Part shown: positions 1 through 64,000 of the stretch, piece by piece
How the letters are laid out: each line of letters opens with the position of its first letter
Numbering within the stretch: position 1 is the first letter of the stretch
Assembly: GCA_946183365.1 (NCBI GenBank)
Contig: CAMHAH010000002.1
Span: 1 to 64,000 of the forward strand
Reading direction: 5' to 3'
From: an uncultured Clostridia bacterium
GTDB lineage: Bacteria > Bacillota > Clostridia > Oscillospirales > Acutalibacteraceae
Length of the DNA stretch: 64,000 nt
Position numbers and translations under genes: made by a program
The notes under the pieces: generated by a model
What the model saw: only the letters and a program-made list of their open reading frames with translations
Database searches by the model: none
What the model was told of the DNA's origin: nothing

Positions 1-912
<912 letters not shown>

Positions 913-1012
913 ACATTTCTTTGGTCTACCCATCTTACTCTCCTTTGTCTCTCACTTTGTTCAGTTTTCAGGGTGTTCCCTTTGATTTGATAATTAATTA
1001 AGTTGCCATAAA

Positions 1013-1050
1013 ACAGCGGCGCGGTAGTGATACCGCGCTGTTGTTTTTTA
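1013..1050 (+). terminator. Rho-independent terminator after rRNA
   Basis: acagcggcgcggta-gtga-taccgcgctgttgt followed by T-run. Confidence 0.8.
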
Positions 1051-1183
1051 CTTTACAGGAAACTGCTTGTTTCCGTAAAGTAATACTAAGTAGCAATAAA
1101 AAAGATTTGTATGCCCGCTCAGTTTGCCGCTGTGCGGTAAAGAGCGATGGCGATGCGAAATGCGCGCAAGGAGCGCTTTCTTG
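1051..1183 (+). repeat. Dispersed intergenic repeat, family 1 copy A
   Basis: Starts with hairpin ctttacaggaaactgcttgtttccgtaaag, followed by 'aaaaaagatttgtatgcccgctcagtttgccgc...gagcgatggcgatgcgaaatgcgcg...gcgctttctt'; same order of blocks at 10836 and 15038. Confidence 0.8.
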
Positions 1184-1238
1184 TATATTATTGTAACGTT
1201 ATGTTTATTTGTGCGTTATTAAGGTGAAAGGAGGTCGG

Positions 1239-1721
1239 ATGGTGGAATTTGAAGAGATATATAAAGAATACTTCAGGGAAGTGTATTATTATCTGTGCAG
1301 TTTATGCGCAGATACGAATTTGTGCGAGGATATTGCGCAGGAGACTTTTTATAAGGCTCTGAAAAATATTGAAAGATTTGACGGCAAAAAAGATATCAGA
1401 GCGTGGCTTTTTACAATTGCAAAAAACAATTATATATCTTATCTGAGAAAGAACAGAAAGAATATACAATTAGAGAAAGATATAATATATGAATCCGATA
1501 TCGGGGACAAGCTGTCTGACCGCGAGAGCGCGTTGAAGCTTTATGAGATACTGCATAAGTTGCGGGAGCCGTATAAAGAAGTATTCAGCTTGAGAGTGTT
1601 CGGTGAGCTTAGCTTTGAGAATATAGGAAAGCTGTTCGGAAAAAGTGCCGGATGGGCGAGGGTAACCTACTACCGAGCCAAGATGATGATAATCAAAGAA
1701 ACGGAGAATAATGATGGATAA
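1239..1721 (+). CDS. RNA polymerase sigma factor, sigma-70 (ECF) family
   Basis: Translation MVEFEEIYKEYFREVYYYLCSLCADTNLCEDIAQETFYKAL...KLYEILHKLREPYKEVFSLRVFGELSFENIGKLFGKSAGWARVTYYRAK; sigma region 2 and 4 patterns; start moved to 1239 behind 'ggagg'. Confidence 0.9.
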   Translation: MVEFEEIYKEYFREVYYYLCSLCADTNLCEDIAQETFYKALKNIERFDGKKDIRAWLFTIAKNNYISYLRKNRKNIQLEKDIIYESDIGDKLSDRESALKLYEILHKLREPYKEVFSLRVFGELSFENIGKLFGKSAGWARVTYYRAKMMIIKETENNDG

Positions 1722-2439
1722 AATTAGCTGTAATGTTATAAATGATATACTGCCGCTGTATGCTGATGATGTTGTCAGTGAGGATACTCGCAAGATTGTA
1801 AATGAGCATTTATCAGGATGCCGTGAGTGTTCGCAAAGATTATCGGATATACGAAGTGATATAAGGACAGATATCGAAACACAAGCTGCTGAAGCTGAGA
1901 AACATGCGGTCGTAGCTGCGAAGAAAAAACTTCGTACCAAGAGGATAATTACCATTTTCCTTTCGGTGGTAGTCGGAGCTGTGATAATCAGCATGATAAT
2001 CGCGGGTATGAGGCTGGTCAAGATACCTGTTGAATACGATGAAAGCAGGTTCAGGGCCGTTGTTCGTGAGGAAGGCGGAGAGGATTGTCTGTTCCTGAGA
2101 TATAAGGGAAGATATGACGGACATGAGTTAGTAGCCACCAGAGACGCTAACACCGGAGAAGAAGAAATGTATATCGAGCTGTATACCACGGCTTGGGGCA
2201 ATCTGTTCGGTAATGAAAATGATGATTCATGGCACGAGTTGTCCATATGGACGCTTAATGACAGAGATGGTGACTATATCAATGAACTAAGGCTGATATC
2301 CGGCGACATAAGGCAGTTCTATGAGCCTACAAGGGATTATGAGAAGCTGATCGAAAAATCGACACTGTTGTGGGAAAGAAAGGACGGTATCACGCACTCG
2401 GCAGAACCGGAACATGGTTTATTCAAAGCGCAACAGTGA
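1711..2439 (+). CDS. Putative anti-sigma factor, zf-HC2 domain, one TM helix
   Basis: N-terminal HxxxCxxC (EHLSGCRECSQRL), TM segment IITIFLSVVVGAVIISMIIAG; overlaps 3' end of the sigma factor gene. Confidence 0.85.
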   Translation: MMDKISCNVINDILPLYADDVVSEDTRKIVNEHLSGCRECSQRLSDIRSDIRTDIETQAAEAEKHAVVAAKKKLRTKRIITIFLSVVVGAVIISMIIAGMRLVKIPVEYDESRFRAVVREEGGEDCLFLRYKGRYDGHELVATRDANTGEEEMYIELYTTAWGNLFGNENDDSWHELSIWTLNDRDGDYINELRLISGDIRQFYEPTRDYEKLIEKSTLLWERKDGITHSAEPEHGLFKAQQ

Positions 2440-2505
2440 GCAAACCTTGAAAACAAAGAAATAATATGTTATATTTGGTCTATATTTAAGACAAGGGCTG
2501 ATATT

Positions 2506-3135
2506 ATGACCAAGAAACAAATTGCCTTGATGGCTGTGGAGGCGCTGAAAAATGAATATCCCGACTCGATATGTTCACTGGAGTATACGGATCCTTTACA
2601 GTGTCTGGTCGCCACAAGATTATCGGCTCAGTGTACGGACGCTCGGGTGAACATGGTCACTCCCGCGTTGTTTGAGCGGTATACCTGCGCTCGGGATTTT
2701 GCGGAGAGCACGCCTGAGGAAGTTTCTGATTATATAAGGTCATGCGGTCTGTATAAGACAAAGAGCAAGGATATCGTTGCAATGGCGCGCGTGCTATGCG
2801 ACAAATACGACGGTGAGGTGCCTTCGACCCTTGACGAACTGATCGCCCTGCCGGGTATCGGCAGAAAAACCGCTAATCTCGTGATGGGCGATATCTTTCA
2901 TATGCCGGGCGCGGTGGTCGTGGATACTCATTGTATCCGCATAACACGCAGGCTCGGTCTGCATGATGAGACCGATCAGAAAAAGATAGAGTTGATACTC
3001 AGAAGGCTTTTGCCGTCAGATGAGAGCAACGACTTTTGTCACAGGCTCGTTCTGCACGGCAGGGCTGTATGTACCGCGAGAAAGGCAGACTGTGAAAACT
3101 GCTGTATGACCGGTTTTTGCAGAAAAAAGCCGTGA
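2506..3135 (+). CDS. nth: Endonuclease III
   Basis: HhH motif LIALPGIGRKTANLVMGD, VVDTHCIRITRRLGL, C-terminal Fe-S cysteines CTARKADCENCCMTGFC. Confidence 0.95.
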   Translation: MTKKQIALMAVEALKNEYPDSICSLEYTDPLQCLVATRLSAQCTDARVNMVTPALFERYTCARDFAESTPEEVSDYIRSCGLYKTKSKDIVAMARVLCDKYDGEVPSTLDELIALPGIGRKTANLVMGDIFHMPGAVVVDTHCIRITRRLGLHDETDQKKIELILRRLLPSDESNDFCHRLVLHGRAVCTARKADCENCCMTGFCRKKP

Positions 3136-3153
3136 TATTGAGTATTATATTGG

Positions 3154-3179
3154 GGACGATCCGCGGATCGTCCTCTTTT
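3154..3179 (+). terminator. Terminator after nth
   Basis: Perfect palindrome ggacgatccgcggatcgtcc followed by tcttttctttc. Confidence 0.7.
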
Positions 3180-3339
3180 CTTTCTGATGAATTAATATGT
3201 AATAAAATTTTGCGAGCGTTCCAAATAATCGGATTTTTGTATTTACAAAACATTCACATATTATTCACACGGTTTTACACTTTTCGTCACATATGCGTGT
3301 TATGATAGTACCATCAGATAAGACAAGGGAGGTGACAAA

Positions 3340-3765
3340 ATGAGCGCCGTAAAGAAGCCGTCTGTGTTAGTATGCGTAACAGGACAGTATGACAGCGACA
3401 GGCTGATCGAAGCAGGCTTTGAACAAGCGGTCGAGCTGGGCGCGGAGCTGCACGTATTGTGCGTACATCCGCCGGTGAGAGATCTGTCGTACTTTTCTGA
3501 CGAGATAGAATATCTCTACCGTACCGCTAAGGATCTCGGCGCGGACATGACATTGTTATTTAGCGATAAAGCGCCTCAATGCGCGGCCGGCTTCGCACGC
3601 AAGATCAACGCGCGGCACCTGATAACGGGTCTGCCGGATAACCGTCCGAACGGTTTCGTCCTGACCCTCAGCGAGCTGCTGCCGAGACTGCAGATTACTA
3701 TGGTAACAAAAGAAGGCGAAAACCTGTTGTATCGTATTGCAGATACAGACAGAGCTCTTGCCTGA
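3340..3765 (+). CDS. Universal stress protein-like / KdpD USP-like small protein
   Basis: VLVCVTGQYDSDRLIEAGFEQAVELGAELHVLCVHPP..., Rossmann-like USP pattern; RBS aagggaggtg. Confidence 0.6.
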   Translation: MSAVKKPSVLVCVTGQYDSDRLIEAGFEQAVELGAELHVLCVHPPVRDLSYFSDEIEYLYRTAKDLGADMTLLFSDKAPQCAAGFARKINARHLITGLPDNRPNGFVLTLSELLPRLQITMVTKEGENLLYRIADTDRALA

Positions 3766-3860
3766 CGGATACGGACTTTCGTATCAACAAAACAAAACTA
3801 CTTAAAACAATTAGGATCAATACTATTATATATAATCAATAATTCATCATTTCAACAGGA

Positions 3861-3887
3861 AAAGCCGCTCGAAAGGGCGGCTTTTTT
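3861..3887 (+). terminator. Rho-independent terminator
   Basis: aaagccgctcgaaagggcggctttttt. Confidence 0.8.
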
Positions 3888-3894
3888 CTGAGGG

Positions 3895-3946
3895 TATACA
3901 AATCTTTTTTGCTTTACTCAAACGAGCAGTTTCCGGTAAAGTAAAA
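3895..3946 (-). repeat. Dispersed intergenic repeat, family 1 copy B (partial, inverted)
   Basis: Reverse complement reads ttttactttaccggaaactgctcgtttgagtaaagcaaaaaagatttgtata, matching the first ~50 nt of copies A, C and D. Confidence 0.75.
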
Positions 3947-3981
3947 ACCGCAGCGATACGTATGTACCGTTACGGTGAAAA

Positions 3982-4656
3982 TCATGTTCCGTGTATCACG
4001 CGCTTATAGCGGAAGAGGGTGTTCTCTGCCCACTCTCGGTCTATCTTAATAAATCCGCTGAGCTTCTTGTCGTTGCCGCAGATGGCGGTCACTATCTTCA
4101 TGCTTTTGCGGTATATCTCGAGCCTCGCGGACTGAACGAAGGGTTCGCTGTTCTCACCTATAAAAAAGGTGAAGCCGATCGTGTTTTCCTCACGATTGTA
4201 CATTGTAAGATAGCCCTCTGAGACCCTGCCGAGGTTCTGTTTCCTGGCTACCATCTCGCTGATAGCGTATTTGGTAAGCTCGACCGCCATATCGTCGAGA
4301 CCCGACTCAAAGATAAATATCTTCTCTTTGAAGGAGTTGAAGTCGGCGGTTATGCGTTTTTTGATACCCTTGAGATTGCGGTAGTCATCCTCGAGGGATC
4401 TGTCCTCAAGCTGAAAACGATCGATCTGAGGTATCATGTATACCATGAACCTGCGTTTCATATCATTATAGAGCATCGGATATCTGTACTGGAACTCGTG
4501 ACCGCAGCCGGAGCATTTGGATTTCATCAGCCTGCCCGAGAGCAGCTCGGTCTTGAACTGCGGGTCGTTGGTGGCGTTTATGCTGATGTAAAGATGAGCG
4601 CTCGACTTTTGACCGCACTTAGGACACACGATCTCTTTTGAAATCACATTTGACAT
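3982..4656 (-). CDS. CpXC domain-containing protein
   Basis: MSNVISKEIVCPKCGQKSSAHLYISINATNDPQFKTELLSGRLMKSKCSGCGHEFQYRYPMLYNDMKRRFMVYMIP. Confidence 0.75.
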   Translation of the reverse strand: MSNVISKEIVCPKCGQKSSAHLYISINATNDPQFKTELLSGRLMKSKCSGCGHEFQYRYPMLYNDMKRRFMVYMIPQIDRFQLEDRSLEDDYRNLKGIKKRITADFNSFKEKIFIFESGLDDMAVELTKYAISEMVARKQNLGRVSEGYLTMYNREENTIGFTFFIGENSEPFVQSARLEIYRKSMKIVTAICGNDKKLSGFIKIDREWAENTLFRYKRVIHGT

Positions 4657-4814
4657 AATATTCCCTCTTGAAATCAGAAAAAACAATTTACCATACTATT
4701 CTATCATATTTCAATAAAAATGTAAATTATTTCTCAATCAATTATAAATAAATATTGATTTTCTCGCTGATAAGTGCGATAATAAATACGAATATAATAT
4801 ACGGAGGTATGATC

Positions 4815-5528
4815 ATGGATATTTCTAACAACATCAAATCGGGTTTGGGATTTGTAGGCGAGACATTCTCCGAGTTTGCTGCGTCTATAGCGGAGAAGAA
4901 CCGCCTCAGAGTACAGCTCAATGAAATAAAGTGTCTGATAAAGTCAGACACAGCTACACGTGATCAGGCTTTTATAGAGCTGGGACGTTATTTCTATGAG
5001 AATATGCGCGAGAATACTACTGCCGAGAACGAGGCTATCTGCGCGGTTATAGACAGCGCCAACGACCGCATCAGCAAGGCTTCTCTCAAATATGTTGAGC
5101 TGCTGAATATACAGAACGATACTAAGGTCCGCTCCGAGAACGCCGAGAAGCTGGCTAAGGCTGTATCCGAGAAAGCCGCCGCGACCGCTAAGTCGGCAAA
5201 AGACAAGAGCACGGAGGCTATAGACAAGGCTAAGGATTTTGCGGCGAATACCGCAGAGAAGGCCAAGGCTACAGCCGCGGATCTTGGTGAAAAAGCCAAG
5301 ATGACCGCGAATGACTTAAAGGATAAGGCGTTCGACGCCGCCGAGGGCGTAAGAGAGCGCTTTGATCCCGCTGTTAACGCCGATCTCGAAGATCTGATCG
5401 CCGCCGAGCAGGAAAAGGCAGCCGAGATCGAAGCAGAGACCGTTGAAGCGGCGGAGGCGGCTCAGGAAGCTATCGAAGAGAAAAAAGAAGATATCTCTGA
5501 GGAATCCCCCGAGGATATCGGCTTCTGA
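4815..5528 (+). CDS. Hypothetical Ala/Glu/Lys-rich coiled-coil protein
   Basis: MDISNNIKSGLGFVGETFSEFAASIAEKNRLRVQLNEIKCLIKSDTATRDQAFIELGRYFYENM..., long Ala-rich heptad-like C-terminal region; RBS ggaggt. Confidence 0.6.
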   Translation: MDISNNIKSGLGFVGETFSEFAASIAEKNRLRVQLNEIKCLIKSDTATRDQAFIELGRYFYENMRENTTAENEAICAVIDSANDRISKASLKYVELLNIQNDTKVRSENAEKLAKAVSEKAAATAKSAKDKSTEAIDKAKDFAANTAEKAKATAADLGEKAKMTANDLKDKAFDAAEGVRERFDPAVNADLEDLIAAEQEKAAEIEAETVEAAEAAQEAIEEKKEDISEESPEDIGF

Positions 5529-5550
5529 TAACAGAATAAACGTGAAACGA

Positions 5551-5581
5551 AAGCCTTCTCATGATCGGAGAAGGCTTTTTT
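5551..5581 (+). terminator. Rho-independent terminator
   Basis: aagccttctcatgatcggagaaggcttttttt. Confidence 0.8.
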
Positions 5582-5601
5582 GGTGTTATAATAAAGGGAT
5601 A

Positions 5602-6270
5602 TTATAATAATTCTTCTATTTTTTCTCGGACTTCGGGTATATTAACTAATTCGTTTATAAAGTAATCAAAGTTATCTCTCATATCTTCATTGCGTGAGCT
5701 GACAATTTCGTCGTAATCGATATGTAAGATCTCACATAGTTCTCTGCCGGTCATTATATGTTCAAGATCAAACCTGCCTTTAAAGCCAGTGTAAATCATC
5801 TCTTTATTCTCTTGATTGAAAGAACAAATATAGTATTCTGTAACAAAAGGTATTCTTGAGCCGAATAGTCTTGCAAATTGCTCAAGATGTTCTTTCTCGG
5901 ATTCTGATTTTTTGGTATCAAAATTATCGCCGTCTTTTAATTCAATAACTTTACAAATTCGACGTCTATCAACTATAAAAATCAATAAATCCGGCTCAAT
6001 ATCTCTGATAGCATAGCTGCTTTTTTTAAGCACTTTCTTTTGACATAAATACACACCGTTCTCTTGTTCGCCGTCTGTGACATTATTAATAAATAAATCC
6101 AAGTCATGGATGGGGTTAGTCAGTGAAACAATAATTCGCTCTAATTCCGTTCCGTTGCTGATTACTGTAGATTGTACTCTTGAAACAAGCCGACCCAACT
6201 CATCATTGCCCAAAGCTCTTGTATATCCGGAGTTACCGTCAGTTCTTCCTTTTGCATCTCGGATCTTCAT
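5602..6270 (-). CDS. Probable Type II restriction endonuclease (PD-(D/E)xK)
   Basis: Motif EPDLLIFIVDRRRICKVIELKDGDNF (PD...ELK); start directly follows the stop of an adjacent DNA methyltransferase. Confidence 0.7.
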   Translation of the reverse strand: MKIRDAKGRTDGNSGYTRALGNDELGRLVSRVQSTVISNGTELERIIVSLTNPIHDLDLFINNVTDGEQENGVYLCQKKVLKKSSYAIRDIEPDLLIFIVDRRRICKVIELKDGDNFDTKKSESEKEHLEQFARLFGSRIPFVTEYYICSFNQENKEMIYTGFKGRFDLEHIMTGRELCEILHIDYDEIVSSRNEDMRDNFDYFINELVNIPEVREKIEELL

Positions 6271-6271
6271 A

Positions 6272-6916
6272 TTATTCCTCCGTTTCTATATCACAACCAA
6301 TGAACTGCCTTTCTGTTTGTAAGCAGGCGTCTAATACAGAGTATCCCCCTGCAGCGGGATCTACTACAGTATCTCCTATGTCTGTTACAGCTTGGATAAG
6401 CATCTTTTGAAGTTCTATGGGTTTACTGTGCGCATGATTTTTATTGACCTTCTCATCCCAAACATCCGGAATATTATGTATTTTCCAAGTTGCTTTTGCT
6501 AATTTCGGAACCTTTTGCAGAATAACTAAATATTCACTTTTTCTTCGGGTTCTATATCCCATGCCCATCTTGAGTTTATTCCATGTTATCAGATCAACAA
6601 TTTCCATTGTCGGGATATCGGCAAACCAAGCAGATATACCCTCGCAAAGATGAAATTTATCTACCCATAAAAATAAATAACCACTGGGTGATAATACTCT
6701 TTCTATTTCTACGAGGAATGATTTTATAGTATCTTCTGACATTTGCGGTAAAGCGCTCCTGAGTTTTCCTCTGCTTTTTCCCTCATTGCCGTAAGATAGC
6801 TTATCAAGAACGCCTCGATACTGAGGATCAAAGAAAACTGCTTTTGTCGAGCTGCTTTTAAGCTCTGACAGCAGCAGTATTCCATCCATTTTATTTTTGC
6901 TGTTTGTTTTATACAT
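6272..6916 (-). CDS. Site-specific DNA methyltransferase (N6-adenine/N4-cytosine type, beta-like order)
   Basis: Catalytic motif AVFFDPQYRGVLDKLSYGNEG early; SAM-binding-like motif DTVVDPAAGGYSVLDACLQTERQFIGCDIE at the C-terminus. Confidence 0.85.
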   Translation of the reverse strand: MYKTNSKNKMDGILLLSELKSSSTKAVFFDPQYRGVLDKLSYGNEGKSRGKLRSALPQMSEDTIKSFLVEIERVLSPSGYLFLWVDKFHLCEGISAWFADIPTMEIVDLITWNKLKMGMGYRTRRKSEYLVILQKVPKLAKATWKIHNIPDVWDEKVNKNHAHSKPIELQKMLIQAVTDIGDTVVDPAAGGYSVLDACLQTERQFIGCDIETEE

Positions 6917-7077
6917 ATTATCATGAACCCTTATGTTATTATAAAAATAATGGTAAAAGCTAAATTACATTATATAATGAATTACAGAATATTACAATCA
7001 TTATTTATAATTTAACATAAAAATAACACCTAAGGTAACTTTTATGTACCGTAGGTGTCATTATATAAAATTATAGA

Positions 7078-7590
7078 TTATTCAGCTGTGAAGTCGAATG
7101 AACCGTAGACCTTGCTGCGGTCGCCGGCGTTACAGAAAACGACCTTGATCGACTGGACGGGGTTTTGCAGGCTCTGGAAATACTTGAAGCCGTAGTCGGC
7201 GGCGATCTTAGCCTCATCAGCGGCTGTAGCCTCATCGTAGTCGCCCTCGTTGAGGCCTACCATTACCGACTTGGCGTCTTCGTCGATGAATACATACTGA
7301 CCGTAGCTCTTGTCATGCTTCGCGACCAATTCGTTCTGTATATCGCTTGATACCGTATTCTTGTGGTTTTCCTGATAGCTTTTGTACTGGCTGTCGGTAA
7401 ATTCATATACGGTGTTGCCGTCGCTGTTGACCGAGCTTGAAGAAGCGTACTTGTTAGCGTAGCCGTCGTCATACTTTGAGTTTACGGTCGTGGTGACCTT
7501 ACCGTTCGCGGAGCCTGAATTGCCGCCGCAGGCGCATAAGAGCGCGCAGATCATAGCGACTGCAAGAATAATTGCAAATAATCTTTTCAT
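7078..7590 (-). CDS. Predicted lipoprotein, hypothetical
   Basis: MKRLFAIILAVAMICALLCACGGNSGS signal peptide with lipobox. Confidence 0.65.
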   Translation of the reverse strand: MKRLFAIILAVAMICALLCACGGNSGSANGKVTTTVNSKYDDGYANKYASSSSVNSDGNTVYEFTDSQYKSYQENHKNTVSSDIQNELVAKHDKSYGQYVFIDEDAKSVMVGLNEGDYDEATAADEAKIAADYGFKYFQSLQNPVQSIKVVFCNAGDRSKVYGSFDFTAE

Positions 7591-7716
7591 TTTGATCCTC
7601 CGAAATGTTGTGAATTATTAGGATAATGAGGGAGTTATATCCCCGAACATTACTAATTATATCAAACCTGAATAAAAAATCAACTGTTATAATTATAATT
7701 TAATAATTCAGGATGA

Positions 7717-8565
7717 TCAGATCTTTTCGATAAGCACTTCAAGTATTCGTCTGCCGTCTGAATGAGAAGCGGTGAATTTGAGACCCTCCGCCTCAATAGA
7801 AGGCTGTTCGTCGGCAGAGGGGATACGTCCGAGCCTGCTGAGGATAAAGCCGGCGATGGTCTCGCTGTCGTCGTCGCTCAGCTCGGTACCTGTCAGCTCC
7901 TCTACATCCTCGATCGAGGTGCTGCCGTCGACGGTGAATTTGCCGTCGGAGATACGGCGGATCTCGTCCTCTTCGTTATCATACTCATCCTGGATATTGC
8001 CGAGGATATCCTCGATCAGATCCTCAAGGGTGATTATGCCCTCTGTGCCGCCGTATTCGTCTACTACAATTGCTATCTGGGTCTTGTTCTTCTTCATCAG
8101 AGAGAACAGCGAGCGGCAGTCCTTGGTGCGCGGGATGAATACCGCGGGTCTGAGGATGGCGCTGAGCTTGAAGTTCGCGGGAGCGGGTTTACCGACAAAT
8201 CTTAAGAGATCTTTTACATAAAGGATACCGAGTATATTGTCTACATCGTCTCGGTATACCGGGATTCGTGAGTGACCCGATTCGATAGCTACCTCAACGA
8301 CCGTGTCAAGATCGTCGGTGTCCTCGAGGGTGGTCATATCTCTGCGGTGGGTCATTATCTCATAGGCGACAGTATCGTCAAAGTCAAAGACATTCTCGAT
8401 GATGTCCTTGGTCTCGTCCTCGATAAGCCCCTTCTCCTGACCCTCTTCAACGAGAGAGAGTATCTCTTCTTCGGTCTCAGCCTGTTTGCTTTCGGCGTCT
8501 TTGGGACCGAAAAGACGCTCCATAAAGGTTTTTTCTTTTTTGCTACCTGACTGATCGTCGGGCAT
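7717..8565 (-). CDS. CBS domain / CorC-type transporter-associated protein (hemolysin-C family)
   Basis: VFDFDDTVAYEIMTHRRDMTTLEDTDDLDTVVEVAIESGHSRIPVYRDDVDNILGILYVKDLL...VVDEYGGTEGIITLEDLIEDILGNIQDEYD. Confidence 0.9.
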   Translation of the reverse strand: MPDDQSGSKKEKTFMERLFGPKDAESKQAETEEEILSLVEEGQEKGLIEDETKDIIENVFDFDDTVAYEIMTHRRDMTTLEDTDDLDTVVEVAIESGHSRIPVYRDDVDNILGILYVKDLLRFVGKPAPANFKLSAILRPAVFIPRTKDCRSLFSLMKKNKTQIAIVVDEYGGTEGIITLEDLIEDILGNIQDEYDNEEDEIRRISDGKFTVDGSTSIEDVEELTGTELSDDDSETIAGFILSRLGRIPSADEQPSIEAEGLKFTASHSDGRRILEVLIEKI

Positions 8566-8667
8566 ATTTTTCACTCCTTGGATTTTTGTCAACCTCGGGA
8601 GATTTACTGCTCCCGAGAGGATAATTACAGATATATGATGTTTTAATGTTGATAAGCTGAGCTGATA

Positions 8668-10479
8668 TCAGTCGGTGTCGAGCTTGAGCACCGCCATGAA
8701 CGCCTCCTGAGGTACCTCTACGGAGCCGAGCTGGCGCATACGCTTCTTGCCCTCTTTCTGTTTCTCGAGCAGCTTTTTCTTACGGGTGATATCGCCGCCG
8801 TAGCACTTAGCGAGTACGTCCTTGCGCATAGCCTTGACGGTCTCGCGGGCGATTATCTTGCCGCCGATGCACGCCTGTATCGGGATCTCAAAGAGCTGGC
8901 GCGGGATATTCTCTTTCAGCTTTTCAGCCATTTTTCTGGCTCTGGGATATGCCTTGTCGGCGTGGATGATGAACGACAGCGCGTCTACGACTTCGCCGTT
9001 GAGCATGATATCGAGCTTGACGAGCTTGCTCTCGCGGTACTCCTTGAACTCATAGTCGAAAGAGGCGTAGCCCCTTGTGCGCGATTTGAGAGTGTCAAAG
9101 AAGTCGTAGATTATCTCAGAGAGCGGCAGCTCATAATGGATATCTACACGGTCGGAGTCGATATAGTCCATACCGATGAAGGCGCCGCGTCTGTCCTGAC
9201 AGAGCTCCATGATGTTGCCGACATAATCGGAGGGTGAGTAGATATGAGCGTCGGTGACGGGCTCCTCAGCCATCGCGATAACGGCGGGATCGGGATAGTT
9301 TGTAGGATTGGATATCATCTCTACGGTGCCGTCGGTGAGGGTTATGCGGTAGTTTACCGAGGGGGCTGTGGTGATGAGGTCGAGGTTATACTCGCGCTCG
9401 AGCCTCTCTTGGATTATCTCCATATGCAAAAGTCCGAGGAAGCCGCAGCGGTAGCCGAAGCCCAGCGCGACAGAGGTCTCGGGCTCGAAGGATAATGAAG
9501 CGTCGTTCAGCTTGAGCTTTTCAAGCGCGTCGCGCAGGTCGCCGTAGCGGGCGCCGTCAACGGGATAGATACCGCAGAACACCATGCTCTGTACCGCTCT
9601 GTAGCCGGGCAGGGGCATCTCGGCGGGATTTGAGGTCAGGGTGACGGTGTCGCCGACCTGAGCATCGCCGAGGCTCTTTATCGAGGCTGTGATATAGCCG
9701 ACCTCGCCTGCGTATAAGCCCTCTCTGGGCTCGAGCGAGGTAGCGCGCATATAGCCGCACTCAACTACGTTGAACACCGAGCCGGTAGCCATGAGACGGA
9801 ATTCGTCGCCGACATGGATCTGACCCTCTTTGAGCCTTACATATATGATAACTCCTTTGTAGGAGTCGTAGATACTGTCAAAGATCATAGCCCTGAGCGG
9901 AGCGTTGATATCTCCGGTCGGAGCGGGTACATCCGAGACGATCTTCTCGAGGACGGCGTGGATGTTTATTCCCGCTTTTGCGCTGACCTGCGGAGCGTCC
10001 TCGGCGGGGATGCCGATGATATCCTCGATCTCATTTATCACGCGCTGAGGGTCGGCTGAGGGCAGGTCGATCTTGTTGATGACCGGCACTATCTCGAGCC
10101 TCGCGTCTACCGCAAGGTAGGTGTTCGCGAGGGTCTGAGCCTCGATGCCCTGTGACGCGTCGACGACCAGTATAGCTCCCTCGCACGCCGCGAGAGAACG
10201 GCTGACCTCATAGTTGAAGTCAACGTGTCCGGGGGTATCTATAAGGTTGAACTGATAGCTCTCGCCGTCGTCAGCCTTGTATTCAAGGGTCACGGCGTGG
10301 CTCTTGATGGTTATGCCGCGTTCACGCTCGAGCTCCATATCGTCGAGCAGCTGATCTTCCATATCGCGGACAGCAACAGACTGGGTCTGCTCCAGAATTC
10401 GGTCGGCAAGGGTGGACTTGCCGTGGTCGATATGGGCGACTATCGAAAAATTACGGATCTTACTCTGATCAAATGACAT
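8668..10479 (-). CDS. lepA: Elongation factor 4
   Basis: [31 protein letters not shown]..., full-length 603 aa LepA-type translation GTPase. Confidence 0.98.
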
Positions 10480-10674
10480 TTTATCACCTGTTGTTTCGGG
10501 CAGGATTTTCTCTCTGTTTACCGATTATTTCATTATATAATTAACCAAACTATATTCTATCATAAATATCCCGCCTTTGCAAGATTGGAGCGCAATATCG
10601 GCAAAAAAGTAAACGGCCGCCCCGTGCTATGTGCCGGAGCAAATAAAAAGCAGAAAAAAAGTCAAAAATGGGTA

Positions 10675-10703
10675 TTGAAATTTGATTTGAGTTGTGATAT
10701 TAT
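10675..10703 (+). promoter_or_regulatory. Candidate sigma-A promoter for tRNA-Thr
   Basis: TTGAAA - 17 nt - TATTAT, 19 nt upstream of the tRNA 5' end. Confidence 0.55.
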
Positions 10704-10721
10704 ATTATAGCGTTATGAAAC

Positions 10722-10797
<76 letters not shown>

Positions 10798-10801
10798 TCG
10801 C

Positions 10802-10834
10802 AAAACGGCATCCCGAAAGGGGTGCCGTTTTTTT
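10802..10834 (+). terminator. Rho-independent terminator after tRNA-Thr
   Basis: aaaacggcatcccgaaaggggtgccgtttttttt. Confidence 0.85.
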
Positions 10835-10835
10835 G

Positions 10836-10954
10836 CTTTACAGGAAACTGCTCGTTTCCGTAAAGCAAAAAAAGATTTGTATGCCCGCTCAGTTTGCCGC
10901 GGTGCGTCAACGAGCGATGGCTATGCGAAAATGCGCGAGAAGCGCGCTTTCTTA
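10836..10954 (+). repeat. Dispersed intergenic repeat, family 1 copy C
   Basis: ctttacaggaaactgctcgtttccgtaaag...aaaaaaagatttgtatgcccgctcagtttgccgc...gagcgatggctatgcgaaaatgcgcg...gcgctttctt. Confidence 0.8.
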
Positions 10955-11249
10955 CGTGGGGCTGTGAGAGTTGATTTGACGTTATAGGGAGCCAAAAACT
11001 CCCCGAAAAAATGAGCGGAATTAGTGATTTGGGGATTGTAAAACAGGAAACGCTGTGATATTATAAAAGTGCTACACGAACCGAATATGGTATCTCGAAA
11101 AGGTGGGTTTTTGTCTTTTGGCAAAAACGCATCTCTTCTTCGCATTCTCATCTTTTCGGGTATGACGGTTTTGTGTAGCAACAAACGGAGTTATGCGTTT
11201 TTCGGTGTGTAGTTCCGTTTGGGACTGCACACTTTTTATTTAGAAACAA

Positions 11250-11308
11250 AGCCTCCCCGCTGAGGCGATATCGTCAATTCAGCCTTCCCCCCGAGGGAAA
11301 GGCTCATA
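11250..11308 (+). repeat. Dispersed G/C-hairpin repeat, family 2 (diverged copy)
   Basis: gcctccccgctgaggcgatatcgtcaattcagccttccccccgagggaaaggct; resembles the gcctccctt...aagggaggc elements at 13.5 and 49.65 kb. Confidence 0.45.
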
Positions 11309-11338
11309 AATACTAACCACATCAAGGAGGAGAACAAA

Positions 11339-13336
11339 ATGAAAAAAGCATTATGTGTCTTATTAGCCTACGCGGTACTTATGACCATGCTCGTCGTTGT
11401 ACCGTTCACCGCGAACGCGGATGAGAAGAATATCGCCGAAACAGGCGAAACCGTAGCAAGCGGCACCACCGGCGACTGCACATGGACGCTTGAAAACGGC
11501 GTACTGACTATCTCGGGCAACGGCAAGATGGGGAGCTATGATGGTAGCGTCAACAACCACGCTCCGTGGCGATATTACTATATTACAGAAGCGGTGATAG
11601 AAAAGGGCGTTACAACGATCGGTAAGAACGCGTTTTATAAATGCAAAAACCTTACAAAGGTAACCATCCCCGATACGGTCACGAGTATCGGTGATAGAGC
11701 GTTTCGTAATTGTTCAAATCTTACGAGTGTAAAGTTAGGTAACTCTGTCAAAAGTATCGGCATTGAGGCTTTTTGTGCCTGCACAAACCTTAAGAGTATT
11801 AATATCCCCGACTCCGTATCGAGTATCGGAAATAACGCGTTTTACGGATGCTCAAACCTCACGAGCATAGATATCCCCGACACTGTATCGTGTATAGAAT
11901 ATGAAACATTCTCAAACTGTACAAACCTTATGAGCATAACTATCCCCAACTCTGTCACAAGCATTGGAAATGATGCGTTTTTCAAATGCACAAAACTTAC
12001 AGGCATAACTATCCCTGACTCTGTCACGAGTATCAGTTCTTCTGCATTTTCTGGCTGCTCAAGCCTTACAAGTATAAAAGTTGCTGAAAGCAATACAGTA
12101 TTTGACAGCCGTAACGACTGCAATGCGATTATAAAGACGGAAACTAACGCCCTTGTTCTCGGGTGTAAAAATACTGAGATTCCCAACTCCGTCACAAGTA
12201 TCGGTGGTTCTGCGTTTTCCGGCTGCCGGGGACTGACGAGCATAGATATCCCCAACTCCGTCACAAATATCGGTGGTTCTGCGTTTTCCGGCTGCTCAAG
12301 CCTGACGAGCGTAGATATTCCCGATTCTGTCACAAGTATCGGTGGTTCTGCATTTTACAACTGCCGGGGACTGACGAGCATAGATATCCCCGACTCCGTC
12401 ACGAGTATCGGTAATTATGCGTTTGAGGGCTGCAAAAGCCTGACGAGCATAGATATTCCCAACTCCGTCACAAGTATCGGTGATAGAGCGTTTCGTAATT
12501 GTTCAAATCTTAAAAGAGTAGAAATTGGTAACTCTGTCACGAGTATCGGTTACGAAGCGTTTTTAGGCTGCACAAGCCTGACGAGCGTAAAAATACCCGA
12601 CTCCGTCACGAGTATCGGTGATGCTGCATTCGGATACTCTTTTGAAGATTGGGGCGAGTATATAAAAACCAAGGGTTTTATAGTTTACGGATATGAGGAT
12701 TCGGCAGCAGAAGAATATGCGAATAAAAACTACTTAACTTTTATCGGTACAAAAGGTACCACAGGTGACTGCACATGGAAAGTCATAAACGGCAAACTTA
12801 CGATATCCGGAAGCGGCGCAATTGGTAATTATAGCACTGGTGAAACACTTCCTTGGAGGAACTGGAAAATCAAAGAAGCTGTCATCGAGGACGGTATCAC
12901 AAGTATCGGCAGTCAAGCTTTCTACGGCTGCACAAGCCTGACGAGTGCAACTATCCCCGATTCTGTCGAAGCTATAGCGAGCATGGCTTTTTACGATTGT
13001 ACATCTTTAACAAGTGTTACTATTCCCGCGTCAGTTACTGACATTTATGATAAAGCCTTCGGTTATTACAATAAAGAAGGCTTCGGTGAGTCGAAGGTAA
13101 AAGATTTCACCGTATACGGTTATAAAAACAGCGAGGCTGAGCGCTACGCTAATGACAACAACTTTAAATTTATCGCTCTGGATGACGAGCCCTCTGACCC
13201 GACCAAAACGACCGACAGAGAATTCTTCGGCGATATAGACGGCGACGGCGAGGTCTCGGTCATAGACGCTACCTTTATACAGCGTTATGTGACAAAATTT
13301 CAGACCCCCTACCCCATCGGCAACAAAATGAAATGA
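11339..13336 (+). CDS. Secreted BspA-type leucine-rich-repeat protein with C-terminal dockerin-like single repeat
   Basis: Signal peptide; many copies of 'LTSIDIPDSVTSIGGSAFxGCSS'; C-terminus GDIDGDGEVSVIDATFIQRYVT. Confidence 0.92.
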   Translation: MKKALCVLLAYAVLMTMLVVVPFTANADEKNIAETGETVASGTTGDCTWTLENGVLTISGNGKMGSYDGSVNNHAPWRYYYITEAVIEKGVTTIGKNAFYKCKNLTKVTIPDTVTSIGDRAFRNCSNLTSVKLGNSVKSIGIEAFCACTNLKSINIPDSVSSIGNNAFYGCSNLTSIDIPDTVSCIEYETFSNCTNLMSITIPNSVTSIGNDAFFKCTKLTGITIPDSVTSISSSAFSGCSSLTSIKVAESNTVFDSRNDCNAIIKTETNALVLGCKNTEIPNSVTSIGGSAFSGCRGLTSIDIPNSVTNIGGSAFSGCSSLTSVDIPDSVTSIGGSAFYNCRGLTSIDIPDSVTSIGNYAFEGCKSLTSIDIPNSVTSIGDRAFRNCSNLKRVEIGNSVTSIGYEAFLGCTSLTSVKIPDSVTSIGDAAFGYSFEDWGEYIKTKGFIVYGYEDSAAEEYANKNYLTFIGTKGTTGDCTWKVINGKLTISGSGAIGNYSTGETLPWRNWKIKEAVIEDGITSIGSQAFYGCTSLTSATIPDSVEAIASMAFYDCTSLTSVTIPASVTDIYDKAFGYYNKEGFGESKVKDFTVYGYKNSEAERYANDNNFKFIALDDEPSDPTKTTDREFFGDIDGDGEVSVIDATFIQRYVTKFQTPYPIGNKMK

Positions 13337-13359
13337 TCGAGTAGATCGGTCATATAACA

Positions 13360-13390
13360 ACACGGCGGGAGCGCTCCCGCCGTGTTTGTT
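13360..13390 (+). terminator. Rho-independent terminator
   Basis: Perfect palindrome acacggcgggagcgctcccgccgtgt followed by ttgttt. Confidence 0.75.
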
Positions 13391-13510
13391 TATAGATATG
13401 ATATCGAGTAATAAAGCCGTCGTAATCGTGAGCAATTTACCCAGCCGTAGGGACGACCGTTGGTCGTCCGTGTTCCGCAGGAACATTCGCAAAGCGACAG
13501 AGGTTGGAAC

Positions 13511-13602
13511 CTTCCACCGCTGACGCGGTCCCCCTCCCTTAGAAAAGGGAGGCTATAACCCTCCGCCCCTGTCGGGGCACCTCCCTTGGGAAAGGGAGGC
13601 TT
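13511..13602. repeat. Tandem/composite family 2 palindromic repeats
   Basis: ...cctcccttagaaaagggagg... and ...accctccgcccctgtcggggcacctcccttgggaaagggaggct...; same module recurs at 49648-49691. Confidence 0.75.
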
Positions 13603-13637
13603 TGGTCGTCCCTGCGGCGGGGCAGCTTGCTCCTTAT

Positions 13638-14321
13638 CTACGTTTCGAGCGGGACGGCTTCTGTTACCGTGAGGTTTTTATCCTTTACCGTAAAGCGGAT
13701 ATCATAGCCGCTGTAGGCGAAGCCGTAGACGCGCTGCGGGTCGTCCTGATATCCGGGTCTCGGATCAAGAGAGAGCACCTCTTTGAGCGTTGATAACCGT
13801 TCTTCGCCGAATAACGACGCTATCTTTGACGGTATCTCGACAGATAAGTGTTCGCTGTATATGGGACCGTAAGCGCCGGACGTCGCCTCGGGAACGCTGT
13901 CGGCAAAGGGGAGATACGGCTTGATATCCAATATCGCGGTGCCGTCCATGAGATCGGCTCCCGATACGGTCAGCACCGGACCGTCGCCCTCTGTGAAGTC
14001 AACGGATATCAGCTTTACCCGAGTGAGACCGATGGGATTAGGGCGGTTGGGCGACCTTGTGGCGAATACGCCCATGCGCTTGTTGCCGCCGAGCTTCGGC
14101 GGGCGGACGGTAGGCGACCACTCGCGCTTGCCCATGGGCTCGAATATCCAGATGAGCCACAGGTATCCAAAGGCTTCTATACCTCTGAATGCCTCGGGGT
14201 TTTGATATTCCTTCTCCATTATTATTCGTGAGATCAGGTGCTCGGACATACCGCTCTGGCGGGGCAGTCCGAATTTAGTCGGGAAATCGTTGTGTATACG
14301 CGCTATTGGTTCAAAATTCAT
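13638..14321 (-). CDS. trmO: tRNA (N6-threonylcarbamoyladenosine(37)-N6)-methyltransferase TrmO family
   Basis: MNFEPIARIHNDFPTKFGLPRQSG...TRSPNRPNPIGLTRVKLISV...DLMDGTAILDIKPYLPFAD. Confidence 0.92.
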   Translation of the reverse strand: MNFEPIARIHNDFPTKFGLPRQSGMSEHLISRIIMEKEYQNPEAFRGIEAFGYLWLIWIFEPMGKREWSPTVRPPKLGGNKRMGVFATRSPNRPNPIGLTRVKLISVDFTEGDGPVLTVSGADLMDGTAILDIKPYLPFADSVPEATSGAYGPIYSEHLSVEIPSKIASLFGEERLSTLKEVLSLDPRPGYQDDPQRVYGFAYSGYDIRFTVKDKNLTVTEAVPLET

Positions 14322-14563
14322 TGCTCTCACGACCTTTATATTAATTGAGATCAGTATAAATCTTACGTTAATCTTTAAGCTGTGTCAAGATTTTCGCGGG
14401 CGGGCGGAAAAAATCATCGGAATACCGAGAAAAATTTAAAATATATATTGAAATATAAAAAGAAAAATGATATCTTTATTATAGGTGTAAATATTCCGAA
14501 TGTTGATCTGTTGATATACCGAAAGCTTGAACGGGTCATGCCCGTGCCGAAAGGGGAGTAACC

Positions 14564-15001
14564 ATGAAAAAGAAATGTAAGAATTGCGGAGCTGTTCTGA
14601 GCAAGACCGATACCGTATGCCCCAACTGCGGAGCCGAGGTCAAAAAAGCCGGCAAGGGTTCTTCAAAAAAGGCTGTGATAATAACTATCGCCGCTATATT
14701 CGTGCTCCTTATGGTGATCGGTATCTTCGGCGGACTGAGCGCTCCCGTGAGAGGCTACTACAGCTACGAGGGCAAGCCGTATTATTATCAGGGCGGCGTG
14801 TGGTATACCTACAGCGAGTTCGGCGGTTGGTACGGTATAGTGCCCAATCAGGAGTTCCTGGGGAACTATAAGGAATACTATCAGGGCAATACATATCAAA
14901 GCGGCAGCAGCTATGAGGAATTCGAAAAGAGCGAGTATTATGCCGCCGACGGAAAGGTGCCCGATTTCAACGGCAAAAGCACCGAAAACAACAACGGATA
15001 A
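14564..15001 (+). CDS. Zinc-ribbon membrane protein, hypothetical
   Basis: CKNCGAVLSKTDTVCPNCG double CxxC, TM helix, Tyr/Gly-rich extracellular segment; RBS aggggag. Confidence 0.65.
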   Translation: MKKKCKNCGAVLSKTDTVCPNCGAEVKKAGKGSSKKAVIITIAAIFVLLMVIGIFGGLSAPVRGYYSYEGKPYYYQGGVWYTYSEFGGWYGIVPNQEFLGNYKEYYQGNTYQSGSSYEEFEKSEYYAADGKVPDFNGKSTENNNG

Positions 15002-15010
15002 ATATTCAGA

Positions 15011-15037
15011 ACCGTCTCGTAATGAGGCGGTTTTTTA
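15011..15037 (+). terminator. Rho-independent terminator
   Basis: accgtctcgtaatgaggcggttttttac. Confidence 0.7.
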
Positions 15038-15210
15038 CTTTACAGGAAACTGCTCGTTTCCTGTAAAGTAAAAAAGATATGTATGCCCGCTCAGTTTGCT
15101 GCTGCGCAGCAACGAGCTGAGGTGCTGTCCAAATCTGTGATTTGGGTCACAGCACCCATACACAGGAGATGGGTAAACGAAATCGCGCGCGTGGGGCGCA
15201 CGCTTTCTTG
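15038..15210 (+). repeat. Dispersed intergenic repeat, family 1 copy D, with internal insertion
   Basis: ctttacaggaaactgctcgtttcctgtaaag...aagatatgtatgcccgctcagtttgctgc...gcaacgagc, then extra hairpin at 15121-15156, then ...gcgcgcgtggggcgcacgctttctt. Confidence 0.75.
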
Positions 15211-15571
15211 CTGTAAACGGATAAGACATTTTGATATCCGAGTTCAATAATACAAGGCGTTGAGATGTGATCTCTGCAAAACGTCTTTTGATCATCGTAA
15301 ATTCTTTATGTGCAAAAATTGTACATCAGGTAAATATATGGTAAACAGCCGAATGTTTTTGATTATTTTAGACAAAAAAGCTATTGTTTTTATCTTCTAT
15401 TTATCCAACGGCGCAGGTCAATATTTTGCCAATTCTATTGATTTTAGAGCAATAATAAGGTATTATATAATAGAATATTCAGGCGCATATCTATTATTGA
15501 TCCTGCCTGAATTAATTTATGACCAAATATGTTTTTATCTATTACTCAGAAAAACAAAATGGGGAGATTTT

Positions 15572-16375
15572 ATGCAGGAAATTACTAACGAAAACAGAGT
15601 AAACGACAAAGCCTCGCGCGAGATAGAGATAGACGTTGTAGGTCTTCTGCGCGCGATATTTAAAAAACTGTGGGTCATCATTCTTGTCGCGCTGGTATGC
15701 GGCGGCATAATGTTCGGTCTCTCCGAATATGTGATCCAGCCCACCTACCGCGCCTACTGCACCGCGTATGTAAATAACAAAAACGTTCAGTCGAGTTCTC
15801 AGCAGATCACCAACTCCGATATTAACGCTCAGCATCAGCTTGCGGCTACCTATTCAACTATCCTTACCAGTAATACGGTACTTACCGCCGCGGCAGAATC
15901 GATAAATCTCGATTATCCTTATTCAAGGCTCAAATCAATGGTCAAGACCAGCGAGAAGGATGAGACCGGCGTTATCGAGATAAGCGTTATCTCGAAATCA
16001 AAGGATCTTTCGTTTATGCTCGCTGACGCTATCTCAAAGGTAGCTCCCACTTATATGGCGGATATGGTAGAGGGAAGCTCGATGAAGATCGTCGATCATC
16101 CTGAATATCCCAAGGGCAAATACGCTCCCAATACCTCGAGATATACATTGCTCGGCGCTTTAGCGGGCGCGCTGCTCACATTGATAATCGTCATCATCAG
16201 ACACTTCACCGATGATACCTTATCAAGCGAGACCTACCTTGAGCAGAATTACTCGATGCCTATCATCGGTATCATCCCCGATTTCACCAAGATAGATAAG
16301 CAGGGCAAGGGCGCTTACAGCTATGGCTACGCTTATAAACGAAGCAGCTCAAAGGAGGAAAAGGACAATGGCTAA
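15572..16375 (+). CDS. Wzz/YveK-type polysaccharide chain-length determinant / capsular biosynthesis membrane adaptor
   Basis: REIEIDVVGLLRAIFKKLWVIILVALVCGGIMFGLSEYVIQPTYRAYCTAYVNNKN... two TM helices; start at 15572 preferred over ORF start 15260. Confidence 0.9.
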   Translation: MQEITNENRVNDKASREIEIDVVGLLRAIFKKLWVIILVALVCGGIMFGLSEYVIQPTYRAYCTAYVNNKNVQSSSQQITNSDINAQHQLAATYSTILTSNTVLTAAAESINLDYPYSRLKSMVKTSEKDETGVIEISVISKSKDLSFMLADAISKVAPTYMADMVEGSSMKIVDHPEYPKGKYAPNTSRYTLLGALAGALLTLIIVIIRHFTDDTLSSETYLEQNYSMPIIGIIPDFTKIDKQGKGAYSYGYAYKRSSSKEEKDNG

Positions 16376-17090
16376 GAAGAGCAATATCAATACAGTGTTT
16401 AATTCCGAAAGCATGCTGCTTTCGAAGAAATCTCCTTTCTCCGTACAGGAAGCGTACAAAACGCTGAGAACGAACGTAACCTTCTCTTTACCGGGTAACG
16501 ATTGTAAGTGTATAGGCGTTGTATCTGCCAAGAGAAGCGAGGGCAAGAGCTCTGTATCTATCAACCTCGCGATATCATTCGCTCAGCTGAACAAAAAGGT
16601 AGTCGTAATCGACGGAGATATGCGTCTGCCTACCCTCGCGGCTAAGCTGCGTATAGCTACCAACAAGGGCCTTTCGAACTATCTCGCGGGCAACTGTGAC
16701 GAGATCCCCGTACAGCATATCGAGGAGAGAAACCTCGATATCATCACCTCGGGTAATATCCCGCCGGATTCGACTACACTTCTTGAATCTGACGTTATGG
16801 CTCAGATGATAGATCTGCTCAGACAGGAATATGATTATATCATCATCGACCTGCCGCCCGTTACCGTCGTTTCTGACGCGATCATCCTCTCAAAGCTTAT
16901 CGACGGATATCTCCTTGTAGTTCGCCATAACTGGTCAGAGACCTCTAAGATCGACGAGACTATCCGTCAGCTCAGGTTTGCCGACGCGAAGATCCTCGGA
17001 TTTGTATATAACGGCAAGTCGACCGAGAGCAAGTATTACAAGAAACGCGGATATTACAGCTCTGATTACTATTATTATAAAAAGTCTTAA
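16368..17090 (+). CDS. CpsD/CapB-family tyrosine-protein kinase
   Basis: VQEAYKTLRTNVTFSLPGNDCKCIGVVSAKRSEGKSSVSINLAISFAQLNKKVVVIDGDMRLP; Tyr-rich tail KYYKKRGYYSSDYYYYKKS. Confidence 0.95.
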   Translation: MAKKSNINTVFNSESMLLSKKSPFSVQEAYKTLRTNVTFSLPGNDCKCIGVVSAKRSEGKSSVSINLAISFAQLNKKVVVIDGDMRLPTLAAKLRIATNKGLSNYLAGNCDEIPVQHIEERNLDIITSGNIPPDSTTLLESDVMAQMIDLLRQEYDYIIIDLPPVTVVSDAIILSKLIDGYLLVVRHNWSETSKIDETIRQLRFADAKILGFVYNGKSTESKYYKKRGYYSSDYYYYKKS

Positions 17091-17156
17091 CCATTAAGAC
17101 CGACAAATAGTTGCCCCTATGACATCCACAACTAATTATTTGGGAGGGAAGGATAT

Positions 17157-18548
17157 ATGTTTTTTCAAAAGCGCTCCGCTGTGAGCTTTGACGGTTATCT
17201 GAGAAAAAACGTCAAAGACGCGGTAAACGCCTCTGATGCAAATATACCTGAGAGAATACTTCAGGATGAAAGATTTGAAGGGATAACTCCCTTTGAAAAC
17301 AAGATCTGGCTCTCAAGTCCCACCATGCACGGCGACGAGCAGAAATGGGTCGATGAAGCTATTCAGACCAACTGGGTCAGCACCGTAGGTGCGAATATCA
17401 ACGAGATAGAGCATAAAGTAGCAGAGATGGTAGGCTGCAAGTACGCTGTAGCCCTCTCAGCGGGTACAGCGGCTCTGCATCTCGCCGTCAAGCTCTGTGC
17501 AGAGAAGCTGTACGGTCAGCCCGGCGCGGGTCACGGCTCTCTCGAGGGCAAAAAGGTATTCGCCTCGGATATGACCTTCGACGCTACCGTAAACCCGATC
17601 GCATATGAGGGCGGCGAGGCCGTATTCATCGATACGGAGTACGACACATGGAACATGGACCCGAAGGCGCTCGAAAAGGCGTTTGAGATCTATCCCGATG
17701 TAAGGCTGATAGTGGTGGCGCATCTTTACGGCACACCCGGAAAGATCGACGAGATCAAGGCTATCGCGGACAAGCATAACGCTTTGATCGTCGAGGACGC
17801 CGCCGAGTCTTTTTGCGCTACATACAAGGGCGCTCAGACAGGCCGCTTCGGCGACGTCGGCGTCCTTTCGTGGAACGGTAATAAGATAATCACCGGCAGC
17901 AGCGGCGGTATGCTGCTGACCGATAACGAGGAATGGGCGAACAAAGCCCGCAAGTGGTCTACTCAGAGTCGTGAGGACGCCGCTTGGTATCAGCATGAGG
18001 AGATCGGCTATAACTACCGTATGAGCAATATCGTTGCCGGCGTAGTAAGAGGCCAGCTCCCATATGCAAAAGAGCATTGCGCTCAGAAGAAGGCTATCTA
18101 CGAGAGATATAAAGAAGGTCTCAAGGATCTGCCCGTACAGATGAATCCGTATGACGGCAAGAACTCTGAGCCTAACTACTGGCTCTCTTGTCTGATGATC
18201 GATAAAGAGGCTATGGCTCCCACTGTAAGAGGCGAGAAAGAGGCCATGTATCAGACCAAGCCCGGCAAGAGCAGTCCTACAGAGATACTCGAGGCTTTTG
18301 CGGCGTTCAACGCTGAGGGCAGACCTATCTGGAAGCCCATGCATATGCAGCCTATATACAGAACCAATCCGTTTATAACAGCTACCGGCAGCGGAAGAGC
18401 GAGAAGCAACGCTTATATAGCTGAGAGCGGCATGGTAGACGTCGGCGCCGATATCTTTAACAGAGGCGTGTGTCTGCCCAGCGATAACAAGATGACGCCT
18501 GAGCAGCAGGATATCATCATCGATATCATACACAGGTGCTTCAGATAA
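17157..18548 (+). CDS. DegT/DnrJ/EryC1/StrS-family aminotransferase (amino-sugar biosynthesis)
   Basis: YAVALSAGTAALHLAVKLC..., LIVVAHLYGTPGKIDEIKAIADKHNALIVEDAAESFCATYKGAQTGRFGDVGVLSWNGNKIITGSSGGML (PLP Lys context). Confidence 0.93.
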   Translation: MFFQKRSAVSFDGYLRKNVKDAVNASDANIPERILQDERFEGITPFENKIWLSSPTMHGDEQKWVDEAIQTNWVSTVGANINEIEHKVAEMVGCKYAVALSAGTAALHLAVKLCAEKLYGQPGAGHGSLEGKKVFASDMTFDATVNPIAYEGGEAVFIDTEYDTWNMDPKALEKAFEIYPDVRLIVVAHLYGTPGKIDEIKAIADKHNALIVEDAAESFCATYKGAQTGRFGDVGVLSWNGNKIITGSSGGMLLTDNEEWANKARKWSTQSREDAAWYQHEEIGYNYRMSNIVAGVVRGQLPYAKEHCAQKKAIYERYKEGLKDLPVQMNPYDGKNSEPNYWLSCLMIDKEAMAPTVRGEKEAMYQTKPGKSSPTEILEAFAAFNAEGRPIWKPMHMQPIYRTNPFITATGSGRARSNAYIAESGMVDVGADIFNRGVCLPSDNKMTPEQQDIIIDIIHRCFR

Positions 18549-18586
18549 TCGCTGACGATAATCTAAACAAAACGACGGGTGAACAA

Positions 18587-19276
18587 ATGTATAAGGTAAA
18601 GCATAGTTTTTATCAAAAATATGTTAAACGGTTGTTTGATATTGTCCTGTGCTCGCTGGCTTTGATCATTCTTTCGCCGATCTATCTTATCATCGTGATC
18701 GGCATTAAGGTATCAAGTCCGGGCACGGTGCTTTATTACTCCGACAGAGCGGGGCTGAACGGCAAGCCGTTCCATTTTTATAAATTCAGGTCGATGCATC
18801 AGACAGACAATGATAAAAAGATGTTTGTCGCGGATCAGGACCGCGTATTCCCCTTCGGTAAGGTGATGCGCCGCTTAAAGCTTGACGAACTGCCCCAGCT
18901 GATAAACGTTATCAAGGGTGATATGAGCATCGTCGGCCCGAGACCTATGACGGTCGAAGGCGTAAAGAAGATATACGCCGGTAAATATGAGCCGATCAAA
19001 GCTGTCAGACCGGGGCTCACAAGCATCGCGAGCCTTTACGATTATCTGGTCGGCGATACGTATACCGACAACGATGAGTATATGAGGGTCGTGCTGCCGG
19101 TAAAGAAGGAGCTCGAGCTGCTGTATGTTGAGAAGCAGTCGTTCTTATATGACGCTCAGCTGGTTTGGCGCACGATAGTTGCCATTATACAGGTAGCCTT
19201 CGGCAAGAAGGACTTCAAAGAGATGAAGGAGCTCAGTGAGATCGACCCCGAGATACGGCGATTAACAGTTAAGTGA
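18587..19276 (+). CDS. Undecaprenyl-phosphate sugar phosphotransferase (bacterial sugar transferase, PglC/EpsL-like)
   Basis: YVKRLFDIVLCSLALIILSPIYLIIVIGIKVSSPGTVLYYSDRAGLNGKPFHFYKFRSMH...KLDELPQLINVIKGDMSIVGPRP. Confidence 0.95.
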   Translation: MYKVKHSFYQKYVKRLFDIVLCSLALIILSPIYLIIVIGIKVSSPGTVLYYSDRAGLNGKPFHFYKFRSMHQTDNDKKMFVADQDRVFPFGKVMRRLKLDELPQLINVIKGDMSIVGPRPMTVEGVKKIYAGKYEPIKAVRPGLTSIASLYDYLVGDTYTDNDEYMRVVLPVKKELELLYVEKQSFLYDAQLVWRTIVAIIQVAFGKKDFKEMKELSEIDPEIRRLTVK

Positions 19277-19292
19277 TTTGAAGGTTGTATAT

Positions 19293-20483
19293 ATGGAAGG
19301 TAAAACAAGTTTACCAAACTATAATAATATATCTGTTTTGATCTTCGGAGCCGGCGGCAGACAGACCCTGCCTATGTGCAGAGGTTTTTATAAGCTGGGC
19401 TGCAAGGTGACGGTCTATTGCTCACACAAAATGGATACCGGATATATGACGCGCTTCAAGCATAAAAAGATCCTGTTTGATGAGAACAATCCCTATGGCG
19501 AGGATTTTTATGAATTCGGAGCGCGCCTGATAAAGTCAGGGGATTTTGATCTGGTCGTTCCTATGGGCGACAAGACCGCGATGTTTTTGTCACAGAATAA
19601 AGAGGAGTTCTTGAAATACGCTAAAATCGCGGTGAACGACTGGGATGTATTCAGCAAGGTCATAGATAAATCGAAAACCATGCTTATCTGTGAGGAAAAC
19701 GACATACCCGCTCCGCGGACTTTGTACTCTGAGGATCCCGTAACAGAGATACGAGAAAAAGGACTTTCGTATCCGGTCGTAGTCAAGCCGAAAACCGGCG
19801 TCGGCTCCATCGGATTTAATATAGTAAAAGATGAAGAAAGACTAAAAAAGCTGCTCGAGGGTTATGATAACTCGAACGGACCCCTGCTGGTGCAGGAATA
19901 TATCGAACAGGGCGATCAGCCGCAGTACGGCGCTGAGTTCTTCAGAGACCGCGACGGTGTGATACGCTCAAAGCTTATATTCAAAAAACCCAGATGGTTC
20001 CCGCTTGACGGAGGATCTACCGTATGCGCTGTGTCAGTACATGACGATGAGATACTTGACTCCTGCACGAGGCTCTTAGACGCGCTGAACTGGGAAGGCA
20101 CGGCGAATTTCGACCTTGTCTGGGACGTAAAAGAGAAAAAAGCTAAGATACTTGAGATAAACCCGAGGGTCAGCGCGATAGTCAAGCTGTCGTTCGTAGT
20201 CGGTATCGACGTCGCGAGGCTGATGGTCGAAAACGCTATGGGTTATCCTGTCACCGATATGACCGAGTATGAGGATAACAAGCAGATTTCGTGCCTGCTC
20301 GTTGATTGTCTGTGGTTCGCGAAGTCAAAGGACCGTTTCAGGTCCAAGCCCTCATGGTTCGCCAGATGGAGAATCAAGGACACGATCTTCTCATGGGACG
20401 ATCCTATACCTACGATCGGCTTTATATATGAGAGCGTCAGCGGATACAAGTCGGCGATGAGCAAAAGAAAGAGAGTGGATTAA
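19293..20483 (+). CDS. ATP-grasp domain protein (carboxylate-amine ligase-like), paralog 1
   Basis: GLSYPVVVKPKTGVGSIGFNIV...LVQEYIEQGDQPQYGAEFFRDRDG...KAKILEINPRVS ATP-grasp pattern. Confidence 0.85.
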   Translation: MEGKTSLPNYNNISVLIFGAGGRQTLPMCRGFYKLGCKVTVYCSHKMDTGYMTRFKHKKILFDENNPYGEDFYEFGARLIKSGDFDLVVPMGDKTAMFLSQNKEEFLKYAKIAVNDWDVFSKVIDKSKTMLICEENDIPAPRTLYSEDPVTEIREKGLSYPVVVKPKTGVGSIGFNIVKDEERLKKLLEGYDNSNGPLLVQEYIEQGDQPQYGAEFFRDRDGVIRSKLIFKKPRWFPLDGGSTVCAVSVHDDEILDSCTRLLDALNWEGTANFDLVWDVKEKKAKILEINPRVSAIVKLSFVVGIDVARLMVENAMGYPVTDMTEYEDNKQISCLLVDCLWFAKSKDRFRSKPSWFARWRIKDTIFSWDDPIPTIGFIYESVSGYKSAMSKRKRVD

Positions 20484-21074
20484 ATGAGCAAAGAATATAA
20501 CGATAATATCGTGATAATAGAAAAACCCGATAATATAAGCTATGAACAGATCCAGTCGCTGCTTCATTCGGCTCACGGAAGCAATAAGGAAAAGGGCATG
20601 AAATACGGCGTTGCAGATCAGTCCGTTGAAGAGCTCGAGAAAGAGTTGAGCAGAAACACGATTTGCTATGTCGCTATGGACGGAGAAAAGATGGTTGGAA
20701 CAATGTCCTTCAGATATGCCCGTAAACGCAAAGCGTTTTTGCATATAAACAGCATCTATATGCAGCTGCTCGGGGTATCACCCGACTGTAAAGGGCATCA
20801 TATCGCCGACAGGTTGTTTGACAGAGGTATTAAGGACGCTGAGGAAAAGGGCTATAAGATCTTTTACGGCTTTCCCGCAGAGGATAACTTGATCATTCAC
20901 CATATGTATTTAAAGCGCGGCTTTGTTAAGGCGAGTTATACCAAGTATCCGAGAAATAATTTCTTTTCGGTAGGATTTATCAGAACGCCTTATAAATTGG
21001 TAAACAAAGTATTAGCTTCACGGTATGAAGGAATAAGAAAGAAAGTCCGCGCCGAGCATAATCTCGATGATTAG
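20484..21074 (+). CDS. GNAT-family N-acetyltransferase
   Basis: INSIYMQLLGVSPDCKGHHIADRLFDRGIKDAEEKGYKIFYGFPAEDNLIIHHMYLKRGF. Confidence 0.85.
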   Translation: MSKEYNDNIVIIEKPDNISYEQIQSLLHSAHGSNKEKGMKYGVADQSVEELEKELSRNTICYVAMDGEKMVGTMSFRYARKRKAFLHINSIYMQLLGVSPDCKGHHIADRLFDRGIKDAEEKGYKIFYGFPAEDNLIIHHMYLKRGFVKASYTKYPRNNFFSVGFIRTPYKLVNKVLASRYEGIRKKVRAEHNLDD

Positions 21075-21115
21075 TCGCTTGTTGATCGAGCCACGATATA
21101 GTACGGAGGAAGTAT

Positions 21116-22306
21116 ATGAAAAAAGAAAAGAACTTAAAATATAAGGGCATAAAAGTATTCTTACTCGATGTCTCTGGACGTCAGGCGGTACCGATTGCAA
21201 AGGGTTTCGCTGAGCTGGGCTGCGAGGTGACTGCTTACGGACACTCTAAGCTGAACCCCGGTTACCTCACAAAATATACAACTCACAATATACTTTTTGA
21301 CAGAGATAACCCCGATAAAGAGAACTTTTATGAATATGCCGCTCATAAGATAAGAGATAATAAGTACGATATCGTTATTCCGCTCAGGGATAAAGCCGCG
21401 ATATATCTATCTAAGAATAAAAGAGAACTTGAGCAGTACGCTCATATCGCGGTAAATTACTGGGAGATCATGCAGTACGCTTCTGACAAGGCTCTTACCA
21501 TGGAGGCTTGCGAGGAGTTGGGCATACCTGCTCCGCGAACCGTATCCGGAGATAATATTTTAGAGCAGGTCGACGCAAAGGGACTGCAGTTTCCTCTGGT
21601 TGTGAAGCCGAGAACTGCCGGCGGCTCGGTAGGATTCAGCATTATCAAATCCAGAGAGAGTCTGGAGGCTTATGTCAACAGTTACGATAATAGAAACGGG
21701 CCTATCTTGTGTCAGGAATATATCGAGCAGGGCGACGCACCCCAGTACAGGGCGGACTTTTTCAGAGACAGAGACGGTAATTTCAAGGCGGCTATCGTAG
21801 GCAAGAACACCCGCTGGTATCCGCTCGATGGCGGCTTCGGTATATTCGCTGTGACTCTGCATGACGACGAGATCATCAAAAACGGCAAGAAGCTGCTCGA
21901 CAGGATCGGTTGGAACGGCTACGCCAATATAGATATGGTTTGGGATTCGAGAGAGAACAAGGCAAAGATCATAGAGATCAATGGCAGAACCGGCGCAACC
22001 ATACTGCTTGACTATGTTGCCGATATAAATATGTCGCAGCTCATCCTTGAAAACGAGATGGGTTATCCCGTAACCGATATGCTTGATTATGAAGATAACT
22101 GCAGGACTTCCTGTTTCTTTATAGATATTCTCTGGTTCCTTAAATCAAAGAACCGCTTCAAAGCCGATCCCTCGTGGTTCGACCGCAGGGGCGCAAAGGA
22201 CGCGATCTTTCAGTGGTCAGATCCCAAGCCTGGTTTTGGATATCTGATACAAGGGCTTCAGAATATCAAAAAAGGCAATGCCAGAAGAAAGAGATTTGAA
22301 CCTTAA
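21116..22306 (+). CDS. ATP-grasp domain protein, paralog 2
   Basis: FPLVVKPRTAGGSVGFSII...LCQEYIEQGDAPQYRADFFRDRDGNF...KAKIIEINGRTGA; collinear with the 19293 gene throughout. Confidence 0.85.
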   Translation: MKKEKNLKYKGIKVFLLDVSGRQAVPIAKGFAELGCEVTAYGHSKLNPGYLTKYTTHNILFDRDNPDKENFYEYAAHKIRDNKYDIVIPLRDKAAIYLSKNKRELEQYAHIAVNYWEIMQYASDKALTMEACEELGIPAPRTVSGDNILEQVDAKGLQFPLVVKPRTAGGSVGFSIIKSRESLEAYVNSYDNRNGPILCQEYIEQGDAPQYRADFFRDRDGNFKAAIVGKNTRWYPLDGGFGIFAVTLHDDEIIKNGKKLLDRIGWNGYANIDMVWDSRENKAKIIEINGRTGATILLDYVADINMSQLILENEMGYPVTDMLDYEDNCRTSCFFIDILWFLKSKNRFKADPSWFDRRGAKDAIFQWSDPKPGFGYLIQGLQNIKKGNARRKRFEP

Positions 22307-22427
22307 ATAATCCGATGCGAAGCGCAAGAGGATAGAGGATTGATACACCGCAGACAAATGTCTGAAAGCGATGCGGAAGGCTGTGAAAAATACATTTCAG
22401 CGTGTTATCACGCGGAAAGAGGAACAG

Positions 22428-23114
22428 ATGAAGATTTTAGTATTCGCGCCCCATCCCGACGATGAGATTCTGGGATGCGGAGGAACTATGGCGAGATATA
22501 TCGCTCAGGGAGCCGAGGTCACGGTATGTATCGTGACCAGCCCTAAGCCTCCGGTATATAACAATACAAAAGCCGTTGAGAACGGCTGGCCGCACATGAT
22601 ATATCCTCAGGCAAAGGCGGCGCATGAGCTGATGGGGATAAAGGAAACGGTCTATCTGCAGTTCCCCTGTGTCCTGCTCGAGAATGAGCCGCGTCATATT
22701 GTGAACGGCAAGATAGGCGAGCTGATCCAGAGGGTCGAACCCGATATCGTGTTCATCCCGCATTTCGGCGATATGCAGAAGGATCACGCTATCGTAGCCG
22801 AGGCGGTCATGGTAGCGGTAAGACCTAAATATAAGCACGTTCCGAGGTATGTTTATTCATATGAGTGCCTCTCGGAGACCGAGTGGAACATACCTCACGC
22901 TTCAAATATGTTTATCCCCAATACCTTTGTTGATATAACCGACTATCTGCAAAAGAAGCTCGACGCTATGTCGTGCTTTACATCTCAGTTAGGGGATTTC
23001 CCCGATCCGCGCTCGCTTGAGGCGGTCGAGGCTCTGGCTAAGCTCAGAGGTTCAACATCAGGCTTCAAGGCGGCTGAGGCGTTCGCGCTTATACGCGAGT
23101 ACAGGGGGATGTAA
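22428..23114 (+). CDS. PIG-L family deacetylase
   Basis: MKILVFAPHPDDEILGCGGTMARYIAQGAEVTVCIVT; AHPDDE-type motif. Confidence 0.92.
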   Translation: MKILVFAPHPDDEILGCGGTMARYIAQGAEVTVCIVTSPKPPVYNNTKAVENGWPHMIYPQAKAAHELMGIKETVYLQFPCVLLENEPRHIVNGKIGELIQRVEPDIVFIPHFGDMQKDHAIVAEAVMVAVRPKYKHVPRYVYSYECLSETEWNIPHASNMFIPNTFVDITDYLQKKLDAMSCFTSQLGDFPDPRSLEAVEALAKLRGSTSGFKAAEAFALIREYRGM

Positions 23115-23115
23115 G

Positions 23116-23763
23116 ATGAAAAACATTGTTTTGTACGGCGCGAGCGGCTTCGGAAGAGAGGTCGCGCATATAATAGAGCGCATCAATAAAGTCAGCCCTA
23201 CATATAACCTGCTCGGATTTCTCGACGACGGCGACGGCTTTGATGAAAGTACAGATATCAACGGATATCCGTGGCTCGGTAAGGGCGACTGGATACTTGA
23301 GCATAAGGACGACTGCGTTTGTACCTGCACCATAGGTTTCCCTAAAGTCAAGGCGGCGATACAGCGCAGACTTACCGAACAGGGAGTAAGGTTTGAGACT
23401 CTTATTACTCCGGGAGCTGTTATCGGTCCCTATACTGTTATCGGCAGTGGCTGCGTTATTTACGGAAAGGTCGGAATCTCGGTAAACTGCGTCATCGGCG
23501 ACGGAGTTCTGCTCAATACGGGAGTCCTGCTGGGACATGACGACGTTATCGGTGACTATACCACCATCATGACAGGCACCGCTGTAAGCGGATGCTGTAA
23601 GATAGGCTCGCAGGTAAATATAGGCGGCCACGCATATATCATACCCGGCAAGAAGGTCGGAGATAACGCCACGATCGCCGCGGGAAGCGTGGTATTCACC
23701 AATGTTAAAGCCGGCTCTACAGTACTCGGCAATCCCGCAAAAAGAATGAAGGAATTGGAGTAA
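23116..23763 (+). CDS. NeuD/PglD-like sugar O/N-acyltransferase (left-handed beta helix)
   Basis: KNIVLYGASGFGREVAHIIERIN... plus hexapeptide repeats VIGPYTVIGSGCVIYGKVGISVNCVIGDGVLLNTG. Confidence 0.9.
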   Translation: MKNIVLYGASGFGREVAHIIERINKVSPTYNLLGFLDDGDGFDESTDINGYPWLGKGDWILEHKDDCVCTCTIGFPKVKAAIQRRLTEQGVRFETLITPGAVIGPYTVIGSGCVIYGKVGISVNCVIGDGVLLNTGVLLGHDDVIGDYTTIMTGTAVSGCCKIGSQVNIGGHAYIIPGKKVGDNATIAAGSVVFTNVKAGSTVLGNPAKRMKELE

Positions 23764-23768
23764 ATAGA

Positions 23769-24701
23769 ATGAAAACAGCATTTTTGTTTTCAGGTCAGGG
23801 CGCTCAGTACCCCGGCATGATGAAGGAAATATATGACACCGAGCCCGCCGCTAAAGAGGTTTTTGACGCGGCTGAAAAGGCTCTCGGCAGAGATATCTCT
23901 GCCTTGTGTTTTGAGGGAACTCAGGAGGAGTTGAACCTTACCCATAACACTCAGCCCTGTGTGCTTGCCGCCGATCTGGCTGCTGCTGCGGCTTTGAGGG
24001 CGCACGGGATAGAGCCCGACGCTGTCGCCGGCTTCTCGCTCGGAGAATACGCCGCGCTTACCTTTGCGGGAGCTATCCCTATGGACGAGGTGTTCCCGAT
24101 GATCCAGCTCAGAGCCGACGCCATGCAGGAGGCTGTTCCCGCGGGCGAGGGCGCTATGGCAGCGTTCATCGGCGCTCCCGCCGATGAGGTCGAAGAGCTC
24201 TGCGCGCAGGTAAAGGGCGGTTATGTTATACCGGCGAACTACAACAGCCCCGTACAGACGGTCATATCCGGCGAGGCCGCGGCTGTAGACGAGGCTATCG
24301 CTCTCGGAGTTGAAAAGGGTCTCAGATGTATGAAGCTGGCTGTCAGCGCTCCGTTCCACTGCGCTATGATGAAGCCCGCCGCAGAAAAGCTCGGCGAGCT
24401 TTTTGAGACCAAGAGTTTTTCTGCCCCCGAGATACCCGTTTATATGAATGTGAACGGCGAGCCCGCAGGCTCTGCGTCAGACATCCCCGGGCTGCTCGTC
24501 AAGCAGGCCATGAGTTCCGTTCAATGGGTCAAAACATTAGAGAATATGCGCGACAGCGGTATAGACACCTTTATCGAGTGCGGTCCCGGAAAAACCCTGT
24601 CGGGTCTTGTGAAAAAGACCTTGAAGGGTGTAAAGATCTGCCGCGTTGAGAATATAAAAACACTCGAGAGCACCTTAGAGGCTCTGAGTGAAGAGCAATA
24701 A
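23769..24701 (+). CDS. fabD: ACP S-malonyltransferase
   Basis: MKTAFLFSGQGAQYPGMMKEIYD; GFSLGEYAALTFAGAI (GxSxG); VSAPFHCAMMKPA. Confidence 0.93.
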   Translation: MKTAFLFSGQGAQYPGMMKEIYDTEPAAKEVFDAAEKALGRDISALCFEGTQEELNLTHNTQPCVLAADLAAAAALRAHGIEPDAVAGFSLGEYAALTFAGAIPMDEVFPMIQLRADAMQEAVPAGEGAMAAFIGAPADEVEELCAQVKGGYVIPANYNSPVQTVISGEAAAVDEAIALGVEKGLRCMKLAVSAPFHCAMMKPAAEKLGELFETKSFSAPEIPVYMNVNGEPAGSASDIPGLLVKQAMSSVQWVKTLENMRDSGIDTFIECGPGKTLSGLVKKTLKGVKICRVENIKTLESTLEALSEEQ

Positions 24702-25321
24702 TGAAAATAAAAGCGTACAGCTCTGATCTTCTCTCATCCAATATGTATGTCATCTCTGAAAACGGTCACGCGGTAGTGATCGACCCGTTCAGAGATATCA
24801 CAAAGGGAGAGGGGCTTACAATAGACCTGATGATGGTCACGCATGAGCATTATGACCACATCTCGGGCGTGAACGCATGGAAAGAGGCTTATAACGCGCC
24901 TCTCTTGTGCAGCGAGGCGTGCGCCGCCAACCTCGGCGATACGGTCAAGAACCAGTCAAGGCACTTCGATGTTTTCTGTGAGCTTCAGTCGTGGATAAAG
25001 CAGGACAAGCCCGTAGATACCGAGCCTGATTATACTTGTAAGGCCGATATGACCTTTAATGATAAAACAGAATTTGAATGGCAGGGTCATGTGTTCAGAT
25101 TATATGAGATACCCGGTCACTCTCAGGGCAGTATCGGTATATATCTGGACGATGAGAATTTCTTCTCGGGCGACAGCCTGCTTGAAGGAAAAGAGACCGA
25201 GCTCAGACTTCCGGGAGGAAGCCGAAAGCAATGGAAGGAGCTCGGCGAGCCGCGTATCAAGGCGGTTCCCCCGGGCACGGTGATATTCCCCGGACATTTC
25301 AACAGCTTTTTGAAGGAGTAG
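24701..25321 (+). CDS. MBL-fold metallo-hydrolase (candidate thioesterase)
   Basis: MVTHEHYDHISGVNAW (HxHxDH), IPGHSQGSIGIYLDDENFFSGDSLL, FPGHF; start overlaps fabD stop (taatg). Confidence 0.85.
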   Translation: MKIKAYSSDLLSSNMYVISENGHAVVIDPFRDITKGEGLTIDLMMVTHEHYDHISGVNAWKEAYNAPLLCSEACAANLGDTVKNQSRHFDVFCELQSWIKQDKPVDTEPDYTCKADMTFNDKTEFEWQGHVFRLYEIPGHSQGSIGIYLDDENFFSGDSLLEGKETELRLPGGSRKQWKELGEPRIKAVPPGTVIFPGHFNSFLKE

Positions 25322-25326
25322 ATACT

Positions 25327-26415
25327 ATGTCGTTTTTTAAAAGCAACGGTATCGGTATCGCAGGTATCGCCTGCGCCGTACCTAAGAATAACGTTACGGT
25401 AGACAGCTTCACGCCTGTATTCGGTGAGGAGGTCACCTCTAAATTCACTGCCGGTACCGGTATCAAGGCTATGTATAAGGCTCTGCCCGAGCAGACCGCG
25501 AGCGATCTGGGTGTAGCGGCGGCTGAGAACCTTCTCTCAAAGCTCGATATAGATAAGAACGAGATCGGCGCTATGCTGATGGTCACACAGTCTCCCGATT
25601 ACCGCAGACCCTCAAGCGCGAGCATTGTTCAAAAGCGCCTCGGATTGCCGATAAGCTGCTCTTGTATGGAGATTAACTTAGGCTGCTCCGGTTTTATCTA
25701 CGGTATACAGACCGCGATGTCGCTGATGAACAGCTCTGATATGAAATACGCTCTGCTCGTTATGGGCGAGACCGCCTCAAAGCTGGTTGACCCCAAGGAT
25801 AAGTCGATCGTTATGATGTACGGCGACGCAGGCGCGGCTGTCCTGCTCGAAAGACAGGCTGACGCGAAGACGACAACTCTGCTACGCTCGGACGGCGACC
25901 GCTTCAAGGCGATCGTACTGCCCGCGGGAGGCTTCCGTGATATGACGCCCACCCACGAGAGGTTCATGTGCAGCGACGGTATCGAGCGCTCTCTGTATGA
26001 CATCTTCATGGACGGCACCTCGGTATTCTCTTTCTCGATCACAGACGTGCCTCAGGCTCTCAAGGATTATCTTGAAAAGACAGAAACTACCGCCGAGGAT
26101 TACGACGCGTTCGTATTCCATCAGGCTAACCAGTTCATCATAAAACAGCTGATAAGAAAGATGAAACTGCCCAAAGACAGCGTGCCGATCTCTCTCGACC
26201 GTTTCGGCAACACCGGCGGCATTTCCATACCGCTTACGCTCTGCGACGCTTACGGCGACAAGAACGAGGGCAAGAAGAACGCGCTGATGTGCGGCTTCGG
26301 TATAGGATTATCGTGGGGCGTCACAAACGCCGTTATAGATTTCGACAAGGTATTCCCGATAATCGAGACCGACGATTATTATAAAGAGGGTAAAATAACC
26401 CCTGAGATGCTTTGA
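25327..26415 (+). CDS. 3-oxoacyl-ACP synthase III family protein (KAS III), paralog 1
   Basis: Cys-His-Asn triad contexts: NLGCSGFIYGIQTA, FHQANQFIIKQL, FGNTGGISIPL. Confidence 0.92.
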   Translation: MSFFKSNGIGIAGIACAVPKNNVTVDSFTPVFGEEVTSKFTAGTGIKAMYKALPEQTASDLGVAAAENLLSKLDIDKNEIGAMLMVTQSPDYRRPSSASIVQKRLGLPISCSCMEINLGCSGFIYGIQTAMSLMNSSDMKYALLVMGETASKLVDPKDKSIVMMYGDAGAAVLLERQADAKTTTLLRSDGDRFKAIVLPAGGFRDMTPTHERFMCSDGIERSLYDIFMDGTSVFSFSITDVPQALKDYLEKTETTAEDYDAFVFHQANQFIIKQLIRKMKLPKDSVPISLDRFGNTGGISIPLTLCDAYGDKNEGKKNALMCGFGIGLSWGVTNAVIDFDKVFPIIETDDYYKEGKITPEML

Positions 26416-26428
26416 GAAGGAGACGACT

Positions 26429-27190
26429 ATGATCAATCCAATGGATCTGTCCGGAAAAAGGATTCTTGTCACGGGAGCTACGGGAGGTATCGGTTCCGAG
26501 ACTGCCGTTCAGCTCAGCAGACTCGGAGCAAACGTAGTTATCTGCGGAAGGAATGAAAAAAAACTTCAGGGCGTTTTTGAATGTCTCGAGGGAGAAGGTC
26601 ACGCAAGATATGTATTTGATCTGAATGATATCGACTCCATCGAGGGCTTTATCAAGCAGATAAATGATGAACAAGGTGTTTTTAACGGAGTAGCGTTCTG
26701 CGCGGGAATTGCTCCGATGAGACCTTTGAAAATGACAAAAAGAAAAAACATGATCGAGGTTATGGATGCAAACCTGTTCTCATTTATTGAGATTGTCAGA
26801 TGCATCACTAAGAAAAACGGATTTGCCGATGAGGGAAGCATAGTGGCGATCTCATCTACGGCAAGCATACAGGGAAAACAGTCCAAGGTTGCCTACAGCG
26901 CATCAAAGGCAGCTCTAGACGGCGCAATACGCTGTCTGGTTTGCGATCTGAAAAAGAAAAAGATTCGTGTTAATTCAATAACACCCTGTTGGGTCAATAC
27001 AAAGATGTATCAGGGCTATATAGACAGATATCCCGATACGTTTGAAGTTCAGGAGATAAATGAAAAACAGTACATGGGTGTGACGGAGCCGATCGAGGTT
27101 GCCAATACTGCGGCGTTTCTGTTGAGTGATGCCGCAAAAACCATAACAGGCACAACCGTATTGATCGACGGCGGAATGTCGCAGGGATAA
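26429..27190 (+). CDS. SDR family oxidoreductase (3-oxoacyl-ACP reductase-like), paralog 1
   Basis: VTGATGGIGSETAVQLSRLGANVVICGR..., VAYSASKAALDGAIR, TGTTVLIDGGMSQG. Confidence 0.92.
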   Translation: MINPMDLSGKRILVTGATGGIGSETAVQLSRLGANVVICGRNEKKLQGVFECLEGEGHARYVFDLNDIDSIEGFIKQINDEQGVFNGVAFCAGIAPMRPLKMTKRKNMIEVMDANLFSFIEIVRCITKKNGFADEGSIVAISSTASIQGKQSKVAYSASKAALDGAIRCLVCDLKKKKIRVNSITPCWVNTKMYQGYIDRYPDTFEVQEINEKQYMGVTEPIEVANTAAFLLSDAAKTITGTTVLIDGGMSQG

Positions 27191-27201
27191 AGGAGGATAA
27201 T

Positions 27202-28287
27202 ATGTACAGTAATATTGATAATGTCAAGGTGATAGGTATAGCGGCGGCCGTCTCTGAAAAATGGGACTCCGTTATGGAGGTCACAAACGAAAGCCAAGAG
27301 GTTTTGAAGCGTTTTGTAAAGAAAACCGGCGTAGAGGGTCGTTATTCTGCATCCCTTAAGCAGACTACTTCGGATTTCTGCTGCGCGGCTGCAGAAAGGT
27401 TGCTGACAGAAAAGAACATCAACAGAGAGGATATCGGGGTCCTTGTGTTTGTAACACAGATGCCCGATTACCGCATTCCGGCCACAGCCTGTGTTTTGCA
27501 GATGAGACTGGGTTTGAGCAATAACTGTATTGCATTTGATGTGAACTTAGGCTGTTCGGGTTTCGTATACGGGCTGAACATCCTTTCGAGTTTGATGAGT
27601 ACCTCCTCAGCCAGATACGGACTGCTGCTTGCGGGCGATACCTCCGCAAGAGAGTTCAGCAATAAGCAAAAAGAGAAAATAGGACATACAAGTGAGCTGC
27701 TCTTCGGTGACTCCGGGACTGCAACTCTCTTAGAGCGCAGCGAAGGAGACAGCCTCTCGTTCATGTCCAATACCAAAGGCAGCGGATTTAGAGCAATCAT
27801 TGCTCCTTACGGTTGGTATCGCAATCCCGAATCTCCCGACGGCAGAATACACTATTCCGTAATGGATGATATCGAGGTATTCAACTTTGCTACAAATGAG
27901 GCTCCCGAGCAGATCAGTAGCTATATGGATAAAAAAGGAACTACATCTGCTGATTACGATTGTCTTGTGCTTCATCAGGCAAATCTGATGATAATGAAGC
28001 GCATTGCTAAAAAAACCGGTTTCTCCGAAGATAAAATGCTCGTTTCAATGAATAAATTTGCAAACACATCGTCTTCTTCGATCCCCCTGACGCTGGTATA
28101 TACCTATGGAGATTCAGAAGAAAACAAGTCGATAAACGCTCTGTGCTGCGGTTTCGGCGTTGGCCTCTCTTGGGCGACAGTCGGGCTTTCCGTAAACAAA
28201 AAAGATATTCTGCCGCTTGTCCATACAAGTGAGTATTTCAAAGACGGATATAATTTAGACGATTTGGAGGAAAACAATAATGACTGA
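27202..28287 (+). CDS. 3-oxoacyl-ACP synthase III family protein (KAS III), paralog 2
   Basis: NLGCSGFVYGLNILSSLM, LHQANLMIMKRIAKK, FANTSSSSIPL. Confidence 0.92.
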   Translation: MYSNIDNVKVIGIAAAVSEKWDSVMEVTNESQEVLKRFVKKTGVEGRYSASLKQTTSDFCCAAAERLLTEKNINREDIGVLVFVTQMPDYRIPATACVLQMRLGLSNNCIAFDVNLGCSGFVYGLNILSSLMSTSSARYGLLLAGDTSAREFSNKQKEKIGHTSELLFGDSGTATLLERSEGDSLSFMSNTKGSGFRAIIAPYGWYRNPESPDGRIHYSVMDDIEVFNFATNEAPEQISSYMDKKGTTSADYDCLVLHQANLMIMKRIAKKTGFSEDKMLVSMNKFANTSSSSIPLTLVYTYGDSEENKSINALCCGFGVGLSWATVGLSVNKKDILPLVHTSEYFKDGYNLDDLEENNND

Positions 28288-28498
28288 GCAGGAAAAGATC
28301 GCACTGATCGAAGAAACACTCGACCTTGACGAGGGCACACTTACGGCTGATACCGTACTTGACGATGTAGACGAGTACGACTCGATGGCTAAGCTCTCGC
28401 TTATCGTAATGATGGACGACGAGTTCGGCGTAAAGCTGACAGGCGACGTAATCAAGGGCTTTAAGACAGTAGGCGATATCCTCGCCGTTATGAATTGA
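28280..28498 (+). CDS. Acyl carrier protein, copy 1
   Basis: EYDSMAKLSLIVMMDDEFGVKL phosphopantetheine site; overlaps stop of KAS III gene. Confidence 0.92.
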   Translation: MTEQEKIALIEETLDLDEGTLTADTVLDDVDEYDSMAKLSLIVMMDDEFGVKLTGDVIKGFKTVGDILAVMN

Positions 28499-28541
28499 CC
28501 GGCGCCTGCAATATTCAGGTTCCGAAACAGGTGAAACAATA

Positions 28542-29306
28542 ATGTATAATCTTGTAGATCTAACAGATAAAAAAATATTGGTAGTGGGAGCCTCATCGGG
28601 TATCGGCAAACAGACTGCCGTTACTCTCAGCCGGCTGGGCGCCAAGGTGATACTTGCCGCACGCAGAGAGGACAAGCTCATGGAAACGCTGGCTCTGCTT
28701 GAGGGAGAGGGCCACAGCGTGAAGAGATTTGACGTGCAGGATACCGACGGCATAGAAAAGGTCGTAAATGATATAGTGGCCGAATCCGGCGCTCTGGATG
28801 GAATGGTTTATTCTGCGGGTCTCGGGACAGCGCTCCCACTTCAGCAAACCAAGCCCGAGAAAATCAATCAGGTATTTGATGTTAATTTCTTCGGCTTTAT
28901 AGAGACGGTAAGGCAGCTTTGCAGACGCGGCAGGTTTAATCCCGGTATGCGTATCGTCGGTATTTCGTCTGTCGCTTCGATACGCGGAGATAAATCAAAA
29001 ACTGCTTATTCTGCGTCTAAATCTGCGATGGACTCGGCTGTGCGCTGTATAGCCCGCGAGGTTGCCGACAAGGGTATATGCATAAACAGCGTTGCTCCGT
29101 CTATGACGGCCACAGAGCTTTACACACATTATCTCGATAAATACGGAGAGGATAGCGAAACCAACAAGGATCTGCTCAAAAGGCAGTATCTCGGTATTGC
29201 CGAAACCTCCGATATTGCAAATGCCGTGGCATTTTTACTTAGCCCCGCCGCGAGATTCATAACGGGAATAACTCTTCCTGTTGACGGCGGACTGACAACT
29301 TGCTGA
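28542..29306 (+). CDS. SDR family oxidoreductase (3-oxoacyl-ACP reductase-like), paralog 2
   Basis: VVGASSGIGKQTAVTLSRLGAKVILAARR, TAYSASKSAMDSAVR, ITGITLPVDGGLTTC. Confidence 0.92.
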   Translation: MYNLVDLTDKKILVVGASSGIGKQTAVTLSRLGAKVILAARREDKLMETLALLEGEGHSVKRFDVQDTDGIEKVVNDIVAESGALDGMVYSAGLGTALPLQQTKPEKINQVFDVNFFGFIETVRQLCRRGRFNPGMRIVGISSVASIRGDKSKTAYSASKSAMDSAVRCIAREVADKGICINSVAPSMTATELYTHYLDKYGEDSETNKDLLKRQYLGIAETSDIANAVAFLLSPAARFITGITLPVDGGLTTC

Positions 29307-29346
29307 GCATTTGATTCAATGATATGAATAGAAAGGAAGTATAATT

Positions 29347-29565
29347 ATGACAGAAAAGGAAAAAATCGCACTGATCGAAGAGACACTCGATCTTGATGAG
29401 GGCACACTGACAGCGGACACCGTACTTGACGACGTAGACGAGTATGACTCGATGGCTAAGCTCTCACTGATAGTAATGATGGACGACGAGTTTGGCAAGA
29501 AGCTGACAGGCGACGTCATCAAGGGCTTCAAGACCGTAGGCGATATCCTCGCCGTGATGGAATAA
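29347..29565 (+). CDS. Acyl carrier protein, copy 2
   Basis: 72 aa, differs from copy 1 at only a few residues; DSM serine. Confidence 0.92.
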   Translation: MTEKEKIALIEETLDLDEGTLTADTVLDDVDEYDSMAKLSLIVMMDDEFGKKLTGDVIKGFKTVGDILAVME

Positions 29566-29584
29566 TATTTGGAGGTAAAAGACA

Positions 29585-29803
29585 ATGACAGAAAAGGAAA
29601 AGATCGCACTGATCGAAGAGACACTCGATCTCGACGAGGGCACACTCACAGCCGACACCGTACTTGGGGATGTAGACGAGTATGACTCGATGGCTAAGCT
29701 CTCACTGATAGTGATGATGGACGACGAGTTTGGCAAGAAGCTGACCGGAGATGTTATCAAGGGCTTCAAGACCGTAGGCGATATCCTCGCCGTGATGGAA
29801 TGA
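29585..29803 (+). CDS. Acyl carrier protein, copy 3
   Basis: 72 aa; one substitution (D28G) versus copy 2. Confidence 0.92.
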   Translation: MTEKEKIALIEETLDLDEGTLTADTVLGDVDEYDSMAKLSLIVMMDDEFGKKLTGDVIKGFKTVGDILAVME

Positions 29804-29817
29804 TCGAGGGAATAACG

Positions 29818-30060
29818 ATGACTAACTTAGAAAAGTATAACAAAGCATTCATCGATACCTTCGGCGTAAGCGAGGACGCACTCGGTGAGAATTTTACATT
29901 CAAGGATGTGCCCGTATGGGATTCGGTAGCGCATCTTTCTCTTATATCCGAGCTTGAGGACAGCTTTGATGTGCTGTTTGACGCTGAGGATATACTTCAC
30001 TACGGCTCGTATCTCAACGGTATAGAAATACTCAAGAGATACGGCGTTGAGTTTGACTGA
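29818..30060 (+). CDS. Divergent acyl carrier protein, copy 4
   Basis: MTNLEKYNKAFIDTFGVSEDALGENFTFKDVPVWDSVAHLSLISELEDSFDVLFDAEDI; DSV serine. Confidence 0.85.
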   Translation: MTNLEKYNKAFIDTFGVSEDALGENFTFKDVPVWDSVAHLSLISELEDSFDVLFDAEDILHYGSYLNGIEILKRYGVEFD

Positions 30061-30138
30061 TTATTATCAGTTCCGTAATGAACATGGATGATCGCCCGGA
30101 GGTGTGACGAATCGGGCGGAGAGGAGAGCTGATCTGAT

Positions 30139-31284
30139 ATGCGTATATGGGTAGTCGGCAGAGGAATGCCCAGTAAACGGAATAATTTGTTGGGCAGCTT
30201 TGAACTTGAACAAGCGCAAATGCTTGCGCGAGCGGGCATGGACGTCTGCTATTTCGGCGTGAATGTACGCTCGGCAAGGGATCTGAAAGGATTAGGTTAC
30301 CGATACTCTTCTGTTGGCTCTGTCAAGACAGCTTCTTTCAATTTTCCTATCGCAAGATTTATGAATTGGGCCGCGTCGATGCGAATAGCGGTCAAGTGTT
30401 TTCGTGCGCTCGCCGATAATATGGTGAAAAGATACGGTATGCCCGATGTGATACACATCCATTATCCGGCGCTCTGGATGTATGACGCCTTCGAGCCTTT
30501 TCAGAAGAAGGGAGTCAGGATAGTCGCAACCGAGCACTGGTCGCGGGTCATGGAGAAGCAGATCGACGGCGTGCACTCTGAGAGTCTGAGAGAATTCAGT
30601 AAAAAAAGCGACGCTTTGATCTGTGTCAGCTCTGGTCTTGAAAGATCCATCAGAGAGCTGACGGGCACAAAGCGCGACATCTATGTCATACCTAACTTTG
30701 TAAGCTCGGCTTTTTCTATAAAGAGCGAGCCTCATAAGAGCTTTAATTTTATTTGTGTAGGCAGAGTGATACCGATAAAGCAGTTTGACAAGGTCGTCTC
30801 TGCTTTTATTGAGGTGTTCAAAAATAAGTCCGATGTCGTGCTGACTGTTGCCGGCGGCGGAAGCGACTTCGGCAAGCTGAGTAGGATCGTAGCCGATGCC
30901 GGCGCCCATGACAGGGTAAAGCTGCTTGGCACTGTGCCGAGAGAGAAAATGGCTGAGGTCATGGCGTCAGCCGACGCTTTGATATGCTACAGCGTGTATG
31001 AGACTTTCTGCGTCCCGATAATAGAGGCGTGGATGTCCGGCAAGCCGGTCATAGTACCGTCATCTTTGCCGCTGGCGCAGGATAATAATGACGAAAGACT
31101 TGAGAAGCTCGTGGATTATAGTGATACGGAGACTCTCAAGGCCGCTATGCTTGAAATGTATAATGACCACAGCCGTTATGACAGCGAGTGGATAGCGGCT
31201 TACGCTAATGAGCGTTTCAGCGAGCAGGCGGTATCAAAACAGCTGACAGATATCTATCAACAGGTAATAAGGAAAAATCAATGA
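30139..31284 (+). CDS. Glycosyltransferase family 4
   Basis: ICVGRVIPIKQFDKVVSAFIEV...KLLGTVPREKMAEVMASADALICYSVYETFCVPIIEAWMSGKPVIV. Confidence 0.93.
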   Translation: MRIWVVGRGMPSKRNNLLGSFELEQAQMLARAGMDVCYFGVNVRSARDLKGLGYRYSSVGSVKTASFNFPIARFMNWAASMRIAVKCFRALADNMVKRYGMPDVIHIHYPALWMYDAFEPFQKKGVRIVATEHWSRVMEKQIDGVHSESLREFSKKSDALICVSSGLERSIRELTGTKRDIYVIPNFVSSAFSIKSEPHKSFNFICVGRVIPIKQFDKVVSAFIEVFKNKSDVVLTVAGGGSDFGKLSRIVADAGAHDRVKLLGTVPREKMAEVMASADALICYSVYETFCVPIIEAWMSGKPVIVPSSLPLAQDNNDERLEKLVDYSDTETLKAAMLEMYNDHSRYDSEWIAAYANERFSEQAVSKQLTDIYQQVIRKNQ

Positions 31285-32573
31285 GACTGACAATTCATAA
31301 AAGACAGGGAAAATTAAATCTCAGACAGCTTTTGATCGGCGTGATGGTAATATGGCCTTTTCTATATTCCATATGGATACAGGTCAGAATTACTGCGAGT
31401 ACATTTGTGCATTTCCCTTTGATATTGCTAGGAGCGACTGCGATAATAGCTGTTATCTGTTTCGGAAAGCTGTATCAAAGCATTTTACTTGTATGGTTGA
31501 TTTTTTACGGCGTGATCCTGTTATTATCACTCAAGTCGAATAAAAAAGTATTCTTCATGGATTTTGCGGTCAGCTTCAGCTCATGGCTGATCTGCTATAC
31601 CGCGGGAAGAAGGAATGTTTCTTTTGATCTGGTATGCAAGATCGTGCGCAGGCTGGGTATCATTACCGCGTTCACGGTCATTTTGGATTCTACTACCCGT
31701 ATCATTTCGAAAGTGATAGCTCCCATGTTTTATACAAGCGCCGATGTGGAGAAGTTCTCAGGCAGATCCGGGATCCTGAGCTCCGGTTTATTCACACATT
31801 CGGGAATCGCCGGATGCTTCCTTGTGCCCGGTTTATTTGCTTTTTTGGTGAGCTACAGAAATAAAAAGAAAAATGCGTTTTTTTGGATCATGCTGAGTGT
31901 ATTGGCTCTGGGTATAATACTCATCAATAAACGCGGCTTCATGTTGGATATAGCTATCTCGTTGCTTGTCGTCTTTTTGGTCGCAAGACAGTCTGAAGGC
32001 AAAATGAAACTGAGATTGAACCGCGTCCTGATAGTGGTGTTCAGCATACTTATTATAATAGGCGTGTTGTTTGCTATGTATATGAGCATACCGCTCGTAA
32101 GGCAATCCATAAACAATATCACGGATAAGTTCGCTGATGACGATGGTACGCTCTCAGGCAGGACAGAGCTTTATGATCTGGCTATACGTCTGTTCAAGCA
32201 GCATCCGATCATTGGCATAGGTTGGGGCAATTTCAGAGAACAGTCCTTACACGTATTCAGAATGACAAGCTCCAAGACCTATGAAACTCATAACGTTTAT
32301 CTGCAGCTCTTATGTGAGACGGGCGTCATAGGTCTGGCGGCGTTTTTGATAACCATAATATGGATGCTGGTATATACGATAAGACGGTTTATGAGGGTCA
32401 ACTCGATGTATCCCGATTCCGAGGCGTCACTGGCTCTGCGCTTATCTATGTATCTACAACTTTTCTTCATAACCTATTGCTTCAGCGGAAACCCGCTGTA
32501 TGACTATGTTTTTGTTGTTACCTACTTTATTGGTATAGTGCTCTTGGGCGTTAATGAAAGGGAAAATGTATGA
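31281..32573 (+). CDS. O-antigen ligase/polymerase family (Wzy-like) membrane protein
   Basis: Multiple TM helices; SGRTELYDLAIRLFKQHPIIGIGWGNFREQS...THNVYLQLLCETGVIGLAAFLI. Confidence 0.85.
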   Translation: MRLTIHKRQGKLNLRQLLIGVMVIWPFLYSIWIQVRITASTFVHFPLILLGATAIIAVICFGKLYQSILLVWLIFYGVILLLSLKSNKKVFFMDFAVSFSSWLICYTAGRRNVSFDLVCKIVRRLGIITAFTVILDSTTRIISKVIAPMFYTSADVEKFSGRSGILSSGLFTHSGIAGCFLVPGLFAFLVSYRNKKKNAFFWIMLSVLALGIILINKRGFMLDIAISLLVVFLVARQSEGKMKLRLNRVLIVVFSILIIIGVLFAMYMSIPLVRQSINNITDKFADDDGTLSGRTELYDLAIRLFKQHPIIGIGWGNFREQSLHVFRMTSSKTYETHNVYLQLLCETGVIGLAAFLITIIWMLVYTIRRFMRVNSMYPDSEASLALRLSMYLQLFFITYCFSGNPLYDYVFVVTYFIGIVLLGVNERENV

Positions 32574-33646
32574 AAGCAGGAATAATGACCTTTTTCAGCG
32601 CGAATAACTACGGCGCCGTTCTTCAGGCTTACGCGTTGCAAAAAAAGCTGACATCCGAGAACATCGAATGTGAATGTATAGATTATAAGTGCGACGCTAT
32701 AGAGAAGATGCATCAACCCAGAAAAATCGATATAAAATACGGTTTGATTGGCAACGCGAAGATTATAGTTAGCAATATACTGAACGGTCCGAGGCTGAAG
32801 GCGTTCGCTCCGTTCAGAGAGAACATCTCTCACAGCAAGCCGTATACTAAAGCCACTATAGCTCAGGCAAACAATGTTTACGACGCTTTCATCACCGGCA
32901 GCGATCAGGTATTCAGCCTTGACCTCACAGGCTCAGATACCGCGTATTTCCTTGACTTTGTTGCCGACGGTAAACGTAAGATATCCTATGCCGCGAGCAT
33001 GGGAAGGTATCTTGAGGAATACAAGGATATTTATAAGGAACAGCTTGGCAGCTTTGATCTTTTGTCCTTCAGAGAAAAGGCGATAGCCGACAAGATAAAG
33101 AGCGAGATAGATATAGAAGGTCAGACCATACCCGATCCGGTCTTTCTTTTGACGGGTGAGGAATGGAAGAAGAGCCTTAATATTTCGCAAAAATCGAACG
33201 AGAGATATATATTTGTATACGCTCTCTTCGGTTCAAAGACCCTGTTGCAAGCAGCTCAAAGACTGGCTCGTGAGAAGAACTGCAGGCTGTACATAGTCAC
33301 AAAGCTGAATAAGCTGTCGGTAAATGCCGATAAGATAATCAGGGACGCTTCTCCCGAGAGGTTTATCGAGCTTATCGCTAACGCTGAGTATGTGCTGACT
33401 GATTCGTTCCACGGGACTGCGTTCTCATTGATACTAAAAAAGCAGTTCTATACCGTTCTTCCCCCGAAAGCGCCGGAAAGAATAACCGATTTGCTGAGCT
33501 CGGACGAGCTCAAGGCGAGGATCATAGATGATCAGAGCGCGGCGGACGGCAGAGAATTCGACACATCGTTCTCTGCACAGGTCACCGAGAGCTTAAAGCA
33601 TACGGGAGAAAGTTATATTTCTTTGATCAAAAATATAATCAGTTAA
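32570..33646 (+). CDS. Polysaccharide pyruvyl transferase family protein
   Basis: MKAGIMTFFSANNYGAVLQAYALQKKL..., FITGSDQVFSLDLTGSDTAYFLDFV, VLTDSFHGTAFSLILKKQF. Confidence 0.88.
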   Translation: MKAGIMTFFSANNYGAVLQAYALQKKLTSENIECECIDYKCDAIEKMHQPRKIDIKYGLIGNAKIIVSNILNGPRLKAFAPFRENISHSKPYTKATIAQANNVYDAFITGSDQVFSLDLTGSDTAYFLDFVADGKRKISYAASMGRYLEEYKDIYKEQLGSFDLLSFREKAIADKIKSEIDIEGQTIPDPVFLLTGEEWKKSLNISQKSNERYIFVYALFGSKTLLQAAQRLAREKNCRLYIVTKLNKLSVNADKIIRDASPERFIELIANAEYVLTDSFHGTAFSLILKKQFYTVLPPKAPERITDLLSSDELKARIIDDQSAADGREFDTSFSAQVTESLKHTGESYISLIKNIIS

Positions 33647-33683
33647 GTCAAAACTCTGTTTTGATGTATGGGTGTTAATAAAT

Positions 33684-35957
33684 ATGCGTGTTTTAACTGT
33701 AACATATTTGATTAATAATTACGGCTCGGTTTTACAGGCGTTCGCACTGCAAAACATTTTAAAAGAAAACTCAGCTGAGCCTGTTATCATCAAAATAAAG
33801 AACAGGCCCTCCGGACGAAAAGCAAAAATAAATAAGTATCTGAAGGTTTTTAAGCCGACAAAGAGTTACACAAGTTCGGTCAAACTGAAAATGATACTTC
33901 AGGAAGGTCGCTTCATCGAAAAAGAAAAAAAGCTCAAACGCTTTATAGATGAACACATCTCTGTTATTGAAGTGAATTCATCTAAAGAAGCCGCGAGAGA
34001 GGTAAAAGACACCGATATTTTATTGGCAGGAAGCGACCAGATCTGGACTTATATAACGGGAAAAACCGCCTCTTGGTATACATTCAGATGGCCGGGACTG
34101 TCTGATGACGTAAAGAGAGTAAGCTATGCCGCAAGCGCCGGTCTTAGCGAGCTCAGCGACGTCCAAAAGGATGATTATCACAGAGCTCTCAGGGATTTCA
34201 GCTGCGTTTCCTTCAGAGAGCAGCAGAGCGTCGATCTCCTTGGATCCTCTTTATCATCTCCTGTTCGCTGCGATCTCGACCCGACATTGCTGTTTGATAA
34301 GGAGAAGTGGTCTGAGTTAGCCGCTGAGCGGATAGAAAGCTCCCCTTACGTGTTTGTATATATGCTCAGACCCGACACCCGATTGATAGAAATGGGTAAA
34401 AAATACGCCGCCGAACATAACTGTAAGGTTATCTATACCGGCTTGATGGCGGATAATTATAAAGGAGTGGAAACCGTCTGTTCCGCGGGAGTAGAAGAGT
34501 TTCTCTCATATATCAAATATGCTGACGCTGTCATAACGAATTCTTTTCACGGTATGGCTTTTTCAATACAGTTCGAGAAGCAGTTTGTATCCGTTCAGTT
34601 ATCATCTACAAACTCGAGAGCGTTAAATCTTTTGAACAAGCTCGATCTGGCCCACAGACAAATCAAAACGATTGAAGAAATATCGGTTTTGAATGATAAG
34701 ATAGATTATATCCCGGTCAAAGAACGCTTGACCGCAGAGAGAGCCTTATCGCTCGGATATATAAAGCAGATATGCTCGAGTGAAGTATTTGATAAGCCTG
34801 TTAAAAAATCGTACTTCGATACAGGCCACAGCTCAGATTGCAGAGGCTGCACAGCCTGCTCCGCAAACTGTCCCGTAAACGCGATCAGCATGATCGCTGA
34901 AAACGGCTTTGTCTATCCTGAGATAGACGATGAAAAGTGTATACACTGCAACAAATGTGTAAAAACCTGTGAAAAGACCCTCAGGACAATATCGGGGTCA
35001 GATAACGCTGAGGTTTATTACGGCTGGAACTCCGATAAGGATATAAGATGGCAGAGCACCTCGGGCGGAGCGTTCCGCGCTATTGTGGACGCTTATACAA
35101 AGGAATTTCCCGAAGCCTGGGTATACGGAGCGGTATACAACGATAAATTCTATGTTGTGCATACCGGTACTCAGGATAAGAATGTCATCTCTGATATGTG
35201 CCGCTCAAAGTATCTTCAGAGTAATATCGAAGGTATTTATGATGAGATAAAAGAACGTATCAAGAATAAACAGCGCGTGCTGTTTTCGGGTACTCCGTGT
35301 CAGGTCGCCGGTCTGAGAGCGGTCATAGGCGATACCGAGTATCTGCTTACGGTAGACTTTATTTGTCACGGTGTATCTAATCCGCTGTATTTCAGCGAGT
35401 ACATCAAAGGCTTGGGCGAGAAAAAGAACAGTCCGGTCACATCATATTCATTCAGGACAAAGACAGATACGCTGAAAAAGAAATCTTATCGCTTGATATC
35501 GCTCAAATACGAGAACGGAACAAGCGAGCTTACCGATGAAGATCTGTATGTCATGTCGTATAAGTATCGGATGTTTTACAGAAGCTCATGCTATAACTGC
35601 GAGTTTGCGCGTATGGAGCGCTGTTCGGACATAACACTTGGAGATTTCTGGGGATTAGAGAAAAAGATCCCCGCTTTGCAGACCGAGCGGCTCAAGGGTA
35701 TCTCTATGATGATGCTCAATACAGACAAGGCGAGATCATTCAAAAACAATCTTTCGAAATACTTTGAGATGAAACGCTATGACGGTGATTTTACGGCTTA
35801 TTCACATCTGTTCCTGCCTTCGGCATCATGCCGCGTAAAGATGAAGGAATACTCGGATGACCAAAGCTTTATCGACTATCTGTCAGATACGATCACCCCT
35901 AAGATGAGAGCGATGTATACACACCCCAAGGCGGCGTGGCTGTTGAGAATTCTCTGA
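33684..35957 (+). CDS. Fusion: polysaccharide pyruvyl transferase domain + 2x[4Fe-4S] + coenzyme F420 hydrogenase/dehydrogenase beta-like domain
   Basis: N-term TVTYLINNYGSVLQAFALQ...LLAGSDQIWTYITG...VITNSFHGMAFSIQF; middle CRGCTACSANCPVNAI...CIHCNKCVKTC; C-term STSGGAFRAIVDAY...RVLFSGTPCQVAGLRAV. Confidence 0.88.
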   Translation: MRVLTVTYLINNYGSVLQAFALQNILKENSAEPVIIKIKNRPSGRKAKINKYLKVFKPTKSYTSSVKLKMILQEGRFIEKEKKLKRFIDEHISVIEVNSSKEAAREVKDTDILLAGSDQIWTYITGKTASWYTFRWPGLSDDVKRVSYAASAGLSELSDVQKDDYHRALRDFSCVSFREQQSVDLLGSSLSSPVRCDLDPTLLFDKEKWSELAAERIESSPYVFVYMLRPDTRLIEMGKKYAAEHNCKVIYTGLMADNYKGVETVCSAGVEEFLSYIKYADAVITNSFHGMAFSIQFEKQFVSVQLSSTNSRALNLLNKLDLAHRQIKTIEEISVLNDKIDYIPVKERLTAERALSLGYIKQICSSEVFDKPVKKSYFDTGHSSDCRGCTACSANCPVNAISMIAENGFVYPEIDDEKCIHCNKCVKTCEKTLRTISGSDNAEVYYGWNSDKDIRWQSTSGGAFRAIVDAYTKEFPEAWVYGAVYNDKFYVVHTGTQDKNVISDMCRSKYLQSNIEGIYDEIKERIKNKQRVLFSGTPCQVAGLRAVIGDTEYLLTVDFICHGVSNPLYFSEYIKGLGEKKNSPVTSYSFRTKTDTLKKKSYRLISLKYENGTSELTDEDLYVMSYKYRMFYRSSCYNCEFARMERCSDITLGDFWGLEKKIPALQTERLKGISMMMLNTDKARSFKNNLSKYFEMKRYDGDFTAYSHLFLPSASCRVKMKEYSDDQSFIDYLSDTITPKMRAMYTHPKAAWLLRIL

Positions 35958-36053
35958 GTATCAGCGCCATTTTCACTCAAATGACTGAAAAATAATAGTT
36001 TATTCAAATGCTTTGGATAACGGTTAGTAAGACAATAAGAAGGTATTATAATC

Positions 36054-37610
36054 ATGGCAAAATCAAGAACGACTAAAGCGACATTGAATATTGCGACTTC
36101 AGCGATCTATGAAGTCGCCGCGATGGTGTGCGCGCTGATATTACCGCGTTTGATTCTGTCGCATTTCGGCTCTGCATATAACGGTATAGTTTCTTCTGTC
36201 TCACAGTTCCTCACGCTTATCTCGCTTTTAACGCTGGGCGTGACCGCTTCTACAAGAGTAGCGTTATATCAATCTCTCGCCGCTAAGGATATTCGAAAGA
36301 CCAGCGCTATCGTACGCGCTACCAATAACTATATGCGCAAGGTCGGAATCGTACTGCTGATATATATCCTTGCTATCGCTTTGATATATCCTTTGGTAGT
36401 ACATACGGGCTTTGATTATTTTGACATATTCATTCTGATACTGATAATCGGCGCCAGCGCCTTTGCCGAGTTTTTCTTCGGAGTAACATATCGTACCTTC
36501 CTGCTTGCCGATCAGAGCGTATATATTTCCAATATCTTCACGACTATCTCTGTCATATTGAATACGGTGCTCTCTGTAATACTGATAAATATGGGCTTCA
36601 GTATTCAAATAGTAAAGCTGGGCAGCGCGGCGGTATTTGTGCTCCGACCGATCATGCAGTATATATATGTACATAAAAAGTATAAGCTGATAAAGAATAT
36701 CGAGCCTGACAAGAGCGCGCTTAATAAGCGCGGCGACGCTATGGCTCACGCGCTCGCGAATATCGTCCATGACCATACCGATATTATAGTCCTGACCATA
36801 TTTACCGACGTCAAGACGGTATCGGTATATACCGTGTATAATCTGGTCATGAACGCGCTCAAAAAGATACAGTCCATAATGACGACCGGTACCGAGCCGA
36901 TATTCGGCGATATGTGGGCAAAGGGCGAAAAAACCAAGATCAAGAATTTTCTCGGTTTCTATGAGTTCGCAATATACTCGTTCGCGTCTATAGTTTTCTC
37001 AATAGCCATGGTCATGCTGCTGCCGTTCATTGCTCTGTATACCAAGGGTGTACACGACGTAGAGTATATACTGCCGGTATATGCAGTGGTCATAACGATG
37101 GCGTTCGCTTTCCAGTCTATCAGGACACCGTATTTGTGTCTGGTACAGGGTGTCGGTCATTACAAAGAAACAAAGGCTGCCGCTATCATTGAGGCTGCCA
37201 TGAATATAGTGATATCAGTTGTTCTGGTACAGTTCATCGGTATAGTCGGCGTTGCGGTGGGTACATTCGTCGCCAATGTATACCGTTCATATCAGTACGC
37301 GTTTTACATAGATAAGAATATCGTCAAGAGAGGTAAAAGAGTATTCATATTAAAGTCGATATGGGCTTTGTTCAATATGGCGCTGATATGTATTCCCGCT
37401 GAGCTGGTATTACAAAACATCGTGATCAACAGTTGGCTGAAGTGGATCGGAGTAGCGGTTATCGTAAGTATGTACGCTATCGTCGTATGGTTGATCTCGT
37501 CGCTGATATTCTACCGCAAGGACATGATAGTCGCCTTGAAGCGAGGTAAAGACATCATGCAAAAGCGTTTCTTAAAGCGCAAAAGAAAAAGACCTGAGGT
37601 AAGATCATAA
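36054..37610 (+). CDS. Polysaccharide flippase (Wzx/MATE-like oligosaccharide flippase)
   Basis: About 12-14 TM helices; ALILPRLILSHFGSAYNGIVSSVSQFLTLISLLTLGVTASTRVALYQSLA. Confidence 0.88.
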   Translation: MAKSRTTKATLNIATSAIYEVAAMVCALILPRLILSHFGSAYNGIVSSVSQFLTLISLLTLGVTASTRVALYQSLAAKDIRKTSAIVRATNNYMRKVGIVLLIYILAIALIYPLVVHTGFDYFDIFILILIIGASAFAEFFFGVTYRTFLLADQSVYISNIFTTISVILNTVLSVILINMGFSIQIVKLGSAAVFVLRPIMQYIYVHKKYKLIKNIEPDKSALNKRGDAMAHALANIVHDHTDIIVLTIFTDVKTVSVYTVYNLVMNALKKIQSIMTTGTEPIFGDMWAKGEKTKIKNFLGFYEFAIYSFASIVFSIAMVMLLPFIALYTKGVHDVEYILPVYAVVITMAFAFQSIRTPYLCLVQGVGHYKETKAAAIIEAAMNIVISVVLVQFIGIVGVAVGTFVANVYRSYQYAFYIDKNIVKRGKRVFILKSIWALFNMALICIPAELVLQNIVINSWLKWIGVAVIVSMYAIVVWLISSLIFYRKDMIVALKRGKDIMQKRFLKRKRKRPEVRS

Positions 37611-39160
37611 TGGATAATATTTGGAAAGAAAAAACCGAAAAGCTGAATGAAAGACGACTGTCGGCGCGTGAGGGCGGCGGCAAGGCGAGGATCGACAAGC
37701 AGCATGAAAAAGGCAAGCTGACCGCTCGTGAGAGGCTTGAAGCGCTGTTTGACGACAATACCTTTGTCGAAGTGAACGACCTCATAGCCTCGCGCTGCTC
37801 AGATTTCGGCATGGATAAAAAGAAGCGCCCCGGCGACGGAGTAGTTACCGGCTACGGATATATCCACGGCAGGCTGGCGTATGCCGCTTCTCAGGATTTC
37901 ACCGTAGGCGGCGGCTCTCTCGGAGAGGCTCATGCTATGAAGATATGCCGCGTCATGGATATGGCGCTTGAGATGAAGGCGCCGTTCATATCTGTCAACG
38001 ACAGCGGCGGCGCTCGAATAGAAGAGGGCATCGACAGCCTCGCGGGATATGCCGATATCTTTTATCGCAATACCATAGCGTCGGGCGTTATCCCTCAGAT
38101 ATCGGTCATACTCGGACCGTGTGCCGGCGGAGCCTGTTACTCGCCGGCTATTTGTGATTATATATTTATGACAGAAGAAAACAGCCAGATGTATATCACC
38201 GGACCCTCGGTGGTAAAGTCTGTTACCGGTGAGGTCATCACCGCCGCGGAGCTTGGCGGCGCATCGGTACACGCGGGTGTATCGGGTGTGGCTCACTTTG
38301 TATATCCCGATGATCTTTCATGTCTCAACGGCGTGAGAAGGCTGCTGGGTTATCTGCCTCAAAGCAATGAAGATGAGATATTGACGGTACCCGGAAGATC
38401 TATAGATCGCTGCTCGGAGCTACCCGATATCGTGCCTGCCGACTCTAAAAAGGGCTATGATGTGAGAGACGTCATTGCTACCTTCGTAGATGAAGGCTCA
38501 TTCATGGAGGTACAGGCGGCTTTCGCTCAGAACATAGTTGTAGGCTTTTCGCGGATCGAGGGCAAGACCGTGGGTATAGTAGCGAACCAGAGCAACTATA
38601 TGGCGGGCTCGCTTGAGATAAACGCTTCTGATAAGGGAGCGCGCTTCATACGCTTCTGTGACTGCTTTGGAATACCCCTGCTCACTTTGGTTGACGTACC
38701 GGCGTTCCTGCCCGGCAGTCAGCAGGAGCACGGCGGTATCATACGTCACGGCGCAAAGATGCTGTACGCGTACTCAGAGGCTACCGTACCTAAGATATCG
38801 GTCATTATGCGCAAGGCTTACGGCGGAGCGTATATCGCGATGAACAGCAAGGGCATCGGCGCCGATACGGTATTCGCTTGGCCTATCGCCGAGATAGCGG
38901 TAATGGGCGCTTCGGGCGCTGTCGCGATCATCGGCAGAAGAGCGATCGACGCCGCTGAGGATCCCTCGGCTAAGCGCGAGGAGCTAATAAATGAATATAA
39001 TGAAAAGTTCATGAACCCGTATATAGCCGCCGAGCACGGCTATGTCGACGAGGTCATCCTGCCTGAAGAAACAAAAATTAGGGTCGTATCCGCTTTGAGG
39101 ATGCTTGAAAACAAAAAGCAGCAAAGACCCTATAAAAAGCACGGTAATATTCCGCTGTAA
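37610..39160 (+). CDS. Biotin-dependent carboxyltransferase, acyl-CoA (MmdA/PccB/12S transcarboxylase-like)
   Basis: ERLEALFDDNTFVEVND...SQDFTVGGGSLGEAHAMKICRVMDMALEMKAPFISVNDSGGARIEEG...AYGGAYIAMNSKGIGAD. Confidence 0.93.
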   Translation: MDNIWKEKTEKLNERRLSAREGGGKARIDKQHEKGKLTARERLEALFDDNTFVEVNDLIASRCSDFGMDKKKRPGDGVVTGYGYIHGRLAYAASQDFTVGGGSLGEAHAMKICRVMDMALEMKAPFISVNDSGGARIEEGIDSLAGYADIFYRNTIASGVIPQISVILGPCAGGACYSPAICDYIFMTEENSQMYITGPSVVKSVTGEVITAAELGGASVHAGVSGVAHFVYPDDLSCLNGVRRLLGYLPQSNEDEILTVPGRSIDRCSELPDIVPADSKKGYDVRDVIATFVDEGSFMEVQAAFAQNIVVGFSRIEGKTVGIVANQSNYMAGSLEINASDKGARFIRFCDCFGIPLLTLVDVPAFLPGSQQEHGGIIRHGAKMLYAYSEATVPKISVIMRKAYGGAYIAMNSKGIGADTVFAWPIAEIAVMGASGAVAIIGRRAIDAAEDPSAKREELINEYNEKFMNPYIAAEHGYVDEVILPEETKIRVVSALRMLENKKQQRPYKKHGNIPL

Positions 39161-39165
39161 CGGAG

Positions 39166-39351
39166 GTGTCCGCATTGAAATTGACCGATGAAGCCATCGT
39201 CGCTATGGCGATAGCCGCTATCGCTGAGGAAAGCGGCGCCGAAATGAGCGATATCAGAGTGAGATCGTTCAAGAAGGTCGGTAAGAGCCAACTTGAAGAA
39301 TATATCGAAGAACGCGGTATCGCTTATAAAAAATATCAACTGGGAGACTGA
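39166..39351 (+). CDS. Small protein resembling C-terminal region of OadG/MmdD or MmdE (no TM helix)
   Basis: LTDEAIVAMAIAAIAEESGAEMSDIRVRSFKKV; resembles the '...ELVAVIAAAIAA...VRSIRR' tail of decarboxylase gamma/delta subunits; start GTG or downstream TTG. Confidence 0.55.
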   Translation: MSALKLTDEAIVAMAIAAIAEESGAEMSDIRVRSFKKVGKSQLEEYIEERGIAYKKYQLGD

Positions 39352-39355
39352 ACGA

Positions 39356-39733
39356 ATGAGTAAATACAGAATAACCCTGAACGGAGAAGTATATGAGATG
39401 GAGGTCGAGCTGATCGAAGAAGGCTCTGCCCCGATAAAGACCGAAGCTAAGCCCGCTGTACGCGATACAGAGCGTCCCGCGGCGCAGAAAGCTCCCGCAC
39501 AGGCTGATAACACTTCCGCCGACGGCGCTGTAGTCAGCCCCATGCCCGGCACGGTCGTCCAGCTCATGGCGGCTCAGGGCGATAAGGTCAGCAAAGGCCA
39601 GCCTATTCTGGTGCTTGAGGCTATGAAAATGGAAAATGAGATAACAGCCGCTAAAGACGGCGTGCTGTCTGAGCTGCGCGTTGCCGAGGGACAGACGGTC
39701 GCGGGCGGCGAGATACTATTTATAATCGGCTGA
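39356..39733 (+). CDS. Biotin carboxyl carrier protein (1.3S transcarboxylase-like)
   Basis: VVSPMPGTVVQLMAAQGDKVSKGQPILVLEAMKMENEITA; biotin-lysine motif EAMKMEN; Ala/Pro-rich linker. Confidence 0.94.
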   Translation: MSKYRITLNGEVYEMEVELIEEGSAPIKTEAKPAVRDTERPAAQKAPAQADNTSADGAVVSPMPGTVVQLMAAQGDKVSKGQPILVLEAMKMENEITAAKDGVLSELRVAEGQTVAGGEILFIIG

Positions 39734-39748
39734 TAAGGCGGTAGATAT

Positions 39749-41161
39749 ATGGAAAACAAGCTGAATTTTCCGGCGCGAAAGCTGTATATAACCGATACCA
39801 TCCTGCGTGACGCCCATCAGTCGCAGGCTGCTACGCGTATGCGCCTTGAGGATATGCTGCCTGCCTGTGAGGCTCTCAATGAGGTGGGCTACTGGTCGCT
39901 CGAGTGTTGGGGCGGCGCTACCTTTGACGCCTGTATGCGCTTCCTTGGTGAGGATCCGTGGGACAGGCTCAGAGCGCTCAGAAGAGCTCTGCCGGATACA
40001 AAATTACAGATGCTCCTGAGAGGTCAGAACCTGCTCGGTTACCGTCATTACGCCGATGACGTTGTAGATGAATTCTGCAAAAAATCCATAGAGAACGGTA
40101 TCGATATCGTCAGGATATTCGACGCACTCAACGACGTCCGCAATATGAGAGCGGCTATGACGAGCGTGAAGAAGTACGGCGCTCACTGTGAGGCGGCTAT
40201 CAGCTATACCACCAGCCCCGTTCACAGCGACGATTACTTTGTCGAACTCGCAGCAAAGCTCGAAGATATGGGAGCTGATACGATCTGTATCAAGGATATG
40301 GCTAATATCCTGCTTCCGGATAACGCATATACACTTATTAAGAAGATCAAAGAAAAGGTGAGCGTGCCTGTTCACCTTCATACACATAATACGACCGGCA
40401 CCGGCGCTATGGTATATATGGCGGCGGCTATGGCAGGCGTAGATATCATCGACTGCGCTCTGTCGCCGTTTGCCGACGGTACCGCTCAGCCGGCGACCGA
40501 GTCTATGGTAGCGGCGTTCAGGGGCACACCCCGTGATACGGGTCTGGATCTCAAGAAGCTGAATAAGGCGGCAAAGCATTTCAGAAAGGTCGCTCAGCGC
40601 CTGCAGGATGAGGGCACGCTCAACCCAAAGGTGCTGCGTACCGACCCAAACACCCTGCTCTATCAAGTGCCGGGCGGTATGCTGTCGAACCTTATGTCAC
40701 AGCTGCATGAGGCAAACGCGGATGATAAGTTTGATGAGGTGCTCAAAGAGGTCCCCAGAGTACGAGAGGACTTCGGCTATCCTCCGCTGGTCACGCCCAC
40801 AAGCCAGATCGTCGGCACACAGGCTGTGCTGAATGTCCTGTTCGGCGAGCGTTACGGCACCTTTACCAAAGAGTCAAAGGGTTTGCTCAGAGGAGAATAC
40901 GGTTCTCTGCCCGGTAAGGTCAATGAGGATATCCGCAAAAAGGCTATCGGCGATGACGAGGTCATCCAATGCCGCCCCGCCGACCTGCTCGAGCCTGAGC
41001 TGGATAAGGACAGAGAGAGCTACAGCGATATCGCGAGGAGCGATGAGGATGTGCTCAGCTGTGTGCTCTTCCCACAGGTAGCCCCTGAGTTTTTGAAGAA
41101 AAAGTACGCGCAGCCCGAAGAAGAAAAGGTCACAGAGATAAATGTTGTCTGGGACAGATAA
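39749..41161 (+). CDS. Oxaloacetate decarboxylase alpha / pyruvate carboxylase subunit B / 5S transcarboxylase-like protein
   Basis: LYITDTILRDAHQSQAATRMRLEDMLPACEALNEVGYWSLECWGGATFDACMRFLGEDPWDRLR...DTICIKDMANILLP...VHLHTHNTTG; ends without a biotin domain. Confidence 0.93.
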   Translation: MENKLNFPARKLYITDTILRDAHQSQAATRMRLEDMLPACEALNEVGYWSLECWGGATFDACMRFLGEDPWDRLRALRRALPDTKLQMLLRGQNLLGYRHYADDVVDEFCKKSIENGIDIVRIFDALNDVRNMRAAMTSVKKYGAHCEAAISYTTSPVHSDDYFVELAAKLEDMGADTICIKDMANILLPDNAYTLIKKIKEKVSVPVHLHTHNTTGTGAMVYMAAAMAGVDIIDCALSPFADGTAQPATESMVAAFRGTPRDTGLDLKKLNKAAKHFRKVAQRLQDEGTLNPKVLRTDPNTLLYQVPGGMLSNLMSQLHEANADDKFDEVLKEVPRVREDFGYPPLVTPTSQIVGTQAVLNVLFGERYGTFTKESKGLLRGEYGSLPGKVNEDIRKKAIGDDEVIQCRPADLLEPELDKDRESYSDIARSDEDVLSCVLFPQVAPEFLKKKYAQPEEEKVTEINVVWDR

Positions 41162-41170
41162 GAGGTAAGC

Positions 41171-41935
41171 ATGAGCGAGATCAATAACAACCTGTTAGAG
41201 GATAAAGTAGTCATCGTCACCGGAGCCGGCAGAGGCATCGGTCAGGCTATGGCTGAGCTTTTCGCCGGGAACGGCGCTATAGTTTATGCCAACGACGTTC
41301 GCGAAGGCGCCGTAGAGGAATGGTGCGGCAGCGTCAACGAGAGCGCCTCGGGCGAGGTGCGTCCGCTTTACTTTGATATAACGAACGATCAAGAGGTCAA
41401 GACTGCCGTTATGCAGGTCAAGAAGGCTTGCGGTCATATAGACGGTCTGGTTAACAACGCCGGAGTAGAGTTCAACGAGCTCATCGGTATGATCGACCGC
41501 AAGCATATGCAGACGATGTTCTCTGTCAATGTTTTCGGCACAGTCAATATGCTTGAGATAGTCAGCCGTGTTATGGGTCGTCAGGAGAACGGCGGCTCGA
41601 TAGTGAACATAGCTTCGATGACGGCATTAAGAGGCAACCGCGGCCAGATGATCTATTCGGCTACCAAGGGAGCCGTGATCTCTCTGACAAAGTCCGCGGC
41701 AAAGGAGCTCGCAGATAAAAAGATCAGGGTAAACGCGATCGCGCCGGGTCTTACAAACACCGCCATGATGCAGCAGGCTGACCCCGAAAAGCTTCAAAGC
41801 CGTATCAATAATATCTGTATGGGCAGGCTCGCCGAGCCCGAGGATATAGCGGGAGCCTGTATGTTCATGCTGTCCGACCTCTCAAAGTATGTGTCCGGTC
41901 AGATACTCGCGGTAGACGGCTGTACCATAATGTGA
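41171..41935 (+). CDS. SDR family oxidoreductase (FabG-like), paralog 3
   Basis: VTGAGRGIGQAMAELFAGNGAIVYANDVR, IYSATKGAVISLTKSAAKELADKKIRVNAIAPG, SGQILAVDGCTIM. Confidence 0.93.
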   Translation: MSEINNNLLEDKVVIVTGAGRGIGQAMAELFAGNGAIVYANDVREGAVEEWCGSVNESASGEVRPLYFDITNDQEVKTAVMQVKKACGHIDGLVNNAGVEFNELIGMIDRKHMQTMFSVNVFGTVNMLEIVSRVMGRQENGGSIVNIASMTALRGNRGQMIYSATKGAVISLTKSAAKELADKKIRVNAIAPGLTNTAMMQQADPEKLQSRINNICMGRLAEPEDIAGACMFMLSDLSKYVSGQILAVDGCTIM

Positions 41936-42008
41936 TATCGTTCCGCGGCAGTAAATGATACTTGCGGTTTTATAGAAAATAGTATAGATAATCGATCAAG
42001 GTGATAAT

Positions 42009-43184
42009 ATGAATATCCAACTTCCCACTACGACCTGTACAGGCTGTTCTGCCTGTATGAATACCTGTTCGGTCGGCGCGATAACCATGGCGGAACAAAC
42101 CGACGGCTTTTTGTATCCTCAGATCGATGATGGAAAATGTATAAAATGCGGTCAGTGCATGAAGGTGTGTCACGCTCTCGGTTTTGAGGGCTTCAATCAG
42201 CCTTCGCAAACCTATGCCGCTCAGGTAAATGATAAAGATGTGTTGAAGGCCAGCACCTCGGGCGGTTTGTTCTTCGCGCTCGCGCAGAGCATACTATCTG
42301 AGGGCGGCGTTGTATACGCCTGTAATTATGACGATGATTACAACGCTTTCATTCAGAGATTTGACGCTGTAGAACAGATCGCGCCCGTACACGGCTCAAA
42401 GTATGTATGGAGCGATTCGTCACTCAGCTATCCCCTTGTCAAAAAGGACCTTGACGACGGAAAGGCCGTTTTGTATACCGGTCTGCCGTGTCAGATAGCG
42501 GGTCTCAGAAAATATTTGAAAAAAGATCATGAAAACCTCTTTACCGTCGATGTTTTATGCGGCGGCGCTCCGAGCCCCTACGCGTTTCAGAGATATCTTG
42601 ATACCCTGACGGACAAAGAGGGCAGGAAAAACCTGTGTTTTCAGTTCAGAGATAAAGGGAAGAACGGCTCGGGTGTATGCTGCACCTACTATGTAAACGG
42701 TGTAAAGCACTATGAGAACTACCTTGAAAACAGCTTTTACTTTGCTTTCTGTTCACAATCGAGGATATCATGGCGAAAGTCGTGTTACACCTGTAATTAC
42801 AAGAGCCTGAGCAGGGCGTCAGATATGTCTATAGGTGACTATTGGGGTGTTGAAAAGTATCACAATGATTTCAAGCCTAAGGACGGCGTGTCCCTGGTGA
42901 TGATAAACACCGATCAGGGCAAACGCCTTTTTGAAAAGATAAAGGGCAGTATCAAATATGTCGAGAGCAAGGCGGTATATGCGATTGAGAAAAACAGCCT
43001 TGTAAAAGAGCCCGCCGAGGGCCACCATAAAATGCCCGAAAACAGAGAGGCGTTCTTTGAAGAGCTCCGCCGCAGCGACTGGAATACGGTGGATAAAATG
43101 TATCTCGGAAGCAGGCATAAAATATTGAACAAGCAGAAGCTCACGCGGATACCGCGAAAGCTCATGCGTATATTTAAAAAATAA
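42009..43184 (+). CDS. Coenzyme F420 hydrogenase/dehydrogenase beta-subunit-like Fe-S protein
   Basis: CTGCSACMNTCSVGAI...CIKCGQCMKVCH; STSGGLFFALAQSIL; AVLYTGLPCQIAGLRKYL; SIGDYWGVEKY. Confidence 0.88.
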   Translation: MNIQLPTTTCTGCSACMNTCSVGAITMAEQTDGFLYPQIDDGKCIKCGQCMKVCHALGFEGFNQPSQTYAAQVNDKDVLKASTSGGLFFALAQSILSEGGVVYACNYDDDYNAFIQRFDAVEQIAPVHGSKYVWSDSSLSYPLVKKDLDDGKAVLYTGLPCQIAGLRKYLKKDHENLFTVDVLCGGAPSPYAFQRYLDTLTDKEGRKNLCFQFRDKGKNGSGVCCTYYVNGVKHYENYLENSFYFAFCSQSRISWRKSCYTCNYKSLSRASDMSIGDYWGVEKYHNDFKPKDGVSLVMINTDQGKRLFEKIKGSIKYVESKAVYAIEKNSLVKEPAEGHHKMPENREAFFEELRRSDWNTVDKMYLGSRHKILNKQKLTRIPRKLMRIFKK

Positions 43185-43225
43185 AGGCAAGCTATCCATT
43201 GCCTTGATAAAAGTGGGTCATATCA

Positions 43226-44626
43226 GTGTTTTTAGATTTAGATAAGCATAATCAAAACAAAACAGCGATAAAGGACGACTCGGGCTATGAGCTGAGTTAC
43301 CGCGACGTATGCGATACCGTCCGAGCCTTTGAACAGCTCAGCCTGCCCAGATGCGTAGTTTTCTGTATGTGTGAGAGCTGCGCGGGATCGCTCATTGGCT
43401 ATCTTGCCTTTGAAAACAATAAACAGGTTCCGCTCCTGCTGAGCGCAAAGCTTGACGGTGAACTGCGCTCGCGTCTTGAGAGCATCTATCAGCCTTCTTA
43501 CTACTGGGCTCCCGAGCAGATGACAGAAGAGCTCGGCGGAGAAAAAGTATACTCAGCCTACGGCTACGCGCTGACAAAGACGGCGCATGAGCCGTATGAG
43601 CTGAACGATAAGCTCTCTATGCTGCTCACTACCTCGGGCTCTACGGGCAGTCCCAAGCTCGTGCGCCATAAGTACGGCAACCTCGAGGCGAACGCCCGAA
43701 ATGTCGCAAAGGTATTCGAGTGGCGTGAAGATGAGAAGGGCATCTGCGACCTCCCGATGAACTACACCATGGGGCTGAACGTCATCAACAGCCATTTGGT
43801 CGTCGGCGCTTCGGTCCTGATGGTCAAGGCTAATCTGATGGATCCCGACTTCTGGAGCTTTATCAAAGAGAACGGCGGTACAAGCTTTTGCGGAGTACCG
43901 TTCAGCTATGAGATAATGCGCCGTATCGGCTTTGACAGGATGGACCTGCCCGAGCTGTATACCTTAGCCGAGGGCGGCGGAAAGCTGACCGATAAGATGT
44001 TCAAGTGGACAGCCGCTTACTGCAAGAATAACGGTAAACGCTTCTGCGCTACCTTCGGCACCAGCGAGACGAGCGCGCGCATGGCGTTCCTCGACCCGAA
44101 AATGGCTGAAGAAAAGACGGGCAGCATCGGCAAGGCTATCCCCGAGGGCGAGCTGTTCCTGATCGACGAGGCTCAGGGCGAGGACGGATGTTTGACCGGT
44201 GAGCTCGGCTACAGAGGTCCTAACGTTACCATGGGCTACGCTGTATGCAAAGAAGATCTTCTCAAGGACGATGAGTTCCTCGGTGAGTACCACACAGGCG
44301 ATATCGCTAAGCGTGACGCAGACGGATTTTACTATATAATCGGCCGCAAGGGCAGATTTTTGAAGCTGTTCGGCTTAAGGGTTAGCCTCGATGAGACCGA
44401 GCGTATCTTAAAAGCGCAGTATCCCGACGCCGACTGCGTATGTACGGGCGATGATAAGCGCATGAATATCTTTACCGTTGACGCTCAGATCAAGGATCGG
44501 ATAATACCGTTTATCAGCTCAAAGACCAATCTGCATAATTCAGCCTTCAGGGTATTTGTTGTTGATAAGATACCACGTAACGAGTACGGCAAGGTCAAAT
44601 TTGCCGAGCTTGAAAAGCTTATGTAA
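43226..44626 (+). CDS. AMP-binding acyl-activating enzyme (acyl-CoA synthetase/ligase superfamily)
   Basis: SMLLTTSGSTGSPKLVRHKYGNLEANARNVAKVF; CATFGTSETSARMAFLD; EYHTGDIAKRDADGFYYIIGRKGRFLKLFGLRVSLDETE. Confidence 0.9.
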   Translation: MFLDLDKHNQNKTAIKDDSGYELSYRDVCDTVRAFEQLSLPRCVVFCMCESCAGSLIGYLAFENNKQVPLLLSAKLDGELRSRLESIYQPSYYWAPEQMTEELGGEKVYSAYGYALTKTAHEPYELNDKLSMLLTTSGSTGSPKLVRHKYGNLEANARNVAKVFEWREDEKGICDLPMNYTMGLNVINSHLVVGASVLMVKANLMDPDFWSFIKENGGTSFCGVPFSYEIMRRIGFDRMDLPELYTLAEGGGKLTDKMFKWTAAYCKNNGKRFCATFGTSETSARMAFLDPKMAEEKTGSIGKAIPEGELFLIDEAQGEDGCLTGELGYRGPNVTMGYAVCKEDLLKDDEFLGEYHTGDIAKRDADGFYYIIGRKGRFLKLFGLRVSLDETERILKAQYPDADCVCTGDDKRMNIFTVDAQIKDRIIPFISSKTNLHNSAFRVFVVDKIPRNEYGKVKFAELEKLM

Positions 44627-44648
44627 AATAATAAATAGTATAATAATA

Positions 44649-44697
44649 CTGCCGCAGCGTTATCGATGAGATAACGCCGCGGCAGTTAGTTTTTTGT
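44649..44697 (+). terminator. Rho-independent terminator closing the EPS/acyl locus
   Basis: ctgccgcagcgttatc-gatg-agataacgccgcggcag followed by ttagtttttt. Confidence 0.75.
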
Positions 44698-44719
44698 TTA
44701 CATTAGAATTGAGTTAATA

Positions 44720-45853
44720 TCAAAGCCTCGCTCCGCAGTTTCCGCAGAAGGGCGAGCCGTCTGTAGGAGCGCCGCAGTTGGGGCATACGGAGGGAGCCGC
44801 AGGCTGTTGAGGCTGAACGTTGAAGTTGTCGTTATAGGGCATGGGCTGAGGAGCACCGTAAGGGGGCTGGGTATTATCCATTGTGGGGATAGGATTATAA
44901 CCGTTCATCCCTCCGTCGGGTGTACCGTTATAGCCATACTTGATATTGTCGATATATTTCTTGTAGCCCAGAGCAATCCCGGCTGTAAATACAAGGATAA
45001 GGAAGTTGACTATGCCTGAGATAAGTGACATTACAAGATACATAACGGTACCTGAGGACGCACCGTATGAGATAATAGAGAACAGCGAGAAGAATAAAGA
45101 TAAAAGACTGAAGGCGCTGAAAACAGCGTTGATAACGCAGATGACACCGTAGCCCTTTGCTCCTTTGTTCTGCAGCTCAACGGTATTGATGCTATCCTTG
45201 ACAGAGCGATAAAAGCGCTTGCAGTTGATAGCGGAGATCAGCAAATAAATAATGACGATAAGAGCGATTACGCTGAAAACGATCAGTAATACACCGATTG
45301 CCGATCCCGTGATATTGAGCTGATAGCCGTTGCCTAAGTCTACAGCCTGTGAGGTATTGTTTCCGAGCAGGTTCACCGCCAGAACGATCATGCCGAGTAA
45401 CCCGAGACCGCCCAGGACCGTTGATATTATGATTATAACCAAAGAGATGACAGAGAGGACGTACAGGATATTTACGCCTGTGTTAGGGGTGGATTCCTCA
45501 GAAGTGTTGCGGCTCTTTATATAGATAATAATAAACGCGGCGGCAAAGAGACCGGTGACAAAGGTCGAGACGACCATACTCGGTATTGAGCTTATGAGAG
45601 TGGATGAGACCGGTAAGCTTTCCAATATCATGCGCATACGGTTTGCCATATCGCTCAGACCGATCCTCTCGAGCAGTGAGATCATATCCGCGAAATAATC
45701 GTTCGCGCTGCCCGCTGTAATAATAGTCGAGACAACAGATATGATTGCGGATACAATATACAGAATACCTAAGACGAGGACTTTAGTCTGTTTAAAATAG
45801 TCCTTTACAATAGCCAGATTAGCTGCAAAGGGGTTAAACGGCTGTTCGTACAT
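44720..45853 (-). CDS. Multi-TM membrane protein with C-terminal zinc ribbon, hypothetical
   Basis: Several TM helices; C-terminus PSVCPNCGAPTDGSPFCGNCGARL. Confidence 0.7.
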   Translation of the reverse strand: MYEQPFNPFAANLAIVKDYFKQTKVLVLGILYIVSAIISVVSTIITAGSANDYFADMISLLERIGLSDMANRMRMILESLPVSSTLISSIPSMVVSTFVTGLFAAAFIIIYIKSRNTSEESTPNTGVNILYVLSVISLVIIIISTVLGGLGLLGMIVLAVNLLGNNTSQAVDLGNGYQLNITGSAIGVLLIVFSVIALIVIIYLLISAINCKRFYRSVKDSINTVELQNKGAKGYGVICVINAVFSAFSLLSLFFSLFSIISYGASSGTVMYLVMSLISGIVNFLILVFTAGIALGYKKYIDNIKYGYNGTPDGGMNGYNPIPTMDNTQPPYGAPQPMPYNDNFNVQPQQPAAPSVCPNCGAPTDGSPFCGNCGARL

Positions 45854-45955
45854 ATGATCATACTCCTTATACTGATAATAATGAACCCGACAAAGAAAAC
45901 TCTGTCGGGTATATTATAAATTATTATTTCACGGATTGCAATACCTTATATTATA

Positions 45956-46450
45956 TCAGAATTTGACCTCGGCGTCTTTGAGCTGACAGTATTGCTGCGA
46001 GCCCTCCATATAAGTCGAGAAAGTGCCGACGACTGTGATATCCTTGCCTGCCTCGGGGTAATCGTCGGGATAGCTGTGATCGCCCTTCCAGATAAACTCG
46101 ATACCCTGTGAACAGCAGGCGGTGGCGTCCTTGATGATACAGGCGAAGTAGCGGTTATTATCCATCTCAGCAACGCTGAAAGCACCCTGCATCTTTACGG
46201 TCTTGCCTAAGTAATCGGTAGGCTTAGTCATCATGTTCTGTACCTCTGAATATACCATGGTCGAGCTCATGGCGGTGAGGTCTACGTCTATGCCGTCGGC
46301 GGATTTTTGAGCTGACTGAGCCGCCTCGGTAGCTTGATCCGCGGATTTGTTCACGGTCTCTGTGGTTCCGCTCGCGACCTGCTTGCCGCCGCAGGCGGCG
46401 AGAGTTGCTGTGAGTATAACAGCCATCAATAATGCTGTGAGTTTTTTCAT
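45956..46450 (-). CDS. Predicted lipoprotein in znu operon
   Basis: MKKLTALLMAVILTATLAACGGKQ lipobox; start overlaps end of the permease gene. Confidence 0.75.
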   Translation of the reverse strand: MKKLTALLMAVILTATLAACGGKQVASGTTETVNKSADQATEAAQSAQKSADGIDVDLTAMSSTMVYSEVQNMMTKPTDYLGKTVKMQGAFSVAEMDNNRYFACIIKDATACCSQGIEFIWKGDHSYPDDYPEAGKDITVVGTFSTYMEGSQQYCQLKDAEVKF

Positions 46451-47307
46451 GCTTTTGAGCCTCCTTTGATCTTACCGATGACAGAAAAGATAATGAACGC
46501 GACTATATCGACCGCGACTATCGTAGAGCCTACGGGCGTACCCGCTAAGATAGAGGTCAGCAGTCCCGTAAGCGCGCATATCACCGAAACTATAGCCGCG
46601 CATATCGTAACGCTCTTGAAACTCTTGAATACTCTCATAGCCGACAGAGCGGGGAAGATGACCAGAGCGGATATCAGCAGTGAGCCGACGAGCTGCATGG
46701 ATACTACGATGATGACCGCTATCACTATCGCTATGAGCAGATTATACAGAGAAGCGCGCTGTCCCGTAGCTCTCGCGAAATTCTCGTCGAAGGTCACCGA
46801 GAATATCTTGTTGTAAAAGAGTACAAAGAAAAGTACGACGATGACCGAGAGTATGACACACATCCATACGTCAAAGGAACTGAGCGTGAGGATAGAGGTA
46901 GAGCCGAAGAGGGTAGAGCAGACGTCGCCGCTGAGGTTTGAGGAGGTGCTGAACAAATTCATCAGCAGATAGCCTATAGCCAGCGAGCCCACCGAGATCA
47001 TAGCGATCGCGGCGTCGCCCTTTATCTTCGCGTTCTTGCCTATACGCAGCAGCAGTATAGCACATACCACGGTTATAGCCAGTACCAGCGGCATATTGTT
47101 GGTCAGCCCCACTACGGCGGCGATAGCCATCGCGCCGAAGGCTACATGAGATAGTCCGTCGCCGATGAAGGAATATCGCTTTAATACGAGAGTCACGCCC
47201 AAGAGGGATGAACACAGCGCTATCAGTACGCCGACTATCAGAGCGTTGACTACGAAGGAGCGCTGAAGATAGAACGCGAGGGTAGAGAAAATATCAGTCA
47301 TTATCAT
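46447..47307 (-). CDS. Metal (zinc/manganese) ABC transporter permease, ZnuB/ABC-3 family
   Basis: LLGVTLVLKRYSFIGDGLSHVAFGAMAIAAVVG; multi-TM. Confidence 0.92.
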   Translation of the reverse strand: MIMTDIFSTLAFYLQRSFVVNALIVGVLIALCSSLLGVTLVLKRYSFIGDGLSHVAFGAMAIAAVVGLTNNMPLVLAITVVCAILLLRIGKNAKIKGDAAIAMISVGSLAIGYLLMNLFSTSSNLSGDVCSTLFGSTSILTLSSFDVWMCVILSVIVVLFFVLFYNKIFSVTFDENFARATGQRASLYNLLIAIVIAVIIVVSMQLVGSLLISALVIFPALSAMRVFKSFKSVTICAAIVSVICALTGLLTSILAGTPVGSTIVAVDIVAFIIFSVIGKIKGGSKA

Positions 47308-47998
47308 CCTCTCCCTTCACAGCGCCGTCTTTGAAGTCCCGGTATTCTTCCTTTGTGCCGAAGAAACACTCGTTTCCGATATGCAGGATATGAGATGCGT
47401 ATCTCAGCGCTTTGTCTACATCGTGAGATATCATGATTATCGTCACGCCGTCATCTTTGTTAAGGCTGTCTATCAGCTCATACATATCGGCCGTAACCTT
47501 TGGGTCGAGACCTGCGACGGGCTCGTCTAGGAGAAGGATCTTTTGAGTAGCACACAGAGCGCGTGCTAAAAGCACACGCTGCTGCTGACCGCCCGAAAGC
47601 TCACGGTAACAGCGTTTTTTTAGGTCGAGTATGTTCATGCGCTCCATAGACCGCTGAGCGAGAGCCTTATCGTCTTTGTTATAAAAAGGGCTGAAGCCCT
47701 TTCTGCCCAAGCAGCCCGAGATAACTATCTCTTGTACCGAGGCGGGGAAATCACGCTGGACGTCGGTTTGCTGAGGCAGATAACCGATATCGCGCGAGCT
47801 GAGCCCCTCAGAGAATTCGATCGTGCCCGAGAGCGGCTTTTGCAGACCTAATACGGTTTTCATCAGAGTGGTCTTGCCCGAGCCGTTTTCTCCCACGATA
47901 CACAGATAATCGCCGGAGTTCACCTCAAAGCTGAGCCCGTGCTGTATTTCCTGAGAGCCGTAGCCGAGGCTCAGATCCTTACATATTAACTGAGGCAT
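47294..47998 (-). CDS. Metal ABC transporter ATP-binding protein, ZnuC-like
   Basis: VGENGSGKTTLMKTVLGL (Walker A), ELSGGQQQRVLLARALCATQKILLLDEP. Confidence 0.94.
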   Translation of the reverse strand: MPQLICKDLSLGYGSQEIQHGLSFEVNSGDYLCIVGENGSGKTTLMKTVLGLQKPLSGTIEFSEGLSSRDIGYLPQQTDVQRDFPASVQEIVISGCLGRKGFSPFYNKDDKALAQRSMERMNILDLKKRCYRELSGGQQQRVLLARALCATQKILLLDEPVAGLDPKVTADMYELIDSLNKDDGVTIIMISHDVDKALRYASHILHIGNECFFGTKEEYRDFKDGAVKGEDDND

Positions 47999-48038
47999 TT
48001 CGTATACTTCCTTTTTTATAGGATTGCGGCGCTCCGGC

Positions 48039-49010
48039 TCATTTCAGAGCCTTTGTGAGCACCTCGAGGTTGCTCTCCATGATGTTCAGATAAGTCTCGC
48101 CCTTGTCGATAGCGTCCTTTGTGATGTTCTGCATGGAGTTGAGGGTCAGTATCTCCTGATCCTTTGTCTTTGTATTATCTCTGACGGTCTTTGCAATCGA
48201 GCCGTCGGAGGTCTCTATTTGCATTATGTTGTGAAGCCCGAGCTCGTCTGCTTTATCGGCGAGGAAAACTATCGTCTCAAAGCTCGCCTCGGTCTCTGCC
48301 GAACAGCCGACAAAAGCGGCGTAATAATCGAGCTTGTAATCGTCGGTAAGATAGCGGAACGGGAAGCGGTCGCCGAAGAGCAGGGTCTTTACCGCGGCGC
48401 TGTCGACAGCCGCCTGATACCTGCCGTCAAGGTCGTTGAGCTTGTCAGTATAAGCGGCGGCGTTGCTCTTGAATACGTCGGCGTGCTGAGCGTCGACTTT
48501 CTCAAAGGCTTCTGATATTTTATCGACAAAGATTTTGACGTTTTTCAAAGAGAGCCAAACGTGCTCATCATATTCGGGCTCTTCTTCGTGTTCATGCTCG
48601 TGTTCGTCAGCCTGCATACCCTCTTTGAGCTCTTCTTCTTTTGCGTTGCTGCCGAGGATATCCATGAGGTCGAGCACTATCATATCCTTGTTGTTCGCTT
48701 GCTTCAAAGTATCGTCGACCCATTTGTCGGACTCGCCGCCTACATAGATGAAAACATCACACTCGGATATATCCATTATGTCTTTGGCGGTGGGCTGGAA
48801 GCTGTGCAGGTCTACGCCGTTATCGAGCAGCAGGTCGATATTAATATCAACATCATCGCCCGCGACGTTCCTGACCCAGTCATAGATGGGGAAGATGGTG
48901 GCGACTACCTTTATGTTGCCGTTCTCAGCGGGCTTTTTGCCTGAGCCGCACCCCGCGAGAGCCGATACCGCAAGTATCAAAGCGAGCAGTAAGGCTGTTA
49001 TCCTTTTCAT
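48039..49010 (-). CDS. Metal ABC transporter substrate-binding lipoprotein, ZnuA-like
   Basis: Lipobox SALAGCGSG; VATIFPIYDWVRNVAG; His/Glu-rich loop DEHEHEHEEEPEYDEHVWLS. Confidence 0.93.
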   Translation of the reverse strand: MKRITALLLALILAVSALAGCGSGKKPAENGNIKVVATIFPIYDWVRNVAGDDVDINIDLLLDNGVDLHSFQPTAKDIMDISECDVFIYVGGESDKWVDDTLKQANNKDMIVLDLMDILGSNAKEEELKEGMQADEHEHEHEEEPEYDEHVWLSLKNVKIFVDKISEAFEKVDAQHADVFKSNAAAYTDKLNDLDGRYQAAVDSAAVKTLLFGDRFPFRYLTDDYKLDYYAAFVGCSAETEASFETIVFLADKADELGLHNIMQIETSDGSIAKTVRDNTKTKDQEILTLNSMQNITKDAIDKGETYLNIMESNLEVLTKALK

Positions 49011-49012
49011 TT

Positions 49013-49414
49013 TTACCTCCCTGTTGAGTGACTGCACTGTGAGCAGATGCCGTATATTATGGTGTCGCTCCTGTCGATAGAGAAGTCGTCGTTCTCAGCT
49101 ACGCTCTCAACGAGGGCGTCCGCGGTCTTTTTCTTCATATGCACGGTCTTGCCGCATTTTTTACAGCTCAGATGCAGACAGCCTATACATTCGTGAGCGT
49201 CTATATATTGGTATATTACCTCTCTTGAGCCGCCCGACGCCACCCTGCGCACCTTGCCCTCAGCTTCCATGTCAGCGAGATTGCGATAAACGGCGCTCTT
49301 GCTGATGAGCTCAGAGAGAGCGTCGGCTATCTCGCCCGCCGAGATACTCTCGTCGGTGTGCTGTGAGAGATAATCTGTCAGTATTTTACGTTGCTTTGTC
49401 ATGTATTTTGACAA
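49013..49414 (-). CDS. Fur-family transcriptional regulator, Zur-like
   Basis: MTKQRKILTDYLSQHTDESISAGEIADAL...SKSAVYRNLADMEAEGKV...CIGCLHLSCKKCGK; TTG start at 49414 placed 8 nt after GGAGG, alternative ATG at 49402. Confidence 0.88.
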   Translation of the reverse strand: MSKYMTKQRKILTDYLSQHTDESISAGEIADALSELISKSAVYRNLADMEAEGKVRRVASGGSREVIYQYIDAHECIGCLHLSCKKCGKTVHMKKKTADALVESVAENDDFSIDRSDTIIYGICSQCSHSTGR

Positions 49415-49428
49415 GCGTGTCGCCTCCA

Positions 49429-49479
49429 ATTTGCGAATTGTTCGCAAATCAGTATAACACAGCTGATGAGCTATGTCAA
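49429..49479 (-). promoter_or_regulatory. Promoter plus Zur-type operator upstream of zur-znuACB
   Basis: On minus strand: TTGACA (49479-49474), 17-nt spacer, TATACT (49456-49451), followed immediately by 9-3-9 perfect inverted repeat ATTTGCGAA-CAA-TTCGCAAAT (49449-49429). Confidence 0.75.
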
Positions 49480-49647
49480 CATAAAATATAGGTATTATCT
49501 ATTGATACGGCGTAAAACTTGTGATATAATCTATAAAGCGAAATTCGGCGTTGAAATGGTTCCGTAATCATCAGGGAGCTGTCACTCAGTGACTAAGGGT
49601 TGAATCCTTTTCAGTGAGATGAATTATTCTTTTTGTCATACGAGGCA

Positions 49648-49691
49648 ACCCTCCGCCCCTTCGGGGCACCTCCCTTAGGAAAGGGAGGCTG
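49648..49691. repeat. Family 2 palindromic repeat copy
   Basis: aaccctccgccccttcggggcacctcccttaggaaagggaggct; near-identical to the 3' module at about 13558-13602. Confidence 0.8.
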
Positions 49692-49727
49692 ATATTACAT
49701 CTACACCAACAGAAAGGTTTTGATATA

Positions 49728-51032
49728 ATGGCATTGATAACCAAGAAGCCCAGGGGCACCGAGGATGTATTGCCCCGCGACAGCTACCGCTGGCAGTTCT
49801 TAGAGGATCTGTTCAGAGACGAGGCGAGAGCCTTTGGCTACAAAGAGCTCCGCACACCCGTATTTGAGCACACCAACCTCTTTGAACGCGGAGTAGGCGA
49901 CACTACCGATGTAGTACAGAAGGAGATGTATACCTTCCTGACTAAGGGCGGCGACAGCATAACCCTCCGTCCCGAGGGTACGGCAGGCGCGGCGAGAGCC
50001 TTTCTTGAGCACGGTCTGCACAACGATCCTCTGCCTATAAAGGCGTATTATTTGACTTCTTGCTACCGCTATGAGAAGCCTCAGGCGGGCAGGCTCAGAG
50101 AGTTCCATCAGTTCGGCATGGAGTGCTACGGCACTCAGAACCCCGCCGCCGACGCCGAGCTCATCACCGCTGCGGCTAATATATTCGACCGCTTAGGGTT
50201 GAAAAATATAAGGCTCGAGATAAACTCGATCGGCTGTCCGAAGTGCAGAGCAGAGTACCATAAGGCGCTCAAGGAGTATTTCGGCGGCTACAAGGACGAG
50301 CTGTGCGAGGACTGCCGGGACAGACTGGAGCGCAACCCCATGCGCCTGCTCGACTGCAAGGTGCCTCACGATCATGAGATAGCTGAGAAGGCTCCCACGG
50401 TGCTCGATTATCTGTGTGATGAGTGCAGAGAGCACTTTGACGGAGTGAAGGCTTATCTTGACTCAAACGGCGTTGAGTATACCGTGAACCCGACAATTGT
50501 GCGCGGCCTCGATTACTATACAAAGACTGTATTTGAGTTCATATCGGGTGATATCGGCGCTCAAAGTACCATCTGCGGCGGCGGAAGATATGACGGACTT
50601 ATCGAGGACTTAGGCGGCAATCCCATGCCGGCGCTGGGCTTTGCGGCAGGTATAGAAAGACTTCTTTTGACACTCGACGCTCAGGGCATCGAGATCCCCG
50701 AGCCCGCCCCCTGTGATATCTATATCGCTTCAATGGGCGACAACGCTCACAAAAAGGCGTCTGAGCTGTGCAACGCTCTGCGCAAGTCGGGTATGTACGC
50801 CGAGTTCGACGTAGTAGGCAGAGGTCTGAGGGCTCAGATGAAGTATGCAGATAAGCTAAAGGCTAAGTTCTCGCTGGTGCTCGGCGATGATGAGCTCAGC
50901 GGCGGCACAGGCAGGCTCAAGAATATGGACAACGGCGAGCAGGTCGATATCCCGCTCGATACGGATGCGTTTACACAGAGCTTTATCGCGGCTAAGCTTG
51001 ATCACGAGTATAAGACAGCGGCGAGCAAGTAA
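49728..51032 (+). CDS. hisS: Histidyl-tRNA synthetase
   Basis: KKPRGTEDVLPRDSYRWQFLE...FERGVGDTTDVVQKEMYTF...TLRPEGTAGAARAFLEHGL; ICGGGRYDGLIEDLGG. Confidence 0.98.
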   Translation: MALITKKPRGTEDVLPRDSYRWQFLEDLFRDEARAFGYKELRTPVFEHTNLFERGVGDTTDVVQKEMYTFLTKGGDSITLRPEGTAGAARAFLEHGLHNDPLPIKAYYLTSCYRYEKPQAGRLREFHQFGMECYGTQNPAADAELITAAANIFDRLGLKNIRLEINSIGCPKCRAEYHKALKEYFGGYKDELCEDCRDRLERNPMRLLDCKVPHDHEIAEKAPTVLDYLCDECREHFDGVKAYLDSNGVEYTVNPTIVRGLDYYTKTVFEFISGDIGAQSTICGGGRYDGLIEDLGGNPMPALGFAAGIERLLLTLDAQGIEIPEPAPCDIYIASMGDNAHKKASELCNALRKSGMYAEFDVVGRGLRAQMKYADKLKAKFSLVLGDDELSGGTGRLKNMDNGEQVDIPLDTDAFTQSFIAAKLDHEYKTAASK

Positions 51033-51085
51033 AACCAAATGATAGTTCAGCTTAAACACAGCTTGATATAAAGGAAGGATGTACT

Positions 51086-52870
51086 ATGGCAGAATTTATG
51101 ACAGGGCTCAAGCGTACCCATTACTGCGGCACGCTCAGAGCTGATAATATCGGTGAGGAGGTCACCGTTTGCGGCTGGGTACAGCGTCAGCGTGACCTCG
51201 GACAGCTTATCTTCATCGATCTTCGCGACCGCACGGGTATCGTGCAGCTCGCATTTGATGACAATACAGACAGAGAGATATTTGACAAGGCTTTTGCCGC
51301 GAGATCTGAGTTCGTTCTGTGCGCTAAGGGTACTGTACGCGAGCGCTCGGCTAAGAGCAATAAGATCCCCACGGGCGATATAGAGATAGAGGTCAGCGAC
51401 CTGAGAGTGCTCTCAAAGGCCCAGACCCCGCCCTTCGAGATCGTCGACGACAGCAAGACCGCTGAGGATATTCGTCTAAAATACCGTTATCTCGATCTCA
51501 GGCGCGCTCCATTACAGCAGAATATCATCACACGCTCAAAGATCGCTAAGATCGCGCGCGATTACTTCTATGAGAACGGCTTCATCGAGATAGAGACCCC
51601 GATGATGATAAAGTCGACCCCCGAGGGCGCCCGCGATTATCTTGTGCCATCGCGTATACACAACGGTAAGTTCTACGCTCTGCCGCAGTCGCCCCAGATA
51701 TATAAGCAGCTGCTCATGCTCTCTGGCTTTGACAGATACATCCAGCTCGCGCGCTGCTTCCGCGATGAGGACCTCAGAGCCGACCGTCAGCCCGAATTCA
51801 CTCAGATAGATATGGAGCTGAGCTTTGTAGACGTCGAGGATATCATGGAGATCAACGAGGGTCTTATGTACAGGCTCTTCAAGGAGATAAAGGGCATCGA
51901 GCTCGATCTTCCCTTTGAGCGCATGACATATAACGACGCTATGAACACCTACGGCTCCGATAAGCCCGATGTTCGCTTCGGTATGCCTATACAGGATCTG
52001 AGCGAGACCGTCAAGGACGTTGATTTCGTCGTATTCAAGAGCGCTATCGAGAACGGCGGATCGGTTAGAGCGATCGTCGCTAAGGACGCCGCTTCTTCAC
52101 TGACCAGAAAGAAGATAGACAAGCTGACCGAGTATGCTAAGGGTATCGGCGCAAAGGGTCTGGCGTATATCCGCTGGGCTGACGATACTCCCAACTGCTC
52201 ATTCAATAAGTTCCTCGGCGAGGGTGACCTCGATCGTATCATAAACGCGCTCTGTCTTAAAAAGGGCGACGTCGCGCTCATCGTCGCGGATAAGAACGCG
52301 GTCGTCCTGCCTACCCTCGGCGCTCTGCGCCTTGAGGTTGGCAGACAGCTCGACCTGATACCCAAGGATGTGTATAAGTTCGTATGGATCGTAGATTTCC
52401 CGTTCTTTGAGAAGGACGAAGAGAGCGGCGAGTGGGTGGCTATGCACCATCCCTTCACCATGCCTAAGGAAGAGTGCCTCGAGTATCTCGAGACCGATCC
52501 CGGCAAGGTCATCGCAAAGGCATATGACCTGACCCTCAACGGCACCGAGCTCAGCTCGGGCTCTATCCGTATCACGGATTATGAGCTGCAGCAGCATATG
52601 TTCCGCGCGTTGAAGATGACCGATGAAGAGATCGAAGCTAAGTTCGGTTTCCTTGTAGAAGCGTATAAGTATGGCGCTCCGCCTCACGGCGGCATGGGCA
52701 TCGGCCTCGACCGTATCGCGATGCTGATGTGCGGCGCAGACAGCCTTAGGGACGTCACCGCATTCCCAAAGGTACAGAACGCCTCTGAGCTGATGAGCAA
52801 CTGCCCGTCTACGGTAGATGATGAGTCGCTCGATGTACTGGGAATACAGATAAAGAAGATCGAAGAATAA
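51086..52870 (+). CDS. aspS: Aspartyl-tRNA synthetase (AspRS/bacterial type)
   Basis: CGWVQRQRDLGQLIFIDLRDRTGIVQLAFD; LPQSPQIYKQLLMLSGFDRYIQLARCFRDEDLRADRQPEFTQIDMELSF. Confidence 0.98.
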   Translation: MAEFMTGLKRTHYCGTLRADNIGEEVTVCGWVQRQRDLGQLIFIDLRDRTGIVQLAFDDNTDREIFDKAFAARSEFVLCAKGTVRERSAKSNKIPTGDIEIEVSDLRVLSKAQTPPFEIVDDSKTAEDIRLKYRYLDLRRAPLQQNIITRSKIAKIARDYFYENGFIEIETPMMIKSTPEGARDYLVPSRIHNGKFYALPQSPQIYKQLLMLSGFDRYIQLARCFRDEDLRADRQPEFTQIDMELSFVDVEDIMEINEGLMYRLFKEIKGIELDLPFERMTYNDAMNTYGSDKPDVRFGMPIQDLSETVKDVDFVVFKSAIENGGSVRAIVAKDAASSLTRKKIDKLTEYAKGIGAKGLAYIRWADDTPNCSFNKFLGEGDLDRIINALCLKKGDVALIVADKNAVVLPTLGALRLEVGRQLDLIPKDVYKFVWIVDFPFFEKDEESGEWVAMHHPFTMPKEECLEYLETDPGKVIAKAYDLTLNGTELSSGSIRITDYELQQHMFRALKMTDEEIEAKFGFLVEAYKYGAPPHGGMGIGLDRIAMLMCGADSLRDVTAFPKVQNASELMSNCPSTVDDESLDVLGIQIKKIEE

Positions 52871-52964
52871 GCATAGTCGGTAATCGGCGGTTATCATAGC
52901 ATCGATACTAAAGCCTTTACCGTAAGCCTTGTTATGCCCTGTTCTAAGGTATAATAAACAGAAT

Positions 52965-52996
52965 AAGCCGCATCCGAATTCGGATGCGGCTTTGTC
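52965..52996. terminator. Bidirectional terminator between convergent aspS and valS
   Basis: 28-bp perfect palindrome aagccgcatccgaattcggatgcggctt (52965-52992). Confidence 0.85.
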
Positions 52997-53015
52997 GCGT
53001 TATTATGGTTTTTTA

Positions 53016-55709
53016 TCAGCCGAGCTGTTTGATAGCGGCCTTGATCAGAGCTATCTTCTCGCGCTCACGCTCTGCCTGACCCTTGATCTTCTCGATAACA
53101 GCGGCGGGAGCCTTTGACATAAAGCCCTGATTGTTCAGCTTGCCCTCATCCTGAGCGAGCAGCTTCTCAGTCTGCTGCAGCTCCTTGTTAAGACGTTTGA
53201 GCTCAGCCTCTTTGTCTACAAGCTCGTTCATCGGGATATAGAGTTTAGCGTCGGCGGTTACTACGGTGACGGCGCCCTCGATATTGAACTCATCGCCGAT
53301 CTCGACCTCGCTTGCCGAAGCGAGCTTCTTGAAGAACTCTGTTCCCTCTTTAAAGGTGTCGGGAGTTTTTGTGGCGATATAGAGCTTAGCCTTCTTTGAG
53401 GGCGGAACATTCATCTCGTTGCGCTGTGTGCGGATCGCGGTGATCGCCTTCATGATCTTCTGCATATCCTCAGCCTCTTTCTCAAAGCTGAGCTCCTCGG
53501 TGTACTCGGGGTACTTCTGCAGCATGATGGTATCGCCGTCGTGAGGGATGTTCTGCCAGATCTCTTCGGTGATGAACGGCATGAACGGATGCAGCAGCTT
53601 GAGTATCTTATCGAGCACATATACCAGCACCTGACGGGCGTTCTGAGCGGCGTTCTCATCATCGCTGTAAAGGTCGGTCTTTTTCAGCTCGATATACCAG
53701 TCGCAGAAGCAGTCCCAGATGAAGTCGTACAGCTTCTGTACCGCGATACCCAGCTCGAACTTCTCGAGGTTATCGGTGACGTCCTTGCACAGGGTGTTGA
53801 GAGTAGAGAGCACCCACTTATCCTCGAGCTTCAGGTCGGTCGGCAGGGTCAGGGGCACATCATGCCCCTCGATATTCATGAGTACAAAGCGGCTGGCGTT
53901 GTAAAGCTTGTTCGCGAAATTGCGGCAGCTCTCGACGCGCTCCTCCGAGAAGCGCATATCGTTGCCGGGCGAGTTGCCGGTAGCAAGGAAGAAGCGCAGG
54001 GCGTCGGCGCCGTATTTGTCGATGATCTCGATCGGATCAACGCCGTTGCCGAGAGATTTACTCATCTTTCTGCCCTGAGAGTCGCGGATAAGACCGTGGA
54101 TGAATACGGTGTGGAAGGGCACGTCGCCCATGTTGTGGATGCCTGAGAACATCATGCGTACTACCCAGAAGAATATGATATCGTAGCCTGTGACCAGAGT
54201 ATCGGTGGGGTAGAAGTATTTGAGCTCTTCGGTATCCTCAGGCCAGCCGAGCGTCGAGAACGGCCACAGCGCTGAGCTGAACCAGGTATCGAGCGTATCG
54301 GGGTCCTGAGTCATGTGTTTACATCCGCAGTTGGGGCAGGTATCTACGGCAGTCTTGCTGACTACCATCTCGCCGCACTCGTCGCAGTAATATACGGGGA
54401 TACGGTGACCCCACCAAAGCTGACGGGATATACACCAATCCTTTATATTTTCAAGCCAGTTGAAGTAGATCTTCTCACTGCGCTTTGGGATGAACTTGGT
54501 TCTGCCGTCGCGAACGGCGTCTATAGCCGGCTTTGCCAGCGGAGCCATCTTGACGAACCACTGCTTGGATACCATCGGCTCGATGGTGGTGTGGCAGCGG
54601 TAGCAGGTGCCGACGTCATGCTTGAGCGGCTCGATCTCTTTTAAGAGACCGAGGTCTGTCAGGTCGGCGACTATCGCCTTGCGCGCCTCATCGGTGGTCA
54701 TACCCGCGTATTTGCCGCAGTCGAGCACCTCAGGCTCGTTCTCAGAGAGCTTGCCCTTAGCCTTTAGCTCCTCATAGGCGGCTACGTCCTCAGCGCCTGT
54801 CATGTGACCGTCATAGGTGAAGCAGCGAACGATCGGCAGATCATGGCGCAGACCGACTTCAAAGTCGTTGGGGTCGTGGGCCGGGGTGATCTTGACTACG
54901 CCCGTGCCCTTCTCCATATCCGCGTGCTCGTCGCAGACGATCGGTATCTCTTTATCAAGCAGAGGCAGGATGACATGACAGCCGTGCAGGTGCTTGTAGC
55001 GCTCGTCATCTATGTTGATCGCGACCGCCGTATCACCGAGCATGGTCTCGGGACGGGTGGTAGCTATCTCAAGCATCTCGCCGGTTTCTTTAACGGGATA
55101 GAGGATGTGCCAGAAATTGCCGTTCTGCTCCTCGTACTCGACCTCCGCGTCTGAGATAGAGGTACAGCAATGAGGACACCAGTTGACCATGCGGTTGCCG
55201 CGGTAGATAAGGCCCTCGTTATAGAGTTTGACGAAGACTTCCTTAACGGCGTTCGAGCAACCCTCGTCCATTGTGAAGCGCTCGCGCTGCCAGTCGCAGC
55301 TTACGCCTAATTTCCAGAACTGCTTGGTGATCCTGCCGCCGTATTCCTTTTTCCAATCCCACGCGCGCTCAAGGAATTTCTCTCGTCCGAGATCCTCTTT
55401 CGTGACGCCTTCCTTGCGCATAGCCTCAACGATCTTCGCCTCTGTAGCGATAGAGGCGTGGTCGGTGCCGGGCAGCCACAGAGCTTCATAGCCCTGCATC
55501 CTGCGCCAGCGCGTCAGGATATCCTGCAGGGTGTTGTCCAGAGCGTGGCCGATATGCAGCTGACCTGTGATGTTGGGTGGCGGCATAACGATGCAATAGG
55601 GCTTTTTATCGGGGTTTACCTCGGCGTGGAAATAGTTGTTTTCCAGCCAATACTGATATATCCTGTCCTCGACCTGTCTCGGGTCATAGGACTTGTTGAG
55701 TTCTGCCAT
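53016..55709 (-). CDS. valS: Valyl-tRNA synthetase
   Basis: MPPPNITGQLHIGHALDNTLQDILTRWRRMQGYEALWLPGTDHASIATE; GRKMSKSLGNGVDP; C-terminal coiled coil. Confidence 0.98.
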   Translation of the reverse strand: MAELNKSYDPRQVEDRIYQYWLENNYFHAEVNPDKKPYCIVMPPPNITGQLHIGHALDNTLQDILTRWRRMQGYEALWLPGTDHASIATEAKIVEAMRKEGVTKEDLGREKFLERAWDWKKEYGGRITKQFWKLGVSCDWQRERFTMDEGCSNAVKEVFVKLYNEGLIYRGNRMVNWCPHCCTSISDAEVEYEEQNGNFWHILYPVKETGEMLEIATTRPETMLGDTAVAINIDDERYKHLHGCHVILPLLDKEIPIVCDEHADMEKGTGVVKITPAHDPNDFEVGLRHDLPIVRCFTYDGHMTGAEDVAAYEELKAKGKLSENEPEVLDCGKYAGMTTDEARKAIVADLTDLGLLKEIEPLKHDVGTCYRCHTTIEPMVSKQWFVKMAPLAKPAIDAVRDGRTKFIPKRSEKIYFNWLENIKDWCISRQLWWGHRIPVYYCDECGEMVVSKTAVDTCPNCGCKHMTQDPDTLDTWFSSALWPFSTLGWPEDTEELKYFYPTDTLVTGYDIIFFWVVRMMFSGIHNMGDVPFHTVFIHGLIRDSQGRKMSKSLGNGVDPIEIIDKYGADALRFFLATGNSPGNDMRFSEERVESCRNFANKLYNASRFVLMNIEGHDVPLTLPTDLKLEDKWVLSTLNTLCKDVTDNLEKFELGIAVQKLYDFIWDCFCDWYIELKKTDLYSDDENAAQNARQVLVYVLDKILKLLHPFMPFITEEIWQNIPHDGDTIMLQKYPEYTEELSFEKEAEDMQKIMKAITAIRTQRNEMNVPPSKKAKLYIATKTPDTFKEGTEFFKKLASASEVEIGDEFNIEGAVTVVTADAKLYIPMNELVDKEAELKRLNKELQQTEKLLAQDEGKLNNQGFMSKAPAAVIEKIKGQAEREREKIALIKAAIKQLG

Positions 55710-55869
55710 GATATAGCCTTCCTCTCTACATGATAGTCAAAATGTGAAGTTAGCGTAGTTTGCCCGTCAGGGTGTTTGTGGGCATACTCTAACCTATATA
55801 TTATGGCATTACAGGCGGATTTTGTCAAGGTCGCGCGCGACTTTTTCTCTCAGCCGCAGTAGTTTTCAG

Positions 55870-55906
55870 AAATAAAAATCACCCCTGAGAGTGATCACAG
55901 GGGTGA
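55870..55906 (-). terminator. Terminator downstream of PFOR gene
   Basis: Minus strand cacccctgtgatcactctcaggggtgatttttattt. Confidence 0.7.
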
Positions 55907-55946
55907 AGTTATGCCTGAAGGCAAATTATTGATCTATTCGGAACGA

Positions 55947-58900
55947 TCAGTCCTTAGCTCTCTCGGTAAGGGTCTCGAAGCGAGCCTCAGCGGTCTTTTC
56001 AGCCTTATCGAAGAGTTCCTCAGCTCTCTGCGGGAAGGAACGGGTCAGAGCGGAGTAACGAGCCTCGTTCATGATGAAGTCGCGATAGCTCTCTGTGGGA
56101 GCCTTGCTGTCGAGGATGAACGGGTTCTTGCCCTCAGCCTTGAGCCTGGGATCATAACGGAAGTTGTTCCAGTAACCGCAGGCTACAGCGCGCTGCATCT
56201 CCTTCTGGCAGTTCTGCATACCGCCCTTGATGGAGTGCATCTCACAGGGAGCGTAGCCGATGATAAGTGACGGACCCGGATAAGACTCGGCGTCCTTGAT
56301 AGCCTTGAGGGTCTGGTTCATATCAGCGCCCATAGCGATCTGAGCAACATAGATGTAGCCGTAAGAGATAGCTATATCAGCGAGCGACTTCTTCTGGATA
56401 GCCTTACCGGCAGCCGCGAACTGAGCGACCTGACCGATGTTTGAAGCCTTTGAAGCCTGACCGCCGGTGTTGGAGTAGACCTCGGTATCGAATACCATGA
56501 TGTTTACATCCTCGCCTGTAGCCAGTACGTGGTCAACGCCGCCGAAGCCGATATCATAAGCCCAGCCGTCGCCGCCGAAGATCCATACGGACTTCTTGGA
56601 GAGGTATTCTTTGTTTTCGAGGATATCCTCAGCGTAGGGGCAGTTCTCGCCGACCTTCTCGACCTCAGCGATGAGAGCCTTGGTAGCGGCGGTGTTCTTG
56701 TCGCCGTCGTTTAATGTAGCGAGATACTCATCGGCAGCAGCCTTGAGCTCAGCGGTAGCTCTCTCGTCAGCGATCATTTCCTTGACGTCGGCGATGAGGC
56801 GCTCGCGGATAGCTCTCTGACCGAGGAACATACCCAGACCGTGCTCGGCGTTGTCCTCAAAGAGGGAGTTCGCCCATGCGGGACCGTGACCGTTCTTGTC
56901 AACGGTGTAGGGAGAAGTAGCCGCGGGACCGCCCCAGATTGATGAACAGCCTGTAGCGTTAGAGATGTACATTCTGTCGCCGAAGAGCTGAGTTACGAGA
57001 CGAGCGTAAGAGGTCTCGGCACAGCCTGCGCAGGAGCCTGAGAACTCAAGCAGCGGCTGCTTGAACTGAGAGGAGATGACAGAGAGCTTCTCTGTGGTCT
57101 CGGGCTTCTCGGTTACGTTAGCTACGCAATAATCGAATACTGCCTGCTGATCGTCCTGAGACTCTCTGGGAACCATTGTCAGAGAGTTGGTCGGGCAAAC
57201 GCCGATACATACGCCGCAGCCCATGCAGTCGAAGGGAGATACAGCGAGGGTATATTTATAGTTTGTCTTTACGACGGGCTTGGGAGCGAACTTGGTCTGC
57301 TCGGGAGCAGCAGCGGCCTCCTCATCGCTCAGAGCGTAAGGACGGATAGTAGCGTGGGGGCAGACAAAGGCGCAGCGGTTACACTTAGCGCACTTGTCGG
57401 GTGTCCACTCGGGAACCATAACGGCAACGCCGCGCTTTTCAAATGCAGAAGCGCCCTGCTCGAATGTACCGTCGGCGTGGTCAACGAAGGCGGATACGGG
57501 CAAGCTGTCACCGTCCATACGGCCTACGGGCTCCATGATGCCCTTGACCATCTTCTCGAGCTTTGAGGTAGCGTCAGCGGCTGCCTCAGCAGCGTCCTGA
57601 GCGTCAGCCCAGTCAGCGGGAACGTTGATCTTGACATAAGCGGTAGCGCCGGCGTCGATAGCCTTCTCGTTCATCTCAACGATCTCTTTGCCCTTCTTCA
57701 TGAACTTCTGAGCCTTCTCCTTCATGTAGCCGATAGCTTCCTCAGCGGGGAGTACCTTAGCGAGTGAGAAGAACGCGCTCTGGAGAACGGTGTTGGTACG
57801 CTTGCCAAGACCGATCTGAGCGGCGAGGTCGATAGCGTTAACGGTGTAGAGCTGGATGTTGTTCTGAGCGATATAGCGCTTTGTCTCGGCGTTGAGCTTT
57901 TCAGCGAGCTCAGCCTCATCCCACTGGCAGTTGATGAGGAATACGCCGCCGGGCTTGACGTCCTGAACCATGCGGAAGCCCTTCTCGACATAAGAGGGGT
58001 TGTGGCAGGCTACGAAGTCAGCCTTGTTGATGTAATAGGGGGATTTGATGGGCTTATCACCGAAGCGCAGATGGCTGATGGTGATACCGCCGGTCTTCTT
58101 TGAGTCATACTGGAAGTATGCCTGTACATATTTGTCGGTGTGGTCGCCGATGATCTTGATAGAGTCTTTGTTAGCGCCTACGGTGCCGTCGCCGCCGAGA
58201 CCCCAGAACTTGCACTCGATGGTGCCCTCAGCCGCTGTGTTGGGAGCGGGCTTCTCTTCGAGAGAGAGGTCGGTGACATCGTCTACGATACCGATGGTGA
58301 AGTTGTGGCGCGGAGCGTCCTTCTTGAGCTCCTCATATACTGCGAATACAGATGAAGGAGGAGTATCCTTTGAACCCAGACCGTATCTGCCGCCTACTAC
58401 CTTAGCGGAGCAGCCGTTTGCAGCCAGAGCGGCTACAACGTCGAGGTACAGAGGCTCGCCCAGAGCGCCGGGCTCCTTTGTGCGGTCGAGGACCGCGATC
58501 TTCTTAGCTGTAGCGGGGATAGCCTCTACGAGCTTGTCAGCGCGGAACGGACGGTACAGTCTTACCTTTACAAGACCGACCTTCTCGCCGTTAGCATTCA
58601 TGTAGTCGATGACCTCTTCTGCAACGTCGCAGATAGAGCCCATAGCTACGATGACGCGCTCAGCGTCGGGAGCGCCGTAGTAGTTGAACAGCTTGTAGTC
58701 GGTACCGAGCTTAGCGTTTACCTTGTCCATGTACTCTTCAACGATAGCGGGAAGAGCGTCATAGTACTTGTTGCAAGCCTCACGGTGCTGGAAGAAGATA
58801 TCTCCGTTCTCGTGAGAGCCGCGCATTGTGGGATGCTCGGGGTTGAGAGCGCGCTTACGGAACGCCTTAACAGCGTCCATATCGGTCATCTCTTTGAGGT

Positions 58901-59468
58901 CGTCATAGTCCCAGATCTCGATCTTCTGGATCTCGTGTGAGGTACGGAAGCCGTCGAAGAAGTTGATGAAGGGGACTCTGCCCTTGATAGCAGCCAGATG
59001 AGCAACGGCGCCGAGATCCATGACCTCCTGGGGGTTGGTCTCTGCCAGCATAGCGAAACCTGTCTGACGGCAGGCGTATACGTCAGAGTGATCGCCGAAG
59101 ATGTTCAGCGCGTGTGACGCAACGCAGCGGGCGGAAACGTGGAATACGGACGGAAGCAATTCGCCCGCGATCTTGTACATATTCGGGATCATGAGGAGCA
59201 GACCCTGAGAAGCGGTGTAGGTGGTGGTCAGCGCGCCCGCGTTCAGCGAGCCGTGAACGGTACCTGCGGCACCTGCCTCAGACTGCATCTCTTCTACCTT
59301 TACGGTAGTGCCGAAGATGTTCTTCATGCCCTGTGCGGACCACTGATCAACGTAGTCAGCCATAGGGCTGGACGGTGTGATGGGGTAGATGCCCGCTACT
59401 TCGGTGAACGCATAGCTCACCCAAGCGGCAGCATTGTTACCGTCCATGGATTTCATTTTTCTTGCCAT
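55947..59468 (-). CDS. nifJ: Pyruvate:ferredoxin (flavodoxin) oxidoreductase
   Basis: MARKMKSMDGNNAAAWVSYAFTEVAGIYPITPSSPMADYVDQWSAQG; 4Fe-4S CAKCNRCAFVCPHATI, CMGCGVCIGVCPTNSL; TPP domain. Start set at 59468 behind ggagg. Confidence 0.97.
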   Translation of the reverse strand: MARKMKSMDGNNAAAWVSYAFTEVAGIYPITPSSPMADYVDQWSAQGMKNIFGTTVKVEEMQSEAGAAGTVHGSLNAGALTTTYTASQGLLLMIPNMYKIAGELLPSVFHVSARCVASHALNIFGDHSDVYACRQTGFAMLAETNPQEVMDLGAVAHLAAIKGRVPFINFFDGFRTSHEIQKIEIWDYDDLKEMTDMDAVKAFRKRALNPEHPTMRGSHENGDIFFQHREACNKYYDALPAIVEEYMDKVNAKLGTDYKLFNYYGAPDAERVIVAMGSICDVAEEVIDYMNANGEKVGLVKVRLYRPFRADKLVEAIPATAKKIAVLDRTKEPGALGEPLYLDVVAALAANGCSAKVVGGRYGLGSKDTPPSSVFAVYEELKKDAPRHNFTIGIVDDVTDLSLEEKPAPNTAAEGTIECKFWGLGGDGTVGANKDSIKIIGDHTDKYVQAYFQYDSKKTGGITISHLRFGDKPIKSPYYINKADFVACHNPSYVEKGFRMVQDVKPGGVFLINCQWDEAELAEKLNAETKRYIAQNNIQLYTVNAIDLAAQIGLGKRTNTVLQSAFFSLAKVLPAEEAIGYMKEKAQKFMKKGKEIVEMNEKAIDAGATAYVKINVPADWADAQDAAEAAADATSKLEKMVKGIMEPVGRMDGDSLPVSAFVDHADGTFEQGASAFEKRGVAVMVPEWTPDKCAKCNRCAFVCPHATIRPYALSDEEAAAAPEQTKFAPKPVVKTNYKYTLAVSPFDCMGCGVCIGVCPTNSLTMVPRESQDDQQAVFDYCVANVTEKPETTEKLSVISSQFKQPLLEFSGSCAGCAETSYARLVTQLFGDRMYISNATGCSSIWGGPAATSPYTVDKNGHGPAWANSLFEDNAEHGLGMFLGQRAIRERLIADVKEMIADERATAELKAAADEYLATLNDGDKNTAATKALIAEVEKVGENCPYAEDILENKEYLSKKSVWIFGGDGWAYDIGFGGVDHVLATGEDVNIMVFDTEVYSNTGGQASKASNIGQVAQFAAAGKAIQKKSLADIAISYGYIYVAQIAMGADMNQTLKAIKDAESYPGPSLIIGYAPCEMHSIKGGMQNCQKEMQRAVACGYWNNFRYDPRLKAEGKNPFILDSKAPTESYRDFIMNEARYSALTRSFPQRAEELFDKAEKTAEARFETLTERAKD

Positions 59469-59832
59469 GTATTTTCCTCCTGTTTTTGCATTGCTGTAAG
59501 ATGAGCTCGTTCTTACACCAACGCGGATTTTAGGTTGATGAGGGGTTACATCTCCCCTCATTTTTCCAATATATATACTATCACTTTTTGTCGATTATGT
59601 AAAGGGGAAAATGTTGATAAACAAGCGGAAAAACAGCATTTTTAAGTTAGCCAAAGCTAACGCAGGCTCTTTTTCCGAGCCTCATTATCAATGAGATAAA
59701 ATCTGACGAAATTTGCACAAAATATTTTTTCAAATGTGTTATAGTTTATTCCAAATATGTATGGAATTTTCTGCGGTTTATTGATATAATATTTATACCC
59801 TATTTTATACATTAGCATTTTGAGGTGGGCGG

Positions 59833-60570
59833 ATGTATAGCAACATTATCTTTGATTTGTACGGCACACTTATAGATATTCGTACCGACGAATATTCGCT
59901 CGATTTCTGGCGCAGAGCGGTACAGCTATTCGCGATGGGCGGAGCCTCGTTCAGCCCCGGAGAGCTCAGGACTGCGTATTCAAAATATGTCAGGCGCGCT
60001 TATATGCGCGAGAAGCTCAGACACCCTACATATAAGCACCTTGATATCGACCTGCTCGAGGTATTCAGAAAGCTCTATGCGATGAAGGGGCTCAGCCCCG
60101 ATGAGGTCCAGCTCAGAGATACAGCGTATAAGTTCCGCAAGGCGTCTACCGAGCATATAAATCTGTATGACGGAGTTACAGAGTTGCTCGAGGGTCTGCG
60201 CGCAGCGGGCAAGAAGATATATCTGCTCTCGAATGCTCAGGAGAGCTTTACTATCCCCGAGATGGACGAGCTGGGGATCCTCGGTTATTTTGACGGTATA
60301 ATGATAAGTTCTGAGGAGCGCGTCAGCAAGCCTCAGAAGCAGTTCTTCAATAAGCTTCTCGATAAATACAACTTAAAGCCCGAGGAATGCCTGATGGTGG
60401 GCAACGATATGAATTCGGATATGCTGGGCGCGGAGAGTGCGGGCATTGACGGACTGTATATTCATCAGGATATCTCGCCCGATGTCTATGATGAAAATGA
60501 GATACACGCCAAATGGAAGATAATGGACGGCGACGTTCACAAGATACTCGGATACATTTTAGAAGCATAA
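59833..60570 (+). CDS. HAD-family hydrolase
   Basis: IIFDLYGTLIDIRTDE; KKIYLLSNAQESF; CLMVGNDMNSDMLGAESAGIDGLYI. Confidence 0.92.
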   Translation: MYSNIIFDLYGTLIDIRTDEYSLDFWRRAVQLFAMGGASFSPGELRTAYSKYVRRAYMREKLRHPTYKHLDIDLLEVFRKLYAMKGLSPDEVQLRDTAYKFRKASTEHINLYDGVTELLEGLRAAGKKIYLLSNAQESFTIPEMDELGILGYFDGIMISSEERVSKPQKQFFNKLLDKYNLKPEECLMVGNDMNSDMLGAESAGIDGLYIHQDISPDVYDENEIHAKWKIMDGDVHKILGYILEA

Positions 60571-60577
60571 AGAACAC

Positions 60578-60612
60578 GCCCGAGAACGGAAAGAACCGCT
60601 CTCGGGCTTTTT
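60578..60612 (+). terminator. Rho-independent terminator
   Basis: gcccgagaacggaaagaaccgctctcgggcttttt. Confidence 0.75.
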
Positions 60613-60682
60613 GGTTTACAGAAAATAGCATATATATAATAAAGCCATGGGTCTGTCTTTTCAGATCCATGGCTGTTATATT

Positions 60683-61504
60683 TTATTTGTTTTCGATCTC
60701 AGACTCAAATATCCATTCGCTTACTTTAGCGTCTGTAGTCATGCCTACTTTATACTTGCGGATATCGAGAGCGTCCTTGAGGTTTACGTCGCCGTCGCCG
60801 TTCACATCAGCGTTCATCAGCTTGTAGTCAGCGGCTATACCCGCCGTGACGCGCTGGATAAACGTGGCGTCCATTACGGTTACGCTATAGTCGCCGTCAG
60901 CGTCGCCGATAAGAGCGACAGCGGGCTCCGCGAAGCTCTGCTGGTAGGGTACGGGATCGAGCTGAGTGTTGGGCTTGCCGTTGTCAAAGATCCTGACCTT
61001 GCCTTGACCCGTGTTGGACGAAAGCACCTCAAAAACGTGGCTTATCTCGACTCTGCCGGGAGCGACAGCTTTAAAGCGAACCTTGAAATAAGGCTTGTCA
61101 ACGCTGTTGAATACATCTACGCCGACCGTAGGCTTGGTAAAGTTATACTTGATCCTGTTTTTTACGCCGAAGAAGTTTGATACAAGAGAAGTATTGTAGA
61201 TGGATTTCGGGAAAGAATACTTATCCATATCTACATCGCCCCACTTATCTACGACGCCGTGCTCAACGACCTGTACGAAGTTCGAGTCATATCTGATATA
61301 ACCCTGACCGCTGTGTATGAGATAATCTCCGGAATTCACGCCAACTCTGTATATGAATTCGTTGCCTACCTCTACCGACGCCAAAACGGTGCCTGCATCG
61401 GTGATGACCAGTATATCATCATTATCGGCCGCCGAGACATGACAGCAGGTAAACGCCGCGACCGTTATCATCAGTACAAGCAGTATGCTTATCAGCTTTT
61501 TCAT
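60683..61504 (-). CDS. Secreted protein with cohesin-like/beta-sandwich N-terminal region and C-terminal type I dockerin
   Basis: Signal peptide MKKLISILLVLMITVAAFTCCHVSA; two dockerin repeats GDADGDYSVTVMDATFIQRVTAG and ADVNGDGDVNLKDALDIRKYKVG. Confidence 0.8.
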   Translation of the reverse strand: MKKLISILLVLMITVAAFTCCHVSAADNDDILVITDAGTVLASVEVGNEFIYRVGVNSGDYLIHSGQGYIRYDSNFVQVVEHGVVDKWGDVDMDKYSFPKSIYNTSLVSNFFGVKNRIKYNFTKPTVGVDVFNSVDKPYFKVRFKAVAPGRVEISHVFEVLSSNTGQGKVRIFDNGKPNTQLDPVPYQQSFAEPAVALIGDADGDYSVTVMDATFIQRVTAGIAADYKLMNADVNGDGDVNLKDALDIRKYKVGMTTDAKVSEWIFESEIENK

Positions 61505-61600
61505 ATTTACCTCCGTGATAGAGATTGCTGAATATATTGTAATAGAAAAGCCGATGAATTGCAAGTCATTTAGTTATTTGTTAATTTAATTGTAACAAAT

Positions 61601-61627
61601 AGGCGCCTGCCGAAAAGCAGGCGCCTG
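61601..61627. terminator. Terminator downstream of CotH-dockerin gene
   Basis: aggcgcctgc-cgaaaa-gcaggcgcct stem-loop. Confidence 0.6.
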
Positions 61628-61640
61628 TGTTATATGGATG

Positions 61641-64000
61641 TTATCTAAGACCTGTGACCGACCTCTGGAGCATAGTCGCGTCTACCGCGTCAGCCTCGCC
61701 GCTGCGGTCAAAGTCAGCCGCCTTAAGCTGATGGGCTGTTAAGCCGTACATAGCTATTACATAGCGCTGCAGATAGGTGACGTCTATGATGTCTACCTCT
61801 CCGCTGTCGTCTACGTCGCCCATGAGAACGTCGTCATAACTCAGCGTTCTGCCCTGAATGACAGCATAGTTGAGCGCGAGCTCGCCGCCCGTAGGCGTAT
61901 CTGCAGCGCTGCCGCCGGCTACTGTGGTCATAGATACCGGCACAAGCTGCAGGATGAGGGTATCATGGAATACGTCATACTTGAAATCAGGCAGAGCGGT
62001 CTTGTCAAAATACGCTGTGAGCACCTTGCGGTTCTCGGCTGTTATCTTAGCCGAGGCTCCGTCTATATCGGTGAAGGTCTCGCCGTCGGTGCTGTGCTGC
62101 AGCTTCCACTCGGCGGGGCATTTATTTGAACCCGCGAGATACAGTGTAAGATTGAGCTGATCATATCCCGTCGCGGGGACAGCGAAGCGGATATAAGGCT
62201 CACCCCAGGGGTTCTTTGAGCCGGCTGCCATTATCGGGGTGATAAGAGTGCCCGTCTTGCCGTACTCGGCGTCGCTCCACTCAAGCGCGCGTAGCTTTTC
62301 GCCGCTTACGGTGAGGGTCATGGTACCGTTGCCGAGGGTCGCCTTGTAGCCTTCGTCAGAGCTGCCGTATTCGGTCAGCTTGTCTCCCGATACCTTTTCA
62401 GCGTTATCGAATATCCATGCCGCGATCGCGTCGGTGAGGTCGGGGGTGATGATCTCTTCCTCGGGCTGAGTGGGTTCTTCGGTCTGCGCCTCGGTGGGCT
62501 CGGTTGCGGGTTCGGACGGGATATAAGCGTCTATATACTGGGCGCTGATCCACGCGGCGCGTGAGTTGGTCCAATCCATCATATAATCGAACTGACCGTC
62601 AAAGGTGTACTGGTCATATGTTGTCGTTGAGCTGTTCTGTTTGAGAGATACGGCTGTGACCTGACCGTATGCGTTCTTAGTGTAGTCGGCTGTATATCCG
62701 CGCAGACTGCCGTGGTCGCAGATCCAGCTCGAGTTGGTGACGAGCTCCCAGACCTTGTAGTTCATATCGGCAGAGCCGCGCAGGATGTCGGCGTATACGT
62801 TTGATGAATACAGCTCGCCGTCGGAGATGTTCTTTGAGTTGAGGATATCGAGAGCGGGGAGGAAGTCTTCGAACCATACCCTGCGTACCTCATCCATGAT
62901 AACGCTGTTCTTGACTGCCTCCGCGAGGAAGTTGGGGCCTGCGTAGCCGTTCTTCTTTGTCGAGAACCAACCTGAGGGCAGGGTGTAGTCGGTTATACGC
63001 AGACGGCTCAGGTCGCCGCTTACTCCGCGGGCATTGCCCAGAGAATTATCATAGTCCCATACGGGAGAAGCAAAGAACTTATATTTACCGTCTTTGTCGG
63101 GCTTATAGGTGAAATAGAAGGAAGAAGCGCCGCTGTCCCAGTTCTTGCCCAGCTCGTTTATCAGATAGACCTTGGCGAGGGAGTTTATATCGATATAATC
63201 GTTGATGTTAGCTTTGCCGATATTGTTGTACATGACGCTGTACTTTGAGCGGATATATGTGCGCACGGCGTTGTAGTTTGGGTCGTCGGTGGCTAATTCC
63301 GGCGCCTTCATGGTGAGGTTATTGCCGTTCTTCGCAGTGAAATGGAAGTCATCGGCAGCGGGGCTTGAGTCTATCTCGGCGACGAAGCAGAAGTCGTCCT
63401 TAACTCCGCCTGTCTCGGGGTCGAGGTAATCGTCCTCTTCAAAGTCGCTGATAAGGGTGTTTTTGCCTGTGTCTATCTTCTGACAGATCTGGTATGTGCC
63501 CTGATATTCTCCGTTGGTATAAAGGTCGATGAAGCGGCTGTCTGAGGAATAGGGCACGCCTATCTCGTCAGCCAGATCGAAGAGTATGCGGTTGCGAGCC
63601 ATAGCGGCGTCCTGGAAGTTAGATACGAGAGAGAACTTCTTGCACTTTTCCATTCCCGCGAGCTCAATGGTGTTCTGGAAGGTAACATTGAAGCCCTTTT
63701 TGTCAGCGTTCCAAGAGGTGTTGCCGCGACCCTTCATCTTTTTGATCTCTGTATTCTCGATCTTTCCGTCAGGTGTGGAAACAGCGCCCGACGCGGCTAC
63801 CGAGTTTTCTTTGTTTGCCGTCAAGTATGAGAAGAAATCCTTATAGTTCTCGAACTCGTCGGTATTGTTAACCCACAGAGCCGCCTCGGCGGTAGAGAAC
63901 ATGAATTTTACGGTGCGGGTCGAGCCCTTCCAATCAACCTTGTATGATGTATCGGCGTTCACCTTAACTGCAGCTGAGCCGAACGAGGGTACGGTCGTTC
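61641..64000 (-). CDS. CotH-kinase-domain secreted protein with C-terminal type I dockerin (5' end outside window)
   Basis: KKMKGRGNTSWNADKKGFNVTFQNTIELAGMEKCKKFSLVSNFQDAAMARNRILFDLADEIGVP (CotH); GDVDDSGEVDIIDVTYLQRYV...ADFDRSGEADAVDATMLQRSVTG (dockerin). Frame stays open to the window edge. Confidence 0.9.
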   Translation of the reverse strand, partial: TTVPSFGSAAVKVNADTSYKVDWKGSTRTVKFMFSTAEAALWVNNTDEFENYKDFFSYLTANKENSVAASGAVSTPDGKIENTEIKKMKGRGNTSWNADKKGFNVTFQNTIELAGMEKCKKFSLVSNFQDAAMARNRILFDLADEIGVPYSSDSRFIDLYTNGEYQGTYQICQKIDTGKNTLISDFEEDDYLDPETGGVKDDFCFVAEIDSSPAADDFHFTAKNGNNLTMKAPELATDDPNYNAVRTYIRSKYSVMYNNIGKANINDYIDINSLAKVYLINELGKNWDSGASSFYFTYKPDKDGKYKFFASPVWDYDNSLGNARGVSGDLSRLRITDYTLPSGWFSTKKNGYAGPNFLAEAVKNSVIMDEVRRVWFEDFLPALDILNSKNISDGELYSSNVYADILRGSADMNYKVWELVTNSSWICDHGSLRGYTADYTKNAYGQVTAVSLKQNSSTTTYDQYTFDGQFDYMMDWTNSRAAWISAQYIDAYIPSEPATEPTEAQTEEPTQPEEEIITPDLTDAIAAWIFDNAEKVSGDKLTEYGSSDEGYKATLGNGTMTLTVSGEKLRALEWSDAEYGKTGTLITPIMAAGSKNPWGEPYIRFAVPATGYDQLNLTLYLAGSNKCPAEWKLQHSTDGETFTDIDGASAKITAENRKVLTAYFDKTALPDFKYDVFHDTLILQLVPVSMTTVAGGSAADTPTGGELALNYAVIQGRTLSYDDVLMGDVDDSGEVDIIDVTYLQRYVIAMYGLTAHQLKAADFDRSGEADAVDATMLQRSVTGLR

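Follow-up and report, generated by a model that had tools for sequence, protein, structure and literature searches.

The window, i.e., the whole stretch of 64,000 nucleotides analysed here, contains one operon on the (+) strand (17157-44626) that holds acyl-ACP genes, the gene of a VioB/PglD-like N-acyltransferase and transcarboxylase genes (Table 1). A sequence-only reading had placed a fabD, an MBL hydrolase, two KAS III, two SDR and four ACP genes between exopolysaccharide (EPS) genes, and all of them were recovered there on the (+) strand. As had also been described, this core run (23116-30060) is tightly packed, with spacings between -8 and 43 bp. The Cys/His/Asn residues claimed to be intact are indeed so in both KAS III copies, as are the SDR and MBL motifs, the GFSLG motif and Arg of FabD and the DS motif of all four ACPs. 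The neighboring N-acyltransferase, which had been proposed (as an alternative to the GNAT enzyme) to pass the acyl group to an amino sugar, is of the VioB/PglD type, with VioB (7txp, E 3.9e-25) as its best solved match. This enzyme probably moves the acyl group onto a sugar, while an ACP thioesterase or proofreading role is possible for the MBL hydrolase. The 12S, biotin-carrier and 5S transcarboxylase genes follow 7.5 kb downstream of the core, and the IKDM and HxH motifs of the 5S subunit are intact. Promoter-like matches show no excess (33 versus 28.8 in shuffled sequences).

Table 1. Features of the operon, with positions in the window
Feature	Position	Strand	Basis
DegT/LegC-like PLP aminotransferase, candidate for amino sugar	17157..18548	+	TIGR04181 E 1.7e-88, below its cut-off
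Initiating polyprenyl-phosphate sugar-phosphate transferase	18536..19276	+	TIGR03025 E 3.9e-59, below its cut-off
GNAT acyltransferase	20484..21074	+	PF00583
PIG-L-type sugar N-deacetylase, ends 1 bp ahead of PglD	22428..23114	+	TIGR04001 E 2.9e-22, below its cut-off
PglD/NeuD/VioB N-acyltransferase	23116..23763	+	TIGR03570 180 bits, above cut-off
FabD malonyl-CoA:ACP transacylase	23769..24701	+	TIGR00128 276 bits, cut-off 260.9 exceeded
MBL-fold hydrolase	24701..25321	+	PF00753; HxHxDH intact
KAS III no. 1, KAS1 clade	25327..26415	+	PF08541 82 bits
SDR1, FabG-like ketoreductase	26429..27190	+	Family match; Ser/Tyr/Lys intact
KAS III no. 2, KAS2a clade	27202..28287	+	PF08541 78 bits
ACP1	28280..28498	+	PF00550
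SDR2, FabG-like ketoreductase	28542..29306	+	Family match; Ser/Tyr/Lys intact
ACP2, 88% DNA identity to ACP1	29347..29565	+	PF00550
ACP3, 94% DNA identity to ACP2	29585..29803	+	Near identity and genome search
ACP4, divergent	29800..30060	+	Weaker: single NCBIfam ACP match, E 4e-5; Pfam none
Putative Wzx-like flippase, 1-bp overlap with 12S gene	36054..37610	+	Name from sequence
12S/MmdA-type acyl-CoA carboxyltransferase	37610..39160	+	TIGR01117 784 bits, below cut-off; 1on3 12S E 7.7e-187
Biotin carboxyl carrier protein (BCCP, 1.3S-like)	39356..39733	+	AMKM intact
5S/oxaloacetate carboxyltransferase subunit	39749..41161	+	NF006761 720.8 bits, above cut-off; 1rqb 5S E 6.9e-136
SDR3, FabG-like; co-travels with 12S-BCCP-5S set and ligase	41171..41935	+	Family match
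AMP-forming acyl ligase	43226..44626	+	TIGR03098 E 1.3e-37, below cut-off
Terminator-like 17-bp hairpin, convergent genes either side, operon end	44648..44686	.	Sequence analysis

Beyond the window, family searches covered the whole genome, which is 98.5% complete. Its only FabH and FabD matches are those of the operon, FabD being the sole PF00698 protein. The absence of FabF and FabZ reported for the window extends to this 98.5%-complete genome, in which we found no KAS I/II (FabF/FabB, PF00109), no dehydratase (FabZ/FabA, PF07977) and no biotin carboxylase (PF02785) of acetyl-CoA carboxylase. Consequently, the operon module is neither a FAS II system nor its leftover, and the possibility that it is housekeeping, with fabF and fabZ located elsewhere in the genome, does not hold. 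Genes for fatty-acid synthesis often share one operon, so that several could vanish with one lost contig; complete congeners likewise lack FabF. A FakA-DegV(FakB-like)-PlsX group with an ACP match lies 14.6-19.6 kb past the window on the same contig and suggests uptake of exogenous fatty acids. Judged by its gene content, the source Ruminococcus (gut/rumen) appears incapable of fatty-acid synthesis. A degenerate FAS II remnant that supplies membrane fatty acids would account for the FAS II families to which FabD, FabH, FabG and ACP belong, yet it is opposed by this uptake group, and we have rejected it as highly improbable given the genome-wide absence of FabF, FabZ and biotin carboxylase, the intact motifs and the position of the genes within an EPS run.

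The sequence-only reading regarded the module as the best candidate for an undescribed system, which is too strong, since similar modules have been published for Pseudomonas syringae (PMC3927599) and for Flavobacterium psychrophilum (PMC6519341). The viosamine island of P. syringae (vioA/vioS/vioB/vioR/acp) puts N-(3-hydroxybutyryl) on a 4-amino sugar and, compared by gene content, likewise brings together an aminotransferase, a KAS III, a KR-type SDR, an ACP and a hexapeptide N-acyltransferase. It has one KAS, lacks its own FabD, MBL hydrolase, transcarboxylase and ligase, and serves a flagellin glycan instead of a Wzx/Wzy EPS (PMC3927599). In F. psychrophilum, the R group of the O-polysaccharide is 3,5-dihydroxyhexanoyl by NMR, the R-group genes differ among strains, and wfpC-G resembles the present locus in gene content (two KAS, KR, ACP and a PglD homologue in a Wzx/Wzy locus). 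This system belongs to the Bacteroidota, and FabD, MBL and carboxyltransferase are not mentioned for it in the sections considered (PMC6519341). The qhbCB/gdr capsule module of Acinetobacter baumannii provides an amino sugar with N-(3-hydroxybutanoyl); in the part of the source used here, no KAS or ACP genes are named for this acyl group (PMC9676051). The Vio/Wfp-type features present in our operon are the two KAS III, the KR-type SDR with ACP and the PglD/VioB-family N-acyltransferase.

A neighborhood comparison, as proposed in the sequence-only reading, was run with KAS III no. 1 (KAS1) as query and yielded 23 carriers, with KAS and SDR genes counted in 21 loci. The core PglD-FabD-MBL-KAS-SDR-ACP-ACP4 was found again in about 20 other Clostridia loci, a recurrence showing that the arrangement is not fortuitous, and ACP4 is kept in most of them. 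The number of KAS and SDR genes ranges from one to three depending on the locus, which suggests that chain length is tunable. Both counts are correlated (rho 0.69, n=21), with no locus holding more SDR than KAS genes, while a near relative (L003/G148) with two KAS and one SDR in the module illustrates that the rule of one KAS to one SDR is not strict. KAS III enzymes usually use acyl-CoA starters, and this favors a possible, albeit tentative, alternative, the one put forward in the sequence-only reading, in which the two KAS of the same module have distinct starters or serve separate lines and the product is a simple C4 3-hydroxyacyl group, or two of them. It also draws on the nine of 21 counted loci that have one KAS and one SDR, as in the VioS/VioR 3-hydroxybutyryl module (PMC3927599). 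Against it speak the separate KAS1 and KAS2 clades, the presence of three KAS in some loci, and the published two-KAS, KR, ACP and PglD locus of a polysaccharide with a C6 3,5-dihydroxy group (PMC6519341). The proposal of a short 3-hydroxyacyl module is supported as regards a short acyl-ACP module devoted to polysaccharide decoration beside a VioB/PglD-type N-acyltransferase; given two KAS, a C6 dihydroxyacyl group is at least as likely as 3-hydroxybutyryl (PMC6519341). The module very probably makes a short hydroxylated acid for attachment to a sugar. With two KAS the group that N-acylates the amino sugar is probably 3,5-dihydroxyacyl, and otherwise 3-hydroxyacyl.

The newer part of the locus is the 12S/BCCP/5S transcarboxylase within the operon, the short acyl-ACP N-acylation module itself being already described. 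The sequence-only reading had overlooked this transcarboxylase, as well as the second part with ligase and SDR and the lack of biotin carboxylase in the genome. Like the methylmalonyl-CoA:pyruvate transcarboxylase of Propionibacterium (12S 1on3, 5S 1rqb, 1.3S), it has three parts and no biotin carboxylase, whereas it is linked to FabD/KAS/ACP genes and its predicted substrate is acetyl-CoA. At least 17 of the 23 carriers have a 12S gene of 51% identity or more close to the KAS, the order 12S-BCCP-5S is repeated in ten other carriers, and the 12S proteins of such full sets form a single clade in the tree (support 93/90). Biotin carboxylase was not found in 16 of the 23 carriers, several of whose genomes are MAGs. 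The association of this absence with a full set compared to a lone 12S (9/2 versus 2/4, p 0.11, again with several MAGs) is a trend that does not reach significance. Genes of the 12S type also occur in FAS-like operons, beside fabD (G168) or beside fabG/KAS/FabZ-like genes (G159).

The set could instead be a housekeeping transcarboxylase of propionate fermentation or an oxaloacetate/methylmalonyl decarboxylase, a bystander in the operon with malonyl-CoA coming from another source. The 12S and 5S homologues are methylmalonyl-CoA enzymes and a gene for OAD beta is present in the genome, in keeping with this explanation; yet this only beta gene is located on contig C1 and the operon has none alongside the set, unlike Na+-pumping oxaloacetate/methylmalonyl-CoA decarboxylases. 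A separate CT+BCCP+5S set on contig C19, the clade of their own that EPS-locus 12S proteins form together with their co-occurrence with the module, and the lack of biotin carboxylase in the genome further make the bystander role unlikely. Propionyl-CoA carboxylases (1vrg) are about as near a match for the 12S subunit, and the Ile in its GGAYIAM motif also occurs in 1vrg, so that the motif does not separate acetyl from propionyl substrates. This similarity to propionyl-CoA/methylmalonyl-CoA enzymes would also suit a conversion of propionyl-CoA to methylmalonyl-CoA, loading of methylmalonyl by FabD and 2-methyl-3-hydroxyacyl products. We regard such a route as doubtful, still less probable than a bystander set, since FabD passes the curated cut-off for malonyl transferases and carries the P-F-H motif typical of malonyl-specific transferases.

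We propose, with a probability of about two in three, that the locus encodes an acyl-ACP pathway which resembles FAS II but lacks the dehydration step, is self-contained, and serves to decorate an amino sugar in a Wzx/Wzy-type EPS, with malonyl-CoA coming from its own transcarboxylase. The 12S, BCCP and 5S proteins would carboxylate acetyl-CoA with oxaloacetate as the donor, yielding malonyl-CoA and pyruvate without ATP and replacing acetyl-CoA carboxylase. FabD would then load malonyl on ACP1-3, and a KAS III would join an acetyl starter with malonyl-ACP, followed by SDR reduction to 3-hydroxybutyryl-ACP. A further unit from the second KAS/SDR pair would give 3,5-dihydroxyhexanoyl-ACP, and the chain would keep its hydroxyls, as a dehydratase is absent. 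The PglD/VioB-like enzyme is predicted to use the acyl chain to N-acylate a nucleotide-linked amino sugar, and the MBL enzyme may clear mis-loaded ACPs. ACP4, SDR3 and the ligase perhaps supply a second acyl starter.

No description of a natural ATP-independent route to malonyl-CoA via a transcarboxylase was found in the literature searched, which is weak evidence of novelty, and searches on KAS III in capsule loci and on fatty-acid auxotrophy in Ruminococcus returned nothing directly relevant. A broader proposition, for which we see even odds, is that in gut Clostridia devoid of fatty-acid synthesis and acetyl-CoA carboxylase the operon transcarboxylase is the sole source of malonyl-CoA, made from oxaloacetate without ATP and spent solely on polyhydroxyacyl decorations whose chain length varies with one to three shuffled KAS/SDR pairs. 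If true, malonyl chemistry would have been retained for surface decoration after the loss of fatty-acid synthesis, by a natural ATP-independent route to malonyl-CoA. The number of KAS and SDR genes would predict the acyl chain length, and the locus would make the acylated surface polysaccharides of Firmicutes from the rumen and gut accessible to genetic tests.

The sequence-only reading had listed a set of plus-strand genes between 23116 and 30060 and proposed that they make a short 3-hydroxyacyl group for an amino sugar of the exopolysaccharide; the gene list was borne out by translation and by Pfam and NCBIfam scans. FabD passes the curated cut-off in the NCBIfam/Pfam scan of the window, both SDRs match FabG-type models at scores under the model cut-offs (NCBIfam), and the key motifs of the module enzymes are all intact. 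ACP1-3 are near copies (86-94% DNA identity among them), whereas ACP4 is divergent from these three and has no Pfam match. The module belongs to an unbroken same-strand gene run with intergenic gaps of -13 to 192 bp, closed between convergent genes by a 17-bp terminator-like hairpin, and its spacing and orientation suggest a single operon. The two ATP-grasp ligases of this run are candidates for linking an amino acid, or a comparable moiety, to the polysaccharide. Genes like the two encoding Fe-S/F420-hydrogenase-like proteins recur in many related loci.

Features of the window and of related DNA stretches (L-numbers)
Feature	Stretch	Position	Remark
Gene run	window	17157-44626	putative operon
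ATP-grasp ligases	window	19278-20483; 21116-22306	related, either side of GNAT gene
PglD/VioB-like	window	23116-23763	module start
KAS1	window	25327-26415	KAS III, query of locus search
ACP4	window	29800-30060	module end
Pyruvyl-transferase-like	window	33672-35957	polysaccharide type; Fe-S/F420-hydrogenase-like C-terminal part
12S	window	37610-39160	start overlaps flippase stop by 1 bp
Biotin carrier (BCCP)	window	39356-39733
5S	window	39749-41161
SDR3	window	41171-41935
Fe-S/F420-hydrogenase-like	window	42009-43184	second of this kind
AMP-forming ligase	window	43226-44626
CotH-like	window	61641-63962	sequence reading suggests a C-terminal dockerin of the kind known from cellulosomal ruminococci
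FakA, DegV (FakB-like), PlsX, ACP match	L040	14632-19621	same contig as window
AcpS-type phosphopantetheinyl transferase	L014	19943-20317	directly 3' of lone 12S gene
Two ketoacyl-synthase stretches	L084	1249-3663	804 aa, PF00109 twice

The same reading suggested a check for a separate, complete fab operon. In whole-genome searches of the host genome (2.84 Mb, 98.5% complete), FabH-type C-terminal domains and the single malonyl-transferase-type domain occur only inside the window, and FabF, FabZ and a biotin-carboxylase C-terminal domain were absent, with controls positive in most reference genomes. One contig may be missing from the assembly; yet true loss is plausible, since FabF is missing in 26 of 59 relatives (own genome counted), several of them 99-100% complete. 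The FakA/DegV/PlsX/ACP group would fit uptake of, and reliance on, exogenous fatty acids. Contig C52 of G002, a relative of the same genus, holds a large modular polyketide cluster: some 15 ketosynthase domains are spread over frames as long as 6648 aa.

Downstream of the module, in the same run, the 12S, BCCP and 5S genes match all three parts of transcarboxylase. Among 23 carriers, a 12S gene (at least 51% identity) lies near KAS in at least 17 (whole-genome search and fetched stretches); in G167 the set stands alongside ACP genes, unlinked in the data to the KAS contig. The 12S-BCCP-5S order recurs in G148/G104 (G104 being a same-genus relative among the KAS1 scan matches), G149, G153, G154, G155, G156, G160, G161, G165 and G167. 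SDR3 usually comes next, and then the ligase in those stretches that extend far enough; 5S is missing from the set of G158. The 12S proteins of these sets form one clade (93/90), distinct from the host's own copy on contig C19. No biotin carboxylase was found in 16 of 23 carriers, absences that are provisional in the several that are MAGs. Because 12S-type genes adjoin FAS-type genes in G168 and G159 and an AcpS-type gene follows 12S in L014, a role in malonyl/ACP chemistry would fit. The window set is predicted to supply malonyl-CoA from acetyl-CoA and oxaloacetate; by sequence, its 12S subunit could use either acetyl- or propionyl-CoA. The FAS-like operon of L084 also has FabZ, FabD and a 12S-type carboxyltransferase.

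The KAS1 scan of genome contigs matched 27 loci in Clostridia and Bacteroidota, including one record titled Chloroflexi and one titled Coriobacteriaceae; loci without KAS1 are missed by this definition. PglD, FabD, MBL, KAS, SDR, ACP and ACP4 are common to most Clostridia loci. Bacteroidota loci L026 and L029 have a leaner ACP-KAS-SDR-KAS set, with neither FabD nor carboxyltransferase in the fetched DNA of each. In the KAS tree, KAS1 is distinct from two KAS2 clades; the window combines KAS1 with KAS2a, its 96% relative L003 combines KAS1 with KAS2b, and all three types occur together in L008 and L011. The numbers of KAS and SDR genes are correlated across 21 loci (rho 0.69), with SDRs never outnumbering KAS. 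Since only 5 of 148 relatives have KAS1 matches above E 1e-40 (three in the own genus, one of these at 29%), the module has a patchy distribution and is probably mobile.

For the acyl part, two published modules provide models of how it would operate. In the viosamine island of P. syringae, vioR deletion abolishes the modified viosamine with its 3-hydroxybutyryl group (PMC3927599); in F. psychrophilum, a 3,5-dihydroxyhexanoyl group was seen by NMR, and the authors predict that wfpC-G make it (PMC6519341). In gene content the window is closer to wfpC-G than to the viosamine island, and a C6 acyl product is predicted from this resemblance. Compared with both modules as described, the window adds a FabD and an MBL enzyme of its own, the carboxyltransferase set, ACP4 and the pairing of ligase with SDR3; no further FAS or ACC parts were found in the host genome.
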